A DNA stretch of 64,000 nucleotides. It comes from Akkermansia muciniphila. GTDB lineage: Bacteria > Verrucomicrobiota > Verrucomicrobiia > Limisphaerales > SIBE01. Below the pieces are notes generated by a model. The model ran no database searches. It was not told where the DNA came from and saw only the letters and a list, made by a program, of their open reading frames with translations. The position numbers and the translations under genes are program-made. This document shows, one piece after another, positions 1 through 64,000 of this stretch (its first letter is position 1; each line of letters starts with the position of its first letter). The stretch spans positions 16,302 through 80,301 of the forward strand of contig CAMAWP010000001.1 in NCBI GenBank assembly GCA_945861765.1. The letters run 5' to 3'.

Positions 1-576
1 GCGGCGGCGCTGCGCTCCATTTTGCGCCAGGACCCGGATATCGTCATGATCGGCGAAATCCGCGATGAAGAGACTGCGGAAATTGCAGTGGAAGCCGCGC
101 TGACGGGCCATCAAGTGTTGAGCACGATGCACTGTAACGATGCTGCGGGCGCCATTGCCCGGCTCGATGACATGGGAATCGCTCCCTTCCTGATTTCTTC
201 CTCGGTTATCCTCGCTTGTGCTCAGCGCTTGATGAGACGAATCTGCCCCGTCTGCAAAGAGCCGGTCACCTATCCGTCAAAGATGTTTCAAGATCTTGAC
301 ATAGACCCTCAACTCTTCGAAGGATCGACGCTTCACAAGGGACGCGGCTGCGACCGGTGTAAGAATTCGGGTTATACCGGGCGCGCTGCAATTATCGAAG
401 TCATGACGATCACCGATGAAATCCGCAAGCTCGTCATCGCACGGTCGAGCTCGATGGAAGTCGCAAAAATAGCCATAGCTCAAGGGATGAAGACGTTGCG
501 CGTCGTGGCGCTGGACAAGGCGCGCGAAGGGATTTCGACCTTGGAGCAGGTGCTATTATTGACATCCAGCCATTGA
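1..576 (+). CDS. Type II secretion / type IV pilus assembly ATPase (GspE/PilB family), C-terminal part; 5' end outside window
   Basis: Frame open from base 1 ([48 protein letters not shown], Walker B/His box) with CPVC...CxxC zinc motif. Confidence 0.93.
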
Positions 577-829
577 CCGCAAGATCGCCCGGCCGACCTG
601 AAAACCGAAACCTTATATCACCTCCAAAAATTAACTCGACAATGAGGAACCGCTCAGAGTTCATGATGACCAGTCTCTGGAGTTAAGTTACTTTGACAAC
701 CTCGAACACAACGAAGAAGCATCACCATGATTCGCACCACGCCTCGTGCGGTCTGGTTACCCACGTCGCGAGCAACCCTCATCCGGCCCCGTGGGTAACC
801 CTCCATCGGCAGAGCCTCCGTCTAAAGTC

Positions 830-1741
830 ATGGGAAATCTATCCAAACGCTTGGGGTCACCTCTAGATTACGTGGATACATCAGCTCCTACCTGCTATCT
901 CTGCGACCACCGCGGCTTTCGCATTCGCAATGGCACTGTGCGCGACGATGCGTCGTTGAAGGTCCGTGAATGTTCCAACTGTGGATTGGTGACGCTCAGT
1001 TCACTCCAGCACATCTCGGCAGGTCACTACGAAAATTCTGGCATGCATGGAGACCATTTGCCATCGATCGAATCGTGGTTGAGAACTACCGACCAGGACG
1101 ACCAGCGTCGTTTCGAGATGCTGAAACCTGCGTTGGTCAATTGCAGATTGCTGGACTTTGGTTGCGGCGCTGCGGGTTTTTTACGAAAAGCACAGTCGCT
1201 GGCTGCGGAAGTTACGGGGATCGAACCGGAAAATCGTGTTCATGAGTTCTGGAAAGATCGCATCGCGCTTCGAGCCGACCTAGAACAGGCGTCGGGTGAA
1301 TACGATCTGATTACAGCCTTTCACGTCGTTGAACACCTGCAGGATCCCCGAGGGAAGTTGAAAGAGCTGGCTGCGCGGCTCGGAAACAAGGGACGCCTAG
1401 TCATTGAGGTCCCTAGCTCCGAGGATGCTTTGCTGACCCTGTATAATAGCGACGCCTTCCAGCGCTTCACTTACTGGAGTCAGCATCTGTTCCTGTTCAA
1501 CGCTGAGACTTTGCGCCGACTCGCGGTGCAGGCGGGATTGCGTGTTGTATCAATCCTGCAGTTCCAGCGTTATCCGTTATCGAACCATTTGCACTGGCTC
1601 AGCCAGGGAGCGCCAGGCGGCCATAAGCGTTGGTCTTTTCTCGACACCCCGGCCCTGACCGAGGCGTATGCAGCCTCCTTGGCTGCTGTTGACAAATGCG
1701 ACACGCTTATCGCGCATCTGGAACTGGGTCGGTCAGGGTAA
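830..1741 (+). CDS. Class I SAM-dependent methyltransferase with N-terminal zinc-ribbon-like cysteines
   Basis: CYLCDHRGF...CSNCGL, LLDFGCGAAGFL, FHVVEHLQDP motifs; ORF opens at 746 but Met at 830 is a plausible start. Confidence 0.8.
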   Translation: MGNLSKRLGSPLDYVDTSAPTCYLCDHRGFRIRNGTVRDDASLKVRECSNCGLVTLSSLQHISAGHYENSGMHGDHLPSIESWLRTTDQDDQRRFEMLKPALVNCRLLDFGCGAAGFLRKAQSLAAEVTGIEPENRVHEFWKDRIALRADLEQASGEYDLITAFHVVEHLQDPRGKLKELAARLGNKGRLVIEVPSSEDALLTLYNSDAFQRFTYWSQHLFLFNAETLRRLAVQAGLRVVSILQFQRYPLSNHLHWLSQGAPGGHKRWSFLDTPALTEAYAASLAAVDKCDTLIAHLELGRSG

Positions 1742-1879
1742 CGTCGGCTTCCTGAATGATGGCGATCGGTTCTCGCTGAGAATCGTTACCGCACCCTGAA
1801 TCCGATGGGGTTTTATTTTTTCAATGCTGGTTGGAGGCCATCACTCCGTCCATCGCAAAAAATCAAACTCCTATGAGTT

Positions 1880-2773
1880 TTATAAGGAATCATCCATGAA
1901 AAACATTTCGGAACTTTTACTCTTCGTAGGAATCGAAGGCTGCACGTCAACCCGTTCGCGTGAAGAAGAAGTTGGATAGAGAGCCAACCGTGAAGCATCA
2001 AAAAGAGATTCGAATTTAACACGAGGAAGAACATCCAAAATCCCTCCCGTCGTAGCATTGATGATTTGGATTCCTTTGGAATGAGCGACCGCTTGCAGCA
2101 TGCGATATTGCTGCCATAAAAGGATTAGATGACGACATTGACCTTCCATATAACCACTTTTCTGGCTGTCTACCCACATATCGGTTCCGCCACGAACGCA
2201 GGCATGTTGAGACTCCTCATAAAAATGCGTGCTTTCGTGGAGATGCAAGATCCAGTCATGATCACACCCCAAAAGATAAATCTCTCGAAACCCCATGTAT
2301 ATGGCAATTGGTAGCACCATGATGGGAGCGGTCCAAGGGGCAGGAATCGGTCGAGTCAAATCACAGTGTTGTATAACAAGGCCATCTTGGAGACGAACAA
2401 AGTAGCTTTCACGGTTTTCAAAAAGTCCGTTTTTCAAATTACGTTCGCGATCAGTTAGTCCAAAAAACATCGTGGCGTTGCGAGTGCCCGCACTGACCTC
2501 CCGCATCCAAGAGTGCCAAACCTCTTCCGTGAAAGGTGGGTAATGAAAAGGAGCGATGCTGTAATAACGGGGATTAATGAACCAGTAATCAGGATGAACA
2601 AAAAAGTTACTCAAAGCAAAACACGTTTCTCCTTGAAGCAGTTTTAAGTTTTGCTTCTTGATACTAGGCCCTGTCGCTAGAATAAAACACCTTTCGCCGA
2701 GATGACGATCCTTAAGCCCTCTATTACGTTCCAAAAGCTCATTTAACTCCAAATCAAGTAAGGGATGTGTCAT
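1880..2773 (-). CDS. DUF115/MptE-like or CST-type sialyltransferase-like protein
   Basis: CFILATGPSIKKQNLKLLQGE and MGFREIYLLGCDHDWILH; paralogous to the N-terminus of the 21804-23867 ORF. Confidence 0.65.
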   Translation of the reverse strand: MTHPLLDLELNELLERNRGLKDRHLGERCFILATGPSIKKQNLKLLQGETCFALSNFFVHPDYWFINPRYYSIAPFHYPPFTEEVWHSWMREVSAGTRNATMFFGLTDRERNLKNGLFENRESYFVRLQDGLVIQHCDLTRPIPAPWTAPIMVLPIAIYMGFREIYLLGCDHDWILHLHESTHFYEESQHACVRGGTDMWVDSQKSGYMEGQCRHLILLWQQYRMLQAVAHSKGIQIINATTGGILDVLPRVKFESLFDASRLALYPTSSSRERVDVQPSIPTKSKSSEMFFMDDSL

Positions 2774-2880
2774 TTCTAAGTTCAGCTAAAAGTCAAAATT
2801 TAGAAGTCAGAAATTCATCAAAATAAAATCCTGCACTATCTCTTCACGCCTTTGTATCTCGATAAAGTTCCAAGAGCACT

Positions 2881-3615
2881 TCAGAGCTGGGTAGTTACAC
2901 CTAATCCTCGCTTGTGAAAAACCGTTAAGGCCAGATCTAAATCTTCGACAGTGTCGATATCAACAGAAATTTCCGTTGGCATTTGGTAGGCCAACATTTT
3001 ATCACCATTAAACAAAGGCTGAGATCTATCCGGAAGAATAGGAGCCAAGAAGATGGCACCGTTGGGAAGATAATACTCAGGAAGGCCCTGGCGCATAGGA
3101 TTTGTTTTGGAGACTTCGAAGCAGAAATCAAAATAACCATTTTTTCTCTTGAACATGAGTTTTCCAATTTTATTGGAGATCACAGAAACAGAACCCAAAG
3201 TATCGTAGCAAGTTTTTCGCTTTAAGAAATACTGCTCTATCGCGTCATCGAGATGCTGCGCTGTTCTCAATGGAGACGTGGGAAGAAGCGCTACGACATA
3301 ATCAAACGCAGCATTCTGGTTTGACTTAAGCCAATCGATGCAATGGTAAATTCCGTCGGCCAGGGATGCATCGTGGGTTGCAAGGTGTTCGGGCCGCATA
3401 AAAGGAACCTCCGCACCACAGGCTCGTGAGATCTCCGCAATTTCTGCGTTGTTTGTAGAAACAATCGTTCGATCAACATATTTGGAACCGCGCCCTGCAC
3501 CGATTGTCCAGGCAACCATTGGCTTCCCACCGAAATCAAGGATGTTTTTATTTCTTAAGCCCTGAGAGCCACCACGAGCGCCGATAAAACAAAGAATTTT
3601 CTGGTTCTGATACAT
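2881..3615 (-). CDS. CMP-N-acylneuraminate (nonulosonate) cytidylyltransferase family
   Basis: IGARGGSQGLRNKNILDFGGKPMVAWTI N-terminal signature and LLPTSPLRTAQHLDDAI. Confidence 0.88.
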   Translation of the reverse strand: MYQNQKILCFIGARGGSQGLRNKNILDFGGKPMVAWTIGAGRGSKYVDRTIVSTNNAEIAEISRACGAEVPFMRPEHLATHDASLADGIYHCIDWLKSNQNAAFDYVVALLPTSPLRTAQHLDDAIEQYFLKRKTCYDTLGSVSVISNKIGKLMFKRKNGYFDFCFEVSKTNPMRQGLPEYYLPNGAIFLAPILPDRSQPLFNGDKMLAYQMPTEISVDIDTVEDLDLALTVFHKRGLGVTTQL

Positions 3616-3646
3616 GGAACTAAGACCATTTAGGACCGCCGAGATT

Positions 3647-5227
3647 TTAGAGAGCTACAGATTCACTTTCAATAGGGGCTTTCAAATTCCTTGGATTGAA
3701 ATTGAAGGACTTCTGCTTATAGGCAACCGGCTCGATGAATTCATCACAATCATGCCAATGTCTCTTGGCTTGTGCGAGCAACCTTAGATTCCTTTGGCGA
3801 ACAATTTCTTGAAGCCCAATGAGTTGCATGGCAGAAAACTTGTGAGAAATAACAGCGGTTGGTTTTGAAGCGTCACCGAGGTCTTTGATAAAGGCCTCCA
3901 GATCTCCGCCATACTGCTCGATGATCGCATTCTTATAAGTGTAATACCACTCTGAACCAGGGTAAGGCGTAGCAAAATGGGGTTTCGCGTGAAGGCCGAT
4001 CTGAAGCAGGCTGTTAATCATCGTTTCCACACTCTCAAAGGTCTCATCTGGAAATCCAATAATCACATTGGGAATGGGGATGATCCCAGAATCGAGGGTC
4101 AATTTCACACACTCTATGTTTTTCTTGGCATTGGAGCCTTTGCCCAAAGTGGAAAGGATCTTGTCGTCGAAAGATTCCAGGCCATAAACAAGATGCGAGC
4201 AACCCGCTTTAAACATGGCGTCCAGTGTTTCTTTCCGAACCAAAGAAGCGTGGCTCGTTCCGGACCAGTGAACGCCACGGCAATTTTCATCGTGCGGAAC
4301 GCCATCCCGTTGACAAGTGGGTTGGAGGCCAGCTTTAACCCATTCTTCGCAGAGCTGGAACATCCAAGTGCGTTTGCTGAAAACATCCATCGTCATAAAA
4401 TTTTCATCGACGAAGCTGCAAAAATCGATGTCATATTTTTCAACGAGTTCTTTGACCATTGAAACAATGTATTTGGGATGATGGTAGCGGATATTCCTGC
4501 CATTGGTGAAAACGACATCCATCTCGCCTTCCGGATTCTTCTCCACCAAGAAATCGCCGCTCGTACCCAGGTGCCAACAAAACTTACAAAAGAGGCTGCA
4601 ACCGATGCTACCCATGATATCGATTCGGCGTTTGGACGTATAATTAGCTTCACTATAAAGCAGTCTTGAGTTTGCAAAATATTGATCAAGAGGCAATAGG
4701 TCCCATGCTGGGTAAGGGAGGATATCAAGGTTTTTTATGTTGGGACGGACTGCGTTGAGTTGTGCTTTGCCACTTTGATTTCGATAACAAACACCCAGTG
4801 TTTGACTAAAATCGAAATCTTTCCGGTCGATTTTCTCGAGCACTTCAACCCAAGTGACATAGGCTTCGCCAACGATCCCCAAATCAATTTCCGGCAGCCA
4901 TTCCATCATTTCCAGTGGCATGCTGGTATAGAAGCCGCCGCCGGCAATGATGCAGGAATTTGGATTAGTTTTTCGGGCGATTTTGAGAATTCTTTTGATG
5001 GAGCTATAAGCAGTGATGAGCCCACCCACTCCAATGACATCCCAATGATCGGCTTTGCACGAGGCTTCGACTGCATCGTCTCCAAGTCGATGACAGTTTT
5101 CGTCGTAGATCGCAACCTGATGCCCTTTCTTGAGGGCAATGCTCGCAAGCAGGGATATCCCATAAGGAATATGCTTGGCCGAGCTTTCCTCGCGCACAAC
5201 GGGGTTGATTAATAGAATTTTTGCCAT
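3647..5227 (-). CDS. B12-binding-domain radical SAM protein
   Basis: N-terminal B12-binding-like domain (ILLINPVVREESS...VIGVGG) and radical SAM CSLFCKFC (CxxxCxxC) motif. Confidence 0.85.
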   Translation of the reverse strand: MAKILLINPVVREESSAKHIPYGISLLASIALKKGHQVAIYDENCHRLGDDAVEASCKADHWDVIGVGGLITAYSSIKRILKIARKTNPNSCIIAGGGFYTSMPLEMMEWLPEIDLGIVGEAYVTWVEVLEKIDRKDFDFSQTLGVCYRNQSGKAQLNAVRPNIKNLDILPYPAWDLLPLDQYFANSRLLYSEANYTSKRRIDIMGSIGCSLFCKFCWHLGTSGDFLVEKNPEGEMDVVFTNGRNIRYHHPKYIVSMVKELVEKYDIDFCSFVDENFMTMDVFSKRTWMFQLCEEWVKAGLQPTCQRDGVPHDENCRGVHWSGTSHASLVRKETLDAMFKAGCSHLVYGLESFDDKILSTLGKGSNAKKNIECVKLTLDSGIIPIPNVIIGFPDETFESVETMINSLLQIGLHAKPHFATPYPGSEWYYTYKNAIIEQYGGDLEAFIKDLGDASKPTAVISHKFSAMQLIGLQEIVRQRNLRLLAQAKRHWHDCDEFIEPVAYKQKSFNFNPRNLKAPIESESVAL

Positions 5228-5231
5228 GGAT

Positions 5232-6290
5232 TTAGATAGCTGAGGTTAAAAGAAAAAAATCATCCAATCTCATGCATTCAAGAGAATTGCCGAAAAGAAC
5301 TCCTCCTTCGGTGCAATTGACAGTATGAGCTTTGCTTTTTCCAAATAATTCGAAGAAGTTCTTTCGGTACCAAGAATAGGTTGCATCTGAGAAGTGAGAC
5401 GTCTGGGTAACCGGAAATTGATAACTAGGGAAATAGGGCTCCAGATTGGCGTCCGTTCCTAAATGTGAAAGCAATTCGTAGTAAGTTTGAGTCTCGTTAA
5501 ATGGGGTATCTGAATAGTAGCCAAAATCCATGCCGGTGAGAGCCACTCGAGGAATTCTAAGAATTTCAGTTGCGAGAATCCAGGAGGCTGAACCTACATT
5601 CCCACCCGTGTTGACGCATGGCAGCTTGTTAATTTCAAAGAGTTCACGAGTCAAACTTTGAGGTTTCTGTGGATCATCAACCAAAGGATTCCACCAATAA
5701 ACATCCAGGCCAGATTCGATGACGCGGTCCACAACGGTGCTGGGAGCTGAAGAGGCCATGAGCATCTTAGAGCGAGATCCAAATCGGTTAACAAGATCAA
5801 TGTGGTGTTTATTCTGAGAGAGGCTGTTTTCACGGAAAGTTTTATCGAGATCTTGCCGAACAAAGAAATCGTCCTTCTTTGAATGTTCGGCAAAGTTAGG
5901 ATCCCCAAACCAGCGAACCATACGCGTTGGATGAGGGTCAAGCGTAACTACAAAATCAGGGATTAACCCTTTCGATAAACATTGAACATAAGCCCCATCA
6001 ACCGCAATTACCGTTCCTTGATAACCCGACTTTAAGATGCGATTGACAACATCGCGCCTGATCGTGCTAGGGCCCGCACTAATGACAATACCAGAACTAG
6101 CCTTGGCCCCCTGGAGCTTTGGCAGGCTCTTGAGACTCCTGCTTGAATGCTTGGCATTTGCTCTGGCGTGCTTTATTAAGGTCTGCTCATGGTAATGCCG
6201 TCCGATTCCCGAGATCGAATCAATGAGTTGATTGAGATCCTTGGTGGGGCTTTCCACTCGATCAAGATCACTCATTAGGTTTATCACCAT
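5232..6290 (-). CDS. DUF115 / motility-associated factor (Maf)-like glycosyltransferase
   Basis: GIVISAGPSTIRRDVVNRI...VIAVDGAYVQCLSKGLIPDFVVTLDPHP...VALTGMDFGY, typical of DUF115 proteins. Confidence 0.75.
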   Translation of the reverse strand: MVINLMSDLDRVESPTKDLNQLIDSISGIGRHYHEQTLIKHARANAKHSSRSLKSLPKLQGAKASSGIVISAGPSTIRRDVVNRILKSGYQGTVIAVDGAYVQCLSKGLIPDFVVTLDPHPTRMVRWFGDPNFAEHSKKDDFFVRQDLDKTFRENSLSQNKHHIDLVNRFGSRSKMLMASSAPSTVVDRVIESGLDVYWWNPLVDDPQKPQSLTRELFEINKLPCVNTGGNVGSASWILATEILRIPRVALTGMDFGYYSDTPFNETQTYYELLSHLGTDANLEPYFPSYQFPVTQTSHFSDATYSWYRKNFFELFGKSKAHTVNCTEGGVLFGNSLECMRLDDFFLLTSAI

Positions 6291-6468
6291 CCCATATCAT
6301 GTCCGTACGCTCCACATACACCATGCTTCCGCCTAATGATCCAAGAGCTTTTTTTCGAAGGTCTTGCATTAACTCTTGGTAATTCTTGTCTTGATCTTTC
6401 ACCTCAGGTTTCTTTTCAAATGAGGGCGGGTTCTTGAGTTGAAAACTTGCTTTTAGAATATCGCTCAT
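6268..6468 (-). CDS. Small hypothetical protein (66 aa), first ORF after the duplicated sigma-54 promoter
   Basis: ORF MSDILKASFQLKNPPSFEKKPEV...MIWDGDKPNE overlapping the start of the DUF115 gene; upstream extension to 6528 runs through flgB-derived sequence. Confidence 0.45.
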   Translation of the reverse strand: MSDILKASFQLKNPPSFEKKPEVKDQDKNYQELMQDLRKKALGSLGGSMVYVERTDMIWDGDKPNE

Positions 6469-6479
6469 AATGGGACGAT

Positions 6480-6563
6480 TTAACGACCTGTTCCGAGAGC
6501 AGTAGCGTCGAGCATTTTTTCCAGCCATCGATAATTATTGCTCGTGAACGGTCCGCTAACCAT
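6480..6563 (-). pseudogene. Truncated flgB 5' fragment (MVSGPFTSNNYRWLEKMLDATALGTGR*)
   Basis: Aligns with FlgB N-terminus MVNGLFASNNYQGLKKMLDATVMRHEA at 51919; DNA similarity continues upstream through the promoter. Confidence 0.85.
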
Positions 6564-6583
6564 AGATTTCACTTATTTCCCGC

Positions 6584-6600
6584 AAGCAATCGACGTGCCA
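6584..6600 (-). promoter_or_regulatory. Sigma-54 (-24/-12) promoter, copy A
   Basis: Minus strand TGGCACGTCGATTGCTT matches the TGGCACG-N4-TTGCW consensus. Confidence 0.8.
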
Positions 6601-6651
6601 CGCGAGCCCGAAGGCAAACCTACCCGAATGCAACCTCTAGATCTCCTTTAC

Positions 6652-6677
6652 GGAAAAACATGCCACGCACTTTTTCC
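6652..6677. promoter_or_regulatory. Candidate enhancer-binding-protein site (inverted repeat), copy A
   Basis: GGAAAAA-N12-TTTTTCC about 50-90 bp upstream of the sigma-54 promoter; conserved in copy B. Confidence 0.5.
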
Positions 6678-6736
6678 TCTGCCGTAATTTTTTCCGTTAA
6701 CAGTTATTCCCTTTTTAAGCTCCTCTCCAAAGCAAA

Positions 6737-6764
6737 AGAGCCGCCGAGATGGCTCGGCGGCTCT
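6737..6764 (-). terminator. Rho-independent terminator after the giant glycosyltransferase ORF
   Basis: Perfect 12-bp stem agagccgccgag/ctcggcggctct with 4-nt loop, followed on the minus strand by TTTGCTTT. Confidence 0.85.
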
Positions 6765-6790
6765 GGTAAAGAGATTTCCTTTGGCGCGGA

Positions 6791-9700
6791 TTATTTCGCC
6801 TTGGATTCAGCCAATGATTGCTCGATCAACGCCGCGGCAGTGGGCAACGTTTCGCGCAACTGAGCAAGACGAGCGTTGATCGTCAATACGGCTTCTTTGG
6901 AATTGGTGACGAGAAGGCGACGATACCAAGCGAGCAGTTCCCGACTGAGATTAGCCTCCTGATCTGGAGAAACAACCAATCGGGCCCTTTCGCCCATAGC
7001 GAGTTGGCACAGGATGGTTGCGGCTTGAGCTGATGGTTTATGAGCATGGGCCTTATGCTGGAAAAAAGGCAAAGCCTCTGAAAACTGGCCCGCTTTAAAC
7101 AAGATTTCACCACGGAACGCAGTCACGGCCTCATGCTCGGGAAAGTATTTGATTGCCTCTCCTGTCCAGTCCAAACCGAAATCCAAAAAATCTGGCTTGC
7201 TGTTGGCGATAAAACCACCGAGGCACCAGATACGCTCCTCGTTCAATTCCAGGCCGATCGCGTTATGCAGAATTTGAAGAGCCTCCAGTGATCGATTTTC
7301 CTTGTGGAGAAAACGAGCGTAATCATGAATGGCGCCACCCGCCCTAGGATCGAGTTCCAAAGCCCGTTTGAATTCCTTTTCAGCTTCGTCGTTTTGACCG
7401 GTCGTGGCCAGGCACTCGGCCAGTAAATGGTAGGGACCCGCCTTCAGAATGTCCTGGCAAGCCGGTGTCAGCGCAGGGATGTCGCGCTTCGCCAGACAGC
7501 CGCGGATATGCGGAATTGCTTCGCCGGCGCGTTTGAGTCGCATCAACGCCAATGCTGCCAGAAAACTCATCGACGCCGTAGGCCCGGCATCGTTCGCCAT
7601 CCGCGATGTCATTAATTTCAGAAGTTCTTCTAAGTTCCCGGCTTTTAAGAGGTGAACACCAAACAGGGTTAACAACCGTTCGCGCACTTCTGGAAGAACA
7701 AGTTTCGGCTGGTGAGGCTCCAGAGCGGCAACAGCTAGGCGATATTTCTCCAAGCCTTCTTCGAGCCTTCCGTCATTCACCAGATCAAGTCCATAGTTCA
7801 TGAGCAGCGCCGCCTCGTCGGGCATCTCCTCGACCGCTCGCTCCATCAGCTTCAGATTCCGTTTAACCTTCTGACGCTCCTTGACTAGAGCTGGTTCATA
7901 ACCGTGATGATTGATTCGCCCCGTGCCCAATATCGCTTCCATCCCCCATTCAGCTTTGCGGACGATCACACTGGCGTAAATCTGCTCATGCACGCGCCCA
8001 ACGAAAAACAGGGCGGGCGCGTTCCGGAATAATCGCGGAACGTATGTCACGGAGTCCAAGGACTCGTGGACATTACAGATGGGAATTCGATACCCGAGCA
8101 CATTCTGAGCAGCCATATCTTCAGTTAACTTCTGATGGCTCTCGACAGGCATCTCCTCGTCCGCATCAAGTATCAAGACCCAATCACCAATCGCATGTTC
8201 ATGGGCAGCATTGCGCGCATCGCTGAAATTATCGTTCCATTCGAAGTAATAGACCTCAGCTCCGTTTTCCTTGGCAATTGCCACCGTTCGATCGGTTGAT
8301 CCCGTGTCCACCACGACAATCTGGGTGGCGATTGGCTTGACCGAATCAAGGCATTGCTTGATGAACCGCTCCTCATTCTTAACAATCAGGCAGACGCTCA
8401 GCCGCGGCTTATCGGTGGAAGGAAGCGGCGTCCATTTGATCTTGGAATGAGTGACTTTTTTCTGAGTGTGCAGGGAAGCATAGACTTTCTTAGCGAGATC
8501 CCAGTGAGGCGTCATCTGGAGCAATCGTTCGGCACAAATCAGCGCTTGACGTTCGTCTCCGGCAGATAGCGCGATCTCGACCATCTGAAGGTAGGCATCG
8601 GGATGGAAAGGGCGGAGATTAATTGCGTCCAACGTCGCATTCCATGCCTTTAAATATTTCTTGCGATCAAGCAAATCATGCACCTTCTTGAGCGATCCTA
8701 TCGAGGCCACCCGAGGGACCTCGACCTTCGGCGGGGCCTTGGGTATTTGAGTTCCCATTTCGGCAGAAGAGTTCGCCAATGTAACTCCGGCCTTTTGCAA
8801 GAGGTCAGCCCCATGGCGGGAATGTGCAATTCGCGTTTCTTCGGCCGCACGCCCTTGGTTGGAGTGCTCGACGCTTGTCGGAGACTTCAAATAGAGACCT
8901 AGCGTTTGAGGCACGTGCAGAAACTCGCGAGTCTTGGCCAAACGCATCCAAAATTCGTAATCCCCCGCCGAGACAAACGTGGGATCAAAAAAACCATGCT
9001 CTTGGTGCACCTCATGACGCCACATCGGCTGAGGCCCGACAAAGCAGCCTCGTTGGACAAGGGCTCCCGGGTCGAATTCAAGCCAGTTATAGGTTCCAAT
9101 TCGTCGAGCAGTATCAAACGTCGAGTTTTCCTGATCCGTGATCAAAACGTCGGCGTAAACCAAAGCAACCTTCGGATGTTCATCAAGGGTGCGGACAAGT
9201 ATTTCAAAGGCGTCTTTCCGATGGCGATCGTCCGAATTAGCATTCGTCAGATATTTGCCGCGAGCTGCGCGGATTCCACGATTCCAAGCAGCATAGACGG
9301 TCTCACGCTCTTCAGTACGAACATAAACTATGTTATCGTAACGGCTCTGAAACTCCTCAACGATAGCTCGCTCATTCTGCTGTGAACCGCTATCGATCAC
9401 GATTATTTCGAGTCGGTCAGCAATGGTCTGAGCCTCCAGATCTTCCAAACAGCCGCGCATAAAACGCTCTGAGTTGTAAGTGGAGACGATCGCGGAAACC
9501 ACCGGAGGTTTAGAAAGTGAAGGTCTTTCCACTGCGCCACTGGCTGACGCATTGCTATCGAGAAGGAACTCGATATTTTCCTTGGCCACTGCATTGCCCG
9601 GCTCCAATTTCAGCACACGCTCATACATCAACCGAGCCGCTGGAATATCGCCGGTCTTGTAGAAACAAACAGCCATCGCCAGAATCACTTCGAGGTTATC

Positions 9701-12700
9701 CGGGTCCCGTCGGAGGATACGGAAGTACAAATCCGCCCCATCCTTGAACTTCCCTTGCCGCAAGTTCAAGTCAGCCAAGAGCCTCAAAGCAGGAACGTAG
9801 TTGGCGTCCAGCTCCAAGGCGCGACTGAGTGCTGATTCGAAATCGGAAATCCGATCCAGCGCCAGCAACGAGATCGCCAACCGCGTCTGAAAATCCGCGG
9901 AATCAGGGCGCAACCGGACCGCACGAGCCAGCTCAGCCTGACTCGACTCTCCGTCGCCCAACTGAAAGAGCAAACTGCCCAGTGTAGCAAAGATATCCGC
10001 ATCGTTAGGCGCAACACCCGAAGCCTGTCGCAGCACGTCGCACGCGCCGTGCGTGTCGCCTGAAGCAACGAGCTCATTCGCTTTGCTCAGAAGTTCGTCC
10101 AGCAGAGGGCGGACGGATCCCTCTGAGCCCGGGGAGTGCGGCACCTTGCCATCCGAGCCCGCCTGCAGATTTGCGGGGTCTGCCAAACGGCCTGAGTCCG
10201 GCCCAGAGGGCAGGATGCCCGTCAACATGCTCGACAGTTTGCGCGCCACCGTCTCCAGGTTCTCTCGGGCCAGCGTGTTCTGCGGGTCCAATTCGATCGC
10301 GCGTTCGAACATCATCTTAGCCGATTCAAAGTCGCGCACCTTAAAGAAGCAGACCCCCAACGCCATTATGGTTTCCAAGTCATCGGGCGTTTGCTTCAGA
10401 ATCTTGCCGTATTGTTGGGCTGCATCCGCGGCACTGCCGTGATTAAAATTCAGGTGGGCAAGCATCCGGAGAGCTTCTAGGTGGTTGGGATCCAACTCCA
10501 AGGCACGTCCCAAGGCAACCTCGAATTCCGCAGTCTCGCCCAACCGATAATGTGTGAGAGCTAATCGCGCCCAATGGCTCGGATCATCAGCGACATTTTG
10601 GACGAGCCGCCGCAAGAACGTACGGGCTTGAGCCATATCGCCCAACTGGAAACAGAGCGTGCCGAGAGCAGAGAGAATCTCGGTTGTATCGGGCGAAAGC
10701 TCCAAGGCCACTTTCAGCGCCTCGCAGGCAGCCGCCAAGTTCTGGGCCGCAAACGCTGCATCTGCTTTCGCGAGCCAATGTCGCAGTTTTTCAGATTTTG
10801 CTGAGTGAGCACTCGATGCTTCGCCGACTGGCGAAGGAATAGAAGATAACGGAGCTTTTCCAACCTTGAACCCCAGTTGGACAAGATTTTCACGCGCCGT
10901 CGAGTTGGCGGGATCCAGTTCGAGAACCCGTTCATAAACCATCTGCGCAGAGTTCATGTCGCCCCCTCGATAAAAACAGAGCGCCAAGGTCAGCAGACTT
11001 TCGAGATCCTCAGGCGATTTTTCTAATAGCTTGGCATAGGTGCGACCAGCGTCGCGGACCCGGTTGTTCTCAAGATTGGTTTTACCGAGAAACTTGAGAG
11101 CCTCCCGATTCTCTGGATCTATCTCCAATGCAATTCCGAGAGCTGACTCCATTTCCTCGATGCGATTTAACTTGAGACAAGCCATCGCGAGACGGGTATA
11201 AGGGTCGGGATCGCGCGGACGTAGTTCAATCACTCGCCTGAACTTTTCTCGAGCGATCTCGTGATTGCGGAGCGTAAAATGCATACTGCCGAGGGCTGCG
11301 AGGATTTCGGAATCCGAAGGCGCTAGCTCAGCCGCTTCCTCCAACGATTCCAAAGCAGCTTCGCGGTTGCCGGCTTCGCTGAAAAAATGAGCCTGGTCCA
11401 CCAGTTCATTGACACGCTCGGTGGAGGACTGCGTTTTTGATTTGAGATTTGAGATTTGAGATTTGAGAGCGGCATCCTTCACCATCTGTTCCAGGTCAGC
11501 CTGCCCCTCGATTGAACGTTGGATGCTCGATGTTGGATGTTGGGGGTTCGAGGCTTCCTCTTCGCCTCGCGTCACTTTCTGCCGTATTGCCTCAAGATTC
11601 TCCTTCGCTAGCGTGTTTCCTGGTTCTACTTCCAAGGCGCGTTGAAAAACCGCCTTGGCCGTTTCGAGATCTCCGGTTTTAAAGAAGCAAACCCCCAGCG
11701 GGAGCATTGCATGAATATCATCGGGATAGCGGCTGAGAATCTTGGTGTAAGTCTGAGCGGCATTCTTCAGGCTACCATGCTGAAAATTTAAGTTAGCCAA
11801 TGCTCGAAGGGCTTCGAGGTGGTAAGGGTCCAATTCCAAAGCGCGGGCTAAAGCGGTTTCAAACTCTTCAATGTGCTCAAGCTTGAGGTGAGCGATCGCT
11901 AATTGAAGAAAGGCGGTAGGATCATCAGGCTTGAGTTGAGTCAGCCGTTCAAATTGTCCCCGAGCTAAATCAAAATCATTTAAACCAAAGGCTACAATAC
12001 CGAGCGCACCAATGATCTCGCAGTCGTCGGGAGCAATCCTCACCGCTTCGAGCAAAAGGCGGCGCGCACTGGGAAAGTTCCCCTTTTGGTGCTCGGCGTC
12101 GGCCTGTGCCAGCAGCCCAGCTACAGTTGGGATCGGGGATTCAGCAGTTGAGCTTGCTCCGAGGTTGGGTGCCACAACTCGGAGATCAGAACTTGGGCGC
12201 GCGGCCGGTTCGAGATTCGATGTTGGATGAAGGATGTTGGATGTTGGATGTTCAGCGCGTCCAACTCGGCGTTGGATTAAGGAAAGGTTTTCTCCGGCGA
12301 CAGGATGATTTGGAGAAACCTGGAGGACCTTTTCAAAAACCACTCGTGCCGTCTCGAACTCATCGGCTTTAAGGAAACAGTTACCTAACGCAAGCAACGC
12401 TTCCAAATCCTCGGGTGATTGGTTGAGGATCTTGGCGTAAGCTTGGCCAGCGTCCTTCCAGTTACCCTCCTGAAAATTCAATTCAGCCAGGAGCTTGAGC
12501 GCCTCGCGATGGAATGGATCAAGTTCCAGAGCACGGCCAAGCGCGGCTTCGAAGTCCTCAACACGTTCGAGCCTCAAATTAGTCAAGGCAAGCTGCACAA
12601 ATGCGGATGCGTCATTTGGGCGCAAAGCCGTCACTCGGAGAAAAAACTGAAGAGCCAGACCAAAGTCGCCAAGCCGGAACAAAACGACACCTAGGGAATC

Positions 12701-13864
12701 CATCAGAGAGGCGTTCTCTGACTCCAGTTTGAGCACTCGCTCGAACGCGGTCGATGCTCTGTCGAAATCCTTAAGCTTTACCATGCAACGGCCAAGATGC
12801 AGTAATGCGTCGAGATCAGTGGGAGTCCGATGGACTATATCTAGATAGACTTCGCCTGCTTCCTTGTAACACCCGTTGTCCATCGCAATGCGACCAAGTA
12901 ACATCAGCGCGTCGAGATTTGACGGCTCAAGCGTCAGCGCTTGTTTCAAAAACGCTGTTGCTTCCGGAACACGTTCCAGAGCCTTCAAAACGGTGGCGAT
13001 GTCAATGAGCGCCGGAACATTGTTTGGAGCTTTGCCGACGAAAAAGTGCAAAGCCAGCTTCCATAAACCAAGCAGGTTCTGTCGAAAATCTTGCCGCAGA
13101 GAAGGCTGCCGCAGGACTTCGATTCCTTTTTTGAGCAGCTCATCCCCCGCGAACTTATACTCTGCCGCATCCTGATTCGTACACCCCCAAGATTCAGCAT
13201 GATTCCGGTAAAGGACGAGTGGCTTATCAATGTAAATCATCTGCTTTAACAAGCCCGACTGCACCAAGAGGAGATACTCGGAATAAAGTGCAAAATTCCC
13301 TCGAGCCAAGCGTTGAACGCCACCGAGACTTTTTAGATAACCCACTTCGTAAACCCCGGTGGTTCCAATGGCCCGCACCTTCCCGCTGAGGTACAACTGA
13401 ATAAATTGCCCACCTTGGAGAAGATAGGTCTTTCCACTGAAAAGCTTGGTTTCATCAACGAGAACCTGCCCTTCAATAACACCGTATGCCGAAAACGCGC
13501 AGGCTGGAAATCCGCTTTGGGTGAGAGCTTCATGAATGTTGCTTAGAAACTCCGGGGCATAGAGATCGTCATCTGCTTGCCATGTGAAATAGCGACCTCT
13601 GCTCAAACCGAGCAGAGCATTCATATTATCCACCTCGCCAAGGTTCTCCGGATGATTCACAAATCGAACCCGCGGATCATCGATGCCAAACAGCTCGGGC
13701 GAAAGAGTTTCTTGTGTGTAATCGTTGCCGACAATTACTTCAAAATCTTTGAAGCTCTGATCGAGGATCGACAAGAGCGTTTGCTTCAGCAACTCTCGAC
13801 GATTGTACGTGGTTACTCCGATGGAAAAGAACGGTGTCATTGAGATAAGCTCTGACGTGCGCAC
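6791..13864 (-). CDS. Giant multidomain protein (2357 aa): three GT2 glycosyltransferase domains and five homologous TPR modules
   Basis: GT2 motifs: FSIGVTTYNRRELLKQTLLSIL; VSAIVSTYNSERFMRGCLEDL; LSVCLIVKNEERFIKQCLDSV...ILDADEE; many TPRs (e.g. ALGRALELDPNHLEALRMLAHLNF). Confidence 0.88.
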   Translation of the reverse strand: MRTSELISMTPFFSIGVTTYNRRELLKQTLLSILDQSFKDFEVIVGNDYTQETLSPELFGIDDPRVRFVNHPENLGEVDNMNALLGLSRGRYFTWQADDDLYAPEFLSNIHEALTQSGFPACAFSAYGVIEGQVLVDETKLFSGKTYLLQGGQFIQLYLSGKVRAIGTTGVYEVGYLKSLGGVQRLARGNFALYSEYLLLVQSGLLKQMIYIDKPLVLYRNHAESWGCTNQDAAEYKFAGDELLKKGIEVLRQPSLRQDFRQNLLGLWKLALHFFVGKAPNNVPALIDIATVLKALERVPEATAFLKQALTLEPSNLDALMLLGRIAMDNGCYKEAGEVYLDIVHRTPTDLDALLHLGRCMVKLKDFDRASTAFERVLKLESENASLMDSLGVVLFRLGDFGLALQFFLRVTALRPNDASAFVQLALTNLRLERVEDFEAALGRALELDPFHREALKLLAELNFQEGNWKDAGQAYAKILNQSPEDLEALLALGNCFLKADEFETARVVFEKVLQVSPNHPVAGENLSLIQRRVGRAEHPTSNILHPTSNLEPAARPSSDLRVVAPNLGASSTAESPIPTVAGLLAQADAEHQKGNFPSARRLLLEAVRIAPDDCEIIGALGIVAFGLNDFDLARGQFERLTQLKPDDPTAFLQLAIAHLKLEHIEEFETALARALELDPYHLEALRALANLNFQHGSLKNAAQTYTKILSRYPDDIHAMLPLGVCFFKTGDLETAKAVFQRALEVEPGNTLAKENLEAIRQKVTRGEEEASNPQHPTSSIQRSIEGQADLEQMVKDAALKSQISNLKSKTQSSTERVNELVDQAHFFSEAGNREAALESLEEAAELAPSDSEILAALGSMHFTLRNHEIAREKFRRVIELRPRDPDPYTRLAMACLKLNRIEEMESALGIALEIDPENREALKFLGKTNLENNRVRDAGRTYAKLLEKSPEDLESLLTLALCFYRGGDMNSAQMVYERVLELDPANSTARENLVQLGFKVGKAPLSSIPSPVGEASSAHSAKSEKLRHWLAKADAAFAAQNLAAACEALKVALELSPDTTEILSALGTLCFQLGDMAQARTFLRRLVQNVADDPSHWARLALTHYRLGETAEFEVALGRALELDPNHLEALRMLAHLNFNHGSAADAAQQYGKILKQTPDDLETIMALGVCFFKVRDFESAKMMFERAIELDPQNTLARENLETVARKLSSMLTGILPSGPDSGRLADPANLQAGSDGKVPHSPGSEGSVRPLLDELLSKANELVASGDTHGACDVLRQASGVAPNDADIFATLGSLLFQLGDGESSQAELARAVRLRPDSADFQTRLAISLLALDRISDFESALSRALELDANYVPALRLLADLNLRQGKFKDGADLYFRILRRDPDNLEVILAMAVCFYKTGDIPAARLMYERVLKLEPGNAVAKENIEFLLDSNASASGAVERPSLSKPPVVSAIVSTYNSERFMRGCLEDLEAQTIADRLEIIVIDSGSQQNERAIVEEFQSRYDNIVYVRTEERETVYAAWNRGIRAARGKYLTNANSDDRHRKDAFEILVRTLDEHPKVALVYADVLITDQENSTFDTARRIGTYNWLEFDPGALVQRGCFVGPQPMWRHEVHQEHGFFDPTFVSAGDYEFWMRLAKTREFLHVPQTLGLYLKSPTSVEHSNQGRAAEETRIAHSRHGADLLQKAGVTLANSSAEMGTQIPKAPPKVEVPRVASIGSLKKVHDLLDRKKYLKAWNATLDAINLRPFHPDAYLQMVEIALSAGDERQALICAERLLQMTPHWDLAKKVYASLHTQKKVTHSKIKWTPLPSTDKPRLSVCLIVKNEERFIKQCLDSVKPIATQIVVVDTGSTDRTVAIAKENGAEVYYFEWNDNFSDARNAAHEHAIGDWVLILDADEEMPVESHQKLTEDMAAQNVLGYRIPICNVHESLDSVTYVPRLFRNAPALFFVGRVHEQIYASVIVRKAEWGMEAILGTGRINHHGYEPALVKERQKVKRNLKLMERAVEEMPDEAALLMNYGLDLVNDGRLEEGLEKYRLAVAALEPHQPKLVLPEVRERLLTLFGVHLLKAGNLEELLKLMTSRMANDAGPTASMSFLAALALMRLKRAGEAIPHIRGCLAKRDIPALTPACQDILKAGPYHLLAECLATTGQNDEAEKEFKRALELDPRAGGAIHDYARFLHKENRSLEALQILHNAIGLELNEERIWCLGGFIANSKPDFLDFGLDWTGEAIKYFPEHEAVTAFRGEILFKAGQFSEALPFFQHKAHAHKPSAQAATILCQLAMGERARLVVSPDQEANLSRELLAWYRRLLVTNSKEAVLTINARLAQLRETLPTAAALIEQSLAESKAK
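11435..11469. repeat. Short tandem repeat tttgaga(tttgaga)n inside a linker of the giant GT
   Basis: tttgatttgagatttgagatttgagatttgagag; encodes KSQISNLKSKTQ on the minus strand. Confidence 0.85.
11510..11552. repeat. gatgttggatgttgg-type repeat inside a linker of the giant GT
   Basis: gattgaacgttggatgctcgatgttggatgttgggggttcgag; encodes NPQHPTSSIQRSIE on the minus strand. Confidence 0.8.
12208..12255. repeat. gatgttggatgttgg-type repeat, second copy
   Basis: gttcgagattcgatgttggatgaaggatgttggatgttggatgttcag; encodes EHPTSNILHPTSNLE on the minus strand. Confidence 0.85.
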
Positions 13865-13888
13865 TTCTTTATCATCTTAAGCCTTCGA

Positions 13889-15328
13889 TCACTCATGCAC
13901 CAAGTCCGATCGAAGCTCAAAGACAGCCTCCGAGAATTGCCTGTGGTACGGTACCGGCCGTAGAGTTAAAGGTTGCCAACTTTCCTTGTAAGGAAACTGG
14001 TCCATCCCAAGACTGGAAGACGATGAAGCCGCAGGTTTTGTAGGCTGAGCCTTTATGTACAACCAGCCCTTGCATTTTCTGGCGATCAGTTCGAAGTAGT
14101 TATGCACCTGTTCCTTTGACATCTCGTCGAACGAACTTATATTGATTACTAAATCGAAATAACCGTCCGGAAAATCTTCCAACTGATCGGGTGAGTAACA
14201 CTGAACACGCCGCAAGCTTTTCTCCGGTGGCCCAGGCTGAAACATCTTTACGCTTCGAGCGCCTAGGACTAAGGCTAGATAGTTCTGCGCAACGGCAAGA
14301 GCTGGAGGAATGTCGAACAAACACGTTTGCACTTCCGGAAATGTGTTTGCGATCATAAATGCCAAGCGGCCGTATCCGGACCCGATTTCGCAAATTCTTT
14401 TCACTGTCCCGAACTTAGCTCCGAGTGCATTGTGAATAAAGTTCAATTCTAGAGAGCTCGTAGCCAGATCCTGGGTGACAAGTCGTCCCTGGTACCAGAT
14501 CCGGATAGGGTTGCCAACGATGGGCTCCTCACATTTTTTCAGACAGCCTATCTTATCCTCTTCACACGCCCATTCCCACAACAGTGCCACGAATTCCGAG
14601 TAATCGGCAGGAGAACTAATGGGAAAGTCAATTGTTAGACTCAGGTAATCCCACTCATCGATGGAAAAACGTGGGGTTTCCATTAAATTAGATCTGCCCG
14701 TTTTCTGAAATATTGCTTTTCGCAGGTCCTCGTTTCTGCCCATCGATACCCCCGCTTGATTATAAAAGTAGTTAACCGTCTTCTTAAAGTTCGCGAAACC
14801 GGATTGCATAATGTAGCACAGGTGCCGCTTTGCATGGTGTCTCCAGAAATCCGCCGGCGCGTATAACTCATGCTTAGGATGCTCAAGGATACTGTGAAAT
14901 ATGAAGTTGGCCTGCTCGTAAATCTGGAGATCGGATGGGAAGAAAGTGGATGAGTCGTCAAAAGTCCGCAAAGTTGTTAAGCTTAAAGAACCGATCCCAT
15001 TTTTCAGCTTATCGGCCAACTGCTGTGCTTCCACGTTGCTAGGGTCAAGCGACAAAGCTCGTTGAACAACCCTTTGGGCACCAACGTACTCGTGTAACAT
15101 TAAGAGAGCAAAAGCTCGCCCTACATGGAATTTGGCATTGCTGTCATCTGTAAGCACGAGCTCTGTAAATTCCGTTCGAGCCTCGCTGTAAAAACCATTC
15201 TTTAGATACTCATGAGCCAGTTGCTCGCGCAATACCACATCTCCAGGACTTTCTCGCGACTGCCTTTCAACCACCCTCAACGCATCGAGATCAGCCCTGG
15301 CTACGTCAAGGATCTTCTCAGAGTTCAT
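13889..15328 (-). CDS. TPR-containing putative sugar O-methyltransferase
   Basis: N-terminal TPR; ICEIGSGYGRLAFMIANTFPEVQTCLFDIPPALAVAQNYL typical of the putative sugar O-methyltransferase family. Confidence 0.7.
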   Translation of the reverse strand: MNSEKILDVARADLDALRVVERQSRESPGDVVLREQLAHEYLKNGFYSEARTEFTELVLTDDSNAKFHVGRAFALLMLHEYVGAQRVVQRALSLDPSNVEAQQLADKLKNGIGSLSLTTLRTFDDSSTFFPSDLQIYEQANFIFHSILEHPKHELYAPADFWRHHAKRHLCYIMQSGFANFKKTVNYFYNQAGVSMGRNEDLRKAIFQKTGRSNLMETPRFSIDEWDYLSLTIDFPISSPADYSEFVALLWEWACEEDKIGCLKKCEEPIVGNPIRIWYQGRLVTQDLATSSLELNFIHNALGAKFGTVKRICEIGSGYGRLAFMIANTFPEVQTCLFDIPPALAVAQNYLALVLGARSVKMFQPGPPEKSLRRVQCYSPDQLEDFPDGYFDLVINISSFDEMSKEQVHNYFELIARKCKGWLYIKAQPTKPAASSSSSLGMDQFPYKESWQPLTLRPVPYHRQFSEAVFELRSDLVHE

Positions 15329-15374
15329 GCAATGCTCCGTTGTTGTTTTTCACTGATCTGAACATGGCCTCTCC

Positions 15375-16022
15375 CTATTTTTTTCGCGCCCGGACCAAGA
15401 GCATGCGATCTCGATCACCTTTCCATAAAAACTGAGATATCTCGATTTCTTCGAAGTCTAGCTGGCGTAGAACTGCTCGAATTTTTGGGACGGTGTAACA
15501 GTTCCTATGAAACTGCCCTGCTCCGTTTTGATTTCCGAAGATCATCGCCATCAAATATCCCCAACGATTGTCGGTAGCATATGAGTACTGACCAAACCAA
15601 TGCTGACTCGCAATAGCTTGGGGATCATTTCGATAAAACTCCTTCCAGTCGTCCTTAGCTGCCAACCACAACTTGACAGCCTCTTCAAAGTCGGGAGTCG
15701 AAAACTGAAAAATACCACCCGGACGGAGAACACGCTTGATCTCATAGAAAAACTTCGGTTCCTCCGCGAAAGACATATGCTCAACCAAAGAGTCAGCTCG
15801 AACTTCATCGACGCTCGCCCCCTCAAACGGCAGGTTGAAAATATCGTAATTGAATACTTGAACGCCTTCGGGAAACTCCTGAAAGGGGTAGCGCGCTTTC
15901 AGAACCTCGATGCTGTCCATATCCACATTGATGTAACCTGACAGCGGACGACCGCCGCAGCCTAAATTCACCTTAACCCCAGGATTAGAGGTTTTCCGGG
16001 CGAAACTTTCGTTCTCTTTCAT
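15375..16022 (-). CDS. Class I SAM-dependent methyltransferase
   Basis: VNLGCGGRPLSGYINVDMD...RADSLVEHMSF...RVLRPGGIFQFSTPDFEE. Confidence 0.85.
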   Translation of the reverse strand: MKENESFARKTSNPGVKVNLGCGGRPLSGYINVDMDSIEVLKARYPFQEFPEGVQVFNYDIFNLPFEGASVDEVRADSLVEHMSFAEEPKFFYEIKRVLRPGGIFQFSTPDFEEAVKLWLAAKDDWKEFYRNDPQAIASQHWFGQYSYATDNRWGYLMAMIFGNQNGAGQFHRNCYTVPKIRAVLRQLDFEEIEISQFLWKGDRDRMLLVRARKK

Positions 16023-16145
16023 TTGGAACTCGATTCAAGGATTCATACCTGGATCACGCCTCGGTAAGGTCGGATACAATTAATCAATCAATTGATTGCC
16101 GCCACAACGCAGCCCACTGGCGTACACCACTAAACAACTACCACC

Positions 16146-17084
16146 CTACCATCTGCGAACTCCCTTGATCAATTGAATTGTCGAGGTGATTCCCTCCTCT
16201 AAGCTGCCTTTGAATTCGAATCCCATTCCCTTGAACCGCTCGTTCGCCACGGTGTAGGAAAGTTGATTCATGATCTGCGAATCCACGTATTCGATCACCA
16301 GATCCGGCACCTGCTTCGCTATGATATCGACGATACTCTTAACCGAGCTATTTGCGGTGACGACGTTATAAATCCGGCCATCGAAGAGATTCGTTTTTAT
16401 GATAAAACCCAACGCTGCCACGGCATCGGTGAGATCAAGATAAGGCCGGAGCTGATGTAGAGCCGTGCGCCAGACTGTAATTGGGTTCCCCATGACAGCT
16501 TGCCAACAAAACTTATTTACCGCCGTATGAAATCGCATTCCAGGGGAAACTCCAAAGATGGTCCCGAACCGGCATGTGATAAATTGAAGGCCATGCTGTT
16601 GTCCTAGCGCTTCCAACAAACGCTCTGCCTTTAGTTTGGACTCAGCGTAAGGGCTCTGGGGTTTCAAGTCCGTGACGGGACAGTCCTCATCAACAACTTC
16701 CGATTGCGTGCCATAAATGCTGGTTGTTGAAATAAAGATCAGCCTGGATCCGGTCTGCACACAGGCGCGGGCAACACGTTCCGTTCCTTCAAAGTTTGTG
16801 CGTTCGACGTGATCTTTGAGTTCGAAGCTCCCAGCAGCATCCGTGATCGCGGCAAGGTGAATCACAACGTCTGCCTCCCGAAAGAAACCGGCGAGATCCG
16901 CCTTAAGAATGTCCGCTTCGAAGAAGCGGTAGTTGCCGGTCGCCGGAAGCTGGAAAAGCGAACAATAGCGTTTTGTCGAAAGGTCGTCCAAAAGGACGAC
17001 GAGCGCATCGGGAAATATGCAGGGGATTTCGCGGATCAACTGGGATCCAATGTGACCCAAAGGGCCGGTTACGACGATTTTCAC
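16146..17084 (-). CDS. NAD-dependent epimerase/dehydratase (SDR)
   Basis: VTGPLGHIGSQLI Rossmann motif, VIHLAAITD, YAESKLKAE active-site motif. Confidence 0.88.
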   Translation of the reverse strand: MKIVVTGPLGHIGSQLIREIPCIFPDALVVLLDDLSTKRYCSLFQLPATGNYRFFEADILKADLAGFFREADVVIHLAAITDAAGSFELKDHVERTNFEGTERVARACVQTGSRLIFISTTSIYGTQSEVVDEDCPVTDLKPQSPYAESKLKAERLLEALGQQHGLQFITCRFGTIFGVSPGMRFHTAVNKFCWQAVMGNPITVWRTALHQLRPYLDLTDAVAALGFIIKTNLFDGRIYNVVTANSSVKSIVDIIAKQVPDLVIEYVDSQIMNQLSYTVANERFKGMGFEFKGSLEEGITSTIQLIKGVRRW

Positions 17085-18052
17085 AGGTGGAGTTTTGAAG
17101 CTGACTTTTTCTCAACTAGCGATTTGGTCCGTTCCAATCCCGAAACAAAGTCATAGCGGCTTTTCCATCCTGTGACGGCTTGCAATCGAGCATTTGAGAA
17201 CTGAGCGTGCTCGATCTCAATGCGGCGGCGTTCATCCGGCCATTCCACATGGTTTATCTTGCCTCGTTGGAAGACTGTGACAATCTTTTCGGCGATTTCC
17301 CGAACCGTGAGATGCTCTCCGCTGGTAGCAAAAAAAACGTCACCAAAAAGTCGCGGCTCCAGCGCGGCTCGCCAAAGAATTTCAGTCGCATCCTCCACAT
17401 ACACGACGTTTCGCGTTTGTTCGCCTGCGCCGAAGATACTGATCTGCTGATTAGTCCAAGCCAAATGGATGAAATAGTTAATGAATCCAAACTCGGGGTA
17501 ACCCTTGCCAAACGGTCCATAAATATTGGCGAACCGGAGCACCACAGTTTTCAAATCATGAAGAGTGTGGTAGATGCGGTAATACTTCTCCGCAACCCCT
17601 TTGTTGGCCGAATAAATTTCCAATGGTTTTTCACTGTGGTTTTCATCAACGATTTGGCTCACCGCCTTGCCGATAACGGTACTGCTCGATGTATAAACCA
17701 CGACGGCATCTCTATTGAGCAAACGGATTGCCTCCAGGAGTTTCAAATTTCCCATACAATTGATCTCCGCATCCAGCAAAGGAAACTGGATCGACAAGGG
17801 ATGGGACGTCTGACCTGCACAATTGAAAATGATGTCCTGACCTTGAACGATCTCCGCCAGAAGCGTCTCGTCTCGGAGATCTCCACGAACGAACCGAATT
17901 TGAGACCAGACCTCGCGCAGATTCTCTGTGGTCACATGCAAGTGCGGCTCAAGGGAATCCATCACTGTTATTTGCGCCCCCGTTTCCGCAAGACATCGCC
18001 GAACCAAATTAGACCCTAAAAATCCAGCACCCCCGATGATTAGCACATTCAT
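17081..18052 (-). CDS. NAD-dependent epimerase/dehydratase (SDR)
   Basis: IIGGAGFLGSNLVRRCL, YSANKGVAEKYYR, LRFANIYGP; overlaps 16146-17084 by 4 nt. Confidence 0.88.
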   Translation of the reverse strand: MNVLIIGGAGFLGSNLVRRCLAETGAQITVMDSLEPHLHVTTENLREVWSQIRFVRGDLRDETLLAEIVQGQDIIFNCAGQTSHPLSIQFPLLDAEINCMGNLKLLEAIRLLNRDAVVVYTSSSTVIGKAVSQIVDENHSEKPLEIYSANKGVAEKYYRIYHTLHDLKTVVLRFANIYGPFGKGYPEFGFINYFIHLAWTNQQISIFGAGEQTRNVVYVEDATEILWRAALEPRLFGDVFFATSGEHLTVREIAEKIVTVFQRGKINHVEWPDERRRIEIEHAQFSNARLQAVTGWKSRYDFVSGLERTKSLVEKKSASKLHL

Positions 18053-19050
18053 AGTAAACTACTCGCGGTTCGGTCGATTCCTTCGGGAAGCAAACACCGT
18101 GGGCGCCAGCCCGTAAGCTCGCTAAACCGAGTTGAATCCGCCACGAAATTGCGCGATTCAATCGGGGATAACCCATCTGGAGGATCCACATGCTGGACCG
18201 GAACGTGCCTTCCCGTTTTCAGGGCGACCCGCTCCGCCACCAAATGGAGTGCCTGGTCAATAGTGAACCCCTGTCCGCTCCCAACGACAAAATAGTTGGC
18301 ATTTAAACGAGCCGCATGGATTCCTGCGGTTAAGAATGCCTCCACCACATCATCAATATACAAATAGTCGCGCAAGTAATGCCCCGGCTTATACAGGGTC
18401 AAAGGGTCGCCCTTAATAGCCCGCACCACCATCTTATTCAGAACTCCTCGATCCGCGCCGGCGCTTCGAGGCCCAGGACCATAAACGTTGGCTAGACGCA
18501 GACTGACGCCGGTCACTGAGCCTTGGCGGGCAGAGTAGAGGAGATACTGTTCTGCCATCGCTTTGTGCAAATCGTAAACACTAACAGGACGATCCCTCTC
18601 TTCTCCGGTGACAGGTAAGGAGGCTGGAATTCCTAACTGCGTCACAGTGCCAGCGTAAACGACACACGGCATCCAACCCTTCACACGGCAACACTCCAGG
18701 AGTTGAACCATTGGCAAGACATTGTTCTTCCAATCCTCTTCCAGATTTGCGTTGGCAATGTAAACACTGGTCTGCGCGGCAAGGTGAAATACGAAGTCCG
18801 CTCCGGCCAACGCGTTTTCCCATGTGGCGCGACTTTGAAGATCACCCTCGATGTCCACGAAGTTCGCAATGCCCTGAACCGGCTCGAGTTGACGGAGGCT
18901 TCTGCTTAGTCGGACGACCGTACAAGCAACCTTCGCGAGCGCGCTTGCTAGGCTTCCAGCCACGTATCCGCTCGCTCCAGTCAAAACGATTCGCTTCCCG
19001 GCATAACTCGCAAGGAGTTCGTTCACGTGATGTCGGCGTTCTTGACCCAA
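18049..19050 (-). CDS. NAD-dependent epimerase/dehydratase (SDR)
   Basis: VLTGASGYVAGSLASAL, VFHLAAQTSV, YDLHKAMAEQYLL, LRLANVYGPG. Confidence 0.88.
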   Translation of the reverse strand: MGQERRHHVNELLASYAGKRIVLTGASGYVAGSLASALAKVACTVVRLSRSLRQLEPVQGIANFVDIEGDLQSRATWENALAGADFVFHLAAQTSVYIANANLEEDWKNNVLPMVQLLECCRVKGWMPCVVYAGTVTQLGIPASLPVTGEERDRPVSVYDLHKAMAEQYLLYSARQGSVTGVSLRLANVYGPGPRSAGADRGVLNKMVVRAIKGDPLTLYKPGHYLRDYLYIDDVVEAFLTAGIHAARLNANYFVVGSGQGFTIDQALHLVAERVALKTGRHVPVQHVDPPDGLSPIESRNFVADSTRFSELTGWRPRCLLPEGIDRTASSLL

Positions 19051-19481
19051 TCATATCCGATGGTGGGATCGTTAAATGGAATTCGCCCTTCATCTTTAGG
19101 GTCATAAACAATCGAAGTCATGTAGAACAAATGCACGGGTCCGTTGATGGCTTTGCAGCCATGCGCAACTCCAGGAGGCACTCGTAAGACCTGAGCTTTC
19201 TGGTAATCTCCCATCAAAAAATCAACAGTGCGGCGGAACGTTGGCGAATCCTTGCGCGTATCGTGAAGCCCAACCTTGAGAAGTCCAGTGGCAACGTACC
19301 ACCAGTCCACCTGGACTTTATGAATATGCCAAGCCTTGACGACACCCGAGAACATGAGGGAGTGGCTGAACTGCCCAAACCCTTCGCTAAAAAATGGGTC
19401 AGTCACCCGGATGAGCTCCCGAAAAAAGCCGCGCTCATCTGGGTAGGTCACTAATTCCTTTAAAATGACGTCTTGTATCAT
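19023..19481 (-). CDS. dTDP-4-dehydrorhamnose 3,5-epimerase-like / sugar cupin
   Basis: [47 protein letters not shown] resembles RmlC-type proteins. Confidence 0.8.
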
Positions 19482-20620
19482 CGTGTAGTAGCAGGAAAAA
19501 CTCGGATGGCCTCGATCACTGTCCTGATTTCAGTTTCGCCGAGTTCGGGATAGATGGGGAGGGAAAGGACTTCCTGGGCGGCTGATTCAGTGACCTGGAG
19601 TGCATCAGGATTTCCTAGGCGACCCTTGTAAGCGGGTTGCTGATGCACAGGGACAGGATAATGAATTAAGGCACCGACGTCCTTTTTACGAAGGTGCTCT
19701 TGGAGTTGATCCCGCTCCTGGGATCTGATGACATAGAGGTGATAAACGTGCAGGTTCTCGGGACGGCTAACAGGTAAACGAACATGACAATCCTTCAAAC
19801 CTTCGGAATAAGCCTTCGCAATCTGCCGACGCTTTTCGTTATCGATGTCCAGATATCGAAGCTTAACGCGGAGCACCGCCGCCTGAAGTTCATCAAGGCG
19901 AGAGTTCCATCCTGGAATGTGACTGACATACCGCTTCGCCCAACCATATTCGCGGAGCAGTCTTAAACGCTCCGCCAACTCGGGATCGTTTGTGACCACC
20001 ATTCCGCCATCTCCCACCGCCCCAAGATTCTTGGTTGGGTAAAAACTAAAACAGCCAAGGTCGCCAAAGCAACCCACTCTCCGACCACTATAAGTCGCCC
20101 CATGCGCCTGGCAGCAATCCTCTATTACGCGAAGGCCGTGCTGTCTCGCAAAGCTCTGAATCGAATTGAGATCGGCCGCTTGCCCGTACAAATGCACGGG
20201 AATGATTGCTTTGGTCCGCGAGGTCAAAGCGCGGCCAAGAGTGTTTGGGTCCAACGTAAGGCAATCCGGTCTCACATCAACAAGGACCGGTGTCGCACCG
20301 GTCAATTCGATGGCTGCAACCGTAGCCACCGCCGTGTGAGATACTGTAATGACTTCGTCGCCAGTTCCAATTCCACAAGCAGCCAAAGAGAGATGCAGAG
20401 CCTCCGTGCCGCTGCCGCAGCCGACAGCGTACTTTACGCCGAGAAAAGCGGCAAATTCCTCTTCAAAGGTCTTTACTTCCTGGCCGAGTATGTACCATCC
20501 AACGCGCAACACAGAACCGATTGCCGCATCGATTTCCTTCTGATACGCGTTGTATTGAGCCTGAGGATTGCAGCAAAGGATCATTCTAGAATCTGAACGG
20601 ATGGAACATATGAGATCCAC
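19478..20620 (-). CDS. DegT/DnrJ/EryC1/StrS family sugar aminotransferase
   Basis: [82 protein letters not shown] (PLP Lys). Confidence 0.94.
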
Positions 20621-21807
20621 TTACCGCCCTTGTCCCGAAAATCCAGCTCCTTGGCCATTACCTCGCCAGAGTGGTTCCACGCAAACAGCAATCCGTAGTC
20701 AGGGTAGTGGGCGCGGAACTCTTCGTAAGGACGGACTGGAATATGGACGCCAGGACTGAATTTTCCTTGCTTGATAGGAGTAGTATCGCTGATGAACTCA
20801 ACCAGCTCAGCGGTGAGACCGCAGTAATTAGTGACGGTCGTGCTCTTTGAAGTTGCTCCGTATCCTACGACGCGTTTTCCTTCCTGCCGCAGCCTTTTGA
20901 GCAGTGCCAGTAACTCATCGCGCGAGCGCTCGACATTGTGACGCAACGTCACGTAGGTGCCTGAATCACGAAGACCAAGCTGATCCTCTTTGGCCAACTG
21001 GGCACCGACCGACGGATCCACCGGGTGAACACCGGTGCGAGCGACAAAATATCGCATCGACCCGCCGTGAACTGACTGAGGTCGAACATCCACGATTTCA
21101 AAACCGTGCTTCGCGAAAAGAAAGCTGAGAGAAGCAACAGAAAAATAGAACGCATGCTCATCGTAGATTTGGTCATAGGAAATTTTCTCAACGATGTCGC
21201 CCAGATATGGATCTTCGAAAATGATCACGCCGTCGGATTTCAACAGCTTGCCGAACCCGTCAAGCACCGAATGCAGATAGGGTATATGGCACATGACGTT
21301 GGCCGCCAAAATCACATCGGCCTGCCCGTGGTCCGTGACAATTTGCTGGGCCAAGTCCTCATCGAAAAAGCGGCTAATCGTACATATACCCTTCTCTCGA
21401 GCAACTTGCGCCACGTTCGCAGATGGCTCAACTCCAACATGGCGTATCCCCGAGCGGGCAAAGTGTCCCAGGAGTATTCCATCATTGCTTCCCAACTCCA
21501 CCACCAGCGGATCAGAAGCTTTCAGGTACCTGGCTTTGACCAGTTCAGCCAAGGTCTCAAAATGCTTGGCCATTCGGGTAGAAGTCGATGAGAAAAAGGC
21601 GTAGTTCTCATGAAACATCTTCTCGCGGCGCGGTTGCTCGATCAACTGGACCATATAACAGCTCCCGCAAAAGCCAGCCTGCAATTCAAAAAAATACTCA
21701 CTGGAGTAATCAGCAGGTGTTAGAAAACCGTTGGCTATCGGCATCTGGCCGAATGAGATGAACGGCTCCAAAGAAGCTGAGCAAATTAAACATTGACGCG
21801 TATTCAT
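20581..21807 (-). CDS. Sugar C-methyltransferase (zinc-binding + SAM + C-terminal C-methyltransferase domain)
   Basis: [56 protein letters not shown]...[22 protein letters not shown]. Confidence 0.87.
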
Positions 21808-23867
21808 TTTCGGCGAAAGAGCCAGCCTTTCAATTCACATTGCTGCGGCGCGCCTAAGATATTAGGGCGGTCTCCTACGACAAGCTCGCGCACAAAGTGC
21901 AGCCCGGTACTTTCGACAGCGCGCAAGACTTCCGTTCTGTTGAGTTGCTGATGAAGCATCTCAGCCCCGTAGGCTCGTTGAACAGCTACGAACCCTTTCA
22001 CGGTTTCAACCACAGGCAACCGGGTGAGTAAAAAGTAGCCCCCATGCGATACACATCTTGCCAAGTCGCTTAGGAGCTTCGCCCAGCTCTCTATGTACTG
22101 CAGCGAACCATTGACCATAACAAGGTCATATTCGCGTCGCAGACACGCATCGTCCGCGTGCCAATGCACATCAGGACTCAAAATCTTGCCGACTTCTGCC
22201 ATGGCGGGAACTTCTTTAATATGGTAATCGAAGATCACATCCGGCAGCAAAGCTTTGGCAATGACGTAGTAATGACCGATGCCTCCTCCCCATTCAAGGA
22301 CTGAAGCCTCTGCTTTTCTGATTGAGGCGAGCGCAACAACATATCCAAACGTCAAATGAAGATTATGAAATGAGGCATCCCTTACAACCGACAAGTCACT
22401 GTGTTTATTGGAAAAACCCAGCGGCCCGCCAAGCTCCAGATTCCGGCAGAACTCATCCCATTTGGTGACCTCGGCGGCGATGACCGACGCTTGATTCCAT
22501 CCTGATTGGCCTTGCCGGTTCAACTTCGTTTTCCATCCGGCAGGCGCAAACTCTAGAACGGGTCTGCCGCCAGTCTCAGCGCTCAGAGCCTTTAAAGCAG
22601 ACGCCTTGGTCGGATCGCGGCCCAACTTAATTGCCTCTCGCGCCACGGCCCGTGCCTCGCTTAGATCGATCCCTTCCAAACCGTTCTTGTCAACAAGCTC
22701 AGTAAGACTTTCGACCGGCGGATAAACCACGGACCGAAAAAAAGCCTTCCGACCCTCTTCAAAATTGCCAGTTTCAAATAAGACATCGATCGCTTCCGAG
22801 TTCGAAGGCTCCAATGCCAATGCGCGCAAGGCCGAGGCCTTCGCTTCCGAGTCGCGCCTCATCTCTGACAGAACGGACGCCAAAGTCGCTTCGGCAGCCG
22901 CGAGCTTTGGATTCAAACCCGCCGCTTTGAGGAGTACCGATCGCGATGCTTCAAGATCACCAGACCGGCGAAGGCATTCGCCCAGAGCGAAGATGATGTC
23001 GGCGTTTTGAGGATAGGCGCGACTTGCTGTTTCAAGCGATTGACGAGCCTCCTCAATGTCTCCATGTGCTAAACGATTCCTTGCCGAATCCAGAATCGAT
23101 TGAACGCCCACCTTTTCAGAAAATAGAGAGTTAAGGCGAACTCGAGGAAACAGATCCAGGATTCCACCCTCCGTGGCGTTAAATATCTGAGTTCCTTTTG
23201 TCTTTGCAATTGCATCCAGCACACGGTACTGCCGCCAGAGATTGACCAAGTGCTGGCACTGCCCCTCAAAGTAGGTTTCGCCAGGAGCGTTAGCATGATC
23301 ATTTCCTCCGACTTGGGCGAACGCATGCGCGTTTTCTTGGTGCAAATGGGAGGATTCGTGCGAATGCAGAATCCAGTGATGATCGCATCCCAGAAGGTAA
23401 ACCTCCTTAAAACCCATGTAGAGAGCCACCTCCAACGTGGATATGGTTACAGACAAGGGAGCAGGAACCGGTCTCGTGATATCGATGTCGCTAGAGGAGT
23501 ACCGAGGCTCTCCAAAGGCCAAGTAATGTATCTTCCGTGCTTCAAATAGACGATCTCTCCCATTTCGTTCCTTGTCAGAAAGAGCAAAGAACATGGTTGC
23601 CTTTCCTGAGCCACTATCGACTTCTCGCATCCATTGGTGCCAAGCCTCTTCGGTTATTCGCGGATTGGAGGCGGCTATTACGTGATACAAGGGGTGAATA
23701 ACCCTGTAGTGAGGATTTACGAAGAAATTGTTTACCGCGATACAGATTTCGCCTTTGAGTAGTGTGATGTTTTGTTTCTTGATCGAAGGGCCGCACGCCA
23801 AGATGAAACAGCGCTTGCCTTTGTGGCAATCGCGGAGGACTGCATTTCTTTCCAGAATCTGATTCAT
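21804..23867 (-). CDS. Fusion: DUF115/MptE-like N-terminus, TPR middle, C-terminal methyltransferase
   Basis: RCFILACGPSIKKQNITLLKGE; TPRs (ADIIFALGECLRRSGDLEASRSVLLKAAGLNP); VLEWGGGIGHYYVIAKALLPD. Confidence 0.7.
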   Translation of the reverse strand: MNQILERNAVLRDCHKGKRCFILACGPSIKKQNITLLKGEICIAVNNFFVNPHYRVIHPLYHVIAASNPRITEEAWHQWMREVDSGSGKATMFFALSDKERNGRDRLFEARKIHYLAFGEPRYSSSDIDITRPVPAPLSVTISTLEVALYMGFKEVYLLGCDHHWILHSHESSHLHQENAHAFAQVGGNDHANAPGETYFEGQCQHLVNLWRQYRVLDAIAKTKGTQIFNATEGGILDLFPRVRLNSLFSEKVGVQSILDSARNRLAHGDIEEARQSLETASRAYPQNADIIFALGECLRRSGDLEASRSVLLKAAGLNPKLAAAEATLASVLSEMRRDSEAKASALRALALEPSNSEAIDVLFETGNFEEGRKAFFRSVVYPPVESLTELVDKNGLEGIDLSEARAVAREAIKLGRDPTKASALKALSAETGGRPVLEFAPAGWKTKLNRQGQSGWNQASVIAAEVTKWDEFCRNLELGGPLGFSNKHSDLSVVRDASFHNLHLTFGYVVALASIRKAEASVLEWGGGIGHYYVIAKALLPDVIFDYHIKEVPAMAEVGKILSPDVHWHADDACLRREYDLVMVNGSLQYIESWAKLLSDLARCVSHGGYFLLTRLPVVETVKGFVAVQRAYGAEMLHQQLNRTEVLRAVESTGLHFVRELVVGDRPNILGAPQQCELKGWLFRRK

Positions 23868-24003
23868 GTTCTGACTATAGCTAGCCGCAAGCTGCGCCTT
23901 GGCTCAAATGATAAATGACCAGCAAACTAGTTGCGTATCACTGCCTCGGCTACCATCAGCATCCCATTTAATTACAGAAATATCACGACTCGTCCAGCGG
24001 CCA

Positions 24004-24759
24004 TTAGACCTTAGCCCTGTTCTTGATCAACTCCTCAACAACTATCCAGTCCCCAGGCTCGTCCAATTCAAAATATGTCTCTTCCGGCATTACATAGGCC
24101 GTGATGCGACCTGCGATTCTGCTGCCACTCTCAAGCAAAACGCGTCGAGAACAGATGTAAAAAGCTCCGTTCTCCACAAGGAACCCTGGGAACTCCTGCC
24201 GACGCGGCCGTTTCATAGGATCGTAGTTCCATGGCATGACAAAACCATCGCCTCGCTCCTGCCAGACAAAACGCTTCTGCCGCACGACAGATAGAAGCGC
24301 ATCTGCGTTTGTGCTCCTAAATTGTGCGATGCCACCCGTTAAATCTTCGCTGGTAAGGAGAGGCGATGTGGCCTGAATCAATATCATGTGTTCGAACTCA
24401 TTCTCTCGTGCGAACTCGATCATGGCTGATTCAGTGCTCGCAGTGTCCGTGGCTGTTTCCGTGCTCCGCGAGACCACTTTCACTCGATCCGATCGAAACG
24501 CCTCGGCAACGGAACCTACCAGATTGTCGTCGGTCGAAACATAGACGCGCTCGATCTCGATGCACCCGAGAGCCGCTTCGATCACCCAACATGCCAGCGG
24601 CTTCCCTCCCAAAGGAGCGATGTTCTTGTGAGGAATACTCTTGCTCCCGCCTCTGAGCGGAATAAACGCTATCAACTTCTCGATTCTGGCACCAATTTTC
24701 ACAACTCGATCCAGTTTACCTGCTACAGGTGCCCTTCGAGCCGTTCCAAAGCTTTCCAA
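24004..24759 (-). CDS. CMP-N-acylneuraminate (nonulosonate) cytidylyltransferase
   Basis: IAFIPLRGGSKSIPHKNIAPLGGKPLACWVIEAAL; ILIQATSPLLTSEDL. Confidence 0.88.
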   Translation of the reverse strand: MESFGTARRAPVAGKLDRVVKIGARIEKLIAFIPLRGGSKSIPHKNIAPLGGKPLACWVIEAALGCIEIERVYVSTDDNLVGSVAEAFRSDRVKVVSRSTETATDTASTESAMIEFARENEFEHMILIQATSPLLTSEDLTGGIAQFRSTNADALLSVVRQKRFVWQERGDGFVMPWNYDPMKRPRRQEFPGFLVENGAFYICSRRVLLESGSRIAGRITAYVMPEETYFELDEPGDWIVVEELIKNRAKV

Positions 24760-26972
24760 AATCCTTCCCCTTCATTTTTGTGGCCCTGCCAAATCTCGGG
24801 GATGAATGACGCATCCGGTGCAACTTCGCAAAGATCTTCTCCCAGCCCAGTAAAATCAATGTCTCCTTCGCCGATCTGAACACCCTCGCCATCCACGCCC
24901 AACGCATCAGATATATGCAGGTGGGCAACAAACGGCCCGACCGTTCGGATGAATTCCTTAAATGACACCTTGTAATGATTGCAAGCCAGCTTCGAATGGC
25001 AGATATCCAAGCACAACCGCAGATTCTGGCTTCGGCAAAACTCTGCAGTGTCAGCCGCCTCCACAAAAAGGTTCAAATAAAGTTGCCCCCCAAAGTACCA
25101 CGGAAACGGAGGCAGAGTCTGTCCAATGATTTCTACGCCGTCGGTATCTAACTTCTGCAGACTCTCTGCCATGATCTCATACAATCGAGCTCGCTCGCTC
25201 GGCACCAAAAGCCTGTCTGAAGTCGCCCCGCCGAGGCTCGCAACGATCATAGGACGGTCGGCACGGCGGAAGAACCGCTTCATTTCACGAGTCAAATCGA
25301 TGACTCTTTGCAACTCAGCAACGGATCGTTTCCGATGAATCTTGTCCTCCGACGCCAGGTTAAGCAGATGGTCTCCCGCAAATGTGTCTGGACTGTGAAC
25401 GACCAAACCCAGATCGAATTCCCCATCAATGAAACGCCGGACATCCTCGTCCATATCTTTGAAGCTAAGGTGAAATTCGAGAAAATCGGGGTTTGACTTT
25501 TGTAAGAGCAATCCAAAATCGTGGTACCTCACCGGAAGACCCCATTTACGCTTGAATGAGTATTGTCTAGCAGACGTGGCAACGACATCGAGATCGCTCG
25601 GGAAAAAGAAATCTCCTTTGCGCATGCAACGTCCAATCCTCCGCCCGATCAACTCCATCTTACGATTTGGCTGAAGTCCACGGCCGGGACTCTTGGTTGC
25701 AATCATATCTTCAGTGATCACTTCGCCGACGGCAACGTCTCGCGCAGCCACCAAACTCTTCGCGAGTGTGACGCGATTCATCACTTCGCCAGGGCTTAAT
25801 GACCGGACTGTGGATGAGCCTATGGCTTGCTCAACATCTCTAATCGCCAGCACCATGCGTCGAAATTCATCCGGAAGCAGGCTCACTTTGTGATCGTTGC
25901 CCTCCATCGAACGATCAAGCGTAATATGCTTCTCGATCACGCGCGCTCCCAGCGCGACCGCTGCAACGCAAACGTCCACGCCTCGTTCATGACCCGAATA
26001 ACCGACATGGCAGCCGCCTATTTCTTTCAACCGAGCCATGTAGCTCAAGTTAACGTCTTTGAAAGGGGCAGGATAAGTTGAATTGCAATGGAGTAGAACG
26101 TATTGCGAGCCTAGACGGTTTAACAATGAGACTGTTTCAACAATCTCGCTCTCCATGGACATACCTGTCGAACATAATATGGTCTTGTTTGTCCTGGCAA
26201 CAGCGCCGATCAGCTCATGATTGGTCAAGTCGGCGGATGCGATCTTGTAGCCCTGCATCCCAATTGCTTCGAGAAAGTTCAAGCTAGGGATATCCCACGG
26301 AGTACACAACGGCAGCAGACCACGCGCAGAACAATACTCGAACAATAGCTTCATCTCCTCGGGAGGCAGTTCGAACTTCGACAGGAGATTCATCGTGTAC
26401 TGAGTGCCTAAATCCTCATTGTAGGCATCGCTAAGCTGATTGCGGTAAAGCGAAGCGAGGTCGCGCATTTGAAACTTCGCACAGTCCGCCCCCGCCTCCT
26501 TCGCCGCGTCGATTAAGCGCTTCGCCAGTTCCACGCTTCCGTTGTGGTTGATTCCGATCTCCGCAATAATGAATGTAGGTGAGCCATTCTCAATGAGAAA
26601 GTCCCCTATTTGGATTGCATCTTCTTTGCGGCGCTCACGAGCGACTGCCACCATCCGACCCCGATCATCGGTCATCGGGATATACTGAGTCTTGCCGGAC
26701 AGAATACTCCGCATCTGTTCGACCGAATCGCCGAGATGAGCCCGCCGAAACTGCGTGTTCAAAATTCCACCCACTGGCCGCGAGAAGTCTGGGCTGGGTT
26801 CTTTCAGAAGCCAACGCCGAAAATCACCGTCGGTCAAAATCCCGTCTAAAACACCATCTCTGTCAACGCCAAAGACAATTCGGCGGCGATTCTGATCGAT
26901 CCGGCCAAGCGCATCGCGGATGGATGCCTCCGAACTGATCACATAGGATGAAATATTTCGATCGACTATCAT
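24723..26972 (-). CDS. N-acetylneuraminate synthase-family protein with N-terminal CBS pair, NeuB core, SAF domain and C-terminal sugar-phosphate isomerase-like TIM barrel
   Basis: CBS-like GVDRDGVLDGILTDGDFRRWLL; NeuB FIIAEIGINHNGSVELAKRLIDAAKEAGADCAKFQ; SAF-like SLVAARDVAVGEVITEDMIATKSPGRGL; C-term LRLCLDICHSKLA...HLHISDALGVDGEG. Confidence 0.9.
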   Translation of the reverse strand: MIVDRNISSYVISSEASIRDALGRIDQNRRRIVFGVDRDGVLDGILTDGDFRRWLLKEPSPDFSRPVGGILNTQFRRAHLGDSVEQMRSILSGKTQYIPMTDDRGRMVAVARERRKEDAIQIGDFLIENGSPTFIIAEIGINHNGSVELAKRLIDAAKEAGADCAKFQMRDLASLYRNQLSDAYNEDLGTQYTMNLLSKFELPPEEMKLLFEYCSARGLLPLCTPWDIPSLNFLEAIGMQGYKIASADLTNHELIGAVARTNKTILCSTGMSMESEIVETVSLLNRLGSQYVLLHCNSTYPAPFKDVNLSYMARLKEIGGCHVGYSGHERGVDVCVAAVALGARVIEKHITLDRSMEGNDHKVSLLPDEFRRMVLAIRDVEQAIGSSTVRSLSPGEVMNRVTLAKSLVAARDVAVGEVITEDMIATKSPGRGLQPNRKMELIGRRIGRCMRKGDFFFPSDLDVVATSARQYSFKRKWGLPVRYHDFGLLLQKSNPDFLEFHLSFKDMDEDVRRFIDGEFDLGLVVHSPDTFAGDHLLNLASEDKIHRKRSVAELQRVIDLTREMKRFFRRADRPMIVASLGGATSDRLLVPSERARLYEIMAESLQKLDTDGVEIIGQTLPPFPWYFGGQLYLNLFVEAADTAEFCRSQNLRLCLDICHSKLACNHYKVSFKEFIRTVGPFVAHLHISDALGVDGEGVQIGEGDIDFTGLGEDLCEVAPDASFIPEIWQGHKNEGEGFWKALERLEGHL

Positions 26973-27454
26973 CGCTCGTTTAGGAGGTTAAAATTATATT
27001 GAGCATGAACCTAGCCCGCCCGGATAGCGGATGGATTTCAGGCTGAGTTAGGTGGCCTCTAGGTCGCTAGATCAAAACTGATGGTCCAATCTCCGGATCG
27101 AACACACGGGTCTCTCCGCCCGAACCAAGTTCAACACCGTTGGCAAATCATACCCCCCAGAATGAACGCTTCAGACTCAATAGACAAGAGCATACATGGT
27201 TGGGGCGAGGTTGCTCCGAATCGAGAAATGGGGATTGCTGGCACCGCAGCGGTGCTGATTTGGAATCCCAGAAGCAGAATGGACCTTTGCGGGTTCACCT
27301 TGGCAAGCGCGATCGGGGGCTTCGTATCGCCCCTCCCACTTAAACTCCAATCAATCGACACCGTTCGAGCCTGCCGCGGCGCGCTTGGGAAAACGTGTCC
27401 CACCCTCTCCTTCTTCAACTCTTCAAATCCGAGTATGCTTCCTGGCCTTATTGC

Positions 27455-28057
27455 TCACGCAGCGGATTCGAGGATAGTGCAGTCCGCGACGACATTGACC
27501 CTGCGGTGCAAGTATTCTAGCAGAAGCAAAGCTCGCTGCCCGTCGTTCAAGCTGCTGACGTATTCCGCTTCCATCCCAGCGAACGGTCCTTCCCGAATTA
27601 AGAGCTTTTGACCTGGAACAAAATTGAAAGAAGACAAAAGCAATTCTGCGGTAGCGACAAAATCAGTAGCTTTCATCTCTTCGATAACGTTCGTCGGCAC
27701 CGAAGCCGGTGCATCGCCGAACCGGACCAGGCCAATTATTCCAGGGCGGCTGGATACAAATCGGCCGGCAGTTTCGAGACAAAGCTGAGCGAAGAAGTAT
27801 CCAGGAAACAGCGGCGTTAAGACGGCTCGCATCTTTCCGCCAACCGGCATCATTTTCCGGATTTGCGGGCAGAAGACATCGATTTCCCCTACAGAAAGTT
27901 TGGTTTCAAAGGATAATCGAGGCATTAATTCAGCGGCTCGGACTTCGTAGCCGACCGTACTTCGGATGCAATACCATTCTTGCGGCATCTCAATTGCACT
28001 CATAGGTCGGGACTTTGTGAACAAATGATCAAGGCAAAGCTGCCGCACCCCGAGCAT
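27455..28057 (-). CDS. NusG/RfaH-like specialised transcription antiterminator
   Basis: EWYCIRSTVGYEVRAAELMPRL...LFPGYFFAQ...KLLIREGPFAGMEAEYVSSLNDGQRALLLL (NGN plus KOW). Internal Met at 28003 may be the true start. Confidence 0.8.
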   Translation of the reverse strand: MLGVRQLCLDHLFTKSRPMSAIEMPQEWYCIRSTVGYEVRAAELMPRLSFETKLSVGEIDVFCPQIRKMMPVGGKMRAVLTPLFPGYFFAQLCLETAGRFVSSRPGIIGLVRFGDAPASVPTNVIEEMKATDFVATAELLLSSFNFVPGQKLLIREGPFAGMEAEYVSSLNDGQRALLLLEYLHRRVNVVADCTILESAA

Positions 28058-28178
28058 GATCCGACAATCAGCAGGCTTTTCATTACCTTTTCGATATTGC
28101 GAGCAGCGATCCCTTCCAGACTAACACGCCAATTATTCCCTCGAACATCTGCATTCTCGGGATGTTGTCAAGGCTAGC

Positions 28179-28997
28179 TTAGGCTCGTAACAATTCCAGG
28201 ACTGACCGTGGCAGAGCGTTGGCCTGAGCTAACATCGTCGTTCCCGACTGTACTAAAATCTGATAGCGGGCATATTGAGTCGCCTCTTGCGCCACATCCA
28301 CGTCAGAAATCCGGCTGATGGCTGAACTGAGGTTTTCCTTCGTGGTGGTCAACTGTTCGCTCGTGAAATTCAAACGCGATTGAACCGCTCCAAGCTTAGC
28401 GCGATCGAGAGCAATTTGGTTTATGGCCGCCCCTACGAAGTTCAAAGCGGCTTGTGCCAGAGTAGAGCTTGTGAGTCCGACGGCAGTCGAGATGGCATCG
28501 TCGTAGGATTGATTCCCTGAGATAGGAGTACCCGTGATGTCAAAAGTGCTCCCCGACGAATCAATCGTAACGGAGAACGTCGTAGCGGAGAAGAGTGAAA
28601 CCGAGTTGAAATCTTTTCCAGCGGTCGCCCGGATGTAATCCTGGAGCTGAGCAAATTCCTGATTGTAGAGCGTGCGGTCTGACGTGGACTTGGTGGTGTC
28701 TTGAGAGAGCATCGCCAGCTCGCCCATTCGGCGGAGAGCCTTATCTATTGTCTTTAAGAAACCGTCTTGAGTCTGGCTGAAGGAAACCGCATTGACGACG
28801 TTGTTTAAAGCCGCGTCCAACCGTCTAATCTGCGATTCCAAACGCGAACTCACAGCCAACCCGGCTGCGTCGTCCGAAGGAGTGATAATTTTTAGACCAG
28901 AACTGAGCCGCGTCAGAGACTTGGAGAGAGCCGATGAACTAGCCCTTAGGTTATTCGACGTCGCCTCGGCAACCGTGTTGGTGTTAATGACTGACAT
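28179..28997 (-). CDS. fliC: Flagellin
   Basis: SALSKSLTRLSSGLKIITPSDDAAGLAVSSRLESQIRRLDAA; C-term SRISDVDVAQEATQYARYQILVQSGTTMLAQANALPRSVLELLR. Confidence 0.97.
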   Translation of the reverse strand: MSVINTNTVAEATSNNLRASSSALSKSLTRLSSGLKIITPSDDAAGLAVSSRLESQIRRLDAALNNVVNAVSFSQTQDGFLKTIDKALRRMGELAMLSQDTTKSTSDRTLYNQEFAQLQDYIRATAGKDFNSVSLFSATTFSVTIDSSGSTFDITGTPISGNQSYDDAISTAVGLTSSTLAQAALNFVGAAINQIALDRAKLGAVQSRLNFTSEQLTTTKENLSSAISRISDVDVAQEATQYARYQILVQSGTTMLAQANALPRSVLELLRA

Positions 28998-29017
28998 AAC
29001 CTAAGATGGTTGCCCAT

Positions 29018-29039
29018 GACTCCTATCCTTGGAGGAGTC
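29018..29039 (-). promoter_or_regulatory. Candidate CsrA-binding RNA hairpin between the flagellin genes
   Basis: Minus-strand RNA GACUCCU-CCAAGGAU-AGGAGUC: perfect 7-bp stem with CAAGGAU in the loop (cf. CsrA consensus CARGGAU). Confidence 0.5.
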
Positions 29040-29838
29040 GCAAGGCAGACTGCGGAAGAGAGTTCGCTTGCGTCAACATTGAGGTACCGGATGAAACAAG
29101 AATCTGATTGCGAGCGTACCGGGTAGATTCTTCAGCGACATCTGTGTCGGTGATGCGAGAAACTGCCGCACTAAGATTCTCCTTGGTAACGACTAATTGA
29201 TCGCTTGTGAAGTTAAGCCGAGCTTGGTAGGCACCCAGTCTAGCGCGATCCTGCGCCACTTGACTGGTGGCCTCTAGCACTAAAGCCAGCGCCGCTTGGG
29301 CGAATGTGGTGGAGGAAATCGAAACGGCTGTGGAGATAGCGTTCGCATAGGCAGTGTTCCCAAGGATATCCGTCCCAGCCATGGCGAAAGTGTTTCCGCT
29401 CGAATCGACAGTGACATCAAAGGTACTACTCGAGAAAAGCGTCACAGCGTTGTATGTCTTCAGGGCCGTGACGCTAATGTAATCCTGAAGTTGGGTAAAC
29501 TCCTTATTGTAGAGCGACAAGTCCGTACCTGATTTAGTGGTGTCCTGCGCAAGCATGGCAAGTTCACCCATACGACTGAGCGCCTTGTCAATCGTCTTCA
29601 TAAACCCGTCTTGGGTTTGGGTCAACGATACGGCATTGACCACGTTCGACATCGCAGAATCCAAGCGAGCAATCTGGGCCTGCAAGCGTGAAGAAACAGC
29701 CAAACCGGCGGCATCGTCTGATGGGGTAACGATTTTGGTGCCCGAGCTTAACCTAGAGAGCGACTTGGCGAGACTATGCGCGCTCATGTTCAGGTTGTTT
29801 GCGTTTTGGAGGGCTTCGATATTTGTATTGATTACCAT
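29023..29838 (-). CDS. fliC: Flagellin (tandem paralogue)
   Basis: SLAKSLSRLSSGTKIVTPSDDAAGLAVSSRLQAQIARLDSAM; C-term SRITDTDVAEESTRYARNQILVSSGTSMLTQANSLPQSALRLLQG. Confidence 0.97.
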   Translation of the reverse strand: MVINTNIEALQNANNLNMSAHSLAKSLSRLSSGTKIVTPSDDAAGLAVSSRLQAQIARLDSAMSNVVNAVSLTQTQDGFMKTIDKALSRMGELAMLAQDTTKSGTDLSLYNKEFTQLQDYISVTALKTYNAVTLFSSSTFDVTVDSSGNTFAMAGTDILGNTAYANAISTAVSISSTTFAQAALALVLEATSQVAQDRARLGAYQARLNFTSDQLVVTKENLSAAVSRITDTDVAEESTRYARNQILVSSGTSMLTQANSLPQSALRLLQG

Positions 29839-29843
29839 AATCT

Positions 29844-30158
29844 TTAGAGCAGTTTAACTTTTTCCCTATTCTGAACGGGCGTTTGCAGCCCAGGTGAACT
29901 TACTTCAAGCTGACGCTCGGCTGTCTGCAAAGCAGACTTCTTGCCACTTAACAGACGCTCCAAGACAGCGCGGGAAGCACCGACTGCTTGCGCATTATTT
30001 GCCTGGATTTCGTCATAAACTTCTTTGCGGAGGATATGGATCTCTCTCGGTGCGGTCACCCCGATCTTAACCACTTCCCCTTCGACTCGGAGCACATTAA
30101 TCGTAATCCGACCATCGATTATGATGCTCTCATTAATTCTTCGGGAAAGGACTAGCAT
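29844..30158 (-). CDS. csrA: Carbon storage regulator CsrA
   Basis: MLVLSRRINESIIIDGRITINVLRVEGEVVKIGVTAPREIHILRKEVYDEIQ. Confidence 0.97.
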   Translation of the reverse strand: MLVLSRRINESIIIDGRITINVLRVEGEVVKIGVTAPREIHILRKEVYDEIQANNAQAVGASRAVLERLLSGKKSALQTAERQLEVSSPGLQTPVQNREKVKLL

Positions 30159-30179
30159 GGGGGTTCAATAATTTTGCGA

Positions 30180-30617
30180 CTAATTGCTAACCGGATGTTT
30201 GATGGACAAAGTGGAAGCGTTCTTAGGAACCACTTGACGGCCAATCAAAGCGTGACGGTTATAGACGATCGGCCCTTTTAAATTGACTGTGATGGAACCG
30301 TCAGGATGGAACGTGGCGATGTTCACGACTACCGCATCATCAGGATCAGTCAGGCCAAGAAAACTCACGTCTTCACCCGTCAGTTCGATCTGATAAAACT
30401 CGACGACGTAGGAAGGAGGAACCGCCAAAAAGCACAAGCCATTGCCGCTCTGGCCCTCGAGCCACAAGAACGGATGGAGATCGGGAAAGGCATGGAGCTT
30501 GTACTCTTTGATTTGCTCAAATCCTAGCAGCCCGCAAGGAAACCGCAGATCCAACGCAGGTTCTGTGAAAAGAGGGATGATCTTCTCTTTCACCCGATTT
30601 TGTTGTATAGTGAGCAT
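30180..30617 (-). CDS. fliW: Flagellar assembly factor FliW
   Basis: FPCGLLGFEQIKEYKLHAFPDLHPFLWLEG...VNLKGPIVYNRHALIGRQVV. Confidence 0.92.
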   Translation of the reverse strand: MLTIQQNRVKEKIIPLFTEPALDLRFPCGLLGFEQIKEYKLHAFPDLHPFLWLEGQSGNGLCFLAVPPSYVVEFYQIELTGEDVSFLGLTDPDDAVVVNIATFHPDGSITVNLKGPIVYNRHALIGRQVVPKNASTLSIKHPVSN

Positions 30618-30633
30618 AGCGACGAAGGGCGTT

Positions 30634-30650
30634 TAGCAGCGACTATGCCA
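30634..30650 (-). promoter_or_regulatory. Possible sigma-54-type promoter before fliW-csrA-fliC
   Basis: Minus strand TGGCATAGTCGCTGCTA keeps GG-N10-GC; very close to the annotated fliW start. Confidence 0.4.
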
Positions 30651-30962
30651 GCCGGTTTTCCACTGAGATCCGAAGCCCCAACTCCGAACGAGTCATTAAA
30701 GCCTCGCAATACACGGAACACTCAAGAAGACAATGAGTTGTGGAACACGCCCCACTCGCTCGACGCCTCCGGAACTCTCTTCCTCACCTCCTCAACCCTC
30801 CACGCGCTCGGGGTATTTAGTGATTTGAACAGCAAGTATCGAGGTTTATGTCGAGTGCAACCTGACATCACGGTTGACGCCGAACAACCGCTTCAAATCG
30901 GGGAAAGGAAAATAACGCCATCGGCGTAGGTAGAAAATGCCCCGAAGTGCGGATGCACGCCT

Positions 30963-32078
30963 TTATCCCACAGAGACATCAAATAAGGACTGGGGTGAGG
31001 CTGGGCCGAAATCTCCAGGGATGTTCTGACCACCCGACAGATAAAGCACCGGCAACTTTGCTCCAAGCAATAGATTCCAAAACTTACTCCAACGATTCTC
31101 CTCGTCCATGTGACTTAAGATCAACCCAGCCAACGGCAGGACGGAGAAAGCTCGGACGTGGGCCAGCAAATGGTTCAAGTCGTAAGCGGCATTGAGCACC
31201 AGAAACACTCGGGCGGGCTTGAATGCTTCGATCTGCTCGGCCATCAATGCAATCCCATCAGAATTACTGGCGGACACTCCAGGGAGATCTACGAATTGTC
31301 GCCGCGAACCTTCGTTGACCGATTCAACCGTCCAAACTCGTTCTACAGGAACGCCCAAGATCTCGCCGTGAATGCTCAAGAACTCCGCAGTGTTCGCGAC
31401 ATGGCTATCCAACCGCCAGACTCGCGCCTGCTGGTTTTCCAAAAGAACCTGTTGAGTTAACCACTTGCATAGGCAAGTCGTCTTTCCAACACCCGGCGTT
31501 CCTACTAGGATGCGCGTTTCGTCCGGACTGCTACGGTTGCGCGCCGCCAAGCGATTCCAGTATTCCAACAGAAAGTCCTGCGCGGCAACAAATTCCCCCT
31601 TAAGATCGCCCGCGCGTCGTCCATCTTGCCGAGAGCGCACTTGATCGACGAGCCAGTGCGCATGGAGAGGCATTATCCCCAAATTCTCCAACATCCGAGT
31701 TAACTCCAATTCCTCGTTAGGGGGAGGGGTGGCAGGTGCGGCCCGCTCAATCGGTCTTCGTTCAACGTAATCCGGCTCGGGCAAAACACTCTCGGAAGAA
31801 GGGCGACGGGGGGCCGGACGTAGAGAAGGAGCGGCAAATTGCTGGCGTAACTGCTCGATTTTCTTGTTGAGATCCACCACCGCTTCCCGTTTCGGTTGAG
31901 TGGCAGGCGGAGTCGGGAGTGTCGCTTGAACCTCGATTTGCGGTTTTTTCCATATTCGGCTCAGACCGGCGGCTGATGTCTTGCGAACGTTCACCACGAC
32001 GGCGTGAGGGCCGAGCTGGCGATGCACCTCCGCCAAAGCTTGAGCCGCGGAGTCCGCGATGATTGTGATCAATTTCAT
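30963..32078 (-). CDS. flhF: Divergent FlhF-like SRP-family GTPase
   Basis: N-term MKLITIIADSAAQALAEVHRQLGPHAVVVNVRK; P-loop VGTPGVGKTTCLCKWL; adjacent to flhA. Start set at Met 32078. Confidence 0.8.
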   Translation of the reverse strand: MKLITIIADSAAQALAEVHRQLGPHAVVVNVRKTSAAGLSRIWKKPQIEVQATLPTPPATQPKREAVVDLNKKIEQLRQQFAAPSLRPAPRRPSSESVLPEPDYVERRPIERAAPATPPPNEELELTRMLENLGIMPLHAHWLVDQVRSRQDGRRAGDLKGEFVAAQDFLLEYWNRLAARNRSSPDETRILVGTPGVGKTTCLCKWLTQQVLLENQQARVWRLDSHVANTAEFLSIHGEILGVPVERVWTVESVNEGSRRQFVDLPGVSASNSDGIALMAEQIEAFKPARVFLVLNAAYDLNHLLAHVRAFSVLPLAGLILSHMDEENRWSKFWNLLLGAKLPVLYLSGGQNIPGDFGPASPQSLFDVSVG

Positions 32079-32275
32079 TTCGTTGCGGTCATGAGAACAG
32101 AGAGCGTGAGGTTCGTTCCGCCCCTTTCGGCCTAGTGTGGGCAAAAAGCAAATAGGAACTTGAGATCAAATATAAGGGCTGAATCTCCTGGGAACTCATA
32201 GCTTACAACTTATTTCTATCGCGGCTTCTAGGCTTTTTCCAGAAAATAGCTCTGAATCTCCGCGAGGCGGTGAGC

Positions 32276-34399
32276 CTAGGCTGGACTGGGGATTGATCCG
32301 GCGGATTGTATCTCGACTCTTGGCGGAAGCTCCTCGTAGGCGAGAAATGCCACTTCAGGGAAATTCGCGGCGAAAAACCGCCGCAAGCCGAGTCGAATGG
32401 TCGCCGAGCAAATGACCACCGGCACCCTGCCTTCAGCAATCATCGGCTGCACGGCTTTGGAGAGGTGATACGTCACGTGCTGGGCGAGCTTCGGCTCCAT
32501 AAAGAGCAACGTTTCATTCGGAGACTGGCGAAGTCCTTTAGCGATCTCCTCCTCCAGCCAAGGGTCCATGGTGATCGTTTGAATAGCCCCTTGATCGTTC
32601 TGATACGGTTTGATGATTTGCGGACCAAGCGTGCGTCGGGCCTGTTCAGAAAGTTCGTCTGGATTTTTCGTCATACCTGCGTAGTCGGCAACTTTTTCCA
32701 GGATGCCGACCAGGTTCCGGATAGAGACAGCTTCACCGAGTAAATTCTGTAGAATTCGCTGAATCTGGCCTGTGTTGAGCAACCCAGGCACCAACTCGTT
32801 GATGAGTGCAGGATTATTCTGTTTGAGGTTATCCAGCAGCACCTGCACGTCTTGCCGACTTATGATCTGATGGCAACTCCGTTTGATCGTCTCGCCCAAA
32901 TGAGTGACCAGCACAGACGGGGGATCGACAATCGTGTAGCCCGCGACCTCGGCATTCCTACGCTCTACCTCTTTAACCCAAATAGCCGGAAGCCCGAAGA
33001 CTGGTTCGGTGGTCGGAATTCCGGGCACGACGGTTTTGCTGTTGGCGGTGTTCATCGCCAAGAAGTGGCCGGGCATGACCTCCCCACGCGCGATGAAGTG
33101 GCCCCGCAACAAGAATCGATATTCATTCGGTCCCAGTTGCAGGTTGTCGCGAAGCCGGATCGGCGGAATGATGAAGCCCATTTCTTGGACAAAATTGCGG
33201 CGGACACCGGTCACCCGTTCCAAGAGGTCGCCTCCTTTGCGGGCATCGGCCAGCGCCACTAATCCGTAGCCCAGTTCGATCTGCAAAGTATCGACGTTTA
33301 AGAGAGTCTCTAGCTTTTCCGGTGCGGCAGCGGGGCGAGCGCCTTGTTGACTTCCGTCCTTATTAGTCTCGTCGGCAGCTTGGCTTGGCGAAGCGGGGGA
33401 TGCATCAGACTGGGTTGGTAACACTCCGCTCTTCTTGAGAAGCTGCCCAATTCCAGCAAAAACCCCAGCCAAAATAAGGAACGGCATCATTGGCAACCCA
33501 GGGACGAGGGACAACACAAAAAGGGATCCGGCCAAAATGTTTAAAACCTTGGGAGAAAAGAAAAGTTGCCGTGTGAGACTATACCCAAGGTTTTCCTTGG
33601 ACGCGGCGCGCGTCACCAAAATACCCGCGGCAGTGGAGGTGATCAGGGCAGGTATCTGGGTGACCAGACCGTCGCCAATGGACAGGATCGTATACTTCTG
33701 GAGCGCCTCGAGCAAGGGAAGCCCCTTTTGAACCACACCAATACCGAAGCCACCCAGGACGTTGATGATTGTGATCAAGACGGCGGCGACGGCATCGCCG
33801 CGCACGAATTTGCTGGCACCGTCCATTGCCCCGTAGAAGTCCGCTTCTTGTTGCAAAGCCGAGCGCCGCGCACGTGCTTGCTCCTCTTTGATCAGTCCGG
33901 CGTTCAATTCCGCGTCGATGGACATTTGCTTTCCTGGCAAAGCATCCAAAGTGAAGCGCGCGGCGACTTCCGCGATACGGCCCGCGCCTTTTGTGATGAC
34001 GATAAAATTGATGACCGTGAGGATGAGGAAGACGACAGTGCCAACCACGTAGTTGCCTCCGACCATATAGATGCCGAACGCTTCGATGATCTTGCCAGCA
34101 AATCCGTTCAATAAGATGAGGCGCGTGGAGGCAACGTTCAATCCCAGGCGAAACAAAGTTAGGATCAGGAGCAGTGTCGGAAACCCAGTGAAGTCCGACG
34201 GCTCCTTGACGTACAAAATGACGAGTAAGATTAAGAGCGACGAAGCAATGCTAAGAGTCAAAAGCAAGTCCAACAGAATCGTTGGCACTGGCTGGATCAG
34301 CAACAGCAAGGTGCCAAACATGAAGATGACGAGCCCTAAGTCGCCATACTTCCAAAAGCGCTTAATCGGGATCTGTGCTGTAGCTGCGGCCGTGCTCAT
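32276..34399 (-). CDS. flhA: Flagellar biosynthesis protein FlhA
   Basis: LLTLSIASSLLILLVILYVKEPSDFTGFPTLLLILTLFRLGLNVASTRLIL; KGAGRIAEVAARFTLDALPGKQMSIDAELNAG. Confidence 0.98.
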   Translation of the reverse strand: MSTAAATAQIPIKRFWKYGDLGLVIFMFGTLLLLIQPVPTILLDLLLTLSIASSLLILLVILYVKEPSDFTGFPTLLLILTLFRLGLNVASTRLILLNGFAGKIIEAFGIYMVGGNYVVGTVVFLILTVINFIVITKGAGRIAEVAARFTLDALPGKQMSIDAELNAGLIKEEQARARRSALQQEADFYGAMDGASKFVRGDAVAAVLITIINVLGGFGIGVVQKGLPLLEALQKYTILSIGDGLVTQIPALITSTAAGILVTRAASKENLGYSLTRQLFFSPKVLNILAGSLFVLSLVPGLPMMPFLILAGVFAGIGQLLKKSGVLPTQSDASPASPSQAADETNKDGSQQGARPAAAPEKLETLLNVDTLQIELGYGLVALADARKGGDLLERVTGVRRNFVQEMGFIIPPIRLRDNLQLGPNEYRFLLRGHFIARGEVMPGHFLAMNTANSKTVVPGIPTTEPVFGLPAIWVKEVERRNAEVAGYTIVDPPSVLVTHLGETIKRSCHQIISRQDVQVLLDNLKQNNPALINELVPGLLNTGQIQRILQNLLGEAVSIRNLVGILEKVADYAGMTKNPDELSEQARRTLGPQIIKPYQNDQGAIQTITMDPWLEEEIAKGLRQSPNETLLFMEPKLAQHVTYHLSKAVQPMIAEGRVPVVICSATIRLGLRRFFAANFPEVAFLAYEELPPRVEIQSAGSIPSPA

Positions 34400-35490
34400 G
34401 ACGGAACCTGCTGTCCTTCCACGTAGTAGCGGTAACGGTTAACCCGATAGACGTAGGCCAAAACCTCCGCCACCGCGGCATAGACTTGAGGAGGCACTTC
34501 CTGCCCCACCTTGCAGTGCTTAAAAAGCATTCGAGCGATTGGCTTGTTTTCCACGATTGGAATCTGAAACTGCTGCGCGAGTTCACGGATGCGCAAGGCA
34601 TTTAGACGCGCCCCCTTCGCGACGAGTTTTGGAGCACGCATCGTCTTTCGGTTGTAACGAAGCACCACCGCGAGGTGTGTTGGATTCGTGATCACGACGT
34701 CAGCCGTCGGGATTTCCTTCGCCCAATTTCCGCGCAAAAGCGCCAGACGACGTTTCCTCATCTCGCTTTTGACCGCCGGGTTTCCTTCGGTATTCTTGGA
34801 CTCGTCTTTGACCTCCTCCTTGGTCATCATGAGGTCCTTATTGTGCTTCCATAACTGAAATCCGTAATCAGCCGCCGCAATGAAAGTTAATCCGAAGATG
34901 ACCCTGACAGTAACCGACTTAACGGACTCCACCATAAACGCAACGATGTCTCCAAAGCTGGTCGCGGTGTAAAAAATCGGGTGTCCCAGAAGCTGTTTGA
35001 TGACGAGATAGGTAAAGCCTAAGATCACCAATAATTTCAAAAGGCCGACCACGACCTTCATCAGTGAAGCAGGTGACGGCTGAAAAAGACTCATCAGATT
35101 GGGAATAGGATTCAGGCGCTCCAATTTCATTTCCAAACGCTCCAACGACACCTGGAAACGGCTTTGCAGCCCCCCAGACAAAATCCCCGCCACCACACAG
35201 ACCAGCATCACGGGCAAGACACAAATAGCCAGCCAGTTGAGAAACATGGCGAAATGCTGATGGATAGAGTCCGCCGTAATCGTGTAACTCCCAAGGTGCC
35301 CCAACGTCTCAACGAAGGATGTCGTGAGAACCCGGAACGTGCTCTCACTCGTCTGTGTCACCGCCAAAAAACCAGCCGTCAGAGCAAAGACTGTTTGGAT
35401 CTCTGCCGTCCGAGCAAATTGTCCTTTGCTCGCGGCTTCCCCCATCTTTTTCCCCGTCGGTTTCTCTGTTCTATTGTCGCTGTCGCTCAT
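34396..35490 (-). CDS. flhB: Flagellar biosynthesis protein FlhB
   Basis: DSDNRTEKPTGKKMGEAASKGQFARTAEI; TADVVITNPTHLAVVLRYN (NPTH autocleavage motif). Confidence 0.98.
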   Translation of the reverse strand: MSDSDNRTEKPTGKKMGEAASKGQFARTAEIQTVFALTAGFLAVTQTSESTFRVLTTSFVETLGHLGSYTITADSIHQHFAMFLNWLAICVLPVMLVCVVAGILSGGLQSRFQVSLERLEMKLERLNPIPNLMSLFQPSPASLMKVVVGLLKLLVILGFTYLVIKQLLGHPIFYTATSFGDIVAFMVESVKSVTVRVIFGLTFIAAADYGFQLWKHNKDLMMTKEEVKDESKNTEGNPAVKSEMRKRRLALLRGNWAKEIPTADVVITNPTHLAVVLRYNRKTMRAPKLVAKGARLNALRIRELAQQFQIPIVENKPIARMLFKHCKVGQEVPPQVYAAVAEVLAYVYRVNRYRYYVEGQQVPS

Positions 35491-35494
35491 CGTG

Positions 35495-36256
35495 TCATTG
35501 TCCCCCCAAAAGCCTGCTCACCTCGATGATATCCTGCGGGACTTTCTTCAGGTTATCCGAGATCAATTGAGCCATTAAATTGAGGCTGAAACCAAAAACG
35601 ATTAATCCCGCCAACAGCTTAATCGTGAAGCTTTCGAAGAAGATGTTCATCTGGGGAACCGCCCGCCCCATCATCATCATCACGACACCCAATAAGAAGC
35701 TGACCGCCATTAAGGGCGCGGCGATCTGAACCGCAAGCAAAAAAATCCTGCCGACCCGGTAGATGAAATCATCATAGAGCGCAATGCTCAGCCCACCGCT
35801 GCCGATGGGCAAAACCGAATACGTCTGCTGAAAAGCGCTGATCAACACGTGATGCATGTCCAAACTCAGGAACAGCATAGTGGCCAGCAAATTCAGTACC
35901 GCCGCCGGAACATCGACCTCAGCTCCGTCTGGCGTGATCAGCGTGGCAGTTTGCAATCCGATATCCGTCGAGATGAAATTGCCAGCCAACTGCACCGCAT
36001 AAAAATAAATCCGACAAATCAGACCCAGAAAAAGGCCTAATGTGATCTCCTTAAAGATCAGCAATATTAAGGGCAACAACCCCATGCTCGAAACATCGAG
36101 CGAGTTGTCCAACCCAGGAGCAACCATCAAACTCAAAAACGCCGCTAGTGCAACCCGCAGCCGAACGGGGATATTTGGGCTTGAGAACAGAGGAAAGGTG
36201 ACCAAAAAAGCACCTGCGCGCATGAAAACCAGGAACCAAGTAAAAAAGGCGATCAT
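35495..36256 (-). CDS. fliR: Flagellar biosynthesis protein FliR
   Basis: FMRAGAFLVTFPLFSSPNIPVRLRVALAAFLSLMV; position after flhB. Confidence 0.95.
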   Translation of the reverse strand: MIAFFTWFLVFMRAGAFLVTFPLFSSPNIPVRLRVALAAFLSLMVAPGLDNSLDVSSMGLLPLILLIFKEITLGLFLGLICRIYFYAVQLAGNFISTDIGLQTATLITPDGAEVDVPAAVLNLLATMLFLSLDMHHVLISAFQQTYSVLPIGSGGLSIALYDDFIYRVGRIFLLAVQIAAPLMAVSFLLGVVMMMMGRAVPQMNIFFESFTIKLLAGLIVFGFSLNLMAQLISDNLKKVPQDIIEVSRLLGGQ

Positions 36257-36314
36257 GCTTTAATATTTTCCCATTCATTACACTGTGAAACGCAAGCACT
36301 GAGGCACAGTCCAG

Positions 36315-36584
36315 CTAGCGAGCCATTTCGGGTAAACTGCCGATCATTCCCACCGTAAAATCCATGAGGGTTCGAACGAGCCACGGCAAGATGAAAAACA
36401 ACAATCCTACGACTGCCAAAGCTTTCGGCACGAAGGAGAGTGTCTGTTCTTGAATTGAAGTTACCGTCTGAAAAAGGCTGACCAAAAGGCCCACCAGCAG
36501 AGCCGTCAGCAAAAACGGAGCAGCAACCACCACGGCCTGGCTGAGGAGCTTTCGAAGCAGGTCAATGAAATAGTCCGGTGACAT
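36315..36584 (-). CDS. fliQ: Flagellar biosynthesis protein FliQ
   Basis: VVVAAPFLLTALLVGLLVSLFQTVTSIQEQTLSFVPKALAV. Confidence 0.96.
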   Translation of the reverse strand: MSPDYFIDLLRKLLSQAVVVAAPFLLTALLVGLLVSLFQTVTSIQEQTLSFVPKALAVVGLLFFILPWLVRTLMDFTVGMIGSLPEMAR

Positions 36585-36587
36585 GGT

Positions 36588-37466
36588 TTACGTTGCAAAG
36601 CTAGCAGCCAAGGATCGCGCCAGGAGCGACCACCCATCGACCAGCACAAACAGCAGGATTTTCAACGGCATGGAGATGAGGGCAGGAGGCAGCATCATCA
36701 ACCCCAAACTCATCAGGACAATGGCTACCACGAAATCGATCAGAATGAACGGGATAAAGATGACAAATCCCATCTGAAATCCGGTCCGAATTTCGCTCAG
36801 AATGAAGCCTGGGATAATTACACGCATTGGGAGTTGATCGGTTGTCACTGGTCCTAATCTCGCCAATTCGACAAAGACCTCCACATCTTTGGCGCGCGCC
36901 TGCTGTAACATGAAATTCCGCATATGGCCCGTCGCTCTCTGGAAAGCCTCCACACTGGTAATCTGGCCCGCGGAGTAAGGCTGCAGGGCATCGGCGTTAA
37001 TTTTCTCGTAAGTGGGTGCCATGATGAAAAAGGTCAAAAACAGCGAGAACCCGACCATCAACTGACTGTTCGGGTTGCCTTGCAAAGAGAGCGCAGTTCG
37101 CAGGAAAGAAAACACGATGACAATCCGCGTAAAACTGGTCATCAACATCACTAGTGACGGAGCCAAAGTGAGCAAAGTGAATAAAAAGACAATACGGATA
37201 GCGACGTCCACATCCTTAGGCTGACTTGGAAGATTGAGCCCAAGGTTGAAATTGTAGGGCGAGAAGCTGTTTGTGGAGCTGCCGAGCGCCCCTGCACCAG
37301 CTTGAGCCATCAGCCAACAACTCCCGAAAGATCCAAACACCAAGAGAACCAATGAGATTAAAACATATCGAGGCAACCGACAGCCAAAAAGATTGCGCGC
37401 CACGGCTGGCCTCGGAGCGGCCACCACCACAGCCGAAGGTTGGCTCGTCTCAAATCGGCTCTTCAT
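36588..37466 (-). CDS. fliP: Flagellar biosynthesis protein FliP
   Basis: LFTLLTLAPSLVMLMTSFTRIVIVFSFLRTALSLQGNPNSQLMVGFSLFLTFFIMAPTYEKI. Confidence 0.97.
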   Translation of the reverse strand: MKSRFETSQPSAVVVAAPRPAVARNLFGCRLPRYVLISLVLLVFGSFGSCWLMAQAGAGALGSSTNSFSPYNFNLGLNLPSQPKDVDVAIRIVFLFTLLTLAPSLVMLMTSFTRIVIVFSFLRTALSLQGNPNSQLMVGFSLFLTFFIMAPTYEKINADALQPYSAGQITSVEAFQRATGHMRNFMLQQARAKDVEVFVELARLGPVTTDQLPMRVIIPGFILSEIRTGFQMGFVIFIPFILIDFVVAIVLMSLGLMMLPPALISMPLKILLFVLVDGWSLLARSLAASFAT

Positions 37467-37912
37467 GCCTTCCGTCCCTGTAAGGCATTCAATTGTTCAG
37501 AGAATGGCGAGTGATCGAGACTGGCGGGACCCTCCGCTGGAGCATCTGGGAGTGAACTCAGCAAGCTGACTCCCGTTGCTGAAACAGAAACCAAAAATCG
37601 ATGATGATAATAGCCAACCACCAAGAGTGAATTGCGATACCCCAACGATCTGCTTTCTAAAACCTTCAATTGAGCTGGGCTGCTTTGATAAAGCGAGAAG
37701 AACCGAGATTTCTTAAAGATCCACACCCCGGCGACAAAGACTGCGATGACGAGGAAGAAAGCCCCGACGATGCGGATCAACGTTTCGAGGAGAGTGCTCG
37801 GAGATTGTTGCAGCACCGAGGAGGTATTCGTCGCGACACTAGCTGCTTGCACCGCGATGCTGACCGAAGTAAGGACCAGAAAAGAAAGACCAAAGAGCGG
37901 TCGGCCTTTCAT
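37463..37912 (-). CDS. fliO: Flagellar biosynthesis protein FliO
   Basis: Single TM plus LKVLESRSLGYRNSLLVVGYYHHRFLVSVSATGVSLLSSL; between fliN and fliP. Confidence 0.82.
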   Translation of the reverse strand: MKGRPLFGLSFLVLTSVSIAVQAASVATNTSSVLQQSPSTLLETLIRIVGAFFLVIAVFVAGVWIFKKSRFFSLYQSSPAQLKVLESRSLGYRNSLLVVGYYHHRFLVSVSATGVSLLSSLPDAPAEGPASLDHSPFSEQLNALQGRKA

Positions 37913-38178
37913 GTTGCACCTGGCTTGGCAAGGATTTCGGTGAGCTTGATCCCGAAATTCTCCTCTACCACCACGACCTCGCCCCGAGCAACCAACTTTT
38001 GATTCACATAGAGGTCCACCGACGCATTAGCCGGCTTATCCAACTGCACCACGGATCCAACGTTCAGTTGCAGGAGATCTCGCATCGATATCTGGCAACT
38101 GCCTAATTCAACCGTAAGCCTAATCGGGACATCCAGAAGAAATTCCAATGTGGGGCTACTGTCAGCGGCGGTGCTCAT
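37909..38178 (-). CDS. fliN: Flagellar motor switch protein FliN
   Basis: LLDVPIRLTVELGSCQISMRDLLQLNVGSVVQLDKPANASVDLYVNQKLVARGEVVVVEENFGIKLTEI. Confidence 0.96.
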   Translation of the reverse strand: MSTAADSSPTLEFLLDVPIRLTVELGSCQISMRDLLQLNVGSVVQLDKPANASVDLYVNQKLVARGEVVVVEENFGIKLTEILAKPGAT

Positions 38179-38193
38179 AAGTTCTTGAAATCT

Positions 38194-39174
38194 TTAGGTC
38201 GGTAAAATTTTTGTTATTTCAACGGCACTTTTAGGCCCCGAGCTGCCGACCCGGCCGATGTACTTCGGCAAATGAGCCAGGCAAACCTCCACTCGGTTCA
38301 GTTGAGTTGAATCCAATGGAATAACGTCGCCCACTTGGAAATTGAGCAAATCACGTGTCGTGATCTCCAAATCCCTCCACTCTGCTGTGAGAGGAATGTT
38401 CACTTCATCAAATGCAGAGTTCCACTTGGGTATGACCAGTTCTTTAACGGTTTTATCTTTTCTCAACCCCTCCGGATCCAATGAAAGGTTACGGACAAGC
38501 GGGTCCAACATTTTCACGGGCATCACCATCAGCATTTGCTCGATGCAATCACCGATTCCCGCCTCCATCTTGAGCAAGTAAAAAGTCTCGTCCGAACCGC
38601 CAATTTGCAAATAGCGAGGGTTGCTCTCGTGTCCGAGCAAGACGGGTCGTAGTTCATCCACGCTTTTCCACGGTGTACACCATTCCTTGATCGCGATCTG
38701 AGCCATTTGATTGATCAAAGCAATTTCCACCTCGCGAAGAGCTCTCGGATTTACGGAAAACCCTTTTCCGCCCAGCATTCGATCCGCTATGGCCAAAGCG
38801 AGCGGCGGTGGTATATCGAGGATGCCGATACCCCGGAGTGGCTCGATCTTAAACAGGATCATGAGCCGGGGCGGCGGAGTCGTATCCATGAACTTGGGCA
38901 ATGTGATCGTATCCAGGGAGAGAAGCTCCAATGTGAATTCGATGCGCAAAAACATGGAGAGACGAGCCCCCACACCGCGAATGACAGATTCGTTGTGAGA
39001 CTTGAAGCGGTGCAACTCGCTAGTGGAAAGCGCCGCCGATTGCCCGAAAGCAAAATTCCTGATCCGATCCCCTGCGACACTCGTTTTGACCCCGCGGAAT
39101 GTGAATACGGGTACCGACTGAGAGGCAGCAGAGGAAGACGGATTTTGAACCGCGGGTGAGCCGACGCGAGCCAT
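38194..39174 (-). CDS. fliM: Flagellar motor switch protein FliM
   Basis: LGGKGFSVNPRALREVEIALINQMAQIAIKEW; C-terminal SpoA-like LEITTRDLLNFQVGDVIPLDS. Confidence 0.95.
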   Translation of the reverse strand: MARVGSPAVQNPSSSAASQSVPVFTFRGVKTSVAGDRIRNFAFGQSAALSTSELHRFKSHNESVIRGVGARLSMFLRIEFTLELLSLDTITLPKFMDTTPPPRLMILFKIEPLRGIGILDIPPPLALAIADRMLGGKGFSVNPRALREVEIALINQMAQIAIKEWCTPWKSVDELRPVLLGHESNPRYLQIGGSDETFYLLKMEAGIGDCIEQMLMVMPVKMLDPLVRNLSLDPEGLRKDKTVKELVIPKWNSAFDEVNIPLTAEWRDLEITTRDLLNFQVGDVIPLDSTQLNRVEVCLAHLPKYIGRVGSSGPKSAVEITKILPT

Positions 39175-39183
39175 GGCTTTAGT

Positions 39184-39933
39184 TTATTGAATCACAAACT
39201 CGTGAATAACCACATCTTGAATCATGCTCGAACCGAGTTGCTGGTTGAGCAGACCCAGCAGTTCCGCCTTAAGAAAAGCCCTCGAGTTGTTCTTGTTGAG
39301 GTCCTCCAAAGTTTTGCTCGATAGCGTCTCGCTCACGACAGCGATGAGGCGTTCCCTATTTTCGTTCAACCGCTCCAGGAAATCAGGCCATTCACTGATG
39401 AAAGAGAGACGAGCCAAAACATACCTCATGCCACCTGTCCCAGCGACATTGACGACTATCTTGTCAGACTGCGCCAAATCCTTGGGCTCTCCTTTCATAT
39501 CCAAAGTCGCTATCCTATCGGCATCCCCAGCCTTCGCGCGTTCGACATACACCACAGCTTCTCGCGTCAAAGGGACTGGTAACTTGGTGTTCCGCTTACC
39601 CGACTTAACGGGTGACTTCCCCTTGTCGTTCCCATGAGCACCAGCAGCAGGAGCAGCCCCATGAGCAGGAGGCGCTGCATGAGCATCAGCAGTTTTAGCA
39701 TCATGGCTGGACGAGGCATCTTCCGCTGACTCCCCTTCGGAACTGGGTGTAGAAGGCTTGCTCCCCTTCGTTTTAAAAAAGACGACGGTCCCAGCTGCCA
39801 ATGGCATGGCAACTAAGGCGATAATCAACGGCAAGTACGAAGATAAACCACCAGCTTTCGCTGGTGCCGCGCCCGCCGACGTTTCTCCGCCAGCGGAAGG
39901 CGCTTGCCCTGATTGAGTAGTTTCTGCCGCCAT
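39184..39933 (-). CDS. fliL: Flagellar basal body-associated FliL
   Basis: N-terminal TM, Ala/Pro linker and C-terminal RERLIAVVSETLSSKTLEDLNK...LNQQLGSSMIQDVVIHEFVIQ. Confidence 0.88.
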   Translation of the reverse strand: MAAETTQSGQAPSAGGETSAGAAPAKAGGLSSYLPLIIALVAMPLAAGTVVFFKTKGSKPSTPSSEGESAEDASSSHDAKTADAHAAPPAHGAAPAAGAHGNDKGKSPVKSGKRNTKLPVPLTREAVVYVERAKAGDADRIATLDMKGEPKDLAQSDKIVVNVAGTGGMRYVLARLSFISEWPDFLERLNENRERLIAVVSETLSSKTLEDLNKNNSRAFLKAELLGLLNQQLGSSMIQDVVIHEFVIQ

Positions 39934-39944
39934 AAGCTAAAAGC

Positions 39945-40871
39945 TTAGCGTACCACAGAGATCATGGTTTGCAACATCTCATCGCTCGCCGTGACGACTT
40001 TCGCATTGGCTTGGAAAGCCCGTTGGGTCGTAATGAGGCTTGAAAATTCACGCGCGATATCGACGTTCGAGATTTCCAGTGCCCCAGAATCAATCCGTCC
40101 CAAACCATTGGTGTTGGCTGTAGCAGCGGTGGGCTTAGTCCCGAAGACGGCCGCGCTAGTAGAACCAGCTAGTGGTCCCGCCGAAGCCAGGCCGCTGTAG
40201 AGGTTGTTCCCTTGCTTTAACAGAGCGTTCGGGTTCTGGAAATTCTGCAAGAGGACTTGACCTCGGACATACTGAGAGCCGTCGCTCAAGAGGATGTTGA
40301 TTTTGCCACTCCCATCGATGCTAATATTGGAAATTCCGGCGGTGGCGGCTGATGGATTAGCAGCAAGGACCGCTGCGGGCACCGTTCCTTTGTCCATCTT
40401 AATGTCCCCGATTGTGTCGGTATCGGCGTAAGCCGCACCTGCTGGCGGAGCGTTAAATCCCTGAACTCGGAAGCCATTGTTGGTCACCAAAAAGCTGTTG
40501 GAGTCCGTGCGGAAGTCTCCTGCCCGTGTGGCGAACAACTCGCTAGAGATCTTATTCTGAACGATGAAGAATCCCTCACCACTGACCGCCAAGTCCGTGC
40601 TGACCCCGGTCTGGTTAACAGCCCCTTGAGCGAACGAATTATTGATTCCCGCCACCTGGACACCGTTGCCTACCTGAACGGAAGACGTCCCTGAAGTGGC
40701 AGCTCCGTCCGGAGTGGCCGCGCGCAAGGTTTGGTTAAGAGTATCAGCAAACGCAACCCGCCCGGCTTTGTAGCCTACGGTATTAATATTTGCCAGGTTG
40801 TTACCGATGATATCGAGAGTGGTCTGAAACTGCCGAATTCCAGTTACGCCAGTATTGAGTGAGCGAAGCAT
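39945..40871 (-). CDS. flgE: Flagellar hook protein (FlgE/FlgF/FlgG family, short)
   Basis: MLRSLNTGVTGIRQFQTTLDIIGNNLANINTVGYKAGRVAFADTL; C-term SNVDIAREFSSLITTQRAFQANAKVVTASDEMLQTMISVVR. Confidence 0.88.
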   Translation of the reverse strand: MLRSLNTGVTGIRQFQTTLDIIGNNLANINTVGYKAGRVAFADTLNQTLRAATPDGAATSGTSSVQVGNGVQVAGINNSFAQGAVNQTGVSTDLAVSGEGFFIVQNKISSELFATRAGDFRTDSNSFLVTNNGFRVQGFNAPPAGAAYADTDTIGDIKMDKGTVPAAVLAANPSAATAGISNISIDGSGKINILLSDGSQYVRGQVLLQNFQNPNALLKQGNNLYSGLASAGPLAGSTSAAVFGTKPTAATANTNGLGRIDSGALEISNVDIAREFSSLITTQRAFQANAKVVTASDEMLQTMISVVR

Positions 40872-40907
40872 AGTTTTAGTTTGTGTATATGTTGATGTTT
40901 TTCAGTT

Positions 40908-41345
40908 TTAGCTGGCCTGCCGAACATTCCGAACGTCGCTTAAGTCGTAGGGCTTACCTCCAATGAGTAACTTGGGACTGTCCCCGTCCATTACTAAATC
41001 TGTAACCACGCCCGTAACCGGATCGGATTTACCTGACTGGACTTCCACTTCACGATTCAAGAGAGACATTCCCTGAAGGATCTGCTGCTGCGCCCTCATT
41101 TGAGAAATATCTGTCGTCATGTTCTTCGTTTGCTCCAGCGTGGTAAATTGAGTCATTTGCCCGATAAACTCCGTGTCGGTTTGAGGCTTCGTGGGGTCTT
41201 GATTCGCCAATTGAACGACCACCAGTTTCAAAAAGTCATCCTGGTTGAGGATCCGAGTCGGGATACGGCTTTGCGTACTGGCAGCGGCAGCTGCGGCAGA
41301 TGCGGCTGGGTTATTCGGCGTTAAAAGACTAGCAGGTGTAATCAT
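40908..41345 (-). CDS. flgD: Flagellar hook assembly protein FlgD
   Basis: ILNQDDFLKLVVVQLANQDPTKPQTDTEFIGQMTQFTTLEQTKNM; start at Met 41345 rather than 41441. Confidence 0.93.
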   Translation of the reverse strand: MITPASLLTPNNPAASAAAAAASTQSRIPTRILNQDDFLKLVVVQLANQDPTKPQTDTEFIGQMTQFTTLEQTKNMTTDISQMRAQQQILQGMSLLNREVEVQSGKSDPVTGVVTDLVMDGDSPKLLIGGKPYDLSDVRNVRQAS

Positions 41346-41349
41346 AAAA

Positions 41350-44300
41350 TTATGCCCAAGTCTCCAGAACCTGATTGGGTCGGGAGGATGTTCGAGTGGT
41401 AGCGGTTTTTTTGGGTTCGGCACTCGGGCGTGCCAAATCACGGGTCACGTCGAGAAATTCACGCGCATAAGCACGGTCGGCGGTAGTTTGACGATGCTCA
41501 TTTCCGCCCGAGCCGAACTGATTTAGCTGCTGCTGAGGAAGCGAGTTTTGTCCACTCCCAGCTTCCAATGGTTTGAGCTGAATCCCGCGCTCGGCCAGCA
41601 CTGCTTGGAGCTCCGGCCAATGCGGAGCAACTGCCCCCCAATTGCCGCTCTCCAACGTGGCATGCACATGGACTTGGTTGTCCTGGAGTTTAAGCTTAAG
41701 ATTCAGATGAGTCTCCTGATCCGGACGGATGCTCACGACCCAATCTTGGTGACTGGTCGCATGGAATTTCTCAACCGCCGACCATACGTGGTCAGCTAGC
41801 TTTGTGGCCGTAACTCGCACGGATTCTCCGAACTCCATCGCGCCTGGCTCCGAGACTTTTTGCCCTTCATTATTCGAAGATAAATTATAGAACGCCGACG
41901 CATCCTGCACTCTCTGGCTTACTAACTCAGGCTTCACTAAACGTGATCCGGCACTCGACAGAATCGGCTCATAAGGACGGAGCGCGCTGTCAATACTGCC
42001 AAAGCTAGGAACATTTTTCCCAAGCATCTCAATTCCAGTCTCGCTGTTCGCGCGTAAAGCCATTGCGGAACCCTGCTCAGCATCTACTGTGCCGCCACGA
42101 GAAGAGTGGAGCTTCGGGAGAGCAGCCTGCCGTTCGAGCGAGTGAGCTCGCATCGAAGGACTGCTGACTTCTGTTGATTCAACTCCTGAGTCAACATTAC
42201 GACGGATTGCTGAAGAAAAATCGTTGGACTCTTGCGCTTCCAAAACCGTTTCCGAGGGAGCGTCCATAGCCGATTCATCTTTGCTTCGATCCGATGAACC
42301 AAATTGAGCATCCTCTGAACTCCGAGACTCTCCAGCGTCAGGACCTGTAGGCGGTCTCTCAAAAGCCGGGTTCAAATCTCGATTGGGTTGCTCAGCCAGT
42401 TTCAAATTGGACGGCGTTAACGGCTCCGCAGATTGGAGGATCGTCGGCCCGAGGACCGAAGTTGAACTCACGGAGGATTGGTTCACCGAATCAGCCTTCG
42501 TCTGAATCCCAACCTTCAGTTCGCCTGGCTTTGACTCGCCCTTGGTGATGACCGTTTCTGGCTTCGATAAAAGCTGTGATAATCCTCGCAGTTTTTTCCC
42601 AGAGTCGCTGACCTCCGGAGCCTTAGGCTCCATCAATGGAATTCCAGTGCGACTTTGCACTTCAGCCAAGATTCCCGGGCTAGCTCCTACTTCTTTTGCA
42701 ATTGCGCTGGATGAATCTGTCTGGGAGAGAGTCTGCCTTGAGGGTTCGGACGCCGGATTCGGATTGCCGAGTTCCTGGCTTGACCGCCTCGGAATCGAGC
42801 TAGCAACCTGCCTCTGGTAACGGATGTTTTGCGATGACGCATCTGCCCCCGCCGCTCGATTCTGGGTCGCCAAAGGGCCGATCTCTGCCTTCACTTCGGG
42901 AGCAATCGTCGAAGGCGAAGAGCCAACTGAAGTTGTTCTCTTAACATCAGCTTTCGCAGCGTCATCAACGCTTGGAGTTGCAGGAAGATTCGATCTGTCA
43001 ACGGATGGGCTAAAGTTCTTGGAAGACCTCTCGGTTGGATTCTGAGAACTCGACTGAGTATTCCCGGTGAAAACCGGCGAATTGCCTAGTTGTTGACCTC
43101 GCTGATTCGATCTTTCGTCGCCTAGCACGCCCGTTTGCAAAATGCCACTGCTCAGTGCATCGACTTGGGCCTCCGAAGGAATAGTCGATCCAATAGGTCT
43201 GCCATCCAATATTGCCGCCTGGCGCGCTGCAATCCCGAACTGTGCGACACTCTGCATCACTGGACTTCGTCGAAGAGCCTCTGCCATCGGCGATTCAGCG
43301 GTGCGCGAGGGTCTCGAAGGATTCGGCAAAGGCAGATTCACTCGCTTGGGGGATGCAGGCTTCACCACCTCGACAGCGGCCTCAGGAATGCCAGCGGGCT
43401 GCTTGAGAGAATCAGGGTTACTCTTATGAATGATGGTTTTTTTGTCGAGAGGCGCTGACGCTAAATTGTTCGTGTCTGGTATGGAGTTATTTTCAACAGC
43501 GGACGGTGGCTCCGGAACTTGGCTCTCCGCTTTCGTCGGAAGGGACTGCCCCGCGACCGTGTTGCTGCTAACGACCGCTGGCTCGGGATAATTGGTCGCG
43601 GTCAGATTTGGTTGTCCGGCCTCACCGACTTCGAAATTGGAGGAAGGTTCAATCGTCTGACCTGCGAGCTTCTGAGAAGTTTTCAAGCTCGGTTGCCCAG
43701 CCTGGACAACCGGAAATTCAACCGAAGGCTTGATCACTTGATCCATCGTTTTTTCAGCACGTAACTGTGCCGTGGCTGCGTTGGCTTTTTGGAAAATGGG
43801 CCGATCATCGCCAAGATCATTGCGGAGAGTTCTTGGTTCTGGCAACTGAATCGTGCTCGATCTCGGTTCTCCCGCCTCGCTGCTCTTGAGCAGATCGGAT
43901 TCGAACGCTGAACCAAGCTGGGGCAGGTTCTCCCGGGCGATAACATCAGGGTGAGAACGATTGTTCTGACCCGAACTGATTATTCCGCCGATCACGCTAT
44001 CCTGCGATGCTTCGGTTTGAAGACTTTCTTTTCCAGATCCCGAAACAGGGACTATTGGGATCAGGCTGATCTCAACCTTAGGCAGTTCAGCAATCACGAG
44101 TTGAGCCGCCGCTTGACTAAGTTCCAGCACTGGCAACTGAACGCGTCGTGTGATTCTTTGATCTGATTCGGTGTTAGAATCCTCATCGACCAGGTCTTGA
44201 CCGGTATCGCCTCCGTCAGCGACGTCGGCGCTAACGTCTGTGAGCTCAGAGTTCTCCAGTTCACCAGATGTGCCCGTTTGGGGGGCGGTTGTTGCCGCGC

Positions 44301-44664
44301 GTTGCCGTGGAGCGGCCGCTAGATTTCCTTTGGACAGTGTCGGTGGTAAAGTAGCGTTTTTACCGTCGCCTTTCTTTGCCACAAGGACTGAAGCGTCCTT
44401 TTGCGGGGCCGGTGTGGTCGAGCGTTGCCGCGGAGTGGTAGCTAAATTTCCTTTGGCGAGTGTCGGTGTAAAGGCAGCGCTTTTACCATCGTTTCTCTTT
44501 GCGACAACGACTGGAATACGGGGAGTTGTCGGCGATGAAGCACCGAGGGCTGCTTCAAACGACCTGGTCGAACCGTCTTCGGTTTTAGGACTCCCTCCGG
44601 AGCTGGTTAACAGCGAATCTTCGGTTGAAGCATGCTTGGGATTACTGACCAGAAAAATATTCAT
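41350..44664 (-). CDS. fliK: Very long flagellar hook-length control protein FliK (1104 aa)
   Basis: Low-complexity N-terminus; C-terminal WVVSIRPDQETHLNLKLKLQDNQVHVHATLESGNWGAVAPHWPELQAVLAERGIQLKPLEAG (Flg_hook domain). Confidence 0.87.
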   Translation of the reverse strand: MNIFLVSNPKHASTEDSLLTSSGGSPKTEDGSTRSFEAALGASSPTTPRIPVVVAKRNDGKSAAFTPTLAKGNLATTPRQRSTTPAPQKDASVLVAKKGDGKNATLPPTLSKGNLAAAPRQRAATTAPQTGTSGELENSELTDVSADVADGGDTGQDLVDEDSNTESDQRITRRVQLPVLELSQAAAQLVIAELPKVEISLIPIVPVSGSGKESLQTEASQDSVIGGIISSGQNNRSHPDVIARENLPQLGSAFESDLLKSSEAGEPRSSTIQLPEPRTLRNDLGDDRPIFQKANAATAQLRAEKTMDQVIKPSVEFPVVQAGQPSLKTSQKLAGQTIEPSSNFEVGEAGQPNLTATNYPEPAVVSSNTVAGQSLPTKAESQVPEPPSAVENNSIPDTNNLASAPLDKKTIIHKSNPDSLKQPAGIPEAAVEVVKPASPKRVNLPLPNPSRPSRTAESPMAEALRRSPVMQSVAQFGIAARQAAILDGRPIGSTIPSEAQVDALSSGILQTGVLGDERSNQRGQQLGNSPVFTGNTQSSSQNPTERSSKNFSPSVDRSNLPATPSVDDAAKADVKRTTSVGSSPSTIAPEVKAEIGPLATQNRAAGADASSQNIRYQRQVASSIPRRSSQELGNPNPASEPSRQTLSQTDSSSAIAKEVGASPGILAEVQSRTGIPLMEPKAPEVSDSGKKLRGLSQLLSKPETVITKGESKPGELKVGIQTKADSVNQSSVSSTSVLGPTILQSAEPLTPSNLKLAEQPNRDLNPAFERPPTGPDAGESRSSEDAQFGSSDRSKDESAMDAPSETVLEAQESNDFSSAIRRNVDSGVESTEVSSPSMRAHSLERQAALPKLHSSRGGTVDAEQGSAMALRANSETGIEMLGKNVPSFGSIDSALRPYEPILSSAGSRLVKPELVSQRVQDASAFYNLSSNNEGQKVSEPGAMEFGESVRVTATKLADHVWSAVEKFHATSHQDWVVSIRPDQETHLNLKLKLQDNQVHVHATLESGNWGAVAPHWPELQAVLAERGIQLKPLEAGSGQNSLPQQQLNQFGSGGNEHRQTTADRAYAREFLDVTRDLARPSAEPKKTATTRTSSRPNQVLETWA
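44272..44505 (-). repeat. Tandem in-frame duplication in FliK N-terminal region
   Basis: VVAKRNDGKSAAFTPTLAKGNLATTPRQRSTTPAPQ followed 41 aa (123 nt) later by LVAKKGDGKNATLPPTLSKGNLAAAPRQRAATTAPQ. Confidence 0.9.
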
Positions 44665-45380
44665 CTCTTCATTGGTAATTGCGGTTTAGGCGCCAGCGTA
44701 CGGATTTTTTCGCTGATTTCAGTCGCCCTCCCGAGCTCTTTCGTGAGCTTGTTCGTGGCAAAATTCTCCAGGATCTCGGCCTGTTGTTTGTAGGGCATCA
44801 CGAAGAGGATTCTCGCGATCTCATCAACTGGCATGGCGTTCAAGATGGAAACAGCATTCTCCGGAACCATATTCGTGAAAACATTGGCTAATTGCCTCAG
44901 TTGGTTCGTTTCTGAGCTTTGGACGATGGTCCTCTCTTTGGTCAAAGCCTGCTCCAACGAAGCCTTGGCTTGCCCCATAGCATTAGTGATCAAGCCAATT
45001 TCAGCTTTCTCCAATTTCAACTGACGCTCCAGATCTCTGAGCATACGCTCCTTTTCCATCAACGCGGATTTTTCCTGTTGAAGTTCGATGCGCAATTGCA
45101 CCATCTCGGGGTTGCTAAAATTCAAAGAACCTGCTTCCCCGGGTTGGCCAACCGTAGGTCCTACTTGTGGAGCGCGAACGATCGGCTTCGAAACCGTTTC
45201 CTCCGGAGGCGCCGGCTGATTGGTGGAAACGATTCCAGAACTATCGTTGGTCCCACCTGCAGCACTGAGGCCTTTTCCTGGAGATCCCGTATCTGGCTTC
45301 CACAACATGAAAAACGTACCCAAAAAGGCGGCCATTCCGAGGACTGCCGCGAACCACTTGGATGTAAGCATTTTCTTCAT
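44661..45380 (-). CDS. MotE/MgtE-N-like flagellar chaperone or stator-associated protein
   Basis: N-terminal TM, coiled coil, then NVFTNMVPENAVSILNAMPVDEIARILFVMPYKQQAEILENF; between fliK and fliJ. Confidence 0.75.
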   Translation of the reverse strand: MKKMLTSKWFAAVLGMAAFLGTFFMLWKPDTGSPGKGLSAAGGTNDSSGIVSTNQPAPPEETVSKPIVRAPQVGPTVGQPGEAGSLNFSNPEMVQLRIELQQEKSALMEKERMLRDLERQLKLEKAEIGLITNAMGQAKASLEQALTKERTIVQSSETNQLRQLANVFTNMVPENAVSILNAMPVDEIARILFVMPYKQQAEILENFATNKLTKELGRATEISEKIRTLAPKPQLPMKR

Positions 45381-45387
45381 AACTGAA

Positions 45388-45846
45388 TCATCTCCATTTC
45401 AGGGCGAGGTTGCCTATGGACTTCAGTGTGGCGAAATCATCAGCAGTTTTTTGTTCCGCCTTCGCGACTCGATCGAGGTAGCTGGCGAGTTGCTTTTCAC
45501 GAAGCTTTTCAATCACTTCCCGTTTCTGGCGGGCTTCCAGTAACACCCTCGATTTCTCAGTGAGAATCACCTGCGCCTTTTGCATTTCCAACCGGCAGCG
45601 CTGCAAAGTCTCTTGAAGCGCTCGAAGACCTTGCTGCATGATTTGAACCTCTTGCGAACTGACTGCCTTCCTCAAGATTTCACGGCGAGAATCAAAGACA
45701 TCTTCAATCTGTTTTTGAATTTCTCGATGCCAAGCCGCGATCTTTTCGAACTGAGCCTGCGCCAGAGAAAACGCTTCGAGAGCCCTTCTTTCCTCGCTGG
45801 CCCTCACCGTCATGACAGCTTGAAGAGAAAATTGAAATGGCTTCAT
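45388..45846 (-). CDS. fliJ: Flagellar export protein FliJ
   Basis: MKPFQFSLQAVMTVRASEERRALEAFSLAQAQ coiled coil, adjacent to fliI. Confidence 0.88.
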   Translation of the reverse strand: MKPFQFSLQAVMTVRASEERRALEAFSLAQAQFEKIAAWHREIQKQIEDVFDSRREILRKAVSSQEVQIMQQGLRALQETLQRCRLEMQKAQVILTEKSRVLLEARQKREVIEKLREKQLASYLDRVAKAEQKTADDFATLKSIGNLALKWR

Positions 45847-45864
45847 GGTGGCAAAGCGTTAAAT

Positions 45865-47241
45865 TCATTTGCGCTGCTTCGTATCGACTGGCACGGGCAA
45901 CGGGTTCATCACTTGACTTAAAAACTGCCAACTCTCGCTGATGGCCCTGCTCTCGGTGACCTGCTGTCGCAGAAAACCCATCAGTGGCCCCTGCAATCGA
46001 ATGGATTGATCAATAGCCTGATTGCTCCCAGCAAGATAAGCTCCAATTGTAATCAAATCCTGATTTTTACGATAGATAGCCATGGTTTCACGCGCCCTCC
46101 CTGCCAGCTCTAGTTGCTCCGGGCTCAACAAATCACGAGTCAAACGGCTGACACTCCCCAAAACATCGATCGCGGGGTAATGGTTTAGAGCCGCAAGCTC
46201 GCGTGTGAGGACTAAATGGCCATCAAGGATCGAACGAGCCGCATCGGCAACAGGATCATTCATGTCATCCCCTTCCACTAAAACGGTAAAGAGGCCGGTC
46301 ATCGAACCATTGTCGTCGTTGCCAGCTCGTTCAAGCAACTGCGGTAATAAAGCAAAGACTGACGGCGTGTAGCCACGAGAAGTTGGAGGCTCGCCGACGG
46401 CCAAACCGATTTCTCGCTGAGCCATCGCGAAACGCGTGACAGAATCCATCATCAGCAAGACATTTTTACCCTCCGACCGGAAATATTCTGCGATCGTCAT
46501 GGCCAGAAATGTAGCTCTGACACGGACAAGCGCTGGCTGATTTGACGTCGATACGATCACAACAGATTTGGCGCGTCCGGCTTCATCCAAGTCCCTTTCC
46601 AAGAACTCACGGACTTCACGACCGCGTTCGCCTATCAGAGCAATCACATTGACATCGGCCTCCGCACGGCTGGCCATCATTCCTAGCAGGGTCGATTTAC
46701 CAACACCGCTCCCGGAAAAAATACCCATGCGCTGACCTCGCCCGCATGGCATAAATGTGTCGATCGCTTTGATGCCAGTCCGGAATTGTTGTGTGATCCG
46801 GTCTCGCTTGAGTGGGTGAGGGGCAGCAAGCTTTAACTCATCGATCGGCACAGTTGGGAGAGCTCCCAAATCATCGATGGGATTACCGAGCCCATCGAGA
46901 ACTCGGCCTTTTAACTCCGCCCCAACTGGGACCCGCAAACGCGAGCCGGTCGCAATTACCTTGCTGCCCGGAGAAATACCATGGACCTCGCCAAGTGGCA
47001 TGAGCAGGAGATGTTCATTTCGGAAGCCGACAACTTCAGCCAAAAGGCCGTCCGGATTGGAAGGTGATTCAATCCGGCAAATATCCCCGACGGCTGACAT
47101 GGGTCCCCGTGATTCAATCACGAGACCGATCATCTGCAAAACACGTCCATGACGCTCGACGAGGGAGGTGGAACGTAACCGCGAGCGGGCATGCTGGATG
47201 ACGGTCGGTGTTCCGGAGCTTTCCTCGACGAGTTTGATCAT
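45865..47241 (-). CDS. fliI: Flagellum-specific ATPase FliI
   Basis: RGQRMGIFSGSGVGKSTLLGMMASRAEADVNVIALIGERGREVREF; ALLPQLLERAGN. Confidence 0.98.
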   Translation of the reverse strand: MIKLVEESSGTPTVIQHARSRLRSTSLVERHGRVLQMIGLVIESRGPMSAVGDICRIESPSNPDGLLAEVVGFRNEHLLLMPLGEVHGISPGSKVIATGSRLRVPVGAELKGRVLDGLGNPIDDLGALPTVPIDELKLAAPHPLKRDRITQQFRTGIKAIDTFMPCGRGQRMGIFSGSGVGKSTLLGMMASRAEADVNVIALIGERGREVREFLERDLDEAGRAKSVVIVSTSNQPALVRVRATFLAMTIAEYFRSEGKNVLLMMDSVTRFAMAQREIGLAVGEPPTSRGYTPSVFALLPQLLERAGNDDNGSMTGLFTVLVEGDDMNDPVADAARSILDGHLVLTRELAALNHYPAIDVLGSVSRLTRDLLSPEQLELAGRARETMAIYRKNQDLITIGAYLAGSNQAIDQSIRLQGPLMGFLRQQVTESRAISESWQFLSQVMNPLPVPVDTKQRK

Positions 47242-47897
47242 TCGTTAACGGCCTTCTTGAGCAACTCGATCTTGGTTTCTCGACGGGCATCGAGTTCTCC
47301 GAATCGTGTTTCCACTAAACAGCCACCACGGGTTATTTTGGGATCAGCCCGAAACTTGATGATCGGATAGGCTCCAGCTCGGTTGAGGAGGCTGGATTGA
47401 TGTTGCTCCAACAAAACTAGGTCTTCGGGATGCAAAATGATTGCCACCTCAGTGTCCTGTTCCACCAAAGTCATAGCCTCTCCGACATAAGCTTCGACCA
47501 TGTCAGAGGAAATAGGAATCCCAGACGTCAGCTTGATGGCCGCCTCTCCCGCGAGCATCACAACGTGCTTTTCGAGAGACCTGAACATTTCAGTCATCTT
47601 TCCGTGGACGCTTTTATTGAGCGCTTCCAGCACACGAATGACATCCGCGCGATGGCCGGTTTCCCATTCGCTGCGCAATTCTTCCACCTTGCGAACCGAC
47701 CGTTCCTCGGCTTCCTTTTGGCCGCGCTCGTATCCAGCTTGCTCTCGGGTCTGCAGGCTCTCTTCGGTAGTTTCGAATACGATCCGAGGAGCGTTGATTG
47801 CCCCGAGGCCGCCCCCGGTCATCTGCGGTTTAGAGCCTGACAAACGGATGTCCCGCAACTGACCGAAGATTGACACATTGCTAGCTATTTTAACCAT
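47238..47897 (-). CDS. fliH: Flagellar assembly protein FliH
   Basis: YERGQKEAEERSVRKVEELR...; DPKITRGGCLVETRFGELDARRETKIELLKKAV. Confidence 0.9.
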   Translation of the reverse strand: MVKIASNVSIFGQLRDIRLSGSKPQMTGGGLGAINAPRIVFETTEESLQTREQAGYERGQKEAEERSVRKVEELRSEWETGHRADVIRVLEALNKSVHGKMTEMFRSLEKHVVMLAGEAAIKLTSGIPISSDMVEAYVGEAMTLVEQDTEVAIILHPEDLVLLEQHQSSLLNRAGAYPIIKFRADPKITRGGCLVETRFGELDARRETKIELLKKAVNE

Positions 47898-47901
47898 AGA
47901 A

Positions 47902-48921
47902 TTATCCTGCAGAATCGAGGGAAATTACTTCCTCAGCTTCCAGCTTTCTGACGATGTCGATAATGGTGTCTTGAGATTGTTCAATTTCACGCAAGCTCAC
48001 TTTTCCAAGATTCGAAATCTCATCCAAGACCGTGTCGGAGGCACGTTTCGAGATGGATCCCAACAAAGCGGCGCGCAGGTTTTCGTTCGCAGCGCTCAGA
48101 GCCATCGCGAGAGTGGATGAATCGACACCTTGAAGAATTTTCATCAGGCTCTTCTTGTCCAAGATGACCAGGTCGTCGAAGGTGAACATTTTCATTTTAA
48201 TGGACCGCACCAACTCCGGCGTCCGCTCGTCCATTTTGTTGAGAATACCCTGCCGACGCGCCTTACCCATGGCATTGAGAACCTCGGCGGCCGATTTGAT
48301 TCCGCCGGATTGATTTGGGCCGCGCGACATCTTTGCGCCGATCTTTTTCGACAGAACCTCACCTACTGTTTCCACGACCTCGATCGGAGTCGCAGAAAGT
48401 GTCGCAAGCCGCTCCACAATCTGCTCGTTGAGATGTTCAGGGAGAGATAGCAACACTTCGGAAGCTTTTTGAGCTGACAAATAACTAAGGACCAAGGCAA
48501 TCGTCTGCGGCTGCTCTTCTTTGATCAAGTTGACGATGGCCAATGGCTCCATATCGATGATCTGCTGCATCGTCGCTACTGAAGTTCGTCGAGTGGAAAC
48601 ACGGCCAATAATTTCCGCAGCCTTAAAAAGACCTACAGACTTCTCCAAGACGCCCCGCGTGTATTCAACACTCCCCCCCAGAGAAGCGTTGGCTTGCAGT
48701 GCCATTTCTGTGAACTCCCTCAGCACGGCCGTTTGCTGCTCCAAGTTCATTAGCGGCAGATTAGCCATTTCCGCTGAAATGAGTTCGCACTCGTTACTGT
48801 CGAAACTTTTGATCATGATACTGGCGCTGTCCTCGCCGAGCAGAATCATGAGTGCTGCCAGCTTTTGGATCTGCGACAAGCCTTTGGGCTGCGCTGGGGT
48901 ATTCTGAAGCTCGGGTCTCAA
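47902..48921 (-). CDS. fliG: Flagellar motor switch protein FliG
   Basis: LSQIQKLAALMILLGEDSASIMIKSFDSNECELISAEMANL; MKMFTFDDLVILDKKSLMKILQGVDSSTLAMALSAANENLRAALLGSISKRA. Confidence 0.98.
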   Translation of the reverse strand: MRPELQNTPAQPKGLSQIQKLAALMILLGEDSASIMIKSFDSNECELISAEMANLPLMNLEQQTAVLREFTEMALQANASLGGSVEYTRGVLEKSVGLFKAAEIIGRVSTRRTSVATMQQIIDMEPLAIVNLIKEEQPQTIALVLSYLSAQKASEVLLSLPEHLNEQIVERLATLSATPIEVVETVGEVLSKKIGAKMSRGPNQSGGIKSAAEVLNAMGKARRQGILNKMDERTPELVRSIKMKMFTFDDLVILDKKSLMKILQGVDSSTLAMALSAANENLRAALLGSISKRASDTVLDEISNLGKVSLREIEQSQDTIIDIVRKLEAEEVISLDSAG

Positions 48922-48931
48922 GTGATACCTA

Positions 48932-50659
48932 TTATAGGGGTTCGCCAGATTCTGACTTTTTGCGACTCATCCAAGTGCGTGCGGCTGCGCTCATCTTGGT
49001 AGGATTCTCACGAATCAACTGTTTCAAAACCTCGATCGTGATGCGCTCAGGAGCTTGCTGTCCTAAACCAAAGTCCATCACCAGTTTTGATTTTGCTGCT
49101 TGCAGTTCTTCGACATCTTCGTCCTGAGGCATAACGTCCTCCATTCTCTGCTCAACCATGGCCTGGCCTCCACCTGAAGGCATCGACATCCCTCCCATTC
49201 CCCCCATTCCCGGTTGGGCCATTGCTGACTCATACACCAATTGACCACCCACCAATTGACCAACAGGGATGCCTGTCGGCAGCAATTCCTCGGTGGAAGT
49301 CTTGACCAGTCGCCAGAACCCAACCAAAGCCGCGAGCCCTAGAAGCACGTAAAGCAAACTCTTCCCCATCTGCATGTACCCCTCCTTCTTGTGTTCGCCC
49401 TCGATTGCCAGCTTGACCTGTAACTCTCTCTTTTCATTAAAGCTAACTCCAAATAAGGAGACGCTCTCTTCGACATCGGGCGGCAAGCCCAAGGCATTGA
49501 GCACCGCAGTCTTCAAGTTCGCCAGATTGTTGGTGAACGTAAGACTTGGATTATCGTTGGTATTGACGAATACCGAGGCCGTGAGTTTCTTAAGGCCACC
49601 GGCTACCTGCACAATATTGGATCGGGTTGATCCAACCGCAAACTCCGTTGTCTTATCAATCTTCGTTGTTTTATTGTTCATCGACGCGGGCGCAACATTA
49701 TTGGTGTCGGTATTGGAATTGGTATCTGTCCCCGCAATTCCACCGGGCTTCGGCGATCCAGCCTCAGTGCTTTCATCCCGAACAGTTGAAGTGCGAGCTA
49801 CTGTTTTTGGGTCGAAAATCTCCTCCGTTTTCGTCACCGATTCGGTGTTAAGCTCGACGTGGATCGTGACTGACGCCTGGTTTGGACCCACCACTCTCTC
49901 CAACATGCCTCTCACCAGATCGCTATAGTATTTCTCGTAACTTCGTACCGCACCTAATTGACTGGAACTGAGATTTCCCAGCGAGCCATCCTCACTGTTC
50001 TCTGAAAGCGAATTGCCGGCATTATCAACGACGCTGACGTTATTAGCCTTCAAGCCCTCGACCGAATTGGCGACGAAGTTGCGGATGGAATTCACCGTTC
50101 TCGCTTCAAGTTGTTGCATCCCGCGCAACGTAACAAAAACCGAAGCTGTCGTCTTTTTCGTCGGATCCACCAAGAGTCGGCTTTCTGGCTTAACGATCAT
50201 CACCTTGGCGGAATCGATCCCTTCAAACTTGGCGATAGTCCGCTCGAGTTCGCCCGAAAGAGCACGCATATAGTTCTGGTGCTGAATAAAATCGGACATT
50301 CCAAAACTCGGCTTATCAAAAATCTCGAAACCGACTCCATCAGTCTTAGGCATCCCCTTAGCCGCTAAAAGCGCCCGCCATTCGTGAACTTTGTCCTGGG
50401 GAACCTTGATAGAACCTCCGCCCGCTCCCATTTGATGAGGCACTTTGCTCTCATCGAGTAATGCAACTATTCTACCGGCTTCTGCTGGATCAAGATGACC
50501 AAAGAGCAGACCATACTCGGTTCGGCTGGTCCAAAAAACCAACACGCCCAGTCCCACCAAAACGACTAGGCTGGACCCGACAATAACCACTTTTTGGTTA
50601 ATGCCGAGTTGATGCCATATCTTACTGAGTTGTTGACCTAAGAGCTTTAACGCGTGCAT
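48932..50659 (-). CDS. fliF: Flagellar MS-ring protein FliF
   Basis: EYGLLFGHLDPAEAGRIVALLDESKVPHQMGAGGGSIKVPQDKVHEWRALLAAKGMPK; SFGMSDFIQHQNYMRALSGELERTI. Confidence 0.98.
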   Translation of the reverse strand: MHALKLLGQQLSKIWHQLGINQKVVIVGSSLVVLVGLGVLVFWTSRTEYGLLFGHLDPAEAGRIVALLDESKVPHQMGAGGGSIKVPQDKVHEWRALLAAKGMPKTDGVGFEIFDKPSFGMSDFIQHQNYMRALSGELERTIAKFEGIDSAKVMIVKPESRLLVDPTKKTTASVFVTLRGMQQLEARTVNSIRNFVANSVEGLKANNVSVVDNAGNSLSENSEDGSLGNLSSSQLGAVRSYEKYYSDLVRGMLERVVGPNQASVTIHVELNTESVTKTEEIFDPKTVARTSTVRDESTEAGSPKPGGIAGTDTNSNTDTNNVAPASMNNKTTKIDKTTEFAVGSTRSNIVQVAGGLKKLTASVFVNTNDNPSLTFTNNLANLKTAVLNALGLPPDVEESVSLFGVSFNEKRELQVKLAIEGEHKKEGYMQMGKSLLYVLLGLAALVGFWRLVKTSTEELLPTGIPVGQLVGGQLVYESAMAQPGMGGMGGMSMPSGGGQAMVEQRMEDVMPQDEDVEELQAAKSKLVMDFGLGQQAPERITIEVLKQLIRENPTKMSAAARTWMSRKKSESGEPL

Positions 50660-50722
50660 CCGATTTGCTTGAGTTTTAAGATTTGTTTACCACCACGTCC
50701 GATTGCCTAAAGCTAAACAGCC

Positions 50723-51097
50723 TCACACCTGCATCCGCATTAACTCTTGATAGCCGTCCAAAAGTTTATTTCGGACCTCGACCATGAGTTGAAAGGAAAC
50801 GCTGGCCTCCTCCATCGCAATCATTGCTTGATGAAGTGGAACCTTCTGGCCGCTCAACAACCCCGTGACCGCGTCACCGGCCGCGGTCTGCTTGCCATTC
50901 ACTTCCTTAACCAGGTTGCCTAAAATATTGTCAAATCCAGCCGGCGCCTGAGAAGGATTACTAGTCGGCGAAAGCAGGTCGGGAGCAGCCTCGCCGATCC
51001 CGGTATCACCGCCCATACCCTTCCGCATCGGAAGCTGCGGCCGGAGAGTGGCGAATGGCGAGGAGAACTGCCCACCGGTAAGCGAAATCGGGTTCAT
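50723..51097 (-). CDS. fliE: Flagellar hook-basal body protein FliE
   Basis: GQKVPLHQAMIAMEEASVSFQLMVEVRNKLLDGYQELMRMQV. Confidence 0.95.
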   Translation of the reverse strand: MNPISLTGGQFSSPFATLRPQLPMRKGMGGDTGIGEAAPDLLSPTSNPSQAPAGFDNILGNLVKEVNGKQTAAGDAVTGLLSGQKVPLHQAMIAMEEASVSFQLMVEVRNKLLDGYQELMRMQV

Positions 51098-51110
51098 CTA
51101 GTTAAGGTGT

Positions 51111-51536
51111 TTAATGACGTCCGATGCTTAAGGATTGAAGAGTGATAGCTCGCGAGCTCTTAATTACTGCCAAGTTCGCCTCGAAAGCCCGAGAGGAAGC
51201 GATTAAATCAGCCATTTCCTCATGAATATTAACGTTCGGATAAGCAACCATCCCGTTGGCGTCCGCATCGGGATGTCCCGGCTGTGGGACCATGCGCGGG
51301 GCGCTATTATCCTTCATAATCCGAGCCACGCTCACAAGTTGCGGAACGGCTTCGGAATTAGCGCCGATCTTTTCCTGAAGGAAGGTTTCAAATTTGACGA
51401 CCTGCCGCTGATAAGGTTTCCCACCCTCCGCCTTGGTCGAGTTCGCGTTGGCTATGTTCTGGGCAATGACCTCCGACCGAATCCTCTCGACTTGCATCGC
51501 TGAGGCCGAACTTTGGATTCCAGGTAAAAGGTTCAT
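51111..51536 (-). CDS. flgC: Flagellar basal-body rod protein FlgC
   Basis: QVERIRSEVIAQNIANANSTKAEGGKPYQRQVVKFETF; YPNVNIHEEMADLIASSRAFEANLAVIKSSRAI. Confidence 0.97.
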   Translation of the reverse strand: MNLLPGIQSSASAMQVERIRSEVIAQNIANANSTKAEGGKPYQRQVVKFETFLQEKIGANSEAVPQLVSVARIMKDNSAPRMVPQPGHPDADANGMVAYPNVNIHEEMADLIASSRAFEANLAVIKSSRAITLQSLSIGRH

Positions 51537-51919
51537 TATGATGAGCGACCGGTAATTGCGGCTCTGAGCTTACTGAATCTGCCGCTGACAAATTGAGTCT
51601 GCACTTGGTGAGCCAAGCCGTTTTCTTGCAGGTGAATCAACTCCGTATCAAGCTGAACAGTGTTGCCGTCTCTATTGGCCGCAGGAGCGTTTTTATCGAC
51701 TACAATCCGCGGATCCAAACGGGCGATGTCCGACAAATTACGCGCCCCTACAGCCCGATTCAGTTCGGCACCGAAGCTTGAATCGACGTCGATGCGCTTG
51801 TAATGCGGAGTTTCCAGGTTGGCTAAATTGCTGGCAATTGCCTCGTGACGCATAACGGTAGCGTCGAGCATTTTTTTCAGCCCCTGATAATTATTGCTTG
51901 CGAATAGTCCGTTAACCAT
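51536..51919 (-). CDS. flgB: Flagellar basal-body rod protein FlgB
   Basis: LKKMLDATVMRHEAIASNLANLETPHYKRIDVDSSF. Confidence 0.95.
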   Translation of the reverse strand: MVNGLFASNNYQGLKKMLDATVMRHEAIASNLANLETPHYKRIDVDSSFGAELNRAVGARNLSDIARLDPRIVVDKNAPAANRDGNTVQLDTELIHLQENGLAHQVQTQFVSGRFSKLRAAITGRSS

Positions 51920-51939
51920 AAGTTTTGCCTAATCCCGGC

Positions 51940-51956
51940 AAGCAATCGACGTGCCA
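51940..51956 (-). promoter_or_regulatory. Sigma-54 (-24/-12) promoter of the flgB operon
   Basis: Minus strand TGGCACGTCGATTGCTT, full match to TGGCACG-N4-TTGCW, ~20-37 nt upstream of the flgB ATG. Confidence 0.87.
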
Positions 51957-52006
51957 CGCGAGCCTGAAGGCAAATCCCGCACGAATGTAGCCTCTCGATC
52001 TCCTTT

Positions 52007-52036
52007 ACGGAAAAACCTGCTACGCACTTTTTCCGT
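52007..52036. promoter_or_regulatory. Candidate enhancer-binding-protein site (inverted repeat), copy B
   Basis: ACGGAAAAA-cctgctacgcac-TTTTTCCGT, perfect 9-bp arms with 12-nt spacer ~50-95 bp upstream of the -24/-12 element. Confidence 0.55.
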
Positions 52037-52662
52037 CGTCGTAATTCTTTCCGTTGAACCCTCCTGACATCAACTCAACAAGTCATCCTTCGCGGCACTG
52101 GACGGCGCGAATAAGTTTAGTTCGACGGCCTCCATTGCCGAAAGAAGAGTTCGCTCAAAGAAATCAAATGGGGTTGTTACTCGGGGCAAGGACATCCGCC
52201 ACGACTGTGACGATTCGATTTTGCTGCATGGCCCCGAAGCCCGAATGGCGTTGCATGCAACTGCGTTGAACCGCTCGATCGAAAACATGACTTCGCAAGA
52301 GTTGGTAAAAGTTTCCGAACATGCGTGGAGCCCCGATCAAGTCCGGAAGTTTTTACCATCAAACGATTCTTCCCTTTTCAGCAATCGCTCGAGGTGACCG
52401 CTCTCCACAGACTCGCTATTTGCTGCGAGTCGCCGGAGAGTTCTCGACAACATCGGGCAAACTTCAGATACTGTCCGCGAATCTGTAGGGTTTCATCGCT
52501 ACGAAAAGTTCACGAACATCCTTTGATTTGCTGTCTCAGACTGCCGTGGGAGTCACGGTTTACAACGCTTGCACTCGACAATGAGATCACCGATAAAACC
52601 GAGCATCAGTGGCCGAGTGTTGCCATGGCATCGACCAGCTCACGAGTAAATCTCATTACGTT

Positions 52663-54348
52663 ATGCGAATGATTCGATTTTTAACATTTCTATTGGCATC
52701 GTGGACTCCACTTTTCGTAAACGTTGGGCTTGCCCAAGAAGCCACGAAGACCCCTCAAACATTGAGCAAAGTTAGCAAATGGCAAGCCGCCGCAGAAAAA
52801 CGCGAACCTTGGGCCTGCTTTAACCTCGGTCTCTCTTATCAATTAGGAAAAGACACCGAGAGCAATCCCGCCGAAGCTATCAGATGGTATCGTGTCGCGG
52901 CGGAACAGGGTTATGCGCCGGCTCAAGCAAACCTGGGCTTTTGTTACGATATCGGATTCGGCGTCCAGAGTGATTCCACGGAAGCGGTTAATTGGTATCA
53001 GAAGGCAGCATTGCAAGGTAACGCCTACGCGCAATACAACCTCGGAAAGAAATACCAAGCTGGCCCCGGAATTGGTCTCAATCTGAAATTAGCCGAACAG
53101 TGGTTGAAGCAGTCGGCACAGCAGAATTTTGTACCTGCCTATTTTAGCCTCGGTCAAATCTATGCTGACGAGCTCTCAGGCAAGTCGGATTATCGAGAAG
53201 CCTTTACATGGTTCCGTGCCGCAGCCGAAAAAGACTACGCGCCAGCCCAGCACGCGATTGGCTACTTGTACTACACGGGGAAGGGGGTTCAAACGAACTA
53301 TTTCGAAGCGGTCAAATGGTATAATCTCGCAGCGAGCAGGAACTTTGTTGACTCCCATTACAATCTGGCCATTTGCTACGAAAAAGGACTCGGAGTTCCA
53401 CAGAACCTCAACGTGGCGGTCAACCACTATCGAACAGCAGCGGAGTACGGGCATCGCTCCGCACAATACAGCCTAGGGGTCTGCTACTACGAAGGCAAAG
53501 GCCTGGAAGTTGACCTTGTCCAAGCCTACAAGTGGTGGAACCTGGCTGCGGTTCAAGGCGTGCCTGAGGCTGTGTCGAGCCGTGAAATTCTCTCTCGCCT
53601 GTTGACCGAGAAACAAATTAAGGAGGGCCAGCGACAGGCTAGCGAATTTGTCGTTCGCGTCTCAGCATCAACGGAAAGCCCGAAACTCATGCAGGCGGCG
53701 GCGGCGGATGCTCCTGAAATCAAAAGGGTTGGGACGGGCATCCTGATTTCACCTGACGGGTATTTAATAACCACGGCCCGAACGCTATTGGGCGGTAAAA
53801 ACGTCCGAGTTATCACGGAAAGCGGCACTTTCAATGCCGATGTTATCAAGGTGGAAACACTCAATGACATCGCCTTACTCAAACTGGCAGGCGTATTCCA
53901 ACCGCTGCCCCTTGGGTCGAGTCGAGAAATGGCTGTGGGCGCAGAAGTGATCGCACTCGGTTTTGACGGGCACAGCCCGGGGCAATTCAAGCCCATAGTC
54001 GCACGCGGAAAAATCACTTCTCTCCTCGGATTTCGGGCGGACCCTCGCCAATTCTCCCTTCAGCCCCACGTCACTTCCACGTTTGGCGGCGCGGCTATTA
54101 TCAACAGCCAAGGCCAGGTCGTTGGCACGATGCTGACTGAGGTTGAAGGAGCCGCCACGTCAGGACCCAACCAAAGCTCGGCAACGAACAACAGCTATGC
54201 ACTGAAAAGCGACTATCTGATCACGTTTCTTCGTGCCTGGCCGGAAGTGAAAATCACGGTTTTACCTACCAAGAAAGGGAAGGAGAAACCAGCCGACGAT
54301 TTGCTTTCGAAAGCCAGAGCTGCGACCGCTCTCGTCTTGGTGCAGTAG
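52663..54348 (+). CDS. Secreted Sel1-repeat (SLR) protein with C-terminal degenerate trypsin/HtrA-like domain
   Basis: Signal peptide MRMIRFLTFLLASWTPLFVNVGLAQ; repeated AxxWYRxAAExGxAxAQxxLGxxY; VGTGILISPDGYLITTARTLL...DIALLKL...STFGGAAI. Confidence 0.85.
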   Translation: MRMIRFLTFLLASWTPLFVNVGLAQEATKTPQTLSKVSKWQAAAEKREPWACFNLGLSYQLGKDTESNPAEAIRWYRVAAEQGYAPAQANLGFCYDIGFGVQSDSTEAVNWYQKAALQGNAYAQYNLGKKYQAGPGIGLNLKLAEQWLKQSAQQNFVPAYFSLGQIYADELSGKSDYREAFTWFRAAAEKDYAPAQHAIGYLYYTGKGVQTNYFEAVKWYNLAASRNFVDSHYNLAICYEKGLGVPQNLNVAVNHYRTAAEYGHRSAQYSLGVCYYEGKGLEVDLVQAYKWWNLAAVQGVPEAVSSREILSRLLTEKQIKEGQRQASEFVVRVSASTESPKLMQAAAADAPEIKRVGTGILISPDGYLITTARTLLGGKNVRVITESGTFNADVIKVETLNDIALLKLAGVFQPLPLGSSREMAVGAEVIALGFDGHSPGQFKPIVARGKITSLLGFRADPRQFSLQPHVTSTFGGAAIINSQGQVVGTMLTEVEGAATSGPNQSSATNNSYALKSDYLITFLRAWPEVKITVLPTKKGKEKPADDLLSKARAATALVLVQ

Positions 54349-54414
54349 TGCGGTCCAATTCCGTTCATGAAATGCACGTGCCAGTTAGGTGGACGCAAGG
54401 GCCGCTAAGCGGTT

Positions 54415-54430
54415 CGGCCCAGAAATTGCT
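54415..54430 (+). promoter_or_regulatory. Possible sigma-54-type promoter before the fliA-motA-motB cluster
   Basis: CGGCCCAGAAATTGCT: GG-N10-GC spacing and TTGCT -12 box, two mismatches in the -24 box. Confidence 0.4.
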
Positions 54431-54447
54431 GAGCTTTTTTAAAATGT

Positions 54448-54684
54448 ATGCGATTAATCGTTGTTCTCGCCGGAGCGTTTGGGTTCATAACTGCGATGGC
54501 GGGCAGTTTAAGTTTTAATAAGCCTCTCGAAATCAGCATGGTGAACGGGATCGTCTCGGCACTCGTGGCTGGGCTTCTCCTCCGTTGGTGGATGAAGATA
54601 TGGATTTCCTGTCTGGAACAAGTTTCAAGAGAGGACGCATGGTCCGAACAGCAAGCCCAAACCGACGACGAAGTTCCCCAGTAG
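54448..54684 (+). CDS. Small membrane protein, hypothetical
   Basis: 78-aa ORF with two predicted hydrophobic segments, directly upstream of fliA. Confidence 0.6.
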   Translation: MRLIVVLAGAFGFITAMAGSLSFNKPLEISMVNGIVSALVAGLLLRWWMKIWISCLEQVSREDAWSEQQAQTDDEVPQ

Positions 54685-54702
54685 TCGAGTCCTTTAAACT
54701 GA

Positions 54703-55530
54703 GTGAAATCGGAAGAACATGATAAGTCGAGAGCCGACTTAGAGGTTACAGAAGCTGAAAAGCTTCCCGGTAAGGTTTTGAAGCTTTATCAAAAAGCTGG
54801 GATCAAGGAATATTCAGATGAGGAATTGATCGCCAAATATACGCCTTTGGTGCTTAAGATGGTTCATCGAATCTCCCCGATCACACGAGCTGTGGTCGAT
54901 TTCGAGGACCTCAAGAGCGTCGCTTATTTCGCCTTGGTGCAAGCAGCGCGGTCGTTTGATCCTGAAGTAGGCGTTGCTTTTGAAGTCTATTGCAAGCCCC
55001 GGGTGCGAGGTGCCATCGTCGATGAGTTGAGGAAGAATTCGACCGTCACACGATCCGTCTATTCGAAGTGGAAAAAACTGGAGCGAGCTATCCAAGAGCA
55101 GGAGGACAAACTCGGAAGGCCACCCACGGAATTGGAACTGACGGCGGCTCTCGCGATGACCGTCAATGACTACCGAAAACTGCTGGATGATCTCAAGCTC
55201 GTCTCCTACGTTTCGCTGGATGAGATCTCGGCGCATGATGCCGACAGTGAAGACTTTACTCCTTTCCAACTCGAGGATGTTCATCAAGTTGACCCGGCAG
55301 GACAAGCGAGTGCTCAAGATCTGCAAACGTTGATCCGAAACAGGCTTCTGCTGATGACACCGCAGCAGCGTAAAATCCTGACCTTGTATTATTACGAAGG
55401 TTTGCGCTTTAAAGATATCGCGTCTTTAGTGAGCTTGAGCGAGTCTCGGATTTGCCAAATCCACACAGAAGCCATTTTGGCTTTGCGCGCCTTCCTTGAC
55501 AGGAAGGAAAGTCTAACCCACATTAACTAG
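54703..55530 (+). CDS. fliA: FliA/WhiG-family RNA polymerase sigma factor
   Basis: ELIAKYTPLVLKMVHRISP...FEDLKSVAYFALVQAARSFDPEVGVAFEVYCKPRVRGAIVDELRK; QQRKILTLYYYEGLRFKDIASLVSLSESRICQIHTEAI; GTG start. Confidence 0.95.
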   Translation: MKSEEHDKSRADLEVTEAEKLPGKVLKLYQKAGIKEYSDEELIAKYTPLVLKMVHRISPITRAVVDFEDLKSVAYFALVQAARSFDPEVGVAFEVYCKPRVRGAIVDELRKNSTVTRSVYSKWKKLERAIQEQEDKLGRPPTELELTAALAMTVNDYRKLLDDLKLVSYVSLDEISAHDADSEDFTPFQLEDVHQVDPAGQASAQDLQTLIRNRLLLMTPQQRKILTLYYYEGLRFKDIASLVSLSESRICQIHTEAILALRAFLDRKESLTHIN

Positions 55531-55540
55531 CTCACGTTGT

Positions 55541-56401
55541 ATGGTTATCATTATTGGTTTGCTTGTCGTATTCGGCGGTACTATTGGGGGGTTCTTGTAT
55601 GCCCATGGGAACCTAGCGGACCTATGGCAGCCAGGTGAGCTTATTACAATAGGCGGTATGGCGATTGGATCAATGGTCGTCATGTCGCCGCTTAAGGTTT
55701 TGATTCATATCGCTAAAGGACTGATCGCGTGCTTAAAAGGCCCACCGTTCAAAAGAAATGACTTCGATGAACTGTTGAAAGTCATGTACGAACTGTTCGT
55801 CCTCGGGCGTAGGAATGGAATGATCGCCCTTGAAGAGCATGTCATGAACCCCGAAGGCAGCAGCCTCTTCAAAAAGTACCCATCCTTCCATGCTAATCAT
55901 GAGGCACTTGAATTCTTTTGTGACGGTCTGCGACCGATCGTTGATGGACGCATCAAGCCCGACCAACTCGAGCCTTTAATGGATAGGTCGCTGGCCTCGA
56001 TGGCGCACGAAAAGCATTTACCGGCAATGGTCCTAAGTAAGATGGGCGACGCTCTCCCGGGCTTCGGAATCTGCGCAGCTGTGTTGGGCATTGTTGTCAC
56101 GATGGGTTCGCTGGGCGGCGATATAAGTGCTGTAGGAAAACATATTGGAGCGGCTCTTGTTGGCACTTTCCTGGGAGTTTTCTTCTGTTACGGGGTCGTT
56201 GGCCCAATGTGTACCAACATGGAATTCTACAGTCATGGTGAAATGACTTACCTAAACTGTATCAAAGCGGCCGTGGTCAGCTTCGCCAACGGCTTGCCGC
56301 CACTGGTTGCTGCTGAAGTTGGTCGCCGCGTGCTCGATGATGACATGCGTCCCAACGCCACAGAGTTGGAGACCATGCTCAAGACCATGGGATCTAAGTA
56401 G
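55541..56401 (+). CDS. motA: Flagellar motor stator protein MotA
   Basis: GLLVVFGGTIGGFLYAHGNLADLWQPGELITIGGMAIGSMVV; DALPGFGICAAVLGIVVTMGSLGG. Confidence 0.97.
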   Translation: MVIIIGLLVVFGGTIGGFLYAHGNLADLWQPGELITIGGMAIGSMVVMSPLKVLIHIAKGLIACLKGPPFKRNDFDELLKVMYELFVLGRRNGMIALEEHVMNPEGSSLFKKYPSFHANHEALEFFCDGLRPIVDGRIKPDQLEPLMDRSLASMAHEKHLPAMVLSKMGDALPGFGICAAVLGIVVTMGSLGGDISAVGKHIGAALVGTFLGVFFCYGVVGPMCTNMEFYSHGEMTYLNCIKAAVVSFANGLPPLVAAEVGRRVLDDDMRPNATELETMLKTMGSK

Positions 56402-56431
56402 AACGTTGCAACCTAATCAAAAGGACAATTT

Positions 56432-57157
56432 ATGGCTGCAGGAGGTGGTGGTTCATGGAAAGTAGCATTTGCGGATTTCATGACAGCCATGATGGCTTTG
56501 TTCCTGGTTATGTGGATCATGGCCGCAGACGAGAAAGTCAAAGGAGCTATCGAGGAGTCTTTCAAAAACCCCTGGAAAGCCGCGCTGAGCGATTCCACCG
56601 GCATCATCCCGATCAAAAACGCGGATGTAGTTCAGTCTCAGAAAGCGAACTTCGAGAACCCTTCCGTAGTACCTCTCGAAACCGTCCGCCGCATCAACGA
56701 AGACCTGGTGAAGGTTTTCTTGCAAAGTCCTGAATACAGAGAAAACAAATCCTTGCAAATCGAGCTAACTCCAGAAGGTCTTCTAATTAACTTCTTGGAT
56801 GACCCTAGCAAGCCCATTTTCGAGAAAGAGTCAGCCGAGTTTACTGACTACGGAAAGTGGGTATTTAACACCGTTTCTTGGGAGATAGCGCGTTATCCAT
56901 CGACCGCGATTGAATTGGAGGGCCACACTGAAAAGGGCTTCAAGCAAGTTCGAGAGAATTTTGGGAGCTGGGAGGTTTCCACGGATCGAGCCAACTCTGC
57001 CCGACGGAGGTTAGTGGGCAACGGAGTTAAGGATGCTCAGATCAGCAAAGTAGCGGCGTATGGAGGAACGCGACCATTGAAAAATCGCAAACCCGAGGAG
57101 GCCGCGAACAGACGGGTGACAATAATGATCCGCGCAGAGCAGAATCGTAACGAATAG
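56432..57157 (+). CDS. motB: Flagellar motor stator protein MotB
   Basis: GGGSWKVAFADFMTAMMALFLVMWIMA; OmpA domain IELEGHTEKG...TDRANSARRRLVGNGV. Confidence 0.97.
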   Translation: MAAGGGGSWKVAFADFMTAMMALFLVMWIMAADEKVKGAIEESFKNPWKAALSDSTGIIPIKNADVVQSQKANFENPSVVPLETVRRINEDLVKVFLQSPEYRENKSLQIELTPEGLLINFLDDPSKPIFEKESAEFTDYGKWVFNTVSWEIARYPSTAIELEGHTEKGFKQVRENFGSWEVSTDRANSARRRLVGNGVKDAQISKVAAYGGTRPLKNRKPEEAANRRVTIMIRAEQNRNE

Positions 57158-57172
57158 ATTACTGTAAAGCGT

Positions 57173-57592
57173 ATGGCCGGAACTTTCGTACCCTTTTTTG
57201 AAAAACCCTCCAGCGGAGATGCGCTTCCGCAATACCAATTCAACCAATATAAGCTATCCAAAGTCACGCTGACCCAAACTCCTCACAGCGTTCGACATGT
57301 TGATAAGCATGAGCTCAAGACAAAAGCGATCAGCGACCTCCGAAACGCTCTAAACCTATCGCTTCCTCCAGATGCACTTCAGCAACTTGTAGCCGACCTG
57401 AGCAGGCATAAGCCCTCAGAGAAACCTCTTCTTGAAGATTTCCAACGCGCGTCCGATCCCAACGCGCTCCCCGCTTCTAGCGACTCGTCGGAAAAGCCTA
57501 ATATCACCCTCCAAAAGGATGGTGATAAGGTGACTAATATAGTCGTCGAATGCGAATGCGGACAAGTCATTGCCCTGGATTGTATTTATTAG
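57173..57592 (+). CDS. Hypothetical protein downstream of motB with Cys-rich C-terminus (VECECGQVIALDCIY)
   Basis: ORF immediately after motB, same strand; conserved-looking C-terminal CxC...C motif. Confidence 0.65.
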   Translation: MAGTFVPFFEKPSSGDALPQYQFNQYKLSKVTLTQTPHSVRHVDKHELKTKAISDLRNALNLSLPPDALQQLVADLSRHKPSEKPLLEDFQRASDPNALPASSDSSEKPNITLQKDGDKVTNIVVECECGQVIALDCIY

Positions 57593-57715
57593 TCAGCCCA
57601 ATACAGCCGATTTCAACGCCGACGAAGGGGTGACCTCGCCGTTTTCCAGCGTCTCAGAAAATCACGGTGATCCGGTGCGGCTAAAACGCGGCCGTCTCGC
57701 AACGCTCGAAAGAGG

Positions 57716-59011
<1,296 letters not shown>

Positions 59012-59316
59012 TCAAAGACCGCGCATCATAGAAGCGACCGGAACTGAGTCAAGGAAAGCATTCTGCCAATTTGCAGCGGCACACAGGGTCGGCGAACCGT
59101 CGAGGTGCGAATTGGGTTCTAGGATCGTTTGACTATCGGCCGCTTTGGAGTGCTTCTGCCTATCTCCGATACCGAGCGCAAAGTCTATAGCATTCCCTTG
59201 GTGTGGTGGAGCTATCTCTGGCGTAGGTACAGCACCAAATTAGTATGTGGTAACGGGCTTGTCGAAGGCCCGCTGATTCGTGCTTCGGATGCGACGTCGT
59301 GGGGTTGGGACCGCAG

Positions 59317-59350
59317 CAGGGCGCGAGCTGGAGGCTCGCAGCTCGCCCTG
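59317..59350. repeat. REP-like imperfect palindrome
   Basis: cagggcgcgagct-ggaggctcgc-agctcgccctg, inverted arms with a 2-nt insertion, intergenic between eno and hom. Confidence 0.5.
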
Positions 59351-59570
59351 ATGCTCGATTTAGTTCATTTCCTGACATCCCGATGGTCCGTGGGCCACGA
59401 GCGATTTGCCGCAAAACAGTTCGTTACCAATTGATGCCCGTTACCACGGCGATGGATGGCTCGTTACACCTTGGCCTCGCACCAGGAATGCCAGACCGAG
59501 TATTGCCCTGAGATGACCTCACAAAAAGGAATTGTCCTCGGTTCTGATTATCGGCAGTCTCTCCGTTCTT

Positions 59571-60908
59571 ATGCAGCAGATTACCCTGGGGATCATCGGT
59601 GGCGGCACAGTCGGTGGTGGCGTTTTTCAAGCCATTCAGCGAAACGGAGACCTCATGGCTTCGCGTTTGGGTGTCCGGTTCAAAATTGCAAAAGTAGCGG
59701 TACGGAACGTTGAAAAGCTCCGGAGCGTGCGCATCCCAAAGCCCCTATTGACGACCAGTTGGGAAAGCATTGTGCATGATCCGGGAATTAATGTTGTGCT
59801 TGAACTCATCGGAGGAACAACAACCGCGCGCAGTATCGTCCTCCGCGCCCTGGAAGTCGGGAAACCTGTGGTGACGGCAAACAAAGCGTTACTCTCGGCT
59901 CATGGCGAGGAGCTGTTTGCCATGGCACAACAATACGGCTCTAATCTCTACTACGAAGCTAGCGTGGGAGGCGGAATTCCCGTCATCAAGGTGCTGCGCG
60001 AGGGATTGATCGGAAATCGGATCACGCGGATTTACGGAATCGTCAATGGCACCTGCAATTACATCCTGACACGGATGAAGCTCGAAGGCGCAGAGTTCCG
60101 TGAAGTCTTGGCGGATGCCCAGCGCCTTGGGTACGCAGAAGCGGAACCTTCCTTGGATATTGATGGCCATGACGCCTCGCACAAGATCGGAATCCTGGCT
60201 TCTCTTGCACACGGTTTCTGGGTGAAGCCAAAGCAGATTCATGTTGAAGGCATCAGTTCAATTAGTCGCTTGGATATCCAATTTGCGGCTCAGTTAGGCT
60301 ATTCCATCAAGTTGCTCGGTATTGTTAAGAAGCTGGAGAACACCGCCCGAGGCAGGGGGTCGGTCACAAAGAGCTGCGCCGCAGTCCAGGTTTCAGTTTA
60401 TCCGGTGTTGGTGCCCAACTCGCACGTGATGGCGAGTGTCAATCATGTCTTCAATGCCATTTATGTTCGAGGGGATGTCGTAGGGGACACTCTTTATTAT
60501 GGGCGTGGGGCTGGTCAAGACGCCACAGCCAGCGCGGTTCTGAGCGATCTCGCAGATGCTGCACTCGATCTAAAATGCGGAAGCAAGAGCCGAATACCGC
60601 CCTTTGTCCCGCATGAATGCGAAGGCATGGTTTTGGATATCGACGAAGTAGTCTCGCGTTACTACGTCCGATTAACTGTTGTTGACAAGCCAGGAACTCT
60701 CGCCAAAATCGCCGCCATTTTGGGCCAGTCGAAAATCGGAATCTCGTCGGTGATCCAACCTGAAGGTCACGAGGGAGAGAGCGTTCCTCTCATTTTGATG
60801 ATTCACGACGCGCCGAACGCAAACATGACCAAAGCACTTGCCAGGATTAGCCGACTGGCAGTGGTGAAAGCGGAACCGAAGATGATCCGTGTGGAAAGCT
60901 TCGAATGA
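59571..60908 (+). CDS. hom: Homoserine dehydrogenase (with C-terminal ACT domain)
   Basis: ITLGIIGGGTVGGGVFQAI; TANKALLSAHGEELF; YEASVGGGIPVIKVLREGL; start at Met 59571. Confidence 0.96.
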   Translation: MQQITLGIIGGGTVGGGVFQAIQRNGDLMASRLGVRFKIAKVAVRNVEKLRSVRIPKPLLTTSWESIVHDPGINVVLELIGGTTTARSIVLRALEVGKPVVTANKALLSAHGEELFAMAQQYGSNLYYEASVGGGIPVIKVLREGLIGNRITRIYGIVNGTCNYILTRMKLEGAEFREVLADAQRLGYAEAEPSLDIDGHDASHKIGILASLAHGFWVKPKQIHVEGISSISRLDIQFAAQLGYSIKLLGIVKKLENTARGRGSVTKSCAAVQVSVYPVLVPNSHVMASVNHVFNAIYVRGDVVGDTLYYGRGAGQDATASAVLSDLADAALDLKCGSKSRIPPFVPHECEGMVLDIDEVVSRYYVRLTVVDKPGTLAKIAAILGQSKIGISSVIQPEGHEGESVPLILMIHDAPNANMTKALARISRLAVVKAEPKMIRVESFE

Positions 60909-60940
60909 CCTGAACCGGCAACATGGATGACTAATTTAGA

Positions 60941-62080
60941 GTGAGTTCAATGACAACTGTGATGAATGGCATCTCGTCCGATTCTCAACCCGCCTCGCCA
61001 AGCCCAGATAGCAAGGCCTTGACCCAATGGCCAGGTGTCATAAGCCATTACGCGAGATATCTGCCCATTTCCGAGTTTACCCCAATCATTACTCTCAACG
61101 AAGGCAACACACCACTGATTCGCGCAGATAATTTTGTGGAGGCCTGTGGTGGTGAATTCGAGCTGTGGCTTAAATATGAAGGCCTGAATCCCACTTGCTC
61201 ATTCAAGGACAGAGGGATGACGCTCGCCGTGTCCAAAGCCCGGGAAAGGAAAGCGGAGATAGTGATTTGCGCCAGCACTGGCAATACTTCCGCTTCCGCT
61301 GCGGCTTATGCAGCCAAGGCAAAAATGAAATGCATCGTCCTTTTGCCTCATGGCAACATCGCTTCGGGCAAATTAGCCCAGGCTTTGATGTATGGCGCGA
61401 CGACGATCTCCATCAACGGCAACTTCGATGACGCGCTTCGAATTGTTCGAGAGCTTGGTGAAACCGGCCAGGTCGAAGTCGTCAATAGCGTCAATCCATT
61501 TCGGATCGAAGGCCAAAAGACAGCGGCTTTTGAGATCTGCGACCAGTTGGGCCGCGCGCCAGACTTTCATTTCTTGCCAGTCGGCAACGCTGGAAATATC
61601 ACGGCGTACTGGCAAGGATATAAAGAATACTACTCCGTCCGTAAGGCCGATCGACTCCCGCGCCTGTTCGGTTTCCAAGCCGCTGGCGCAGCCCCGATCG
61701 TCGAAGGGCATCCCATTGAGAAGCCGGAAACGGTCGCATCGGCCATACGCATCGGCAATCCGGCGAGTTGGCAAGGCGCAAACGCCGCTCTAAACGAATC
61801 GAAAGGGCACATCGACAAAGTGAGTGATAGTGAAATCCTGGCTGCGTACAAATTGATTGCCAAGACTGAGGGAATATTTGTCGAACCCGCTTCAGCCGCG
61901 CCACTCGCAGGACTAATTCGGATAGCCAAAGCTGGAATGATTCCGCGAGGCAGTGTGGTCACGGCTATCATGACCGGCCACGGCTTGAAAGATCCAGACA
62001 ACGCAATTAAGTCAGCGGGCTTCGAACCCATCATCGTCGCTCCGATAAAAGAGGCAGTGATGAAAGTCATTGGATTATGA
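60941..62080 (+). CDS. thrC: Threonine synthase
   Basis: LNEGNTPLIRADNF...LWLKYEGLNPTCSFKDRGMTLAVSKA; ASTGNTSASAAAYAAKA; GTG 60941 or ATG 60950 start. Confidence 0.96.
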   Translation: MSSMTTVMNGISSDSQPASPSPDSKALTQWPGVISHYARYLPISEFTPIITLNEGNTPLIRADNFVEACGGEFELWLKYEGLNPTCSFKDRGMTLAVSKARERKAEIVICASTGNTSASAAAYAAKAKMKCIVLLPHGNIASGKLAQALMYGATTISINGNFDDALRIVRELGETGQVEVVNSVNPFRIEGQKTAAFEICDQLGRAPDFHFLPVGNAGNITAYWQGYKEYYSVRKADRLPRLFGFQAAGAAPIVEGHPIEKPETVASAIRIGNPASWQGANAALNESKGHIDKVSDSEILAAYKLIAKTEGIFVEPASAAPLAGLIRIAKAGMIPRGSVVTAIMTGHGLKDPDNAIKSAGFEPIIVAPIKEAVMKVIGL

Positions 62081-62126
62081 TCCTCTTGAGCACGGGAAAA
62101 AGTACAACGACAATCAATAGTTAGCC

Positions 62127-63347
62127 ATGGCACTCATCGTTCAAAAATACGGCGGCTCATCAGTGGCAAATCCTGAGCGAATTAAGAACGTAGCCGCGCG
62201 CGTAACAAAGTATCGCTCTCAGGGAGACCAAATCGTCGTCGTCGTCTCAGCCATGAGCGGCGTGACTGACAATTTGATAAAGCTGGCGAAGGAAATCATG
62301 CCGGTGCCGAGCGAGCGAGAAATGGATATGCTCCTCGCTACCGGGGAACAGACCACCATTGCTCTGACGGCAATAGCGCTGCATGCCCTCGGCGTTGATG
62401 CAATTTCGCTCACCGGTGCGCAAGCAGGTATTGTCACAGATGGCGTGCATACCAAGGCCAAAATTCAAAATATTACTCCAAAACAAATTCACGCATTGTT
62501 AAATGCCGGGCATGTGGTAATAGTCGCGGGCTTTCAGGGGCAAACTGCCGAAGGCCAAATCACTACGCTCGGCCGCGGAGGTTCTGATTTGACAGCGATC
62601 GCGCTCGCTGCGGCTTTGCACGCCGATCTTTGCCAAATCTACACCGATGTAGATGGAGTCTATACGGCGGACCCTCGAATTGTTACCGACGCGCGCAAAC
62701 TCAAAGAAATCTCGTACGACGAAATGCTCGAACTAGCCAGTTTAGGAGCGAAGGTTATGCAATCCCGATCAGTTGAGTTCGCAAAAAAATTCGGTGTAGT
62801 GTTCGAAGTTCGTTCCAGCCTTAATGATAACCCAGGTACAATTGTGAAAGAAGAAACCGAAAGCATGGAAGAGGTTGTAATTCGAGGTGTGTCACTCGAT
62901 AAGAATCAGGCCAAAGTCACCTTGGTGGCGGTGCCGGACCAACCCGGCGTTGCGTCGCGCGTTTTCAAGGCGCTAGCAGATGCAGTCATCAATGTGGACA
63001 TGATCGTTCAAAATGTCAGCCATGGTTCGGGAAGCCCGGCCACGGACCTATCGTTTACGGTAGATAAACCGGAGCTAGTAAAGGCATCTCGCGTAATCGA
63101 AACGCTAAAGAAGGATATCGGCTACCGCGAGGCAATCTCGGATGAAAAGATTGCGAAACTTTCGATCGTGGGTGTTGGGATGCGCAGTCATTCGGGAGTC
63201 GCGGCTAAGATGTTTGAAACACTCGCGACAGAAGGAATTAACATCGAGATGATCTCCACCAGTGAGATCAAGATCTCAGTCGTCATCGAGTTAGCCAAGG
63301 GGGAGCAAGCGATGAAAGCCGTGCATAAAGCTTTTCTAGGACCTTAA
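62127..63347 (+). CDS. lysC: Aspartate kinase
   Basis: MALIVQKYGGSSVANPERIKNVA; TLGRGGSDLTAIALAAAL; two ACT domains. Confidence 0.98.
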   Translation: MALIVQKYGGSSVANPERIKNVAARVTKYRSQGDQIVVVVSAMSGVTDNLIKLAKEIMPVPSEREMDMLLATGEQTTIALTAIALHALGVDAISLTGAQAGIVTDGVHTKAKIQNITPKQIHALLNAGHVVIVAGFQGQTAEGQITTLGRGGSDLTAIALAAALHADLCQIYTDVDGVYTADPRIVTDARKLKEISYDEMLELASLGAKVMQSRSVEFAKKFGVVFEVRSSLNDNPGTIVKEETESMEEVVIRGVSLDKNQAKVTLVAVPDQPGVASRVFKALADAVINVDMIVQNVSHGSGSPATDLSFTVDKPELVKASRVIETLKKDIGYREAISDEKIAKLSIVGVGMRSHSGVAAKMFETLATEGINIEMISTSEIKISVVIELAKGEQAMKAVHKAFLGP

Positions 63348-63435
63348 CCTAACGCACGCACTACCTCGCTTGGTCCGAAGCGTCGGGGACAAATAACGAG
63401 TTCATCTGTTCGCGTGAGGTTCTGCAATCACCAAC

Positions 63436-63500
63436 CCTGTTGAGCGGCCTCAACAGGAAAGTCCGAATCAATCGCTAACCGAAGTTCCTGGAGACTTCGG
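63436..63500 (+). other. Two consecutive RNA-hairpin-forming inverted repeats downstream of lysC
   Basis: cctgttgag-cggc-ctcaacagg (63436-63457) and ccgaagt-tcctggag-acttcgg (63479-63500), the latter extendable by atcg/cgat. Confidence 0.55.
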
Positions 63501-63696
63501 CGATTTCTTCGTAAAGTTGAGGTTTGTCGATTCTGTTGGGCTAAATTTCCTGTAATTCGCTAACTTTCAGTCGATTGCATTTTCGGTTGATTTTATCTAA
63601 TGTTGCTCGAAGGGTCGCCTTTACTTGCGACGCAGCCCGACAAATTCAGACATCTGGATGTGGTGCCTTTGATTTGCTGGCGGAGACGACAAAGAT

Positions 63697-63915
63697 TTGA
63701 TACCAACTTTGGAATTCCCATCGTGCGATCTTGCCCGGTGGGCGCCACAATTCGTTATGCCCGAGCCATTTTTGCCGTTGTTTCCAGCCGATGTGACCGA
63801 GATCAATCGGCACGTTTCCTTTGCCAAGCGCGAGGGCCGGATTTATTACTTCGTAAACGTCAAGCGGAGGGCGTATTCCGTGCGCGGCAGGCGGCGTGTT
63901 AATCTGGGCGGATGA
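63697..63915 (+). pseudogene. Possible remnant of a transposon-associated ORF (N-terminal fragment)
   Basis: EPFLPLFPADVTEINRHVSFAKREGRIYYFV resembles N-termini of IS-associated proteins by memory; short, with an unrelated-looking basic tail; ATGA-overlaps the next ORF. Confidence 0.3.
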
Positions 63916-64000
63916 AAAAGTTCATGGGGATCCGTCGGCGCCGGTTCAGGAGCGAAGAGCGCGACCGTTTCGTGGAGCTCTATCTTCGGAGCGGCGTCAC
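63912..64000 (+). CDS. Start of a putative IS66 TnpA-like / transposase accessory protein (runs off window)
   Basis: MKKFMGIRRRRFRSEERDRFVELYLRSGVT... resembles IS66-type helix-turn-helix accessory proteins. Confidence 0.35.
   Translation, partial: MKKFMGIRRRRFRSEERDRFVELYLRSGV

Follow-up and report, generated by a model that had tools for sequence, protein, structure and literature searches.

Horizontally acquired genes need a promoter, and the DNA analysed here (a 64-kb stretch, referred to as the window) raises the question of where one set of glycan genes obtained its own. It appears that a flagellar promoter of the enhancer-dependent sigma-54 type was copied in front of them together with its proximal enhancer sites. 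The preliminary description had proposed that about 200 bp of the flgB region recur at this position, and pairwise alignment bore this out: blastn of positions 6301–6900 against the window matched 6502–6698 to 51858–52055, both on the minus strand, with 84% identity (166/198 columns, one gap, E = 2e-56). The source segment lies before and extends into flgB (51536–51919, minus strand), identified by synteny with relatives as the first gene of the flagellar cluster. Read along the minus strand, the segment comprises palindrome-like A/T-tract sites, the textbook sigma-54 −24/−12 element TGGCACGTCGATTGCTT, a leader (about 11 nt when counted from where transcription is predicted to begin) and the 21 initial flgB codons. 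Promoter and 5′ coding sequence had thus been correctly named as the content of the duplication, but the upstream enhancer-like sites, which the copy carries as well, had been overlooked. One promoter-bearing segment therefore stands before two non-homologous downstream contexts, flgB and a glycan cassette. A search of the genome with the copy as query (7.27 Mb, 556 contigs) found the segment at these two places only. An assembly artefact is unlikely, as both copies reside on one 80-kb contig and diverge by 16%.

Comparison with relatives revealed the direction of copying. Among 97 genomes searched, the flgB segment matched five family relatives besides its own genome (G002, G003, G005, G006 and G007, five of the seven in the family), at one place each and always at flgB, where promoter and 5′ coding sequence are conserved. 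Promoter cores were kept in these relatives at a distance of 37–40 nt from the start codon. Because none of the five possesses a second copy, the place at 6.5 kb is the copy, as had been supposed, and the reverse direction, from 6.5 kb to flgB, was rejected on the basis of the orthologues. The flagellar cluster (27455–54348) is syntenic with that of the congener G002, while the glycan genes to its left found only weak matches on the syntenic G002 contig.

The sigma-54 −24/−12 core of the copy, TGGCACGTCGATTGCT (6585–6600, minus strand), is identical to that of the flgB promoter (51941–51956, minus strand), which is conserved in the family. Both places match the consensus TGGCACG-N4-TTGCT exactly, and the core of the copy is embedded in 27 columns free of mismatches, so that the promoter had rightly been called intact. 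No further exact match to TGGCACGNNNNTTGCW was found in the window. The transcription starts had been placed at about 6570 and 51928; spacing from the −12 element predicts about 6574 and 51930 instead. In the genome as a whole, the strict pattern was met exactly by flgB and the copy, and with one mismatch by a flgF promoter on another contig (C130). The one-mismatch pattern yielded these three here and little else in relatives, and a general repeat of flagellar promoters was accordingly rejected. The flgF promoter lies about 4.4 kb beyond the end of a gene for an NtrC-type activator (receiver, AAA+ and Fis domains), and the same contig also codes for FliD, FliS and FlgG. The genome contains a single RpoN gene (contig C89) and about ten genes for sigma-54 activators. 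Conservation of the flgB promoter in the family, the flgF promoter, the activator on C130 and the single RpoN together make it a well-supported prediction that the early flagellar genes of this family are under sigma-54 control; the flgB place is the source of the duplication.

Two predicted activator sites upstream of the core belong to the copied segment. The site GGCATGTTTTTCC (6652–6664) is identical in congener G002 and near-identical in G006, and GGAAAAAATTACG (6683–6695) is identical in G002; they rank 8th and 13th in the 64 kb of the window when scored with a matrix whose training set consisted solely of distal sites from another genus. By the same ranking, the 3rd and 6th best sites form a distal pair before flgB (52304–52316 and 52345–52357) that is not present in the copy. 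This pair consists of the palindromic GGTAAAAGTTTCC and GGAAGTTTTTACC, 41 bp apart and some 350 bp upstream of the flgB promoter, and has counterparts in genus g2. It is probably the enhancer of a flagellar activator.

Directly behind the copy lie the 66-aa, DUF115, radical SAM, NeuA-like and MptE-like genes that the preliminary description had placed there, as a five-gene unit on the minus strand (1880–6468). The first gene (6268–6468) encodes a conserved small protein of 66 aa (GGSMVYVER..WDGD). We rejected the notion that this ORF is spurious, since it has homologues in several phyla, at the same position immediately ahead of DUF115 and radical SAM genes. Members of this family measure about 55–75 aa and share GGSMVY...WD near the C-terminus (e.g., L079:4807–4980 and L081:4770–4958); no Pfam or NCBIfam model matched them. 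The second gene (5232–6290) encodes a DUF115/MptE-like protein (PF01973, 49.4 bits, cut-off 34.6) whose similarity to PseD is weak and falls short of the full-length NCBIfam model (31.8 bits against a cut-off of 670; 352 aa against 640 positions). It is followed by a B12-binding radical SAM enzyme (3647–5227; PF02310 and PF04055), a PseF-like CMP-sugar cytidylyltransferase (2881–3615; PF02348) that remains below the PseF equivalog threshold (124.4 bits, cut-off 205.7) and, as the last gene, a second DUF115/MptE-like protein (1880–2773; PF01973, E = 7e-5, below cut-off).

The first three genes constitute a conserved cassette that occurs in other phyla. Relatives of the radical SAM enzyme were 62–71% identical in metagenome-assembled genomes of Deltaproteobacteria, Elusimicrobia, Omnitrophota and Bdellovibrionales and 49% identical in Pelagibacteraceae. 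In most of them the small-protein and DUF115 genes directly precede the radical SAM gene, and a cytidylyltransferase is often nearby. The DUF115 gene of the cassette was found in none of 321 other genomes of the order, and the GC content of the cassette (44.9%) is below that of its surroundings (51–53%). No comparable sigma-54 element was seen in the regions inspected upstream of the cassette relatives. Given the shared gene order in other phyla, the absence of its DUF115 gene from those genomes of the order, the low GC content and the lack of such an element in the inspected regions, the cassette is a horizontally spread, separately acquired unit that received its promoter locally. The NeuB/PseI-like and PseF-like enzymes in the window (NeuB and a second PseF-like gene are encoded besides that of the unit) and the weak PseD similarity of the DUF115 protein suggest that its biochemistry is likely a nonulosonate-type glycan modification; a literature search returned no described function for a cassette of 66-aa protein, DUF115 protein and B12 radical SAM enzyme. 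The cassette is present in Pelagibacteraceae as well, a lineage generally considered non-flagellated, so its product need not act on flagella.

It had been proposed that the copied promoter was retained while the attached coding fragment decayed. This can be measured because source, copy, outgroup and acquired cassette are all readable. We polarised changes with congener G002 as outgroup and compared 53 promoter/enhancer columns (the 27 promoter columns and the two 13-bp enhancer-like sites) with 83 transcribed columns. The copy lineage had accumulated 0/53 and 13/83 changes, respectively (Fisher p = 0.0017, from small counts and with enhancer-like sites of which some recognition came only afterwards, through conservation with the same outgroup); the flgB lineage showed three changes in promoter/enhancer columns and two in the transcribed part. 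Restricted to promoter columns without the enhancer sites, the test for the copy lineage gave p = 0.035. The decay of the FlgB fragment is apparent from substitutions at residues that are invariant in FlgB of the family (L5P, Q12R and G13W) and from loss of the GGCAAAA box that precedes the flgB start; a nonsynonymous bias in the copied codons taken alone was not significant (p = 0.11). The remaining ORF (6480–6563, minus strand; MVSGPFTSNNYRWLEKMLDATALGTGR) comprises 27 codons, namely 21 decayed flgB codons and six from the target site. A truncated FlgB N-terminus had thus been recognised correctly, but its frame does not stop straight after DAT; it continues through the six target-site codons to the stop at 6480. 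Altogether, the case that selection retained the promoter while the FlgB fragment decayed is moderate, not strong.

These data bear on how the arrangement should be read. The sequence shows the duplication, its direction and an intact promoter: a segment of about 200 bp from the flgB locus was duplicated within the chromosome and came to lie 45 kb downstream on the same strand, between the terminator of a glycan operon and the horizontally acquired cassette. We consider it likely that this segment now acts as a promoter of the flagellar regulon. According to this account, RpoN-polymerase, opened by a flagellar NtrC-type activator, would start near 6574 and transcribe the five genes (66-aa, DUF115, radical SAM, PseF-like and DUF115-like) in step with the basal body, with the FlgB fragment remaining as leader sequence, either untranslated or translated over a short stretch. 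The copy thereby probably puts glycan genes under flagellar control; transcription from it, the identity of the activator and a role in modification of flagellin or surface glycans are what we infer from the arrangement of the locus. The further proposition that a compact sigma-54 module (proximal enhancer sites plus −24/−12 elements) was copied and kept by selection, whereby a mobile nonulosonate-type cassette joined the flagellar regulon in one step, seems to us somewhat better than an even bet.

Alternatively, the copy might be a neutral relic of a chance duplication, in which case its promoter would be intact by luck and the cassette would be expressed by read-through or from an unrecognised promoter. 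The evident decay of the FlgB fragment would fit such a relic, as would the modest outcome of the promoter-only test and the longest identical run, which we rejected as proof of selection (p = 0.19). The absence of any copy-lineage change in the promoter and enhancer columns argues against it, and so does the immediate upstream context: the preceding glycan operon ends, as had been noted, in a strong intrinsic terminator (6737–6764, minus strand; 12-bp stem with nine GC pairs, loop of four, T-rich tail), and a search of 6200–7200 gave no sigma-70-like site. We therefore regard a mere relic as rather unlikely. It is also conceivable that the transcribed part is what matters, either because the leader or a short FlgB peptide couples translation to the 66-aa gene or because it loads the RfaH/NusG-like antiterminator encoded at 27455–28057. 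The leader ORF does stop 11 nt before the start of the 66-aa gene at 6468, where no good Shine-Dalgarno sequence was seen, and the RfaH-like gene is present; yet the copy changes fastest in exactly this part (the copy lineage changed at seven columns of the 5′ leader and at six within codons), which renders this explanation very improbable. Less probable still is a mobile repeat or insertion-element remnant that brought the promoter along by chance. A short dispersed duplication requires some copying mechanism, but the junctions of the copy display neither target-site duplications nor terminal inverted repeats, and no repeats longer than 6–7 bp; only two copies exist in the genome, one of them the conserved flgB locus itself. 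A mobile element or MITE was rejected on these grounds.

Promoter copying is known, and so is a Maf gene under sigma-54 control; less usual is an acquired cassette that captures an enhancer-dependent promoter together with its proximal sites. To our knowledge, most documented promoter captures concern sigma-70 promoters, tandem duplications or insertion elements. Placing a copy of an existing promoter before a silent or new gene, known as promoter capture or promoter propagation, is a familiar activation route, as summarised in PMC5906472 with reference to Blount 2012, Matus-Garcia 2012 and Oren 2014. The present locus resembles such cases in that a promoter-bearing segment occurs twice, before unrelated genes, and would serve a newly acquired gene set, but it differs from them by a sigma-54 promoter with enhancer-like sites, by the lack of a detectable mobile element and by a dispersed (45 kb) rather than tandem arrangement. 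In the flaB-jhp0106 operon of Helicobacter pylori, a Maf homologue is under RpoN (PMC5368276), so that a DUF115/Maf-type flagellin-modification gene has a flagellar sigma-54 promoter there too; the Maf gene of H. pylori, however, immediately follows the flagellin gene, whose promoter it shares (PMC5368276), whereas at the present locus a flagellar promoter recurs as a second copy in front of a separate cassette. The Maf/Pse genes of Campylobacter (PseD, PseF) likewise combine a DUF115 protein and a CMP-nonulosonate cytidylyltransferase adjoining flagellin genes, but the DUF115 protein described here has fewer residues and scores far under the PseD cut-off, and the unit adds a B12 radical SAM enzyme and the 66-aa protein. 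If our account is true, the locus represents a natural example of enhancer-dependent promoter capture, and it draws attention to the conserved cassette of 66-aa protein, DUF115 protein and B12 radical SAM enzyme.

Flagellar and glycan genes are also neighbours elsewhere in the window. Two flagellin genes (28179–28997 and 29023–29838) adjoin glycan genes, and the RfaH/NusG-type antiterminator gene (minus strand; 73%, conserved in G002) is situated between them and a long glycan operon. The antiterminator may allow transcription to continue from the flagellar genes into glycan genes. Fourteen flagellin N-terminal matches were counted in the genome (contigs C1, C27, C247, C401, C527 and others), including a run of four at C27:31991–36142; some of them perhaps represent contamination, which was put at 5.9% for this genome. 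The NeuB-type synthase (24723–26972, minus strand) is fused to a CBS domain at its N-terminus and to a xylose-isomerase-like barrel at its C-terminus, and the gene at 6791–13864 (minus strand) encodes a 2357-aa protein with three glycosyltransferase-2 domains and many TPR repeats.
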